Positions 1 to 34,016 of a stretch of DNA of 34,016 nucleotides are shown here, in pieces. The notes under the pieces were generated by a model. That model saw only the letters and a program-made list of their open reading frames with translations. It was not told where the DNA came from and did not search any database. The stretch's first letter is position 1, and every line of letters begins with the position of its first letter. The position numbers were made by a program, and so were the translations under genes. This DNA is from Synechococcus sp. HJ21-Hayes (GTDB lineage: Bacteria; Cyanobacteriota; Cyanobacteriia; PCC-6307; Cyanobiaceae): assembly GCF_024345835.1 (NCBI RefSeq), contig NZ_JAGQBW010000024.1, positions 1 to 34,016 of the forward strand, read 5' to 3'.

Positions 1-411
1 GCTGATCAGATCGAGATCGGTTGCGGCAGCAGCAGTTTCAGGCACAAAGCAGGGGCAAGCCCGCTCAGCTCAACCCATGCTGACAGCCCCGGCCAGAGCG
101 CCTGTGACACACTTTGAATCAGCCCTGTCCCTTGACCCATGAGTTCAAGGCCTCAGTTTGCTCAAGAGGGATTATCTGTAGTCAATTGCTAGATTTACCC
201 AAGGGGATGATTTCACCATGCCACAAAGGGGCTTGGCGCAGCACCGGGCCTCCCGGTACACGGCAAGAAGGTTGGGCCTTGTTGGGCCATGGTCACGCGA
301 GGGGCTCCTCAGAACATTCGCCACCTGCTGAAGCATCCGTCCTTCGCATGAAGACGGCACCCAAACCGCTGCATCTGATCGATTGTGAGCGGGCTGGTTC
401 ATGACTCACCG
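1..411. other. Left-edge stretch with no supported gene
   Basis: No reading frame here has a convincing protein signature on either strand; the frames that are open are short and lack recognisable motifs. A short perfect hairpin (ACCGGG-CCT-CCCGGT, 243-257) has no T-run on either side, so I do not call a terminator. The last 30 bases lead into the small secreted-protein gene that starts at 412. The stretch may hold a promoter for that gene or the tail of a gene cut by the window edge, but nothing decisive is visible. Confidence 0.4.
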
Positions 412-792
412 ATGCCTCCGATTCGACTGGTTCTCCTTGGCGGGGCTTGTGCCCTGGCAGCAGCGCTCTCCATCCCGGTTGCTGTGCAGGCGGGCAGCAA
501 TACGGAGATCGCCCGCCGCAGCTGGATCAATACGCTCAACACCGATCTCAAGGCTGGGATCAGCTACGAGGCCGTCAAATCCAATCCGCTGACACCAGCG
601 TTGTTCGCTGTTGCCGATGCGGCTTGCCTCAACCAGGCTGCCGCGCTGGCACTGGCCAAGTCGATGCTTGCGCCAGCCCAGGCCCGCGCAGCCGTGCAGC
701 GCTTTGATGAGCGCTACTGCCTGATCGCAGCTGATTCCACAGAGCACGCAACTGTTTTGGCAGCGACCCTGGAGGCCCGACCTTGCTGTTGA
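412..792 (+). CDS. Small secreted protein, 3' end probably chimeric
   Basis: A predicted 126-aa protein of unknown function. Residues 1-28 form a signal peptide: a short basic start, a hydrophobic core rich in Ala and Leu, and a likely VQA cleavage site. The mature part contains LKAGISYEAVKS, which resembles LKSGISQDKAWAY in the small secreted protein at 24399-24737, so the two may be related. Two cysteines are present before the last 30 residues. I chose the ATG at 412 rather than an upstream GTG at 385 because it puts the signal peptide at the very N-terminus. The last ~70 bases overlap, in antisense, a stretch that encodes a conserved LRR-protein segment (see 629-1189). The native C-terminus was therefore probably replaced at a recombination junction near 720-735. 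Confidence 0.5.
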   Translation: MPPIRLVLLGGACALAAALSIPVAVQAGSNTEIARRSWINTLNTDLKAGISYEAVKSNPLTPALFAVADAACLNQAAALALAKSMLAPAQARAAVQRFDERYCLIAADSTEHATVLAATLEARPCC

Positions 793-1189
793 GAGGTCTG
801 AGCTGGTCACCGATCACCTGGACCTGGATCTCTTGGAGTGAAACCACCAATCGGCGCGGCCACCTCTCCTCCAGGGCCGATAGTTCAGGACCTGTTGCCA
901 CCAGTAGGTCCGCATCATCCGGAATGGCGGCGACCTTCCCCCCGTCACAGCAGAACGCCTTGATTAGCGCCGGATCAGACGCCTTGTCTGTCATCCATAG
1001 TCTGATGGCGCGAAAACGGCGTGCCGGGTCAGGCTCAGACCACACGCCAGGCAGATCCAGATCACTGAAGGTGACCGTGCCGCTGGCGGCCACGTGAAGC
1101 GTGATCTCATCCGAGCGTTCCACGCAGTAGCCCAACAAGCGCAGGGCACGCTCTGGGGTGGTGGCAAGGCGCAGAAGAAAGTGCTTCAT
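629..1189 (-). CDS. Truncated N-terminal fragment of a BRCT-like/LRR protein
   Basis: The first ~158 residues match the N-terminal architecture of the large LRR proteins at 10035-12140 and 31509-33779. They comprise a ~60-residue start domain (MKHFLLRLATTPERALRLL compares with MQALFSIANNPERLMRLV), a BRCT-like segment at about residues 58-122 (GGKVAAIPDDADLLVATG, then PRRLVVSLQEI), and the helical lead-in SLPKQLRALWNQLRS. The protein then loses homology near base 718 and runs on for ~28 unrelated residues in antisense to the small secreted gene. The whole LRR part is missing. It starts 8 nt after the stop of the LRR gene at 1198-2943 and is the last gene of the operon. It may be a decayed paralogue, or it may supply in trans the BRCT-like part that the neighbouring LRR protein lacks. 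Confidence 0.6.
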   Translation of the reverse strand: MKHFLLRLATTPERALRLLGYCVERSDEITLHVAASGTVTFSDLDLPGVWSEPDPARRFRAIRLWMTDKASDPALIKAFCCDGGKVAAIPDDADLLVATGPELSALEERWPRRLVVSLQEIQVQVIGDQLRPLNSKVGPPGSLPKQLRALWNQLRSGSSAHQSAARLRGPGLAQASTWPVPARQPG

Positions 1190-1197
1190 CGGTTGGC

Positions 1198-2943
1198 TCA
1201 GCCCATCCCCAGCAACGACAGTTTCAACTTGGCGATCTCCGTGGCGCTGTCGAACGTGCAGCCGCCAAGCGCTTTGCTGAGCTCTGAGCGGGGGGCCACC
1301 TTCAACACCTCCAGCTCTTCCAGGCCCATCACAAAGGCCACGCCATCAACATCTAGATCGGAGAGGTCGAGAGCTTTTAGATGGGGGATGCGGCTCAGGG
1401 GTGCCAGATCGGAGGCCTTGAGACCCCAGTTCCACAATTGTTCGGGGTTGTGCATCCGCATGATCCGAAGCCGGCAGACCGGCAAGGTCGCCAAGGCATC
1501 GACGAGAGGATCGGTGAACTGCCAATGCTTCTCGTCATACTGAAAATCGACACTGAGCCATGTGTCCGGCAGGCTCGCCATCGCTGAGAGATCACGTGGC
1601 TGGGCCCCCACCCTGATGGAGGTCAGCTTGCTGCATCCTTCTACCCCGCTGAGGGTCCCCAGGTCAGGGCAGTCGCTGAAGACCAGTTCGCCATCCATAT
1701 CGACAGGGAGCCTGCCGATCTCGGTGATGGCGCATCTGCCGATCTCCAGAGACCGGACAGTTGCAGGCCAGCTTCGTGGAAGCTGATGGAGCTTGGCGCA
1801 ATCCAGGATGCGGACCTCCACCAGATCCGGCAGCGTCTCAAGGCATTGCAAAGAAGCCAGCGCAGTGCAATTCCAAATGGCAAACTCTTTCAGGCCACTC
1901 AGGCGTTGCAGTGCCGAAACATCAGCAAGGTTATGAAGACTGGATATATGGATGGATCGCAGTTCCGTACAACTTTCCAGTCCGTCCAATTGGGTGATGC
2001 GGGGTAGACCGTGGAGATCCAGCCGCTCACCGGTGAATCGCGGAAAGGAGCTCAGGCTCGTCAGCCCTGTCAAACCGCTGATGAAAAGCTGTTGCTGGGA
2101 AATGGTGATCTCACGCAGCGATTCAAAACTGGTGATCTGAAGACAGTTGCTGATGTTCAACTCATTAAGCTGTTTGAGTCCGGCGATGCCCGCCAGCCCA
2201 TCGATGCCTGTTTGGAACAGATCCAGACTGCTCAGCCTGTCAGCCGAACTGCTCAGTGGGGTGAGATCACTCAGGGATGCGTTGTAACTGAGGTCCACGG
2301 TTTCGAGCGTGCTGATCTCCCGCAAACCTTCGATGGATTTGAGCCCGACGTCTGAAGCCTTAAGCTTTCTGAGTTTAGGTGCGGGGAGCCAGTCGAGGGA
2401 CTCAATCTTGTGTGCACAATCTCCCCCTCTCGCCTGGAGTTCCAGCTTCTCCAGGCACGGGAAGGGTGCGATCCGATCGGAAAGGCAATAATCATGAGGT
2501 TTGGTATTGCTTTCGCAGGGATGCCAGATAGACAGTTTTAGGTCCATCAGTCCGACAAAGCCTTGCAGCTCCGGTATCGCTGGGCATTCCAGGTCCAGAC
2601 ACTGGATGCACTGCCTTAGCTCGGCACCTCGACTGCGGATCGGGGCTCTCGAAAGCAGACCGAGCAGGGCATAGAGAAGGCAACGATCTGCTTCCTTGTC
2701 GACCCTTGAGAAGCGACTGCCACGATCCAATCCCACAATGGCTGATTGGGAACTAGGCCTTGGAGATACCCCAACTGAATCGAAGATGTGATCAGCGGTG
2801 GTAGGGCTCTCTTCTGCCAGCTTGCTGAAGGCATCCAGCCCCTCGTTGATGGTCGTAATATTTTGCTGGCGTAGCTGCTCCCAAATGGGTCGGAGAGCCT
2901 TAGGCAATGAGCCCTGGGTGTCGGCTAGTGGTTTTAGCGTCAT
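1198..2943 (-). CDS. Leucine-rich repeat protein lacking the BRCT-like N-terminus
   Basis: A 581-aa protein. Residues 1-100 contain the helical segment seen in its paralogues (LPKALRPIWEQLRQQN, then TINEGLDAF). From about residue 150 to 540 it is a run of irregular ~22-24-residue leucine-rich repeats of the L..LDLS/L..L.I type, a solenoid that usually binds proteins. It ends with LEVLKVAPRSELSKALGGCT, a tail shared with the LRR protein at 31509-33779 and partly with 10035-12140. Unlike those two it has no ~160-residue BRCT-like N-terminal region; its start lies 21 nt after the vWA stop. A fragment encoding exactly that missing region follows 8 nt downstream. The likely role, inferred, is recognition or adaptor subunit of the MoxR/vWA operon. 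No signal peptide or membrane segment is visible, so it should be cytoplasmic. Confidence 0.85.
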   Translation of the reverse strand: MTLKPLADTQGSLPKALRPIWEQLRQQNITTINEGLDAFSKLAEESPTTADHIFDSVGVSPRPSSQSAIVGLDRGSRFSRVDKEADRCLLYALLGLLSRAPIRSRGAELRQCIQCLDLECPAIPELQGFVGLMDLKLSIWHPCESNTKPHDYCLSDRIAPFPCLEKLELQARGGDCAHKIESLDWLPAPKLRKLKASDVGLKSIEGLREISTLETVDLSYNASLSDLTPLSSSADRLSSLDLFQTGIDGLAGIAGLKQLNELNISNCLQITSFESLREITISQQQLFISGLTGLTSLSSFPRFTGERLDLHGLPRITQLDGLESCTELRSIHISSLHNLADVSALQRLSGLKEFAIWNCTALASLQCLETLPDLVEVRILDCAKLHQLPRSWPATVRSLEIGRCAITEIGRLPVDMDGELVFSDCPDLGTLSGVEGCSKLTSIRVGAQPRDLSAMASLPDTWLSVDFQYDEKHWQFTDPLVDALATLPVCRLRIMRMHNPEQLWNWGLKASDLAPLSRIPHLKALDLSDLDVDGVAFVMGLEELEVLKVAPRSELSKALGGCTFDSATEIAKLKLSLLGMG

Positions 2944-2964
2944 GGCGCGTTCACGAGGGATAGA

Positions 2965-4197
2965 TCAGATCAGTCGACAGATCTCGCCGTAGGGGATCTC
3001 TTCGCTGGGGAGTCCACCGGGAACGATGACCCAGAGCACTGGCAGCTGGGGAGCCTCCTCGGGAAAGTCTCCATAGCCATCGGTGAGATAGACGCACACC
3101 GCCTCCTGATCGCCGCTCCAGGCTTCGAGAGCCGCCTGGAAGAACGGACGGAAGTCGGTGCCTCCACCACCCTCCGGCTTCGGGATGTCGTGCTGCGCAT
3201 CGATCCTGTAGGGGCCGTAGCAGGAGGCATCGGCATACCAGAGCTGGCAATCCAACATCGGATAGGCCGACAGGATGCCGCTCAGTTCACCGAGAAACAG
3301 CGACATCTGCTCGTCGTCAATGGAGCCACTGGTGTCGATGCAACAGAACACCTGCACGCCCTCTCCCTCCAAGTGGTCGAGATAGAGGCCCCGATGGAGA
3401 AAGCGGCGATCGAAACCGCTGAAATCGGTGGGTGTGCGCACCAGATAACGCCATAGCAGTGATCGCCAATCGATCTGTGGATCCGCGATTTCGCCGAGGT
3501 GGCGCTGCATCCCTGCCGGCAGGGTGCCCTGACCCTGGCTATTGGCGAGCACCCTCGCCTGTTGGATGGCCTGCTTCCAATGGGCCTCCAGAGCACTGCG
3601 ATCGTGGAGGTCGTGCAACTCGCCGGCTAGATCGTGGCTGTTGCCCGAGTCGGGCGTATTTGTTTCAGCCTTGCCGCCTCCTTCTCCTCTTTCTCCTTCG
3701 TCGTCTCCATCGCCTGGTCCTGAATCAATAGAGCCTGGCTTGATCAGATCAGCCAGGGGCAGAGTGGGATGCTTCTTCTTGGGCTGTTTCTGGAGCAGTT
3801 CATAGATCTCCTCCACGCTCAGGTGCTCAAGCTTCTTGTTGCGGATAGCGCCCTGGGGCAGCGCGACACTCTCCTCAGCCGCCACCATGCCATTCACCAC
3901 AATGTCGGCGGCGATGTTGAAGAGGTCGGGGTCGCGTACACCTCGGCGGCTGGGATGGAGCAGGGCAGCATGCAATAGCTCATGCAAAAACACCGCGTCG
4001 CGTTCTGACGGCTGGAGATCGCCGTAACCTTCGGGATGAAAGAACAACAACTTCCCATCAGTGGCGGCGATGGGAACCTCCTCCGTGAAACGAACGTCCA
4101 CAAATAGCGCCAGCGCGGCAAAAAACGGCGAATGACGCCGCAGTCGAATGCGGGTGGCGCTGATCAGATCACTCAGTTGTTCGGCGGTGCGGCTCAT
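2965..4197 (-). CDS. DUF2201-type protein: metallopeptidase-like N-domain plus vWA-like domain
   Basis: A 410-aa protein. The N-terminal part carries a zinc-metallopeptidase-like motif HELLHAALLH (residues 72-81, HExxHxxxxH pattern) followed by FNIAADIVVN. This fits the DUF2201_N putative metallopeptidase family. Residues ~140-200 form an acidic, Gly-rich linker. The C-terminal half is a vWA-like domain with an intact metal-binding (MIDAS) set: DTSGS at 288-292, GGGGTDF with T347/D348, and LTDG with D373. Proteins of this family are almost always encoded beside a MoxR ATPase and are thought to work with it. Here MoxR is immediately upstream (22-nt gap) and an LRR gene is downstream. A second, divergent copy lies at 30250-31512. 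Whether the HExxH site cleaves anything is unknown. Confidence 0.92.
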   Translation of the reverse strand: MSRTAEQLSDLISATRIRLRRHSPFFAALALFVDVRFTEEVPIAATDGKLLFFHPEGYGDLQPSERDAVFLHELLHAALLHPSRRGVRDPDLFNIAADIVVNGMVAAEESVALPQGAIRNKKLEHLSVEEIYELLQKQPKKKHPTLPLADLIKPGSIDSGPGDGDDEGERGEGGGKAETNTPDSGNSHDLAGELHDLHDRSALEAHWKQAIQQARVLANSQGQGTLPAGMQRHLGEIADPQIDWRSLLWRYLVRTPTDFSGFDRRFLHRGLYLDHLEGEGVQVFCCIDTSGSIDDEQMSLFLGELSGILSAYPMLDCQLWYADASCYGPYRIDAQHDIPKPEGGGGTDFRPFFQAALEAWSGDQEAVCVYLTDGYGDFPEEAPQLPVLWVIVPGGLPSEEIPYGEICRLI

Positions 4198-4219
4198 GGC
4201 GTCGTTGCAGCGCGGGAGC

Positions 4220-5251
4220 TCATTGATTAATCAGCTGGCTGTAATGCGCGAGGTACTTCTGAATCGCCGCATCCTTCATCACCACCTTGGCGAGGTTAGC
4301 CAGCTGCTTGCGTCGCTGGAACTGGTTCACAACATCGGCGGCATAAAGCTGTACCCACTCTTCACTCGCTTTGGCGATCAGCCACTGAAACACGGCAAGC
4401 ACCTGCGGGGGCTTCTGCGACCGCACCGTTAGTCCGGTTGTTGTCGCCCAACGACTGGATGCTTCCTTCGGGAAGACGATCTTGTCACCCTTTCCGGCAG
4501 CGATCGCATCGAGATCCGGCAGGTCGTCGTATACAGCGAGATAGGCGCGAAATTCTGAGGCCGCACCTTCTCCAACTGCCGCATCCACCGGCAGGTTGGC
4601 GCGATGCAAGCGGCTGGCCATCTCCCATGTCCGCGGCGAAGGCCAGGCAGGTGTTTTGGCGTCAAGCTTGTGGAGCAAGGTGGGGCGGAAGCCCAGGAAG
4701 GCGATCACCTGCTCGGAGAAGCCCCGCTCAAGGGCATGACTCTTGAAGCTGTCGAAGTCGGCTTCAACTGTGAGATGCAGAAAGCGGTTAGCCAGAGGGG
4801 CCGGCATTTCAAAGACCGAAGCCCGATCTTCCTTCCTATTTCCTGCGGCCCAGAGAAACCATCCGTCGGGCACCACGTAGCTGCCGACGCGGCGATCAAG
4901 AATCAACTGCTGTGCGACACCCTGCATCGCAGGAGGCGCCATGTTCAACTCATCAAGGAACAGGATGCCTTTGCCCTGACGCGGCAGAAATTCAGGGGGA
5001 TACCAGGTTGAGGTGCCGGTAGCATCATCCTCGGCCGGTGGAACGGGTACAGGAAGGCCTCGCAGATCGGTGGGTGCCAGCTGGCTGAGCCGTAGATCGA
5101 TGAAGTCCATCCCGGCTTCCTGCGCTACCTGAGCGACGATGCTCGACTTCCCGATCCCAGGAGGCCCCCAGATCATTGTGCTGATCGGTAGATCTGACTG
5201 CACCAGCTGATTGAGGTAGTTGATGAGCTGAGAGGGTTTGAGGCTTGACAT
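4220..5251 (-). CDS. MoxR-family AAA+ ATPase
   Basis: A 343-aa single-domain AAA+ protein. Walker A is GPPGIGKSS (residues 29-37) and Walker B is ILFLDELN (96-103), followed by APPAMQGVAQQ and the sensor-1-like AAGNRKED near 136-142. An arginine-finger-type NRF lies at 155-157. Length and motif order fit the MoxR clade. MoxR ATPases form hexameric rings that act as chaperones with a vWA-domain partner, and the partner gene is next downstream. It lies 47 nt after the DNA ligase stop, within the same minus-strand operon. The protein is presumably cytoplasmic. The second MoxR in the window (29105-30241) differs in its Walker A (GSHGIGKTS), so the two modules are divergent rather than a recent duplication. 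Confidence 0.93.
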   Translation of the reverse strand: MSSLKPSQLINYLNQLVQSDLPISTMIWGPPGIGKSSIVAQVAQEAGMDFIDLRLSQLAPTDLRGLPVPVPPAEDDATGTSTWYPPEFLPRQGKGILFLDELNMAPPAMQGVAQQLILDRRVGSYVVPDGWFLWAAGNRKEDRASVFEMPAPLANRFLHLTVEADFDSFKSHALERGFSEQVIAFLGFRPTLLHKLDAKTPAWPSPRTWEMASRLHRANLPVDAAVGEGAASEFRAYLAVYDDLPDLDAIAAGKGDKIVFPKEASSRWATTTGLTVRSQKPPQVLAVFQWLIAKASEEWVQLYAADVVNQFQRRKQLANLAKVVMKDAAIQKYLAHYSQLINQ

Positions 5252-5298
5252 CTGGGGCGGGCAGAACGGATGGCTGTAAAAAATGTGGTGAATGCCCT

Positions 5299-6786
5299 TC
5301 AGGCATTGGTCGACTTTTTCGCTGTCTTTGCGCTCGATGCGCTTTTCTTATCCTTCGGTTTAGAGACCTTCTTGGCCCTTGGTATGTCTGTCTGGACCTC
5401 GGACTCGGTACCCACCGCTTCCCAGCCCTTCTTAATGTTTTCAGCGATGAGAGAATCAGCGATCTGTTGAGCCTCGACCTCGCTAAGAGCTGAGCGAATG
5501 ATTCGTTCCAGTGGTGTCTTTCGATCAGGGCTGTAATCGGTGAAGTGGACCACCCACGCAGGCCAGCCTGGCCAGGCCTCATCCTTGCCGCTCTTCCAGA
5601 GGAGCAACTTGCGGACAGCAAGGCCGCCTTTGCCTGCTTTGCTCCAGACCTGACGACGAATCAGAGTGCTCCTGGGGAGCTCGCGGGGCTCGAGTACGGC
5701 ATCTGGGTCTAGATCAGGCAAAACCTCCTGCAGCTGGCTGACCCGGACATCCAGTGCACTGGCCTGCTTATCAGTTCGCCGTCTGACGACGACCGGATGG
5801 ATCATGCTCACGGCGATCGCATCCACAATCGGCTGCCAACCTTCGTGAGCCACATGGTGGAGAGCCCAACGTCGGATCGGATCACCTGAACTGTCTTCGC
5901 TCTGGAGATCGGTGCAGCTCAACTCGAGTACCACCGCCGGGTTGACGAATCGGTACAGGTTGCCGTCGCTGCTCGAATGCCTGAAGGAGCTTGGGCACTC
6001 CAGAGGCAGTAGGTCCGCAAGGAGCTCTCGACGCATAGTTTCCCCGGGCAGGTTGCCGCATGCACCTAACAGTTGAATTGAGCCGTCGCTCCGCTGAAGT
6101 CCCAGTAGCAGGGAGCGCACCTGATCCGGCTCGCTCGCCCTGGTGGTGAAGCCAACGACCACGGCGTCAAGACTGAAGGATGGCTTGATCTTGTAGATCT
6201 CACCGACTGAGCTGCGGACCACAAGCCCCTCAGCCTTGCCGCTCTCCACCCAGTTCTGTACGTGGGAGCGCAGCTCTCCAGGCTCCTGGAGTTCCTCGGT
6301 TGCCACCACCGAGATCGGATGCGCATCATCTGAATCGACCAATCGCTGCAGGATCTCCAGGCGCTGGTGATAGTCCGCCGGAGGGGCTGATCCATCCAGC
6401 TCCACCACATCAAACGCGGCAAAGGCCAGCGACTGCTGCTTCCCGTCCGCCAGTGCAGCCGCAACGTCCCCCACCCGCTCCCGGGCCTCTCCCTTGGCGG
6501 GTACGTGCAGCTCGCCGGCAATGACAAGTGGCTGCGGACAGCCCTGAGCAATGGACATCAATGCATCGAGGACTGGTCCCTTTTCAATCAATCGCCCGCC
6601 ACGGGCAAACAGGCATGCCTTCCCCTGGTGCAGCTCCGCCATCCAGAGCTCCCCATCAATTTTCCGGCTGACAAAGCAGAGCGCATGGGGAATCAGCTGT
6701 AGATCACCGGGCCTGATCGCGCGATAGCGCCCAGCCACTGAAGCTTTGTAGTGCCGGGCCAGGGATTCAAGTCGCGAATCAGTCAT
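5299..6786 (-). CDS. ATP-dependent DNA ligase with a conserved-looking C-terminal extension
   Basis: A 495-aa protein with the ordered nucleotidyltransferase motifs of ATP-dependent DNA ligases. Motif I is RKIDGELW (adenylated Lys42). It is followed by AGELHV, motif III FDVVELDG, motif IV EGLVVRS and motif V YKIKPSFSLDAVVVGF. An OB-fold stretch (SLLLGLQRSDGSIQLLGACG) and a motif-VI-like VRRRTDK come next. It should seal nicks using ATP. After the core comes a ~130-residue extension that includes WVVHFTDYSP and SLIAENIKKGWE, and finally a Lys/Ser-rich tail that could bind nucleic acid. I chose the ATG at 6786, 18 codons inside the longest frame, because it overlaps the previous gene's stop as ATGA, a typical coupling. 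Bacteria normally replicate with NAD-dependent LigA, so this is an accessory ligase. A stand-alone BRCT protein is encoded divergently (8225-8521). Confidence 0.9.
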   Translation of the reverse strand: MTDSRLESLARHYKASVAGRYRAIRPGDLQLIPHALCFVSRKIDGELWMAELHQGKACLFARGGRLIEKGPVLDALMSIAQGCPQPLVIAGELHVPAKGEARERVGDVAAALADGKQQSLAFAAFDVVELDGSAPPADYHQRLEILQRLVDSDDAHPISVVATEELQEPGELRSHVQNWVESGKAEGLVVRSSVGEIYKIKPSFSLDAVVVGFTTRASEPDQVRSLLLGLQRSDGSIQLLGACGNLPGETMRRELLADLLPLECPSSFRHSSSDGNLYRFVNPAVVLELSCTDLQSEDSSGDPIRRWALHHVAHEGWQPIVDAIAVSMIHPVVVRRRTDKQASALDVRVSQLQEVLPDLDPDAVLEPRELPRSTLIRRQVWSKAGKGGLAVRKLLLWKSGKDEAWPGWPAWVVHFTDYSPDRKTPLERIIRSALSEVEAQQIADSLIAENIKKGWEAVGTESEVQTDIPRAKKVSKPKDKKSASSAKTAKKSTNA

Positions 6787-7484
6787 GAGCGGGCCGGGGG
6801 CTGTTTGAGCTCGAGGTTGGACAACCGCAGCAGCAGGCAATAGCCGTTGTCACTGACTCGGCCCTCCAGGAAGGCACGCCACGGCAAACCATTGAGCTGC
6901 AACACCAGGGGATCACGAGACTTCTCTCCTGCGCCAAGAAGTACCATCTTATCGGCCTCATCGAGTTCAGCGGCAATGCCGTGCAGGAATTCGTAGGTGA
7001 GGCCGTCGGTATGCCAGAGCTGAAGCGTGCGGGTGAAGGCAAAACGGCGAACTGCATCCAGTCGCTTCATCCGGTTTTTTGTGAAGCGAACAGGAACGTC
7101 TTCGCTCACATTCGGCAACCGATCCTCTGGGGCTCGCCGTTCCTTTTCCTGACCGAACGGGTCCAGAAGGATTTCAACCACATCCGGAGCCAGGCGCAGC
7201 ACCTCGCGGCTGCTGTCGAGATACACCGTTCTCGTGCGTTCAACAGGACGGCCGATCAGCTCGAGGTCGACCTCAGGATCGCCATCAATCAAGGCTTGGG
7301 CGAGCTCTGAGCCATGGGCCTCGTGCAGGGCCTCGTGTGTGTTCGCTTCCCCAGCGGCCAGGAAACGGCGCATGGAGACAGGACGACCGTTGACGACTTT
7401 TTGCGGCGGAGGCTGCTCCTTGACGGAGACGAACCGAACAAAAGCATCACGGGAGTTGGCGTCAGCCAGATGAAGAGTGCGCAT
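6783..7484 (-). CDS. Unrecognised conserved-type protein of the ligase operon
   Basis: A 233-aa protein I do not recognise. It has no signal peptide or membrane span. The N-terminal half is charged (MRTLHLADANSRDAFVRF, then PVSMRRFLAAGEANTHEAL). The C-terminal half looks globular, with alternating strands and helices (FAFTRTLQLWHTDGLTYEF, LNGLPWRAFLEGRV). Its stop overlaps the ligase start (ATGA), and its own ATG lies 2 nt after the stop of the gene before it, so translation of all three is probably coupled. That tight coupling suggests a ligase partner or an operon-specific adaptor. No catalytic motif is obvious. Confidence 0.7.
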   Translation of the reverse strand: MRTLHLADANSRDAFVRFVSVKEQPPPQKVVNGRPVSMRRFLAAGEANTHEALHEAHGSELAQALIDGDPEVDLELIGRPVERTRTVYLDSSREVLRLAPDVVEILLDPFGQEKERRAPEDRLPNVSEDVPVRFTKNRMKRLDAVRRFAFTRTLQLWHTDGLTYEFLHGIAAELDEADKMVLLGAGEKSRDPLVLQLNGLPWRAFLEGRVSDNGYCLLLRLSNLELKQPPARS

Positions 7485-7486
7485 CT

Positions 7487-8086
7487 TCAGAGCATCTCGA
7501 AATCGAGGTCGTCATCGGCAGCCTCCTCGTCGTCGGGAGGCGGGGGGGCATTCGGTTCCAGAAAGCGCAGCTCAATCGGCACACCGACCATCAGGAAGAT
7601 GCCGTGTTCATTGGCAACAAGAAATCCGGTTTCCGAGCGGAAATCAGCTCTGTAGTTGAAGGGAAACCGCCAGAGTTGGCCTGTCTGCAGCGACGCAGCA
7701 AGGCCCTCGTCGATGGATTCGGGCTCAAGGCAGTAGACGGAGGTGATGGCAAGGTCCAGCAAGTCGGTGGCGGGCAAGGGCCCCTGGAGGTCCACCGGCT
7801 CTCCCAGGGTTGAGGGAACCGGTGCAAGGGGCACACCATCACTGTCCTGGGCCCCGATCTCCTTGGTCTCCACCTGGCGCCCATCGGGATCAAACCATCT
7901 CTGGGCCGTCATACCGGCAGTGATCAATACAGCACCGTCATCAGTCAGCGCGGCTCGGGTGCAGGGCTCACCGACTGCATCAACTGGGATCCGGCGCCTG
8001 GCGCCATAGAGCTTGCGGCGCTCAAGCTTGCTGAGCTGGAATGAGCTCGTCGCGCCGAGGTGGGTCACGACAACAGGCTTGGCCAT
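7487..8086 (-). CDS. Unrecognised first protein of the ligase operon, acidic tail
   Basis: A 199-aa protein of unknown family and the first gene of the minus-strand operon. It starts with MAKPVVVTHLGATSSFQLSKL. It is rich in beta-type stretches (GAVLITAGMTAQRWF, TDLLDLAITSVYCLEPES) and ends in a Pro-rich then strongly acidic tail (EEAADDDLDFEML). No membrane span, signal peptide or helix-turn-helix was seen. It lies 2 nt upstream of the next gene. The acidic C-terminus could be an interaction peptide, but this is inference. The 138-bp divergent promoter region behind it contains a candidate copy of the island's palindrome (8141-8157). Confidence 0.7.
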   Translation of the reverse strand: MAKPVVVTHLGATSSFQLSKLERRKLYGARRRIPVDAVGEPCTRAALTDDGAVLITAGMTAQRWFDPDGRQVETKEIGAQDSDGVPLAPVPSTLGEPVDLQGPLPATDLLDLAITSVYCLEPESIDEGLAASLQTGQLWRFPFNYRADFRSETGFLVANEHGIFLMVGVPIELRFLEPNAPPPPDDEEAADDDLDFEML

Positions 8087-8140
8087 GCTGCTGAGTCCGA
8101 TGAGATTAACCTACGCCCCCCCAAGGACGGCACCCCCAGT

Positions 8141-8157
8141 TATTCGCTGGGTGCATA
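8141..8157. promoter_or_regulatory. Weak candidate copy of the TATGCA-N5-TGCATA operator
   Basis: TATTCG-CTGGG-TGCATA. The right half-site is perfect and the left half matches at 3 of 6 bases. It lies in the divergent promoter region between 8086 (minus) and 8225 (plus), 54 nt from the minus-strand start. Read on the minus strand it begins AAAACTATGCA, the same flank as the perfect site at 33830-33846, which sits a similar distance (50 nt) from its own gene. A comparable partial match occurs by chance inside a coding region (22603-22619), so the flank and the position carry the argument. Confidence 0.4.
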
Positions 8158-8224
8158 GTTTTGCCAGTGACAGGCCGTCCTGCGGAGGGCTTAATCTGTT
8201 TGCACCTGGCACGGTCTCACAGGG

Positions 8225-8521
8225 ATGAAGAACAATGAACCGGCGGTAGAGTGGGACTGTGAGACGATCCTGGTGTGCAGCGATGCCTTCGCAGGGCTCA
8301 CCGTGGTGATCACGGGCAAACTCGAGCGGATGGAGCGCAAGGAGGCGGAGCGCCTTGTGGAACGCGCAGGCGGCAACGCCGTCGGCTCGATCAGTGGCAA
8401 GACTGACCTTCTGGTGGCGGGCGACAAGGCAGGCAGCAAGCTCACCAAGGCCAAGGAGATGGGCGTGGACGTGATCGATGAGGCTGCCTTCATTGCCAGA
8501 CTTGAACTTGTTCTCCCCTGA
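8225..8521 (+). CDS. Stand-alone BRCT-domain protein
   Basis: A 98-aa protein that is essentially one BRCT domain (residues ~22-95). FAGLTVVITGKLERMERKEA is the classic first strand and helix, RAGGNAVGSIS carries the Gly-Gly turn, KTDLLVAGDKAGSKLTKAKE and then GVDVIDEAAFIARL complete the fold. It resembles the C-terminal BRCT of NAD-dependent ligases. BRCT domains bind other BRCT domains, phosphopeptides or DNA ends. It is transcribed divergently from the ligase operon and lies 12 nt before the HtrA-type protease, so the two probably form an operon. It likely partners the ligase or the BRCT-like regions of the LRR proteins, though that is inferred. The ATG at 8225 is preceded only by a weak purine stretch. 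Confidence 0.88.
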   Translation: MKNNEPAVEWDCETILVCSDAFAGLTVVITGKLERMERKEAERLVERAGGNAVGSISGKTDLLVAGDKAGSKLTKAKEMGVDVIDEAAFIARLELVLP

Positions 8522-8533
8522 GGCCCTGTGCTC

Positions 8534-9430
8534 ATGACGGCTGCGCTGCAGGCTCTGAACGACGAACTCACCGGCTTGATCCGCCGAGTCCTGCCATCGA
8601 CGGTGACGATCGAGGGCTACAGCAAGGATCTCTCCGAAAACAGCCAGGGTTCCGGCTGGATCTACGCACCCGGACTGGTGGTGACCAACCATCACGTCAT
8701 CGATGGCATGGAAAACCCCGTCACCGTCAGTCCGGTTGGGCGCGCCGGCATCACAGGTGACGTGATCGGCAGCGACCCGGAAAACGATATTGCTGTGATC
8801 CGCGTTGAGGGGCTGGACGGCCAGCCTCTCCAGCTCGAACTGGAAGCACCCAGGCTTGGGGAACTGTGCGTGGCGATCGGGTCACCCCACTCCTACAGGG
8901 AATCGGCCAGTCTTGGAATCATCAGCGGCCTGTCCCGCCAGATTCGGATGGCGGATGGAACCGTGATTGAGGAAATGATTCAAACCGATGCGTCGGTGAA
9001 CCCTGGGAACTCAGGCGGGCCGCTGGTCGATATTCATGGCCGTGTTGTTGGCATGAACACCATGGGGCCGGCGGAGACCGTGAATATGGCCGTTCCCGCC
9101 GAAACAATCGCCGCTGTTGTTCCTGAGATCGTGAGCCACGGAAGTGTTTTGCGCGCCAGCATCGGCATTTCCATTGCGGTGATCGAGCACTCGGGTGGCC
9201 TCCAGCGAGCCATCAGCGTGCGCAAGGTGAAGGATGCAGATCAGTCCCCACTGGAAAGCGGCGATATCCTTCTCCAGATCAATGGCAGAGAGCTGAAGCG
9301 GCGGATCGATGTCATACGAGCACTCGGACGTGAAGCGGTCGATCAGCAAGTCACCATCTTGATCGAGCGAAACGGTGAATCCAAGACGGTGGAGGTTCTG
9401 GCAAAAGCGAGAACCTCCTCGAAAGGCTAG
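8534..9430 (+). CDS. HtrA/DegP-like trypsin-fold serine protease with PDZ domain, no signal peptide
   Basis: A 298-aa protein. The trypsin-like S1C domain has its triad visible: His54 in VVTNHHVIDG, Asp85 in ENDIAVIRV, and Ser160 in NPGNSGGPLVD. From about residue 205 to 290 comes a PDZ-type domain (SPLESGDILLQINGRELKR, RRIDVIRALGRE). HtrA enzymes are normally exported; this one starts directly with a soluble helix and has no signal peptide or anchor, so it should act in the cytoplasm. A GTG two codons upstream (8528) is an alternative start. It follows the BRCT gene by 12 nt. Trypsin-like proteases are known parts of several bacterial conflict systems with MoxR/vWA or STAND proteins, which fits this context. 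Confidence 0.92.
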   Translation: MTAALQALNDELTGLIRRVLPSTVTIEGYSKDLSENSQGSGWIYAPGLVVTNHHVIDGMENPVTVSPVGRAGITGDVIGSDPENDIAVIRVEGLDGQPLQLELEAPRLGELCVAIGSPHSYRESASLGIISGLSRQIRMADGTVIEEMIQTDASVNPGNSGGPLVDIHGRVVGMNTMGPAETVNMAVPAETIAAVVPEIVSHGSVLRASIGISIAVIEHSGGLQRAISVRKVKDADQSPLESGDILLQINGRELKRRIDVIRALGREAVDQQVTILIERNGESKTVEVLAKARTSSKG

Positions 9431-9448
9431 GAGACTGAAGACGAGTTC

Positions 9449-10000
9449 TTAAACCTCGATTTCGTCGTCCGCCTCCTCATTGAAACGCTCGCCTCCCAGC
9501 CTGACCTTCAAGCGGTCGTCATACAAGTCCGCTTCATCAATCATGTCTGAAATGATGCAAGCCACCAATTCAGGACTGGGTTTTTCTGCTGGATATTTAT
9601 AGTAGTACCGGATCTGCGACTCCTTCTCAAAGAAGTACATCTGGCCGATCACGATGTCGGCATTGATCTCGTTGATGAGGGCATACAGGGCTGCGCTTTC
9701 CTTGACGCCATCAAGTAACAAGGACCTGAAAACAAGCGCTGAGGGATCGGACTCAATTGAGACAACGACTCCTGCGCTGTCGCCTGTGACCACGAAATCG
9801 CCATCTTCAGTTGGATTCGCGTCTTCCGGCTTCTTCCCCGTCAGGATAGCGACGGCGCGCCTCGTGACATCAACAAGGGTGTCATGGTCAGCGCCTTGGT
9901 AGGTGAGCTCATCGTCGGCCATTTGCACAGCACTGGGTTCATACAGCATTGTCCCATGAGTCGGCCACTCAGCAACCCAAGGAATGGGGGCATCGGGCAT
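9449..10000 (-). CDS. CesT/YbjN-like (type III chaperone fold) protein, copy 1
   Basis: A 183-aa protein clearly paralogous to 17698-18222 and to the N-terminal half of 18238-19212. Shared features are the LINEIN motif after an LL..V..S..LY stretch, a YYYK/YYRH strand, and the C-terminal peptide LGGERFNEEADDEIEV (compare VGGERWIERASDEIDV in copy 2). The alpha/beta pattern is that of the YbjN / type III secretion chaperone superfamily, whose members bind peptides; that assignment is from pattern, not a search. Homology begins around MADDELTYQ (base 9922), so the first 26 residues may be extra or a mis-start. It is last in a three-gene minus operon, 34 nt after the LRR gene, and converges on the protease gene. 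Confidence 0.78.
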   Translation of the reverse strand: MPDAPIPWVAEWPTHGTMLYEPSAVQMADDELTYQGADHDTLVDVTRRAVAILTGKKPEDANPTEDGDFVVTGDSAGVVVSIESDPSALVFRSLLLDGVKESAALYALINEINADIVIGQMYFFEKESQIRYYYKYPAEKPSPELVACIISDMIDEADLYDDRLKVRLGGERFNEEADDEIEV

Positions 10001-10034
10001 AGGTGTCTTCAGGATCCTTACCTGATTCGCTGAC

Positions 10035-12140
10035 TCATGAGACCAGCAGCTGCATCTTAACTTTTGCTACCTTTGACGCAGTATTAAAAGTGCAACCACC
10101 AAGCTCGGGCAGGGAACCCGCAGGGAATTGCAGATATTCAAGGGCATTCATGTTGATGATCGGACGTAGCTCGTCCTTCTTGATCCACAGATAGTTGACA
10201 TCAAGATCAAGAGCCACCAAATTCTCCAGGCGCGTGAGGTTGGTCAAGTCAATATCCTCGTAGTCATCCAGCCTGAGCCTGCAGACTGGCAGTTTTGACA
10301 AGATATCCACTACCACATCTGGCAAGCTCGATTTATTTTCCATCTTGATATTGAGCCATAGGTCTTGATAGCCTGCTAGCGGCATAAGATCATTCATAGC
10401 TGGAATCTGGGACATGGTGAGCCAGATTTCCTGGATCTTGACGCTGTTGCGCAGACCCTCCACTGTCTCCAATCCATGTACAGTTTTAAGACTCAGATCT
10501 TCGTCGTATGAAGAAGGAAGCTCGCCGATTTGACGCGTTGCAAGGTCGCTCAGGCTTAAATGCCTCAAAGAGTCGGGCCAGCGCTCAGGCATGCTGACCA
10601 GCTTCGTGCATCCTGAAATGGATACACGCTGCAGATTCGGCAGGCTACCCAAGACTCTCAGGTCATCAAGGTCGGCACACCTTGTGATAACCACCTCCTC
10701 AAGCGAAGAGAGTGACAGCAACTGAGCAATGGAGGACAGGCGCTGTAGGTCGCTCAGATCGAGCCTTTTGAGATTCTTTATCTTATCAATGCCGGCAAGG
10801 TCGGATATAGGCAAATCCCACAACGTAAGGCTGCTCCCATCAAAGCATGGGAACCATCGCAAGCTTTCAATCGGTGCATTCCTTAAGCACAATAGATCTG
10901 AAGTGACTGCCGCCTGCTCCAGGCCGCGGAGGCTGAGCAGCTGCTTGCAGTTATCGATGTTGAGATCGTCAATCTGTTGACAACCAGAGAGATTCTGTAG
11001 CGTTGTGATATCCGTTTCCGCCAGATTAATGTTGCGCAAGGATTTGCAAGCCGCTGCAAGGGGGGCCAGATCGCTGACGGAGGTGCCGCTGATATCAATT
11101 GAAGATAGATTGACGCATTTAGATACACCACTAATCTCCTTGAACTCTGCGCCAACTAGCGTCAGCCTCTCGAGTCTGGGGGCGTCGAGATGGTCAAATT
11201 GAATTGTTGCACCATCAGCCATGCTAAGCGACAATTCGGTAAGCCTTGTGAGGCCCAGCCAGCAGTCCGACAAGCAAGCAGAAGGTCTTGTTCTATCCGG
11301 CTCAAGGATTTGAATATTGATCGTCTCTAAATTCTCGAAAGACCACAATTGTGGCATTACAATGATCTCAAGTGGCTCATACTCTGCCCATGGCTGGTTC
11401 AAGCTTGTGATACCGAGCCGCAAGGCTTCACCACGGCTACCGGCTGGGCATCGGGAGAGGATGCCGAGAAGTGCGTAGTAGGAATAGGAATGCGTGAAGG
11501 CATCACTCAATCTGAATCGCCGACCAGGAAACAGAGCGCCATCGATAACCTCAACTTGATCGAGCAATGGATCGGCGGCTGTGGGATCTGTTTGGAGGAG
11601 ACTTTCCAGCAGGTTCAGGCCTTCATTGATCGCCGGGATTGAACGACGTCGTAGCTTCGCCCAACAGGCCTTGAGATTGTCCGGAAGACGTGGGACAGGT
11701 GTGAGATCTGGATTCACAGGAGCCCGTAGGCGATCAGCTTGCACGGAATCCTTCAGTAAAGAGCTGAATTCAGCTTCGCTGATCACAAGCTTGCGAGGAT
11801 AACGATCACAAAGAGCATTGATCTCACACGTGTCACAGACAACCAGATCAGCTTCTCCTGGGTCATCACAGATTTCTCCTCCTGCCTCGAGGATCAAACG
11901 AATGAGTTCAAGGTCAGGACTATTGGCGTCGAGGTGAATCCGCATATCTTGACAAGGCTGCTCATCGACGAGCGCAATCTCCAGCGATTCATCAAGACTG
12001 AACGTGAAGATTGCCTTGACCGTCTGATGAAGTGCGCTGGCTTTGCACTGGCTTGTGAGCTCAAAGCCTTTATCGCTTAGATGGTTGACAAGACGCATCA
12101 ACCGCTCAGGATTGTTGGCAATAGAAAAAAGTGCTTGCAT
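10035..12140 (-). CDS. BRCT-like / leucine-rich repeat protein
   Basis: A 701-aa protein. Residues 1-62 form a small alpha/beta start domain (MQALFSIANNPERLMRLV). Residues ~65-130 look BRCT-like: DMRIHL, an acidic helix, EAGGEICDDPGEADLVVCD with the Gly-Gly turn, then RKLVISEAEF. A helical stretch LKACWAKLRRRSIPAINEGL precedes irregular LRRs from about residue 270 to 670. The C-terminus LGGCTFNTASKVAKVKMQLL matches the tails of the other LRR proteins in the window. It is the middle gene of a minus operon with a small unknown gene upstream (41 nt) and a CesT-like gene downstream (34 nt). No export signal was seen. The probable role, inferred, is a recognition or scaffold subunit. Confidence 0.87.
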   Translation of the reverse strand: MQALFSIANNPERLMRLVNHLSDKGFELTSQCKASALHQTVKAIFTFSLDESLEIALVDEQPCQDMRIHLDANSPDLELIRLILEAGGEICDDPGEADLVVCDTCEINALCDRYPRKLVISEAEFSSLLKDSVQADRLRAPVNPDLTPVPRLPDNLKACWAKLRRRSIPAINEGLNLLESLLQTDPTAADPLLDQVEVIDGALFPGRRFRLSDAFTHSYSYYALLGILSRCPAGSRGEALRLGITSLNQPWAEYEPLEIIVMPQLWSFENLETINIQILEPDRTRPSACLSDCWLGLTRLTELSLSMADGATIQFDHLDAPRLERLTLVGAEFKEISGVSKCVNLSSIDISGTSVSDLAPLAAACKSLRNINLAETDITTLQNLSGCQQIDDLNIDNCKQLLSLRGLEQAAVTSDLLCLRNAPIESLRWFPCFDGSSLTLWDLPISDLAGIDKIKNLKRLDLSDLQRLSSIAQLLSLSSLEEVVITRCADLDDLRVLGSLPNLQRVSISGCTKLVSMPERWPDSLRHLSLSDLATRQIGELPSSYDEDLSLKTVHGLETVEGLRNSVKIQEIWLTMSQIPAMNDLMPLAGYQDLWLNIKMENKSSLPDVVVDILSKLPVCRLRLDDYEDIDLTNLTRLENLVALDLDVNYLWIKKDELRPIINMNALEYLQFPAGSLPELGGCTFNTASKVAKVKMQLLVS

Positions 12141-12181
12141 TGGAGTCTCAATTCAATGAACGGCATCAAAACCTGCAGTCA

Positions 12182-12559
12182 TCATTCTTCATCGCCAAGT
12201 TCGTATTCTCTCAACTGCTCAGCAAGCTCGATCACCGAATCAAGCCCATGGGCAGTCACGTGAGCCTCGACATCCACGGTTGGAAATTCATGAAAGATAT
12301 AGATAAAGGATTCAAAGATCTCTTGCGGACTGAAAGTCTGCTCCTGGATTTCATCGCCATAGCGATCACGAAAGATTCTTGCATCCTCATAGGCTTGATG
12401 GAATGCTTCGCGATCAACTGATAGCTTGCCATCTGAGCCGATGCGATGATATCCACACTTTTCGATAACCGACTCTTTCCCTCTCCATGGTGGTCCTGAA
12501 ATGAAGGTGGGGTCGATTTGCTCTACTTGCTCAAGCAGGTTGTATCCAGTGAGTTGCAT
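12182..12559 (-). CDS. Small unrecognised acidic protein
   Basis: A 125-aa protein of unknown family. It has an N-terminal stretch MQLTGYNLLEQVEQIDPTF, a central GPPWRGKESVIEKCGY, and a helical, strongly acidic C-terminal half (SPQEIFESFIYIFHEF, then ELAEQLREYELGDEE). No signal peptide or membrane span is present. GPPWRGKES looks superficially like a P-loop but lacks the GxxxxGK spacing in a fold context, so I do not call it an ATPase. It is the first gene of the minus operon with the LRR and CesT-like genes. It shares a 159-bp divergent promoter region, including the palindrome at 12696-12712, with the STAND gene at 12719. Confidence 0.65.
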   Translation of the reverse strand: MQLTGYNLLEQVEQIDPTFISGPPWRGKESVIEKCGYHRIGSDGKLSVDREAFHQAYEDARIFRDRYGDEIQEQTFSPQEIFESFIYIFHEFPTVDVEAHVTAHGLDSVIELAEQLREYELGDEE

Positions 12560-12695
12560 GCTCTGAGCTGCACGGCTGCTGCAGGGGAGGGACCTTGATC
12601 GATACTAGGACTCAGAGCAAAGATTATTTTGTTTCGTACTGATTCTCTTCGGTTAAAGACCTAGCATGAGGCAGGGTCAGGTTGGCCGCAGAAAC

Positions 12696-12712
12696 TATGC
12701 ATTGTCTGCATC
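12696..12712. promoter_or_regulatory. Island palindrome upstream of the first STAND gene
   Basis: TATGCA-TTGTC-TGCATC, matching TATGCA-N5-TGCATA at 11 of 12 half-site bases. It ends exactly 6 nt before the ATG at 12719, where a ribosome binding site would normally be. The site at 20405-20421 has the same 6-nt distance to its gene. It is in the divergent region, so it could also control the minus operon starting at 12559. The upstream flank GAAAC is shared with the site at 33830. It is probably an operator overlapping a promoter with a very short or absent leader (inference). Confidence 0.7.
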
Positions 12713-12718
12713 ATTGCC

Positions 12719-15700
12719 ATGGTTGAACACGAGGGCGTTCCACAGTCCCGTGTGGTGCGGGTGTTCCTCAGCAGCACCTTCCGCGACTTCATGCAGGAGC
12801 GCGACCGGCTGGTGAAGGAGGTGTTCCCGGAGCTCCGCCGCAAGGCCCGGGAGCGGGGTGTGGAGGTGGTGGAGGTGGATCTGCGCTGGGGCATCACCGA
12901 GGAGGAAAGCCGCCAGGGCAAGGTGTTGCCGATCTGCCTGGCCGAGATCAACCGCTGCAGGCCCTACTTCGTGGGGATGCTCGCGGAACGCTACGGCTGG
13001 GTGCCGCCGGCTGACGAAGACAACCGCGTCGTGCTGGCCGACGAGGAATACGCCTGGGTGGAGGAGCACCTGGGCCGCCGCAGCGTCACCGAGCTGGAGA
13101 TCCTGCATGGGGTGCTCAACAACCCGGAGATGGCCGGCAGGGCGTTCTTTTACTTCCGTGACCCCGCCTGGAGTCAGGCACAGACGGAGCCAGGCTTTGT
13201 CTGCGACAGCGAAGAGGAAGCAGAAAAGCTTGCCGACCTCAAGCAACGCATCCTTGCCAGTGGCTTCCCTGTGGTGAAAGAGGAAGACCTGCCAGACCCC
13301 AAGGCCCTAGCCGACAGGATCGGCACAGACCTCTGGGCCCTGATCGAGGAGCAGTTTCCGGAGCTGGATCAGCCCGATGCACTCGAGCGAGAGGAGCGCA
13401 AGCACGCCAGCTACCGCAGATCGCGCACCGAGCTCTATGAGGACGGCGATAGCGGCGGCGGAAAGGTGTCACAGCTGGAGCAGTGGATCGCTGCGGGTGA
13501 ACAGCGGATCCTGATCACCGGCGAATCAGGCGCCGGCAAGAGCGCCCTGATCGCCAACTGGATGCAGCGGCATCAGCAGAGCCATCCAGAGGATGTGTTG
13601 TTTGCCCACCACCTGGGCTGCAGCAACGACGCCAATGCCCTCGAGCCACTGCTGGCGCGCATGGTGCAGGCGGCCTCAACGCTGATGGCCCAGGAGAGCG
13701 ATCAGGCGCTGAGCGAACCGATGAAGGTGCCGCAGGACTACTGGGAGCTGGTGAGCACCGTCACCGACACCCTCAGCAAGCTCAGTTACTGGTGCAAGCA
13801 GCAGGGCCGCCGCTGGATCTGGGTACTCGACGGCCTCGATCGCCTTCCAGAAGAGAACCAGCAGGCTCTGCCCTGGCTGCCGCTGCAACTATTCCCCCAC
13901 CTACATGTGGTGATCAGTGCGCTGGATTGCCCGGCGCGCACGATCCTGCAGGAACGGGAGTACACCACCCTAACGATCGGCCCGCTGGAGCGGAAGGAGC
14001 AGAAGGCGCTGATAACCAACTATATGCGGCGTTACAACAAGACCTTGGTACCAGAGCTGGAGTCCAGGATCCTTGAGCATGAGCCAGCGCGGTCACCCTT
14101 ATTTCTGCGGGTGGTGCTGGATGAGCTGCGCGTCTGCGGTCGCCACGAAACGCTGGCGCAGCAGCTTGACGACTATCTCAAGGCGCCATCCGTGGATGCT
14201 TTTTACGCCAAGGTGCTGGAGCGGCTCGAGGGCGATGTGGGCCGAGAAGTGGTTGAAAAGGTGATGACGGCCCTGTGGGCCAGCCGCGCGGGGCTTAGTG
14301 AACCGGAGCTACTCGCTATCACTGGTGTAGCACCGCTGCAATGGTCGCCGATTGATCTTGGCCTGGAAGGGTCATTCGGCAGCAATGGCAACCAGCTGGT
14401 GTTCGACCATGACTTCTTGCGTCAAGCGGTGAAGGGTCGATATCTTCTGAATAAAGAAGCAGAGCTCAAGACGCACATTGGACTAGCAGATTGGTTTATC
14501 GGCAGAGAAGGCTGGGACAAGCGAGAAGCAGAGGAGCTCCCTTGGCAACTGCAGCACGCCGAAAGGTATGAATCGCTGTTTACCTGGCTAGCCGATCCCT
14601 GGAATATCTGCATACTGACGAGCCATCGACCCATCTCAGAGCTAATCAGCTACGAAAATCAACTTCGAACACTATCGGGTATCCACCTTGACGACATTAT
14701 TTGTGACTCAGTTGCGCACGAGATTGCAATAGAGAAAGGCAGGCCCGAGGTGCTTGTGCCATTTCTTCAGCAAATCAGAGAGTGCCTAGAAGAGATGGGC
14801 CTGTTCCGCTCTCTGTATATCACGGTCTCAAAAGAGCTTCTTTCATTTACAGCACAAGAGGACGTGCATCCAATGGAAGCTACTGCCAGCACAAGAGACC
14901 TTGCCAGGGCATTTCTGAATGTCGGTGACCACAGCTCCGCCAAACAGCTGTTTGACCAGCTATTGAAAATCAGCAAGATGTACAACCAAGTCGTAGATTG
15001 CGGCACCCTCAGCGATATTGCCGAGCTCAAGACTCGTCAAGGCAAAATGAAAGAAGCAGAAGAGTTGTGTTCAAGGGCATTGGCAAGCGCGAAAGATGCC
15101 TACGGGGAGAGGCACCTGCAGACCATCACCGCCATGAACAACCTTGGAGTTTTCTATAGTCGGAATTCACGCCTACAAGAAGCATTGGAAACATATACCC
15201 AGGCTCTTGGGATAATCAGAGATTTGACCGGCGAAGAATCACAGGAGACACTTGGCTTGTGCCACAACCTAAGCTCGCTGCACAATCGAATGCAGCAATA
15301 CCATCAAGCGGCCGACTTGGGATTGAGAGCGTACTCTGGGCGTATGAATATACTTGGCTCAACTCACCCGCTAACCCTTAACTCTCAGGCTTCATATGCG
15401 ACGGCGCTACAAGGTCAATGCGACTATGACCAGGCCAGGCAGTTGTTTTCCTCTGTTTACGAGGCAAGAAGATCGCTGCTTGGCGATGAGCATCCAAGCA
15501 CCCTGGCTGACAGGAACAACCTAGCACTTGCTTGCAGCGATCAAGGCGAATGGGAGCTTGCGAAAGAACTCTATGAATTCAATCTCGAAATAGAAGAGCG
15601 GCTTTATGGCGAGAGCTCGCCCTCTACCATCGTCTCATACAGAAATCTAGCCGCTCTTTGCCTTGAAAGGGAGCTTTACGGTGAAGCCGAGCGTTATTTC

Positions 15701-17698
15701 AGATCCTCACTTGTAGCCTGCAAGGAGGTCTACGGTAATCAGCATCCATATCAGATGAGTAACCGTATTGGACTTGCTCGCAGCCTTAGCGCCCAAGAAC
15801 TCTACGAGGAGGCGATCGAACAGCGGCGCATCGAGCTGATCTGGTGCCGAGAAGAGAAAGGAGATCGTGATGCCGGCACCCTCGCCTCCATCCGCGCCCT
15901 TGCCGATGATCTGAGTTCAAGCGGTGACCCAGATGCCGCCGAACCGCTCTATCGCGAGTGCCTCGCCGGCAGGGGGAAAACCCTTGGTGGTGACCACCCC
16001 GCCACCATGGCCACCCGTTACGACCTGGCTAACTGCCTGAGCAGTTTGGGGCGTTACTACGAAGCCATTCAGCTGAGGCGCGTCGAGCTGGCCTGGTGCG
16101 AGACGGAGAAAGGTGCCGACCATCCAGATACGCTTACCTCACTAGAATTTCTGGCTCGGGACCTTTCCTGGACCGATGAGCTCGAAGAGGCAGAAACCCT
16201 GTACCGACAGGTACTGAAACAGACCATCAAGAAGCTCGGTGCGGACCATGCAGAAACCATGGGACTCCGTCATGGCCTGGCTCGTTGCCTTAGCGCACAG
16301 GATCGCTACGAAGAAGCGATTGAATTACGCCAAATTGAACTGGCGTGGCATCGTGAAGCATTGGGTGATCGTGACCCCATCACCCTGATCTCCATCAACG
16401 GCCTGGCAACCGATCTGGAAGCATGCGGTGATCCAGAGTCCGCTGAACAGCTATACCGCGAATGCCTTGCCGGCAGGATTGAAGCCCTTGGCGATGAGCA
16501 CCCCGATACCATGGCCAGCCACTACGACCTGGCTGGCTGCCTCAGCGCTCTTGAGCGCTACGACGAAGCGATCGAGCTACGGCGGATTGAACTGGCCTGG
16601 TGTCAACAGGAGAAAGGCGTAGATAATCCTGAAACAGTTGCTTCGCTTCATGCTATGGGCGTCGATCTGTTGGAAGCTGGGCAGCTAGAGGAAAGTCTTG
16701 GCATCCTGCAGGATTGCCTCAATAGGCGGCAGCAGCTGTTCGGCGATACAGATCACAGAACGCTGGCCACATTTGCCAGGGTTCTGGATGCCCTCTCAAG
16801 TCTGCAGCGTTATGACGAGGCCATCGCCATGTCAGAGACACTCCAGCGCTTACTGGAAACAGAGAGAGGATGGCTTGATTCTGCAGTTCTCCTGCAACTG
16901 AGCAACCAAGCGCAGCTGTACGAATGGTTAGAGCGTTATGAAGATGCAGAGCGCTTATGGCGTCGCCGTCTGGAAGGCAACGATCAGACCGAAGGACCCG
17001 AGCATCCCACTACTGTTCAACTTAGGTGTGACCTGGCCAGAGTTCTTGAGGAGCTTGGGAACCTAGAAGAAGCGGAGGATCTCTATCGCCAATCATTACG
17101 CAGGCAAGAAAGCGTGGTTGGGAGCGACGACCCCACCACGCTGAACACCGCATTGGCTCTAGCTGGCGTGTTGACCGAACGCCGTAAGCATTCAGAGGCC
17201 ATCCCCTTGCGACGGCGAGAGCTGGCATGGTGCAGGCAGCAGAGTGGTGATCTCAATGTCGATACGCTTGACTCGATCAACGGCTTGGCGATCGATCTAC
17301 GCGAAGTCGGCGAACTGAACGAAGCGGAAGCTCTGTTCTGTGAACTTCTGGCAGGCCGCCAGCAGGTGTTGGAGCCCAGCGATTTTGATATCGGGCGCGC
17401 CCTTGGTGGGCTGGCTAAAACGCTTGAGAAGGCAGGCAAACTGGAGGAGGCTCTCAGCTACAGCCAGCAGGCCTTTGCCCATCGCCTCGAGTACCAGGGT
17501 GCCGACGACTGGTGGACAAACCGCGAACGCCTGGATCTGGCTCGTGTTCTGCACCAATTGGGACGTAACCAAGCAGCTCTCGATCTGTTGGAAGAGCTGA
17601 TGGAAAGCTTAAATCGCAATCAGGAACCTGACGACGATGACCGTCAGCTGGTAAGCGATGCATCAGCATTGACAATCGCTATCAAGACAGAACTTTAA
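12719..17698 (+). CDS. STAND NTPase: DUF4062 - P-loop NTPase - TPR sensor (copy 1)
   Basis: A 1659-aa protein. The N-terminal DUF4062 domain (residues ~12-200) starts with VVRVFLSSTFRDFMQERDR and has VEVDLRWGIT. The STAND NTPase has Walker A GESGAGKS (268-275) and Walker B WIWVLDGLDRL (from 366). A winged-helix/arm region runs to about 600. From about residue 730 to the end is a long solenoid of kinesin-light-chain-like TPRs with the H-P-x-T-(L/M) signature. It includes four tandem 84-residue units between bases 15809 and 16816. STAND proteins are ATP-driven switches in which the repeat region senses a ligand, the NTPase oligomerises and the N-terminal domain signals. The last ~105 residues match the other STAND. 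The start ATG is 6 nt after the palindrome. Coding GC falls clearly after about base 14430, where the sensor begins. Confidence 0.93.
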   Translation: MVEHEGVPQSRVVRVFLSSTFRDFMQERDRLVKEVFPELRRKARERGVEVVEVDLRWGITEEESRQGKVLPICLAEINRCRPYFVGMLAERYGWVPPADEDNRVVLADEEYAWVEEHLGRRSVTELEILHGVLNNPEMAGRAFFYFRDPAWSQAQTEPGFVCDSEEEAEKLADLKQRILASGFPVVKEEDLPDPKALADRIGTDLWALIEEQFPELDQPDALEREERKHASYRRSRTELYEDGDSGGGKVSQLEQWIAAGEQRILITGESGAGKSALIANWMQRHQQSHPEDVLFAHHLGCSNDANALEPLLARMVQAASTLMAQESDQALSEPMKVPQDYWELVSTVTDTLSKLSYWCKQQGRRWIWVLDGLDRLPEENQQALPWLPLQLFPHLHVVISALDCPARTILQEREYTTLTIGPLERKEQKALITNYMRRYNKTLVPELESRILEHEPARSPLFLRVVLDELRVCGRHETLAQQLDDYLKAPSVDAFYAKVLERLEGDVGREVVEKVMTALWASRAGLSEPELLAITGVAPLQWSPIDLGLEGSFGSNGNQLVFDHDFLRQAVKGRYLLNKEAELKTHIGLADWFIGREGWDKREAEELPWQLQHAERYESLFTWLADPWNICILTSHRPISELISYENQLRTLSGIHLDDIICDSVAHEIAIEKGRPEVLVPFLQQIRECLEEMGLFRSLYITVSKELLSFTAQEDVHPMEATASTRDLARAFLNVGDHSSAKQLFDQLLKISKMYNQVVDCGTLSDIAELKTRQGKMKEAEELCSRALASAKDAYGERHLQTITAMNNLGVFYSRNSRLQEALETYTQALGIIRDLTGEESQETLGLCHNLSSLHNRMQQYHQAADLGLRAYSGRMNILGSTHPLTLNSQASYATALQGQCDYDQARQLFSSVYEARRSLLGDEHPSTLADRNNLALACSDQGEWELAKELYEFNLEIEERLYGESSPSTIVSYRNLAALCLERELYGEAERYFRSSLVACKEVYGNQHPYQMSNRIGLARSLSAQELYEEAIEQRRIELIWCREEKGDRDAGTLASIRALADDLSSSGDPDAAEPLYRECLAGRGKTLGGDHPATMATRYDLANCLSSLGRYYEAIQLRRVELAWCETEKGADHPDTLTSLEFLARDLSWTDELEEAETLYRQVLKQTIKKLGADHAETMGLRHGLARCLSAQDRYEEAIELRQIELAWHREALGDRDPITLISINGLATDLEACGDPESAEQLYRECLAGRIEALGDEHPDTMASHYDLAGCLSALERYDEAIELRRIELAWCQQEKGVDNPETVASLHAMGVDLLEAGQLEESLGILQDCLNRRQQLFGDTDHRTLATFARVLDALSSLQRYDEAIAMSETLQRLLETERGWLDSAVLLQLSNQAQLYEWLERYEDAERLWRRRLEGNDQTEGPEHPTTVQLRCDLARVLEELGNLEEAEDLYRQSLRRQESVVGSDDPTTLNTALALAGVLTERRKHSEAIPLRRRELAWCRQQSGDLNVDTLDSINGLAIDLREVGELNEAEALFCELLAGRQQVLEPSDFDIGRALGGLAKTLEKAGKLEEALSYSQQAFAHRLEYQGADDWWTNRERLDLARVLHQLGRNQAALDLLEELMESLNRNQEPDDDDRQLVSDASALTIAIKTEL
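15809..16816 (+). repeat. Four tandem 252-bp (84-residue, two-TPR) units inside STAND copy 1
   Basis: Units start at 15809, 16061, 16313 and 16565, each exactly 252 bp. Each opens with (E)AIxxRRxELxWC and carries a second TPR with E-x-L-Y-R-x-x-L followed by a G..HP.TM stretch. Phase and reading frame are strictly kept. The fourth unit is the most diverged. Such unit spacing suggests growth or shrinkage by recombination between repeats. Confidence 0.85.
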
Positions 17699-18222
17699 TG
17701 GGTATGATCAATATCCTTGATCCAACCCAAGCCAACGAAGCCATTCCAAGCCCAATGCACAACAAACCGACAGAAGCTCAGCTCCTAGACGCAGCCAAGC
17801 AGGCCGTCGGTTCGCTTTGTGATATTTCCGCTGATGACGTCGCCGTTAATGAGCATGGTGTGATCGACTTTGCCACGACCGATTCGAGCGCTGTTGTGTA
17901 TTTCTGGGTTAATGCAGGGGACGACGTCGAACCAGCCTCCTATCGATTTCAAGCAACGCTCCTGCGTAATGTGACCGAAAGCCCACTGGTCTATGAATTG
18001 ATTAATGCTATCAATGTCGATCTCGTGTATGGCCAGCTCTGTTTCCGAGAAGATGAGATCACTCTGTATTACCGGCATATGGTTACGACGTCTGAGCCCG
18101 ATGTTCTGGCATGGATCCTTAGCCAATTGCTTGAAGAAGCTGATCGCGCGGACGACGCGCTTCAAAGCCGTGTTGGTGGTGAGCGCTGGATTGAAAGGGC
18201 GAGCGATGAAATTGATGTCTAG
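17698..18222 (+). CDS. CesT/YbjN-like protein, copy 2, coupled to STAND copy 1
   Basis: A 174-aa protein. The ATG overlaps the STAND stop (TAATG), so translation is coupled and the two products are likely made together. It has an N-terminal extension up to PMHNKP, then the family body: QLLDAAKQAVGSLCDISADD, FQATLLRNVTESPLVYELIN, CFREDEITLYYRH, and the end peptide VGGERWIERASDEIDV. Similarity to 9449-10000 and 18238-19212 is evident throughout. The fold is inferred as YbjN/type III-chaperone-like, a peptide-binding class. A plausible job is holding or presenting a peptide to the STAND protein (inference). It converges on the next gene with a 15-nt gap. Confidence 0.8.
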   Translation: MGMINILDPTQANEAIPSPMHNKPTEAQLLDAAKQAVGSLCDISADDVAVNEHGVIDFATTDSSAVVYFWVNAGDDVEPASYRFQATLLRNVTESPLVYELINAINVDLVYGQLCFREDEITLYYRHMVTTSEPDVLAWILSQLLEEADRADDALQSRVGGERWIERASDEIDV

Positions 18223-18237
18223 CTAACAGGCGAAAAA

Positions 18238-19212
18238 TTATTCACTTGCGACGTACTGACCATTCTCCATCGCCCATTGCGGCTGTCCATCCCATGGTTG
18301 AACAGGGAATTTCTCACGTTCCCTTGAGTAGTCTTCTCCCGTAAGTGCGCTAAAGCGAGCGGCGATGATCCCTGAATTACAATGTCGCCGGCAAAGCGTA
18401 AGGATTTCGTTCCAATCCAGTTGCGCAAAGAACTCATCTTGACTCATTCTCAGAGTTCCTTCTTCTACGAACTCTGCGTGAAAGCTGTTGTCGGGGGTGC
18501 CGTAATAACCTCGAAAATAATCCTGGAATTCCTCTGGACTGCTGTGGACAACACGATGTAGCTGTTCAAGGATGAATGCTTTGTCCTCGTCGTCCGCTTC
18601 GGCATAGTCGGCAATCTCTTCTTCAGATACATAGTTGGCAATGACTGTCATCATCACACCATTGCAGTCGTTCGTGACTTGCTCGAGATCCCGCAGAATC
18701 AGATCCTCGATAGTCTGGTCGTCATCTTCTGTGGATGAATTGGTATCACCTTCATCGCCACCTTCATCCTCGTCGGCCCAGCGAAGTCCTCCAAGCGCCT
18801 CCTGAAGGGTGTCGTCGTGTTCATCAATCAGCTCAGCAATGACACGGATAAGCCAAGCGACGAGCTGAGCCGATGGATCTCTTGTCGGCAGTTTGTAATA
18901 GAAACTGATGCACTCTTCTTCAAAGGAAAGGGTGCCTATCGGTAGCTTAAGGTTGATTTCATTGATGAGTCGATAAAGCGACGGAGAAGCGTCGACCCGC
19001 TTGAGCAAATTAGCAAAGAACAAAAAGCCAGGAGTTGGCGCACCGTCGACATTCAAGAGGAGCGCTGCAGTCGCATCCTTGCCGTTGTCAACAACGATAA
19101 ATCCATCCTTGTCGACCCGCACATCCTCGGGAGCAATGCTGCAGCAATCCGCCACGGCTTGCTTCGCGACATCCAGCAATTCCTGCTCGGTCGGTCTGCA
19201 GGGATCGGCCAT
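18238..19212 (-). CDS. CesT/YbjN-like protein with an extra C-terminal domain, copy 3
   Basis: A 324-aa protein. I chose the ATG at 19212 because the family similarity begins immediately after it (MADPCRPTEQELLDVAKQAV); the frame upstream encodes an unrelated hipA remnant. Residues 1-165 are the CesT-like body with LYRLINEINLKLPIG, ECISFYYK and ALGGLRWADEDEG. Then comes an acidic linker. Residues ~180-324 form a second, alpha-helical region I cannot name, with cysteines in TLCRRHCNSGIIAARF and the end peptide WDGQPQWAMENGQYV. Copies 1 and 2 lack this second part. Its upstream junction with the hipA fragment marks a recombination point. It faces STAND copy 1 and its CesT partner tail to tail. 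Confidence 0.75.
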   Translation of the reverse strand: MADPCRPTEQELLDVAKQAVADCCSIAPEDVRVDKDGFIVVDNGKDATAALLLNVDGAPTPGFLFFANLLKRVDASPSLYRLINEINLKLPIGTLSFEEECISFYYKLPTRDPSAQLVAWLIRVIAELIDEHDDTLQEALGGLRWADEDEGGDEGDTNSSTEDDDQTIEDLILRDLEQVTNDCNGVMMTVIANYVSEEEIADYAEADDEDKAFILEQLHRVVHSSPEEFQDYFRGYYGTPDNSFHAEFVEEGTLRMSQDEFFAQLDWNEILTLCRRHCNSGIIAARFSALTGEDYSREREKFPVQPWDGQPQWAMENGQYVASE

Positions 19213-19383
19213 GGCCTGGGTTGCACGCATAACCAAGAAATCTATTCCATTCGGCTTACGTTCGATCACCTGCTGTCCCCAGAAATCTGGCAGCGCATCA
19301 CGAAGGGCGCCGAAGAAACCACCCAAGCGGGCAGTTTGAAACTGCTCAGTCGATAGTCGTAGTTCTAAAGGGTCGAGCTCCAG
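19213..19383 (-). pseudogene. hipA N-terminal domain remnant
   Basis: In frame with, and directly upstream of, the CesT-like gene lie ~57 codons reading LELDPLELRLSTEQF, then FFGALRDALPDFWGQQVIER. This is the signature of the N-terminal domain of HipA-type kinases (the F-G-A-x-x-D-A-x-P-D-x-W-G-x-x-V motif). No kinase domain follows and no hipB-like gene precedes. Upstream, in another frame (19391-19504), is a 37-codon orphan frame I do not recognise. The 19213-19556 interval is therefore gene debris between the CesT-like gene and the toxin-antitoxin pair. Confidence 0.6.
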
Positions 19384-19556
19384 CTTCGATCTACAGCTGC
19401 TCGGGCCGGATGATCGGGCTGGAGCCCTCGGCTTTGACAGAAATGTCGATCCACCCGCACCGCAGCGCCGGTTCAACCGAATCCTTGATCTCGATTGGAT
19501 CCATGCCATAGCCGGTCAGGACACTCCATCTGGCTTTGGGTGGCCTCTGCGCTGAC

Positions 19557-20000
19557 TCAGGCCAGTAATTGCGACAGGAAGGGATCAGGAGGCTCCACCA
19601 GCGGATTGACGACCCGCACACCACGCCAGCAGAAGCCGGCATGGAGATCTTCGGTGAGCAACAGCCGGGCACCACCCTCAGCGGCCACGTTGAGCACCAG
19701 TGCATCCCAGCTGGCCAGCTGATGCGCCACACAAAGATCCATGGCCCCCTGCCAGGCGGTGGCGGTGCTCTCTAGCAGTGGAAATGCATCCATCCAGCCG
19801 AGCACTGCGTCCCGGGCTTGGTCGGGCGAGCGACCGGCCTTGCCGGTGAGTACGCGGAACAGCTCGCCGAGGCACTGAAGGGGCACCACCAGATCGGCGT
19901 CGCTGAGTTGCTCGAGCAGCGCCCTTGTGGAGCTCACCCGCTGCACATCGCCAAAGCCCTCGGCGTAGACCAGCAGGTTGGTATCGAGTGCTGCGCGCAT
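19557..20000 (-). CDS. PIN-domain toxin (VapC-like)
   Basis: A 147-aa PIN-domain protein: MRAALDTNLLVYAEG carries the first acidic residue, QCLGELFRVLTGK the conserved Glu, SWDALVLNVAAEGG and LLTEDLHAG the later Asp residues. VapC toxins are Mg-dependent ribonucleases, usually cutting tRNA or rRNA. The ATG overlaps the antitoxin stop by one base (TGATG), as expected for a toxin-antitoxin operon. Length is normal for the family and all acidic positions look intact, so it is probably functional. Such pairs stabilise mobile or accessory DNA. Confidence 0.88.
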   Translation of the reverse strand: MRAALDTNLLVYAEGFGDVQRVSSTRALLEQLSDADLVVPLQCLGELFRVLTGKAGRSPDQARDAVLGWMDAFPLLESTATAWQGAMDLCVAHQLASWDALVLNVAAEGGARLLLTEDLHAGFCWRGVRVVNPLVEPPDPFLSQLLA

Positions 20001-20248
20001 CAGTCGTAGAGATCGTCGCGCTTCCAGACTCTGGCCTCCCCGCTGGCGGGCTGGGCAGCCAGGCGAGCCAAGAGGGCTTGGCGCGCCGCTGCGCTGGGGC
20101 GGCTGCCCTTGCCCACGGGCGTGAGCTGGGCGACGGGCCGCCCGTGGGACTGCACCGTGAAGCTCTGACCCTGCGCCACCTGCCGTAGCAGGGAGGAGAA
20201 GGAGCGATTGGCCTCAGAGGCAGTGATAACAGCGGGATCGGAGCCCAA
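20000..20248 (-). CDS. Phd/YefM-type antitoxin
   Basis: An 82-aa protein with the Phd/YefM N-terminal DNA-binding pattern (VITASEANRSFSSLLRQVAQG, then FTVQSHGRPVAQLTPV). A C-terminal tail (QPASGEARVWKRDDLYD) would wrap the toxin. The only in-frame start after an upstream stop is TTG at 20248. It precedes the PIN toxin with a one-base overlap. These antitoxins repress their own promoter, and a perfect inverted repeat (20259-20273) lies 10 nt upstream of the start. Confidence 0.85.
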   Translation of the reverse strand: MGSDPAVITASEANRSFSSLLRQVAQGQSFTVQSHGRPVAQLTPVGKGSRPSAAARQALLARLAAQPASGEARVWKRDDLYD

Positions 20249-20258
20249 TTTGGATAAC

Positions 20259-20273
20259 TAGTGAATCTCACTA
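20259..20273. promoter_or_regulatory. Inverted repeat, probable antitoxin operator
   Basis: TAGTGA-ATC-TCACTA is a perfect palindrome of two 6-bp arms around 3 bases. It is 10 nt upstream of the antitoxin start, where a Phd/YefM dimer would bind to autoregulate. It is unrelated to the TATGCA palindrome of the island. Confidence 0.6.
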
Positions 20274-20404
20274 CATTAATCCCGGATGCCCCTCTTTGCC
20301 TCGCTTGGGCAATGGCAGCCTCGCTGCTCGTACTTCGCAGCAAAAAGGCGCCAGCAACAGGGGTGCCGCTTAGCGTTGAACAACCCCAAACCGCTTGCAG
20401 CAGT

Positions 20405-20421
20405 TATGCATCTGCTGCATA
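20405..20421. promoter_or_regulatory. Perfect island palindrome upstream of the second STAND gene
   Basis: TATGCA-TCTGC-TGCATA, perfect in both half-sites and extended by one complementary base on each side (T at 20404, A at 20422). It ends 6 nt before the ATG at 20428, the same distance as at 12696-12712, and there is no Shine-Dalgarno sequence in the gap. Confidence 0.75.
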
Positions 20422-20427
20422 ACACCC

Positions 20428-23400
20428 ATGCCAGAAGCGGCGCCAGCAGTCTCTGAATCCCGCGAGATCCGGGTGTTCCTCTCCAGCACCTTCCGCGACT
20501 TCAACGAGGAGCGCCGGCTGCTGGCCACCCAGGTGTTCCCTGAGCTCAACCGCAGGGCACGCGAGCGTGGTGTGGAGCTGGTGGAGGTGGACCTCCGATG
20601 GGGCGTGACACAGGAGCAGGCGGAGGACGGCCATGCCCTGGAGATCTGCCTGCAGGAGATCCAGCGCTGCCAGCGCTACTTCATCGGCATGCTCGGAGAC
20701 AGCTACGGGAGCCTCACGCCGCCGGAGCGCCAACTGCTCGAGGCCGCCCCGTCGCTCCTGGAGCAGCGCCAGTGGCTCGCGGGCAGGATCGGCCAAGCCA
20801 GCTACACGGAGCTGGAGATCGAGCAGCGCCTGCAGGAGATGGCGGGCGGCGCCAGCGATGGCCGTGCTTTCTTTTATTTCCGCGCTCCGGCCTGGAGCAA
20901 CCCCAGAGCGGATGCGGGCGAGCTCGGCTGGCGCAGCAATGATCCAGCCGACCGCCAGAAGCTGGAGCTGCTCAAGCAGCGCATCAGCAGCAGCGGCTAT
21001 CCGCTGGAGGAGGACCTGGCGAGTCCACAAGCGATCGCCGATCGGATCAAGGCCGACCTCTGGGCCTTGATCGATCAGCAGTTCCCGGAAGGGGAGCAGC
21101 CCGATGCGCTTCAGAAGGAAGCCCGCAAACACGCCGACTACCGCCGCTCCCGCACGGGAGCCGGTCAGTACATCGGAGGGAAGGGCTACATCCAGCAGAT
21201 GGAGCGCTGGCTCGAGGCGGGCGAGCAACAGATCCTGATCACCGGTGAATCAGGCGCTGGCAAGAGCGCCCTGATCGCCAACTGGATCGAGGCACACCAG
21301 CAGAACCATCCAGGGGATGTGATCTATGCACACCACCTGGGTTGCACCAACGACGCCAATGCCCTGCGGCCCCTCCTCGGTCGCCTGATCGACACCGCCT
21401 CAGGCCAGCTCCTCGAGGCGGGGGTGATCACAGAGGCGCTGGCAGTGCCTGAGGACTGGTGGGAGCTTGTAGCCAGGGTGGCCGAAACGCTGCAGAGCCT
21501 GGGGCGTTGGTGCGAGGGGAAAGGCAAGCGATGGATCTGGGTGCTCGACGGTCTAGATCGACTTGACCCGGACGACCAGAAGGCCCTGCCTTGGCTCCCT
21601 CAGAACATCCCAGCGGGTGTACAGGTGTTGGCCAGTGCGCTGGCCTGCCCGGCGCGATCGATCCTCAGCGAGCGGGGCTACACCACGCTCACGATCGAGC
21701 CGCTGGCAGCAGTGGAGCAGGAGCAACTGATTCAGCGCTACCTGCAGCGCTACACCAAGGAACTTGATGGCGGCCTGCGCCAGCATATCCAGGACCACAA
21801 CCTGGCCGGATCACCGCTCTTCCTCAAGGTGCTGCTGGAGGAGCTCAGGCAGTGCGGAAGGCACGACACGCTCAAGAGCCAGCTGGACTTTTACCTGAGC
21901 TCCCAGACGATTGATGACCTGTATGAACGGGTGCTCGAGCGGCTGGAGAACGACGGGAGTGGTGAGGCTGTCCGCAAGGCGATGACCGCGATCTGGGCCA
22001 GCCGAGCAGGGTTGACTGAAACCGAACTGCTGGCGATAACAGGGCTGGCTCCACTGCAGTGGTCACCAATTGATCTGGCGCTGGATAAGGCCTTTGGGCG
22101 CAACGGGAATCGACTGGTATTTGACCACGATTACCTACGAATCGCGGTGCAGGACCGGTATTTACCAAACAGAAATCAAAAGCAGAGTGCGCATGAGGAG
22201 CTAGCCCATTGGTTTGCACAGCCAAGCCAGATAGACCTCAGGATCGCAGAGGAGCTTCCCTGGCAACTGGGGCAAGCCGGTCTCAAAAAGGCACTAATGG
22301 AGCTTCTCCTAGACCCAAAACAACTTAGTGAGATCTTATCGTTTAGGCCAAGCAGAGAGATCGCGGACATCTGGCATAAGAATGCTAGCCAAGAAGAATC
22401 GCTCGATGATTTACTCGGACTAAAGATTGGGACAGGCTTCGACAATAACAACGAGATATCAAGCATCAATAAGCACGGACTGATTGGAATAGCCAATCTT
22501 CTTGACGAGATGGGACTGCATCGGTCCACTTGGCTAAAGCTGCGAAAGATCATAAGTCAGAGGCCGCAGAATTCGGCCAAAGAGAACGTGGAATCACTGC
22601 TTTATTTGTCCGATGCATATCATCAGACCGGAATGTGGACAGAAGCCTTAGATTCGTACAGAATAGCTCTGACAACCGCAAATCAATCACTCGGGGATGA
22701 GCACAGGCTTACGCTGACGATTCTCAATAACCTGGGCAACCTACATAGCGACTTGGGTAACGAGACGGAATCAGCGCACTTCTACGAAAAAGCATTTGAG
22801 AAGCGCATGAAGACGCTAGGAGAGGGGCACCCAGACACACTACGGACGATGAACAACCTAGCCAACGCGTACTCAAGCAGTGGAGATACTGAAAGAGCAG
22901 AATACATGTACCTGCGGTCAGCCTCGATTAAGCAAAACATTCTTGGCAGCAGCCATCGGTCGACAATAAATGGAATATATAACTTGGCGATATTCTATGA
23001 CAGTATTGGCAAGAAGAAGGAAGCAGAAGCTCACTACTTGAAGGCCCTTGACGGCAGACGCAGTCTTCTCGGGGAGAATCATCGAGATACGCTAATGGCG
23101 AAACATGCTTATGGGGTATTCCTAAGCGAACAAGGAAATCAAGCGGCCATTGAGGACTATATTGCTCCATCAGTTATTCTATTGACTGAGATACTTGGCG
23201 TGGATCATCCAGACTCGCTGCATGTCGGTTGCGCGTTGGCTGATATCAAGAGAGAAGGAGGTGACTACGGTGGCGCAGAGGCTTTCTACAAGCAGCTTCT
23301 GGATGCAACCTCAGGCATTCCCAGGGAGGAGATGCGCCACAACCGCATGCGATATTCTCTTGCAGAATGCCTAAGCAAGCTGGGTAGGCACAAAGAGGCC

Positions 23401-24402
23401 ATTGAGCACAGAAGAATCGAACTGGCTTGGTGTAGAGAGAAAAATGGAGATGATGATCCAGGAACCCTAGAATCGACGAGCAAGCTCGCTTGGGAGCTTC
23501 AGCAGACTGAAGAATATAACGAAGCAGTTGAACTCCACACGAGAGTTCTAGAGAAGAGTCAGACTTCAAATACAGCAGACAAAGCAGATGAAATGTCAGC
23601 TCGCTATCGGCTAGCAGGTTGCCTAAGCCAGATGGGACGTCACAAAGAAGCCGTTTATCACAGGAGGATCGAACTGGCTTGGTGTAGAGAAGAGAGTGGA
23701 GATGATGATCCAGGAACCTTAGAATCGATGAGGGAGCTCGCTTGGGAGCTTCAAAAGACTGAAGAATATGACGAAGCCATTAAACTACACATGAAGGCCA
23801 TAGAGACAAGTCAGTCTTTAAATGAAGTAGATGAAGAAGACATAATGTGGTCCCGATATCATTTGGCAACATGCCTAAGCCAGAAGGGACGGCACAAGGA
23901 AGCAATCGAACAACGCAGAATCGAGTTGGCTTGGTGTCGAGAACACGAAGGGATAGGCAGCCCCGGCACAATTACATCAATCAATAGCCTAGCGGCGAAT
24001 CTGCGTGAAGTCGGAGAGCTCAGGGAAGCGGAGACCCTCTTCCGTGAAGTGGTAGATGTCCGTAAGCAAATAATGGAGCCCAGTGATTTCCAGATGGGCC
24101 GAGCCCTCGGAGGCTTGGCCAGAACCCTTGAAGATCACGGAAGGCTGGAAGAATCGTTGAAATACAGCCAACAAGCTCTTGAGCACCGCAAGAGCCATGA
24201 AGGCTGCGACACATGGTGGACCAATCATGAACGCCTAGGTCTTGTCAGAGTCCTACAAAAACTGGGCCGCTACAAAGAGGCCAGTGCTCTGCTCGCCGAG
24301 CTCCAAGAAAGCATGGGCCGCAACAACGCGCCCGATGACGACGATCGCCAGCTAATCACTGATGCCGAGGAGCTGGCACGGTCACTGGGTAAATCCTTGT
24401 GA
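20428..24402 (+). CDS. STAND NTPase: DUF4062 - P-loop NTPase - TPR sensor (copy 2)
   Basis: A 1324-aa protein homologous to 12719-17698. DUF4062 begins at EIRVFLSSTFRDFNEERRL, with VEVDLRWGVTQEQ. Walker A is GESGAGKS (273-280) and Walker B is WIWVLDGLDRLD (from 369). Then come the arm region with FDHDYLRIAVQDRYL and TPRs from about residue 710. The N-terminal ~570 residues and the last ~105 are close to copy 1, while the middle differs, the pattern expected if sensing is what diversifies. I chose the ATG at 20428; a TTG 11 codons upstream would start before the palindrome, and the ATG spacing matches copy 1. GC drops from about 65% to about 45% (by eye) near base 22140. The stop overlaps the next start (GTGA). 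Confidence 0.92.
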   Translation: MPEAAPAVSESREIRVFLSSTFRDFNEERRLLATQVFPELNRRARERGVELVEVDLRWGVTQEQAEDGHALEICLQEIQRCQRYFIGMLGDSYGSLTPPERQLLEAAPSLLEQRQWLAGRIGQASYTELEIEQRLQEMAGGASDGRAFFYFRAPAWSNPRADAGELGWRSNDPADRQKLELLKQRISSSGYPLEEDLASPQAIADRIKADLWALIDQQFPEGEQPDALQKEARKHADYRRSRTGAGQYIGGKGYIQQMERWLEAGEQQILITGESGAGKSALIANWIEAHQQNHPGDVIYAHHLGCTNDANALRPLLGRLIDTASGQLLEAGVITEALAVPEDWWELVARVAETLQSLGRWCEGKGKRWIWVLDGLDRLDPDDQKALPWLPQNIPAGVQVLASALACPARSILSERGYTTLTIEPLAAVEQEQLIQRYLQRYTKELDGGLRQHIQDHNLAGSPLFLKVLLEELRQCGRHDTLKSQLDFYLSSQTIDDLYERVLERLENDGSGEAVRKAMTAIWASRAGLTETELLAITGLAPLQWSPIDLALDKAFGRNGNRLVFDHDYLRIAVQDRYLPNRNQKQSAHEELAHWFAQPSQIDLRIAEELPWQLGQAGLKKALMELLLDPKQLSEILSFRPSREIADIWHKNASQEESLDDLLGLKIGTGFDNNNEISSINKHGLIGIANLLDEMGLHRSTWLKLRKIISQRPQNSAKENVESLLYLSDAYHQTGMWTEALDSYRIALTTANQSLGDEHRLTLTILNNLGNLHSDLGNETESAHFYEKAFEKRMKTLGEGHPDTLRTMNNLANAYSSSGDTERAEYMYLRSASIKQNILGSSHRSTINGIYNLAIFYDSIGKKKEAEAHYLKALDGRRSLLGENHRDTLMAKHAYGVFLSEQGNQAAIEDYIAPSVILLTEILGVDHPDSLHVGCALADIKREGGDYGGAEAFYKQLLDATSGIPREEMRHNRMRYSLAECLSKLGRHKEAIEHRRIELAWCREKNGDDDPGTLESTSKLAWELQQTEEYNEAVELHTRVLEKSQTSNTADKADEMSARYRLAGCLSQMGRHKEAVYHRRIELAWCREESGDDDPGTLESMRELAWELQKTEEYDEAIKLHMKAIETSQSLNEVDEEDIMWSRYHLATCLSQKGRHKEAIEQRRIELAWCREHEGIGSPGTITSINSLAANLREVGELREAETLFREVVDVRKQIMEPSDFQMGRALGGLARTLEDHGRLEESLKYSQQALEHRKSHEGCDTWWTNHERLGLVRVLQKLGRYKEASALLAELQESMGRNNAPDDDDRQLITDAEELARSLGKSL
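23395..23898 (+). repeat. Tandem 252-bp two-TPR units inside STAND copy 2
   Basis: Units start at 23395 and 23647, with a third, diverging one at 23899; the spacing is exactly 252 bp as in STAND copy 1. Both full units share RRIELAWCRE, GDDDPGTLES and LAWELQ at matching positions and look more alike at DNA level than those of copy 1, which suggests a recent duplication. Confidence 0.82.
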
Positions 24403-24737
24403 CCCGCATCGCAACGGTGATCAGCTCGTTGGTGGTCATCGGCGCATCCTTGCACGTCCGCGCCAACCCAGTCACCTACGGCGAGCAGCTCTGTGTGATG
24501 CTTAAAAGCGGAATCAGTCAGGACAAAGCCTGGGCCTACATCGCCCAGGAGCACACCAAAGCTGCGATGGCCAACCCTCAAACCGTGATCCCCTGGTATT
24601 CCGCCGCCTCAGCGGGCTGGGCGGTAGGCACAGCCCTCGGCAATGCCGAGCGGACCCAGAGGGAACTGGCCGCCATGAAGCCGGATGTCCTCAAAGTGGC
24701 CCGCACCAACTGCCCTGAGCAATTCCGGCAACTCTAA
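24399..24737 (+). CDS. Small secreted protein coupled to STAND copy 2
   Basis: A 112-aa protein. The GTG start overlaps the STAND stop (GTGA), so it is translationally coupled. Residues 1-22 look like a signal peptide (basic start, ISSLVVIGASL core, VRA cleavage). The mature part has two cysteines (EQLCVML and RTNCPEQF), possibly paired in an oxidising compartment, and the segment LKSGISQDKAWAY, like that in 412-792. The family is not recognised. It is odd to find an exported protein co-translated with a cytoplasmic ATPase; it could be a sensed cue, a protective factor or a passenger gene. Confidence 0.72.
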   Translation: MTRIATVISSLVVIGASLHVRANPVTYGEQLCVMLKSGISQDKAWAYIAQEHTKAAMANPQTVIPWYSAASAGWAVGTALGNAERTQRELAAMKPDVLKVARTNCPEQFRQL

Positions 24738-24897
24738 TGATTAAGCCGTACCAATCACGACACTGAACACGCCAGAGACAGAGCAAACTGGTTGTGAACG
24801 TATTGATAGGTGAAGCTGGATGGTGAATACCAGAGATCACTGGGGCAAGATTGACAGCAGCCGCGCCCTAGTCCTGGTAATACAGAGATTCAATAAC

Positions 24898-24914
24898 AAT
24901 GAAGCAATTGCATC
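24898..24914. promoter_or_regulatory. Degenerate candidate copy of the island palindrome
   Basis: AATGAA-GCAAT-TGCATC matches the palindrome at 9 of 12 half-site bases and lies 43 nt upstream of the GTG of the SLOG-like gene. This alone would not be convincing; it is listed because every other plus-strand unit here has a better copy upstream. The rest of the 220-bp gap (24738-24957) shows no gene or terminator. Confidence 0.25.
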
Positions 24915-24957
24915 AGCCAGAACACGTGCTTAGGATTAGGGAAAGTCCGATAAGCGC

Positions 24958-26694
24958 GTGTCACCGATCGAAACGACTCCTGTTCTGTTAGCCCATGGGC
25001 TTCTTCAGGATCCCGGTGCCGTTCCACTGGTTATCGCGGTCGCGGGGCATCGGGATCCAAGGCCAGAGTTCTTGCCCCTGTTGCGACAGAACTTTCGCCA
25101 TCAGCTGGAGCAGCTCATCCGCGAACTCCCGCACACTCCGTTGCTCATGCTCAATGGGCTGGCGGAGGGCATGGACAGCGAAGCGGCCGAGATATTTCTG
25201 GACGTCATCAGGTCCGACAAAGAGCGCCGCGGCAGGGAGGTGCCCAGACACCAGCTGGTCGCGGCACTACCCAAAATCCCGTCTGATTACCGAGGTGACT
25301 TCCAAGACCCCACAGCACTCGCACGGATGGAAGATCTGTTGCAGTGCTGTGACGGAATCCTACACCCAGGTAACTGTGCTGACCTTCGGGTCGCCCAGCT
25401 CACAGCGGGCAATGAACAGGGCCTGGATCCGTCAGCCTGCTACGGCCAGCAGGGAATCTTTCTGGTCCGCCACTGCTATCTGCTGTTTGGATTCTTTGAT
25501 GGTGTCGAGACGCGCCTGGTAGGCGGCACCTCGCAGACCGTCTCGATGCAGAGGGGGGAAATCCACCCGCTCTTCGTGAGCGTGGATGAGGTCCTTGCCA
25601 ACAAGGAGCCTGGCGCTCTGGTTCTGCATCGAACCCCCCGATGCAAGCCCGGCTCTCCGGTGAACGGTGCCGGTGACATTCAGTTCTGGTCGCCAGGCGA
25701 GGCTAGAAACAAGGTCAGCAGGGGTGAAGGACTGGACCTTCCCCAAGCCATGCTCACAATCCCCAACAGGCTGGAAAGTATCAACAAGTCCCTGGGATGG
25801 CCAGGATTTGAGCCAACGATCTACAACCCGGCGGAAGGCCCATATACCCGTCTCTGGAGTCGGGCTGATCAGCGCGCAGGGAAGAACAAGCGGAACTACG
25901 AACACTGGTGTCGTGTTTTGGTGGCGACCGGCTTCATCCTGGTTCTTCTAGCCCAGCTGTCACCGGTTGCCCAGGGGCTCTGGTGGGCTTTACTACTGCT
26001 GGCATTCCTATTATTTCCAAGGCTCCAGCAGGGTCCAAAACTCGAGTTTATTTCACAACGATGTCTTTCGGAGTGCCTCACAGTGCAACACCTCTGGATA
26101 GCGCTCGATATCGATGATGATGCCGCCGATCTCTTTCACAGCCGAAGCAACAGTGAACTCGGCTGGATCAGGACTGTATTGCGGGCTGTGCGCATCCAAT
26201 TACTCAGTTTCCATTCAAGAAAGGAACGGATCTATAGCTCCGCCATTGGCAAAGCTCAGATCTGGATTGCTGGGCAAATCGATTTTCTGACTGAGAAAAT
26301 CAAGATGTTTGTCGCACTGACGCAACGCTGGCGCGCCATTGCCATTGTTCTGGCTGGATCAGCGGTCGCACTGGCAACACTGGAAAGCCTGCCAGGTTCC
26401 AGCGGAGCCTTGGCGCCGTGGGTCGTGGTGCTGCTCGCTGGCTTCGCGTCAGCGCTTGCCTACAGCAACCTAATTGGTTATGCAGAAACAGCCGACCGCT
26501 ACAAGCGCAGCCTGCGCCAGTTTGAGAGGGGGCAGACTGCCCTTGTGGTGACGGCATCCGACGAAGACGAGGAACCCGTCACCACAAGGACAAGACAACG
26601 CATCGTGATCGAGGCCCTAGGCCGCGAGAAGCTCGATGAACTCAACGACTGGGTCGCGGGGCAACTTCAGAGGGTTTATGCACCAGGCGCATAG
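24958..26694 (+). CDS. SLOG-like nucleotide-sensor domain fused to four membrane segments (SLATT-like)
   Basis: A 578-aa protein from a GTG start (no better start is in frame). Residues ~22-190 resemble SLOG/LOG-type Rossmann domains: PLVIAVAGHRDPRP, PLLMLNGLAEGMDSEAAEIF, then LVAALPKIP. Four hydrophobic segments lie at about 318-335, 341-356, 459-478 and 487-506. The last pair is followed by YAETADRYKRSLRQFERGQT, resembling the helix after the membrane pair in SLATT proteins. In known conflict systems SLOG domains are predicted to bind or process nucleotide signals and SLATT segments to form pores. By analogy this could be a nucleotide-gated membrane effector. It is a single gene between STAND copy 2 and module B. 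Confidence 0.8.
   Translation: MSPIETTPVLLAHGLLQDPGAVPLVIAVAGHRDPRPEFLPLLRQNFRHQLEQLIRELPHTPLLMLNGLAEGMDSEAAEIFLDVIRSDKERRGREVPRHQLVAALPKIPSDYRGDFQDPTALARMEDLLQCCDGILHPGNCADLRVAQLTAGNEQGLDPSACYGQQGIFLVRHCYLLFGFFDGVETRLVGGTSQTVSMQRGEIHPLFVSVDEVLANKEPGALVLHRTPRCKPGSPVNGAGDIQFWSPGEARNKVSRGEGLDLPQAMLTIPNRLESINKSLGWPGFEPTIYNPAEGPYTRLWSRADQRAGKNKRNYEHWCRVLVATGFILVLLAQLSPVAQGLWWALLLLAFLLFPRLQQGPKLEFISQRCLSECLTVQHLWIALDIDDDAADLFHSRSNSELGWIRTVLRAVRIQLLSFHSRKERIYSSAIGKAQIWIAGQIDFLTEKIKMFVALTQRWRAIAIVLAGSAVALATLESLPGSSGALAPWVVVLLAGFASALAYSNLIGYAETADRYKRSLRQFERGQTALVVTASDEDEEPVTTRTRQRIVIEALGREKLDELNDWVAGQLQRVYAPGA
26677..26693. promoter_or_regulatory. Island palindrome at the end of the SLOG-like gene, upstream of module B
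   Basis: TATGCA-CCAGG-CGCATA, 11 of 12 half-site bases. It overlaps the last codons of the SLOG-like gene and lies 130 nt before the first gene of module B (26824). Its spacer length is the usual five bases. Confidence 0.6.
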
Positions 26695-26823
26695 TTCGGG
26701 CGTGGTCATGTGAACAGTTGTTAGATCTTCACTGCAATGGACCAGTCAAGCGGACGAAGGGCTTGATCGGCATGCTTGACCGGTCTAGAGTTGCGTTATT
26801 GACGTATAGCTCACTGCTCGTTC

Positions 26824-27534
26824 ATGTCCGCATTCTTCTCGACCTTTGTCGCCAACGAGCCCGACGAAGATGGAGATATCGGTTTTGACACCGAACTGAC
26901 TGTCACCAACGAGTCTGAGACTCCTGTCTATCAGGTCCAATACAAGATCTGGTATCGCGATCCAGAGGGAGCAACCTTCGAGGAAAGCGATAGCTACGAT
27001 GATGTATTCCTGGCTCAAGGTGACAGCCATACAATCAGCCCTTGGGGACGCGTCAACCAGCGCTACCTCAGCGGTGACGCTATCACCGTGACAGGACAAG
27101 TCAAACTTGCCCGTCGCGATTTCTGCGTTCTTGGAGAAGTTGAGATACCCGGCCCCGGGAGCTCCACACGACTGACCGCGAATGTCAGCTTCGATTGGTT
27201 CACTGGGCCGATCACTCTCCTTGTGACTCGGTCAGAACCAGACAGCGACGGCGATTTCAATCTGGAGTTCAAGGCGCTGATCGAGAACCAGAGCAGCCAG
27301 TACCTCAAGGTCGTCACCCTGAAAGGCCAGCTAGTTGATTCGGAAGGCGTTGAAATTACCAACGACGAGACCGAACGGGAAATTCCTCCGCAGACTGCGG
27401 TTTACTACTCAAGTAGTTTTTACAATGCCAAGGCCGGACAGCTGGAAGGCGCAAAGGGAATCTTCTCCTTGAAAGCACTGGTTCCTGTGGCGAGTTTTGA
27501 GGCCAGCGAAACCACCCAGATCGGCGAGGAGTGA
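26824..27534 (+). CDS. Protein of two repeated beta-sandwich-like domains, first gene of module B
   Basis: A 236-aa protein with an internal duplication. DEDGDIGFDTELTVTNES (about residue 14) aligns with DSDGDFNLEFKALIENQS (about residue 142). Each copy goes on with a strand-rich stretch and ends in a similar V-x-L segment (TVTGQVKL and FSLKALVPV). The all-beta pattern and the N-x-S turn suggest immunoglobulin-like folds. There is no signal peptide, so it is probably cytoplasmic. No family is recognised. It lies 10 nt before the LRR gene and heads the operon with MoxR and vWA; a palindrome lies 130 nt upstream. Confidence 0.72.
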   Translation: MSAFFSTFVANEPDEDGDIGFDTELTVTNESETPVYQVQYKIWYRDPEGATFEESDSYDDVFLAQGDSHTISPWGRVNQRYLSGDAITVTGQVKLARRDFCVLGEVEIPGPGSSTRLTANVSFDWFTGPITLLVTRSEPDSDGDFNLEFKALIENQSSQYLKVVTLKGQLVDSEGVEITNDETEREIPPQTAVYYSSSFYNAKAGQLEGAKGIFSLKALVPVASFEASETTQIGEE

Positions 27535-27544
27535 GACCAAAGCG

Positions 27545-29098
27545 ATGAGAAAAAGGGAAATTCTTCTCAGAGCCCTAACACGCCTACTGCTTGGGGACTC
27601 AGCGCCACCTGACACAGAGCAGCCAAGGACGTCATCACCCGCTGAAGGTGGTGTTCAACGTATTCAGCCCAAGGTGGATCAGGCGGAAGAACGTAGGCCA
27701 GAGCTAACGGTGATTCCCATGACGGAGACTAAGGACGTGAAAGCAAACCAACAGACGGTTCCGACCATCGATCAATTCCCGGAACTAACCGAAGAGATCA
27801 GAGATCTGCTTCGTTCCGCAGACTGGGATGAGGTCAACCAGGGCCTTGAGCTGCTGGTATCAACAACCGACAAAGAGCAGTTTCAGCTTTTTTCGATGTT
27901 GATAGACCCTGGAAGTCTGCGAATCGCACATCAGCAGCTATGGGAAATAGCTCTTGGCATCAGTGAAAGTCACCAGATCAATGCTGTTGCGAAGATTGCC
28001 GACCTGGCCGGTGCATTGGATGAAGTGACATCGATTCATCTGAATCGGGCACAATTTGCCAATGAGATCGATCTCGATCTAAATCTTCTGTCGAGCGCAG
28101 CAAAGCTCGAAACACTTGTTGTCAATGGAGGCTCCGTTCAGAACCTCGATGCAATGATAACCTTAACAGAGCTGCGAACACTTGCCCTCCTCGCAGACAA
28201 TATCGATTGGGATACAGACGAACACAGAGAACTCTTTCAGTCACTAAATAACATCACCTCATTAACACTGAGTCAATGGCCATGGGAGGACCTCACGCCA
28301 CTGTCTTCGCTCACCAGCCTTGAGCACCTTGATCTACGCGGAGGTGAACTGGATTCACTCGAAGGAGTAGATAGCCTAGGCGCACTTACTCGTCTTTCAC
28401 TTTCTGACTTCTACTCACTCTCATCGATCACAGAGATCAATGCACTGAAACAGCTCAGCTGTCTGAGGCTGTTCAACTTGAGTATCAGTTCACTGGAGGG
28501 CCTAGAGGAACTAGAGGCGCTCACTGAGATTGAACTCGAGTGCTCCGATCTCGAAGACGTCTCCGTTCTCGGGTCACTCAATGCACTGACAAACTTGCGT
28601 CTTGATTGTGGACGCGAAGTTGCAGGGCTGGGCTCGTTGGCGAGTGCGCCTCAGTTAAAACGCCTGAAGTTGGGAGATATTCCAGAATTCACACTCGGCA
28701 ACGATTCCAGACGACGTCTGGGTCGACGCGAACTGGATCGGCTCTGCACCGTCTGGAAGGCAGTCGGCGACCGATCAAGACGGATCAGCAGCCTGTTTTC
28801 TGAGGGTACTGATCTGGGTGTTGTGTTGATTGGACTGAGTGTATGCGAAGCACTGGCGGACCAGATTTCAGCTGAGGACTTCAATCAGAGGCTTAAGGAT
28901 GTCACTTCACGCTGGGGCGACGCCCTTCTCTCCAGGGCCTACTGGCCAAAGAAAAGTGACTCGAACACTCGTTACCCCTCCACCTCTCCAATCGGACAGT
29001 GGTTGAACAAGGCAACAGGCCTTGTAGATGAAAACACAATCAGTCAGATCGCTGATTCACTCGCCGAACACTTACCACAATCTCCACAGAGGGCCTGA
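27545..29098 (+). CDS. Leucine-rich repeat protein of module B
   Basis: A 517-aa protein. I chose the ATG at 27545, just after the previous stop, rather than the longer frame that overlaps the previous gene. Residues 1-70 are a charged, probably disordered leader with a short LLRALTRLLLG helix. Then comes LTEEIRDLLRSADWDEVNQGLELL, matching the NEGL helical segment of the other LRR proteins. LRRs run from about residue 175 to 395. The C-terminal ~120 residues are helical (DRLCTVWKAVGDRSRR, GQWLNKATGLVDENTI) and unlike the other LRR proteins, whose common tail is missing. It has no BRCT-like domain. It sits 6 nt before the MoxR gene. Confidence 0.82.
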   Translation: MRKREILLRALTRLLLGDSAPPDTEQPRTSSPAEGGVQRIQPKVDQAEERRPELTVIPMTETKDVKANQQTVPTIDQFPELTEEIRDLLRSADWDEVNQGLELLVSTTDKEQFQLFSMLIDPGSLRIAHQQLWEIALGISESHQINAVAKIADLAGALDEVTSIHLNRAQFANEIDLDLNLLSSAAKLETLVVNGGSVQNLDAMITLTELRTLALLADNIDWDTDEHRELFQSLNNITSLTLSQWPWEDLTPLSSLTSLEHLDLRGGELDSLEGVDSLGALTRLSLSDFYSLSSITEINALKQLSCLRLFNLSISSLEGLEELEALTEIELECSDLEDVSVLGSLNALTNLRLDCGREVAGLGSLASAPQLKRLKLGDIPEFTLGNDSRRRLGRRELDRLCTVWKAVGDRSRRISSLFSEGTDLGVVLIGLSVCEALADQISAEDFNQRLKDVTSRWGDALLSRAYWPKKSDSNTRYPSTSPIGQWLNKATGLVDENTISQIADSLAEHLPQSPQRA

Positions 29099-29104
29099 TT
29101 CTCC

Positions 29105-30241
29105 ATGGGACAGGGCATCCAGACATATGGTGCTGAATTGGATGCGCTCACACTTCAGCGCATCCTTACCCATGTATTCCGCACCAATCTTGCTGACGAG
29201 GAGAGCACGGGTACACGTCCGACTCCGGTCTGCATTTGGGGGAGTCATGGTATTGGCAAAACATCCCTGATCAAGGAGTTTGCCCACCGCAACGGCTGGA
29301 AATTTCGTTACTGCGCTCCTGCACAGTTCGAGGAGATGGGCGATCTTCATGGTCTGCCTGTTACCCATGATCCAGATCCTGAAGTGCATGGGGATGAAAC
29401 CACGATCTATCTGCCGCCAGATTGGGTTCCCAAGGCAGATGAAAGCGGCCCTGGCATTTTGTTGCTGGATGACATCAACCGTGCGGATGACAGGATCCTC
29501 AGGGGCTTAATGCAGCTCCTTCAGGAGTTTGAGATGTTCTCATGGACCTTACCGAGCAAATGGCAGATTGTCTGCACAGGCAATCCTGATAGCGGTGACT
29601 ATTCCGTCACAAGCATGGATGATGCGATGCTCACGCGGATGCTTCACTTCACGATGGTCTATGAACACAAGGCCTGGCTGGCGTGGGCCAATAGTCAGGG
29701 GCTGGATCAAAGAGGCATCGCGTTTTTGATGACCTACCCTGAAGTCATGAATGGTCAGCGAACAACACCGCGTTCATTAGAGCAGTTTCTCAGACAGATC
29801 AGCAGCATCGGAGATCTGAAGAAAGAGGTCGAGCTGGTTAATGCTCTCGCCAACAGTGCACTTGACAAGTCTGCGGCAACAGCGTTCGTTGCTTTTGTCA
29901 ATGACGAGTTATCTGAGCTCATCAATCCAGAAGATATCCTCGATCCAAACAAATGGGCTGCATCTAAGTCTCGTCTTGTCCAGCTTTCACAAGGAGCAGA
30001 TCAGGCCAAGCGGGTTGATCGCTTATCAACCATATGCAGTCGACTTGTCTTCTACTTGAAGAAGAATCCACAACAGCTTGATGAGCCATCGGCTAACAGC
30101 CTATGTGAGTTCATCATGCATCCCTCTCTACCCGGGGATCTGCGCTATGCACTGCACAAGGATCTCGTGATGATTGGTGGTCAAGCCGCTGCCGCAATGC
30201 GCCGCGATGATGTTGCTAAAACAATCACCGCTGTCCTTTGA
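29105..30241 (+). CDS. MoxR-family AAA+ ATPase of module B
   Basis: A 378-aa AAA+ protein with Walker A GSHGIGKTS (46-54), Walker B ILLLDDINRADD (118-129), a TGNPDSGDYSV sensor stretch and MLTRMLHFTM with a candidate arginine finger. It is longer than the module A MoxR and only distantly similar. The motif FEEMGDLHGLPV aligns with LAPTDLRGLPV in the other copy. Its stop is immediately followed by the vWA gene. Together with that protein it should form the ATPase-plus-vWA chaperone pair typical of the family. Confidence 0.92.
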   Translation: MGQGIQTYGAELDALTLQRILTHVFRTNLADEESTGTRPTPVCIWGSHGIGKTSLIKEFAHRNGWKFRYCAPAQFEEMGDLHGLPVTHDPDPEVHGDETTIYLPPDWVPKADESGPGILLLDDINRADDRILRGLMQLLQEFEMFSWTLPSKWQIVCTGNPDSGDYSVTSMDDAMLTRMLHFTMVYEHKAWLAWANSQGLDQRGIAFLMTYPEVMNGQRTTPRSLEQFLRQISSIGDLKKEVELVNALANSALDKSAATAFVAFVNDELSELINPEDILDPNKWAASKSRLVQLSQGADQAKRVDRLSTICSRLVFYLKKNPQQLDEPSANSLCEFIMHPSLPGDLRYALHKDLVMIGGQAAAAMRRDDVAKTITAVL

Positions 30242-30249
30242 TCCGGCCC

Positions 30250-31512
30250 GTGAGTGCTTTATTAAGCCAGTCGGCTGAGCAGGAACTTGATCAAAGCATT
30301 GTACGGGTCTTGCGCGATGAGCCGTTTTTCGGTCATTTACTGGGATCAGTCATTCGTCGCCTAGATTCTCAGATCCCGACGGCAGCAGTGACTCTGTCGC
30401 CCGCTGGCGTCAGCCTTGTCGTCAATCCCATGTTTTTTATGGAAGAATTGACGCATGACGAGCGATGTGCCGTTATCAAGCATGAGATTCTTCATCTCGT
30501 ACTGAAGCACTTATTTCGGTTCAACGACAAGGCCACCGATCACCATAGATTGAACATAGCAGCAGATCTTGTTGTCAATCAGATGGTGTACCCATGGCCA
30601 CTTCCATCGTCTGCAATCACTCTTGCATCATTTCCAGACCTTCAGCTAATTCCAAATAAGAGTGTTGAGTACTATTACCGCCGCCTTGAAAAGCATGCTG
30701 CGACTAACCCTGGCTTTGATCAGACACTTCGAGTAAAACTTACAGCCTCGCATAGTCATCATGGCCGATGGGCTGCCAGCGGCGGTGAAGGCTTTGAGAA
30801 TGCAGAGTCGAATCCTGGATCTCCCGTATCCCTCGGCTCAGCTGATGATGCTCCACAGCTCAGTGAAGATCTTGCCAAAATCCTTGAGCAGACCTTTGAT
30901 CGCCAACTACAACGTGCGCGGTCTCGTCTGACGAACAAGCAGTGGGGACGAGTACCAGGCTCACTGCGCTCCATGCTCGAGCAAGCTGATCATGTTTCCG
31001 AAGCTCAGGTTGACTGGAAGCGTGCACTCCGAATCTTCGCATCAGCAGGCTACCGGACACGTGTTGTGGCCACCACAAGAAAACGCTCTAAACGCTTTGG
31101 CACTTATCCAGGCGTGAGAATACGGCGAGAGAGAAGACTAGCAGTTGCCATCGATACTTCTGGCTCTATTGACAGTGACACTCTTGCTTTATTCTTTGCG
31201 GAAATCGATAAGATCCATGCAACGGGAGCAGATGTGATGATCATTGAAGCTGATGCCAAAGTGCAAAGAACTTATCTCTACAAGGGTCGGGTTCCAGAAC
31301 AGACCGACGGAGGTGGTGGTACTGACTTCAATCCAGCATTTGAATGGATGCGCACAGAACGCCAGCATTTCGATGGTTGCATTTATCTAACAGACGGCTA
31401 TGCAGACGAACCTACGGTGAAGCCACCTTGCCGTTTGATGTGGGTTATCACCGCAAACGGCAGAACTGGAAACCATCTGCCTTGGGGCAAGCAGATTCAG
31501 ATCGGTCATTAA
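30250..31512 (+). CDS. DUF2201-type metallopeptidase-like/vWA protein of module B
   Basis: About 420 aa. The GTG at 30250 is taken as start; a TTG at 30238 overlapping the MoxR stop (TTGA) is an equal alternative, and no ribosome binding site decides between them. The N-terminal domain has HEILHLVLKH (HExxHxxxxH, near residues 78-87) and LNIAADLVVNQM. A low-complexity linker follows. The vWA-like domain has AIDTSGSIDS, GGGGTDFNPAF and YLTDGYAD, so the metal-binding residues are intact. The order of motifs equals that in 2965-4197. It ends tail to tail with the LRR gene on the other strand, the two stops sharing TTAA. Confidence 0.9.
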   Translation: MSALLSQSAEQELDQSIVRVLRDEPFFGHLLGSVIRRLDSQIPTAAVTLSPAGVSLVVNPMFFMEELTHDERCAVIKHEILHLVLKHLFRFNDKATDHHRLNIAADLVVNQMVYPWPLPSSAITLASFPDLQLIPNKSVEYYYRRLEKHAATNPGFDQTLRVKLTASHSHHGRWAASGGEGFENAESNPGSPVSLGSADDAPQLSEDLAKILEQTFDRQLQRARSRLTNKQWGRVPGSLRSMLEQADHVSEAQVDWKRALRIFASAGYRTRVVATTRKRSKRFGTYPGVRIRRERRLAVAIDTSGSIDSDTLALFFAEIDKIHATGADVMIIEADAKVQRTYLYKGRVPEQTDGGGGTDFNPAFEWMRTERQHFDGCIYLTDGYADEPTVKPPCRLMWVITANGRTGNHLPWGKQIQIGH

Positions 31513-33779
31513 AGACCAGCCAGAAGCTTGAGGCGTAGCTTATCGACCTGCCCCTTCGTATCAAATGTCGCCTTACCCAATGCCTTACTGAGCTCTGTTC
31601 TTGGCTTGACCTTTAATACCTCAAGATTTTCCAAGGCAGAGATCGATGTAATGTCTTGAACATTGCAGTCCGAAAGATCAAGAGACTTCAGGGTTGTTAC
31701 TCGACCAATGCCAGAGACTTTTTTGAGCTCCGCACTCCACTCTGTGCGAAGACAAAGTTCAGTGATGTTTAACCTGGCTAGCGCGTCTCCTAATGCAGAA
31801 GGGATATCATCCACAATTGTGCTGTATCCCTTCTGTTTGCCACAACCTGCGACAACAGTAATCTTTGTATCAGGATAATCTGCGAGCAAGTCTAGATCGG
31901 TCATTGTCTCTGGAATGAGAATTTCATCCAACTTGGGCACTGACAACCCCTTCAGACTTTGCAGAGCGAAGCATCCAGATAGATCCAATCCCCAACTGCT
32001 GACCTTGATAGCCTTGCACCCCTCAAGGCCGCTGAGAGTCTCGAGCTCAGGATTTTCCCTGATACTGAGCTCTGATAGCGTCGCAGGACACTTGCCAATT
32101 TCTTTGAGATGTGTCTTCTCAAGGCTGAGAATTGTCAGAGACTTTGGCCATGCAGTTGGACCTTTTGCCACGTTCTTGCATTCTTCGATACTGACCTCTT
32201 CAAGCGACGGCGCAGTAGCAAGAGCAGTCACATCATGCAGCTCATCACAGCTTCGTGCTCTGAACTTGCGCAACGCCTTCATTGAGCTCATCACTGGTAG
32301 CGTCTTTAGCGTCGTCAGGTTGTAGACCTCGAGTTCCTGAAGCTTTGCAAGAGCTGCCAAGGGATCTAGTGACGTAACTCGATGAAGCCCAGATAGATCC
32401 AGTTTTGACAGTCCCTTGAGGGCTTCAATTCCATTGAGATCATTTAGGTTCAACTGCCTTAGCTCCAAATTCTGGAGCGAAGATGAGTTGAGGCCACCAA
32501 TGGACTGTATGTTCTCACAGTCGTTGAGACTGATTTCTTCGACCTTTGAACAGCCCTGCAAGCAATGCAGGCTTGAAATCGCTGTTCCGTTGAGCATGAG
32601 TCTTTGAAGGCCAGACGCTGCTGACAATGCATCAAGTCTGGAAAGTTCTCTATTGTTTGACAGATCGACCGACAGCAGTTCTGTACAGTAGGCCAGTGCC
32701 GATATGTCGGTCAGACCGATATTTGAACAGTTCAGATTCTTAAGCCTTGGTGCTTTGAGCCCATTGAGAGTCCTGATCCGGATACCTTCATGCTCATACC
32801 CTGAATCATTCGCGATTTGGAGTGATGTCAGTGAAGGAAGGTCGCCCAGAGCTGATAGGTCATTTAGGATAATAACATCCGTCTCATCATCAACCCGATC
32901 GATTTCGATCTCGAGATCCTCCAGTCCGGTGAAACCACGCAAGACAGGAAGTCTTCGAACACCAAAACTCAGCTTCCTGATGGACTGACGCAACCGACCA
33001 GCTGAGCTTGAATCAGATGCAATGCTCAATAGACCCATCAGTGCGACATCGAGGAATCTTAAAGCCGGGCCAGTACCCTTGAATTTTGAGCCTCGATCAA
33101 GCTCCCCTGTCTCTGGATCGATCGAGACATTCTGGACCAACAGATCGATGTCTGCGTCTTTCCCTTCTAATGACTCCAGGATACCTTCGATGACATCAAA
33201 ATCTCTCTCTTGGAGCTTCTTCTGAAGTTCCTTCAACTCATCGCTCAGCTTTGCTGAAGGGGTTGCCTTGCTTCGCGGCTTCTTGATCGCTGGGATGACT
33301 GAAAGGAATTCATCCAGTGGAACAATGATAAAACCCTTGGCTCCATCAATCATCGCACCCATGGTCTCAAGAAGACTCTGAGTATTGTCATCACCGCTTG
33401 CGACAATGCACACGTCACAGTCACCCTTTCCTGTGTCACTTACAGATCCGCCTTGCTTCTTAACGTACTCGGCAATTGCCGTTTGCTTGGCCGAATCAAC
33501 TCCAGCACCGAAGCAGACGTCAACACCTGTGAAGCCCTTGCTGGGCGGTGCATCCAGCCCACTTATCTCCCACTTTGTTCCGAAGTTATTGCCAAGCCCC
33601 AATCTTGAATAGCTGCCATAACCGCCAAAGTTAACAGTAAAACCACCTTCTTTAATAATGGCTTCGGTTAGTGGCTCACCGTGACTCTTGTGCTGAAGCA
33701 CATATCCCTTCTTCCTGCAAATCTCGACAAGCTCACGAGCTCTATCCTCCGTCGTCCCGAATTTCAGAAGGGCTTTCAT
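31509..33779 (-). CDS. BRCT-like / leucine-rich repeat protein, longest copy
   Basis: A 756-aa protein. Residues 1-80 form a start domain with a Gly-rich insert (FGGYGSYSRLGLGNNFG). Residues ~85-163 are the clearest BRCT-like segment of the LRR family: GVDVCFGAGVDSAKQ, KKQGGSVSDTGKGDCDVCIVA, GFIIVPLDEFLSVI. Then come a Lys-rich linker, the helical LKELQKKLQERDFDVIEGIL, and LRRs from about residue 270 to 720. The end is LEVLKVKPRTELSKALG and then a basic tail, nearly the same as in 1198-2943. It is a single-gene unit with a perfect palindrome 50 nt upstream and converges on module B. Confidence 0.87.
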   Translation of the reverse strand: MKALLKFGTTEDRARELVEICRKKGYVLQHKSHGEPLTEAIIKEGGFTVNFGGYGSYSRLGLGNNFGTKWEISGLDAPPSKGFTGVDVCFGAGVDSAKQTAIAEYVKKQGGSVSDTGKGDCDVCIVASGDDNTQSLLETMGAMIDGAKGFIIVPLDEFLSVIPAIKKPRSKATPSAKLSDELKELQKKLQERDFDVIEGILESLEGKDADIDLLVQNVSIDPETGELDRGSKFKGTGPALRFLDVALMGLLSIASDSSSAGRLRQSIRKLSFGVRRLPVLRGFTGLEDLEIEIDRVDDETDVIILNDLSALGDLPSLTSLQIANDSGYEHEGIRIRTLNGLKAPRLKNLNCSNIGLTDISALAYCTELLSVDLSNNRELSRLDALSAASGLQRLMLNGTAISSLHCLQGCSKVEEISLNDCENIQSIGGLNSSSLQNLELRQLNLNDLNGIEALKGLSKLDLSGLHRVTSLDPLAALAKLQELEVYNLTTLKTLPVMSSMKALRKFRARSCDELHDVTALATAPSLEEVSIEECKNVAKGPTAWPKSLTILSLEKTHLKEIGKCPATLSELSIRENPELETLSGLEGCKAIKVSSWGLDLSGCFALQSLKGLSVPKLDEILIPETMTDLDLLADYPDTKITVVAGCGKQKGYSTIVDDIPSALGDALARLNITELCLRTEWSAELKKVSGIGRVTTLKSLDLSDCNVQDITSISALENLEVLKVKPRTELSKALGKATFDTKGQVDKLRLKLLAGL

Positions 33780-33829
33780 GGTCTTTCAGAACTCTTGGCT
33801 GATGATAGACCAATCCCTGCGGTCCTACC

Positions 33830-33846
33830 TATGCACATACTGCATA
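33830..33846. promoter_or_regulatory. Perfect island palindrome upstream of the longest LRR gene
   Basis: TATGCA-CATAC-TGCATA, perfect in both half-sites, extended by one complementary pair (C at 33829, G at 33847). It lies 50 nt upstream of the minus-strand ATG at 33779. On that strand the flank reads GGGAAAACTATGCA, like the candidate at 8141-8157 and close to the one at 12696. Confidence 0.75.
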
Positions 33847-33893
33847 GTTTTCCCTTCTGGCCTGTAGCTGGGAGCACCTTCTCTTTCCCCTAA

Positions 33894-34016
33894 GGAAGCT
33901 CTGGAAAACCCCAGCGATCCACGGGACAATGGTGCTGTGATCACAGGCCAGGACTGGATTGATGGGTGGCAAGCAGCTCGGCTTCTCGGACTACGAGCTG
34001 ACGACGGCCAAAAAGC
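33894..34016 (+). mobile_element. Left end of an IS5-family insertion sequence
   Basis: The element appears to start at GGAAGCTCTGGAAAACCCC, in the style of IS5-group terminal repeats. It is preceded by CTAA (33890-33893), which fits the YTAR four-base target of that family. The transposase gene begins 68 bp inside. The other end is outside the window, so the target duplication cannot be checked here. Confidence 0.75.
33962..34016 (+). CDS. IS5-family transposase, N-terminus only
   Basis: Only the first 18 codons are visible before the window ends. They read MGGKQLGFSDYELTTAKK, the characteristic start of a group of IS5-family DDE transposases. The frame is open to the edge. Whether the rest is intact is unknown. 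Confidence 0.82.
   Translation, partial: MGGKQLGFSDYELTTAKK

Follow-up and report, generated by a model that had tools for sequence, protein, structure and literature searches.

Three adjoining genes of the cyanobacterium Synechococcus sp. HJ21-Hayes, encoding two small proteins (p199 and p233) and an ATP-dependent DNA ligase, form a conserved trio that is probably a module for joining DNA ends, built from a divergent Ku and a ligase, a reading based on the Ku-like structure model of p199 and the conserved ligase in a gene set without a Pfam-type Ku. The window analyzed here, 34,016 nt long, makes up the whole of contig C17 in a draft genome of 2.94 Mb. On its minus strand, p199 (199 aa, 7487..8086), p233 (233 aa, 6783..7484) and the ligase (495 aa counted from ATG, 5299..6786; a longer frame from a TTG at 6840 is the alternative) follow one another with a gap of 2 nt between p199 and p233 and an overlap of 4 nt between p233 and the ligase, which bears out the tight packing that a first-pass annotation had seen at the upstream end of a longer minus-strand operon. 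That annotation had united the operon with a divergent BRCT/protease pair, and the ORF list of the window has all of the ORFs that it named in their places. The conserved core is the p199-p233-ligase trio, which is smaller than the system it had described. In the part of the literature that was searched, no earlier description of the trio was found.

The order and strand of the three genes are identical in 12 of the 13 carrier genomes (the window counted), the thirteenth being a remnant, hence the initial grouping of the ligase with the two unknown proteins in one system stands. Prochlorococcus is among the carriers, as are members of other cyanobacterial families, and nine comparisons indicate purifying selection on the trio (dN/dS ~0.10–0.35). 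Within the Cyanobiaceae family the distribution is patchy (7 of 400 genomes), all carrier counts being lower bounds, and a scan of genome contigs with two short patterns returned five loci, each from Prochlorococcus or Synechococcus. Broken copies also occur, as p199 is frameshifted in L013, p233 is frameshifted in L059 and the ligase is truncated in L049. It is very improbable that unrelated genes have simply accumulated here by chance, in an island of defence or mobile genes: in the compared loci, neither the protease nor a leucine-rich-repeat (LRR) gene fragment is linked to the trio in a conserved way, but the synteny of the trio in different genera and families refutes this explanation for the trio itself.

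Nothing points to a virus or plasmid as the home of the trio, as relatives of p199 and p233 were found neither in the viral contigs scanned nor in plasmids (searched with the L032 and L056 copies). For the ligase, a first scan of viral contigs returned none and a broader scan returned 59 viral ligases at 22–26% identity, while 18 plasmid records matched at 24–30%, 12 of which are annotated as ligD. A weak ligase match was also seen in genome G023 (34% over 150 residues, E 7.1e-5).

The identity of the ATP-dependent DNA ligase is supported by its catalytic motifs (KIDGE, EG, KxKP and DK), the residues of which are invariant in all 12 aligned ligases, and by relatives that exceed the Pfam cut-off; the window protein itself matches DNA_ligase_A_C with 25 bits, just below the cut-off of 27.5. 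Lysine 42, previously singled out for mutation, does fall within KIDGE when numbered from the ATG. The ligase is closest to DNA ligase 4 and to models of LigD-type ligases, and the best NCBIfam model is an NHEJ ligase domain, well below its own cut-off. Pfam gives ligase domains only in the trio ligase, so that the polymerase (AEP) and phosphoesterase domains of LigD are absent, and neither domain was found elsewhere in the window trio. The ligase also has an OB-fold region and a conserved C-terminal extension, at about residues 370–455.

p199 is predicted to have a Ku fold, since Ku proteins are the best matches of its AlphaFold2 model in two structure libraries. In the PDB, Foldseek ranks M. 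tuberculosis Ku first and second (E 3.1e-4 and 3.7e-4, prob 1.00), and 47 of the 50 matches listed are titled Ku, DNA-PK or NHEJ complex, only two matches reaching an E of 0.001 or better. In the viral structure library the first two matches are Ku (prob 1.00 and 0.92), and the other 48 listed are at 0.23 or below. The comparison with B. subtilis Ku (VIA) gives Z 10.1 and an rmsd of 2.9 over 102 residues, and in the match to M. tuberculosis Ku residues 1–179 of p199 correspond to residues 3–179 of that protein. The model was built from five sequences and has a mean pLDDT of 60.2, with residues 21–85 and 172–199 below 50, and the bacterial Ku entries among the first ten Foldseek matches have TM-scores of 0.40–0.44 with whole-chain rmsd values of ~15–21. 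The C-terminal tail is acidic, ends in DDLDFEML and is conserved in all 11 unbroken copies examined.

INTS13-INTS14, Sld7 and Med25 are members of one barrel superfamily. Since they match p199 too (Z 8.7, 7.8 and 7.6, respectively), the predicted Ku/SPOC-type beta-barrel core could also be a general SPOC-like barrel. p199 would then be a small beta-barrel protein unrelated to Ku, whether of the SPOC-like kind or not, and the three genes would encode an accessory ligase complex that seals nicks and has no part in end joining. This is rather unlikely, although it would accommodate the low TM-scores, the partly confident model and the null result of a profile of p199 against a profile of 12 Ku proteins (hhalign probability 0.1%). 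Against an unrelated barrel stand the first rank of Ku in two libraries, with the wide gap in the viral one, and the matched span in M. tuberculosis Ku. By sequence, p199 has no match to the Pfam Ku family PF02735, and searches of Pfam, NCBIfam, PHROGs and PDB chains gave no meaningful match for it. Profile comparisons were also null for p233 against Ku, p199 against p233, p199 against the ligase and the ligase against Ku. The model of p233, made likewise, has no Ku-like match, in contrast to that of p199. PF02735 was found in none of the 13 trio carriers and in one of 14 controls, and the B. subtilis control was detected.

p233, a conserved partner in the trio, has no meaningful sequence match among PDB chains or in the Pfam, NCBIfam and PHROGs families, and its model, which is too poor for the purpose (pLDDT 43.6), gave no fold match: the lowest Foldseek E is 0.4 and the highest Z is 4.5.

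As a putative end-joining module, the trio resembles bacterial NHEJ by Ku and LigD in that a predicted Ku fold adjoins an ATP-dependent ligase, for which the NHEJ ligase domain is the top NCBIfam model, below cut-off. One carrier (L032) adds, 99 nt upstream of p199, a gene for an AEP-TOTE-like protein (25.4 bits, cut-off 27), a primase-like counterpart of the LigD POL domain. The trio differs from bacterial NHEJ in having no PF02735 Ku, in the additional conserved p233, in a ligase that has its own C-terminal extension and no Pfam POL or PE domain, and in the acidic tail of p199, whereas the aligned plasmid and phage Ku proteins mostly have lysine-rich tails. In the proposed mechanism, p199 would bind to the ends of broken DNA or encircle them, and its acidic tail might recruit p233 and/or the ligase, which would then seal the ends, with p233 as a possible obligatory adaptor or second end-binding subunit. 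Accessories that vary between genomes, namely a RecB-like nuclease-helicase, the AEP primase-like protein or a lone BRCT protein, may contribute end processing and DNA binding.

More tentatively, the trio may represent a new class of prokaryotic end joining, with a Ku of no recognizable sequence similarity, an obligatory p233 and a dedicated ligase, spread across cyanobacteria including Prochlorococcus and joined in some genomes by a nuclease-helicase and by a remodelling machine of MoxR, vWA and LRR proteins to form a break-repair or defence complex. A review groups the cyanobacteria with prokaryotes that have no NHEJ pathway and also mentions that DNA integrates at random in one Cyanothece strain, through non-homologous recombination (PMC6843473). 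If the end-joining reading is true, a Ku-like plus ligase module would overturn the absence of NHEJ for some cyanobacterial lineages and add both a new branch of Ku and a new protein that partners it, which would bear on genome editing and on the survival of breaks and phages by abundant phototrophs.

The genes around the trio vary, and a defence role is suggested by these neighbours alone. The gene after the ligase encodes a nuclease-helicase in all four Prochlorococcus loci and a tandem AAA protein in G489. MzaB and MzaC lie beside L013, genes for a C5 methyltransferase, Vsr and PDC-M33 near L014, and an Eco57I-like methyltransferase near L015, all in Prochlorococcus. In the nuclease-helicase, the helicase portion is similar to MkoA of Mokosh (E 1.9e-55). 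Together with the patchy distribution, these defence genes would suit a trio that, with the nuclease-helicase, BRCT and, in the window, MoxR-vWA-LRR genes, serves in anti-phage defence, either by acting on invader DNA that has been cut or nicked or by repairing damage to self in the course of defence. We regard this as rather unlikely, although it is compatible with the Ku reading and both can hold. However, the trio sits amid apparently housekeeping genes in L056, L058 and L059, PADLOC finds nothing in the window trio at E 0.01, and repair genes also gather in defence islands. Of the two roles first proposed for the ligase, the repair of self fits better than the sealing of invading DNA.

After the ligase, the minus strand of the window carries genes for a MoxR-like AAA+ ATPase (343 aa, 4220..5251), a metallopeptidase-vWA protein (410 aa, 2965..4197; Pfam DUF2201_N and DUF2201), an LRR protein recognized by Pfam (581 aa, 1198..2943) and a 186-aa protein (629..1189). 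The last had been called a BRCT-like fragment, but it has no Pfam BRCT match; from its sequence it looks like a truncated LRR-gene paralogue, as it resembles the N-terminal ~164 residues of the LRR paralogue at 10035..12140 on the same strand (701 aa; 31.7% over 164 columns), with which it shares the N-terminal domain. The ATPase passes the general Pfam AAA model and reaches only 16.8 bits with the MoxR family model AAA_3 (cut-off 27); it matches phrog_1297 ("ATPase") at E 7.8e-82, and the vWA protein matches phrog_1314, labelled there as "HNH endonuclease", at E 9e-72. The two window proteins have the domain make-up described for a chaperone pair of jumbo phages, a MoxR protein next to a vWA protein with an N-terminal metallopeptidase domain (PMC7824862), and we infer that phrog_1297 and phrog_1314 are that pair. 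In contrast to the phage pair, the window genes are chromosomal and accompany LRR proteins and DNA ligases, not virion genes.

The adjacent MoxR and vWA genes, the former below the cut-off of the MoxR model, also recall the ternary conflict systems with VMAP, iSTAND or FtsH components, in which trypsin-like peptidases occur (Kaur et al., 2020; PMC7159879). They differ in the DUF2201 metallopeptidase type of the vWA protein and in an LRR or LRV third component, and no VMAP, iSTAND or FtsH component was matched by Pfam, which may have no such models, in ten genes scanned. The main text of that study mentions neither BRCT, DUF2201, leucine-rich nor Ku domains, and DNA ligase is likewise not mentioned, "ligase" in the passages covered referring to Ub-like conjugation.

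MoxR, vWA, LRR and HtrA genes were rejected as members of the trio core, since they were seen beside it in none of the 12 other carriers, one of which (8F6) has a contig that ends 0.33 kb past the ligase, with the next gene beyond the contig end. Hence the set is not one fixed system, and the first-pass view of the ligase, BRCT, HtrA, MoxR, vWA and LRR genes as one dedicated system is unlikely, the more so as two MoxR-vWA sets have no adjoining ligase, the second one in the window and a third on contig C23. Same-strand packing in the window speaks for such a system, and DNA ligases do recur with MoxR-vWA: in 8F6 (L160) and G046 (L163), a nuclease-helicase, an NAD-type ligase, an LRV protein, MoxR and vWA stand in a single row, the ligase being a complete LigA paralogue in L160 and a C-terminal remnant only in L163. 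8F6 carries the trio, and no trio ligase was detected in G046. Moreover, the rare MoxR-vWA pair is found in 4 of 8 family trio carriers and in 2 of at least 282 other family genomes (a sample of 290 less the 8), and 4 of these 8 carriers have a close lone BRCT gene near the trio, the comparison being with at least 243 other genomes (251 less 8); the enrichment has a Fisher p of ~4e-6 for vWA1 (9e-5 without the window) and of ~6e-6 for BRCT (1e-4 without it), in tests that ignore shared ancestry and island clustering and use searches at different E limits. The full gene set is therefore a modular neighbourhood, neither fixed nor purely chance. In the window and a few relatives, the MoxR-vWA-LRR chaperone machine may be coupled to the DNA-sealing genes and plausibly loads or removes a repair complex, and this link would suggest a DNA-repair role for these orphan chaperones.

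The lone BRCT protein of the window (98 aa, 8225..8521, plus strand, divergent from p199) is of the LigA type by its domain matches, and a LigA paralogue holds the place of the ligase in the L160 row; unlike in NAD-dependent LigA, the BRCT domain is a separate gene here and the ligase is ATP-dependent. The other loci with a close BRCT gene are L012, L031 and L016, the BRCT count for carrier G703 covering its own locus only and single-cell genomes being incomplete. The proposed pairing of the ligase with a separate BRCT protein recurs without being fixed. Weaker short BRCT frames, counted as not close, were seen in non-carriers (e.g., a 93-aa frame in G529, E 6e-18). The HtrA/Deg-type protease (Trypsin_2 and PDZ, 300 aa, 8528..9430, plus strand) starts 6 nt after the BRCT gene, an adjacency found in the window and in no other locus examined, which argues against the protease as part of the system; its position beside the trio looks incidental. 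In L162, a gene for a trypsin-like protein, 36% identical to HtrA over 171 columns, is found at a distance of ~1.3 kb from the MoxR-vWA-LRR genes, which is in keeping with one dedicated system.

The second set of the window, absent from the first-pass annotation, spans 27497–33779 and comprises genes for an LRR protein (27497..29098, plus strand), a MoxR-like ATPase (29105..30241, plus strand; 27.9% to the first MoxR), a vWA protein (30238..31512, plus strand; 30.9% to the first vWA) and another LRR protein (31509..33779, minus strand), which is convergent as in L159 and L162 and to which the former LRR protein is 24.5% identical over 184 columns. Two DUF4062-type/TPR proteins, assigned by eye and likewise absent from that annotation, are also encoded in the window.

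The core of the gene set at 629-9430 is a trio of p199 (7487..8086), p233 (6783..7484) and an ATP-dependent DNA ligase (5299..6786), all on the minus strand, which we read, with moderate confidence, as a divergent Ku-ligase module for end joining that may serve defence in some genomes. Outside the window, a ligase of the trio type was found in one of 386 sampled cyanobacterial genomes, where the same two small genes precede it, with a weak partial match in genome G023. A profile scan of one genome per species gave five trio loci, and profile searches identified carriers (genomes with the trio or its remnant) in 7/400 genomes of the window's family, which also includes Prochlorococcus and Synechococcus sp. 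8F6, in 3/292 of the phylum and in 5/243 of the order of genome G320; these samples overlap and together yield 13 carriers. They are the window (one whole 34-kb contig from a draft genome of 2.94 Mb), 8F6 (locus L012), G489 (L031) and G703 (L032), Prochlorococcus AG-670-O17 (L013), AG-363-P06 (L014), AG-355-N16 (L015) and AG-402-K21 (L016, L008), and G320 (L049), G804 (L057), G826 (L058), G858 (L056) and G868 (L059). p199, p233 and the ligase follow in this order on one strand in all but G320 (12 of 13), where nothing but p233 and a truncated ligase is left. Between p199 and p233 lie 2-3 nt, and p233 meets the ligase with a 1-4 nt overlap or a 2 nt gap, in 8F6, L031, the window and the Prochlorococcus loci; in L057, 3.7 kb lies between p233 and the downstream ligase, and the frames of p199 in L013 and of p233 in L059 are broken. 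By simple counts on three pairs each, with dS close to saturation in the window pair, dN/dS was 0.16-0.22 for p199, 0.10-0.35 for p233 and 0.14-0.22 for the ligase.

The nearest NCBIfam model of the ligase is the NHEJ ligase domain, far under its cut-off, and the ligase profile matched 'thermostable DNA ligase' and DNA ligase 4 among PDB sequences. The K, D, G and E of KIDGE, together with EG, KxKP and a late DK, are invariant in 12/12 ligases; the C-terminal ~85 residues are also conserved and matched no Pfam family.

In its predicted structure, p199 looks like Ku, and this assignment is the main weakness of the reading, as it rests on a single, partly confident AlphaFold2 model (five sequences; mean pLDDT 60.2, 82/199 residues at least 70). 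Foldseek against the PDB placed Mycobacterium tuberculosis Ku at ranks 1 and 2 (E 3.1e-4 and 3.7e-4, prob 1.00; TM 0.40 and 0.44, whole-chain rmsd 15.9 and 15.3), and of the best 50 rows 47 carried Ku, DNA-PK or NHEJ complex in their titles and three were Integrator INTS13/14 entries. In a viral structure library, Ku homologues likewise took rows 1 and 2 (prob 1.00 and 0.92), with prob <=0.23 for the other 48 of the best 50. VIA, in which Z <8 is common by chance, gave Z 10.1 both for Bacillus subtilis Ku (rmsd 2.9, 102 aligned) and for residues 1-179 against M. tuberculosis Ku chain 3-179 (rmsd 6.0, 121 aligned), and 8.7 for INTS13-INTS14, 7.8 for Sld7 and 7.6 for Med25. The low-confidence stretch covers residues 21-85, about where the Ku bridge would presumably be inserted in the barrel. 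The pipeline does not return Ku by default, because p233 passed through it gave no fold. Two results speak against Ku: PF02735 matched in none of the 13 carriers, and hhalign of p199 with 12 aligned Ku proteins from plasmids and phages was null twice. The acidic tail of p199, which closes with DF.M and a hydrophobic residue in 11/11 unbroken copies, is likely a docking peptide.

The first-pass annotation had drawn these genes together with their neighbours into one system round the ligase. The genes that it named are all present, namely LRR (1198..2943), DUF2201 metallopeptidase-vWA (2965..4197) and MoxR (4220..5251, directly after the ligase) on the minus strand, and a lone BRCT (8225..8521) and HtrA (8528..9430) on the plus strand, except that its 'BRCT-like fragment' is really a truncated version of the N-terminal portion of the LRR proteins. 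HtrA is probably incidental, and we take MoxR-vWA-LRR to be a chaperone module, coupled yet separable. The vWA protein has matches in 4/13 carriers (window, 8F6, AG-670-O17, AG-363-P06) but in only 4/290 family genomes, the window and 8F6 being two of them; it shares a contig with the trio in 8F6 (~20 kb off) and AG-670-O17 (~14 kb off), and follows MoxR in the loci read. The row in 8F6 (L160:5-11039) comprises a nuclease-helicase, a 251-aa gene, a complete NAD-dependent ligase with BRCT, an LRV protein, MoxR and vWA; past one opposite gene come Metallophos and SMC-type genes, by eye SbcD/SbcC-like. The same row in genome G046 (L163:6823-19899), where a search for the trio ligase found none, has the ligase reduced to its HHH-BRCT end and separated from the helicase by transposase-like frames (by eye). 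From the window, 8F6 and G046 arrangements, ligases and MoxR-vWA meet repeatedly, with different ligases, and this much of the one-system idea stands; none of the entries listed by the literature searches describes such a meeting. The LRV protein of both rows, found with the metallopeptidase-vWA, has ~1170 aa. A second LRR-MoxR-vWA set, diverged from the first, lies at 27497-33779 of the window together with a convergent LRR protein; the layout of MoxR-vWA and convergent LRR recurs in L159 and L162. The window's genome holds a third MoxR-vWA pair on contig C23 (L009:6481-8689), with MoxR apparently frameshifted and no trio ligase adjoining.

Elsewhere, the ligase is followed by a nuclease-helicase of 1183-1197 aa in 4/4 Prochlorococcus (RNase_H_2, AAA_11 and AAA_12 in the L008 copy, of which the others are relatives), which we take to be TM0106/RecB-like, and by a tandem AAA protein in G489; the 8F6 contig stops 0.33 kb past it. 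p199 of G703 is preceded, at a distance of 99 nt, by an AEP-TOTE-like protein (match just under cut-off, E 1.3e-5). Defence genes neighbour the trio in L013, L014 and L015, but in L056, L058 and L059 it lies among housekeeping-looking genes (judged by eye). The AEP-TOTE-like primase of G703 (L032:9471-10829) carries a HAD-like C-terminal fusion, with a weak match to HAD-IIIA. Near the trio in AG-402-K21 (L008:14846-15361), and again near MoxR-vWA in AG-363-P06 (L162:5741-6256), there is a 171-aa gene of unknown family.

The trio has a close match to the lone BRCT gene nearby in the window, 8F6, G489 and AG-402-K21, and none equally close was found in AG-670-O17, AG-363-P06 and AG-355-N16, hence such a gene accompanies 4/8 family carriers. 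Among 251 family genomes, matches <1e-24 came from these four and two trio-less genomes, where the BRCT sits inside longer frames (313 and 1092 aa); other genomes have short BRCT frames with weaker matches. A 1091-aa protein (L161:322-3597) starts with a BRCT 67% identical to that of the window over 73 residues, followed by DUF6891 and TPR regions. Residues 8-35 of a SLATT_1 domain protein of the window (24958-26694) recur at 79% close to the 8F6 BRCT gene (L012 8460-8543). The window also encodes two giant paralogues (12719-17698 and 20395-24402; 41.5% identical) with a DUF4062-like start, NTPase and TPR repeats (by eye), close to YbjN-like chaperone genes (9449-10000, 17698-18222, 18238-19509).
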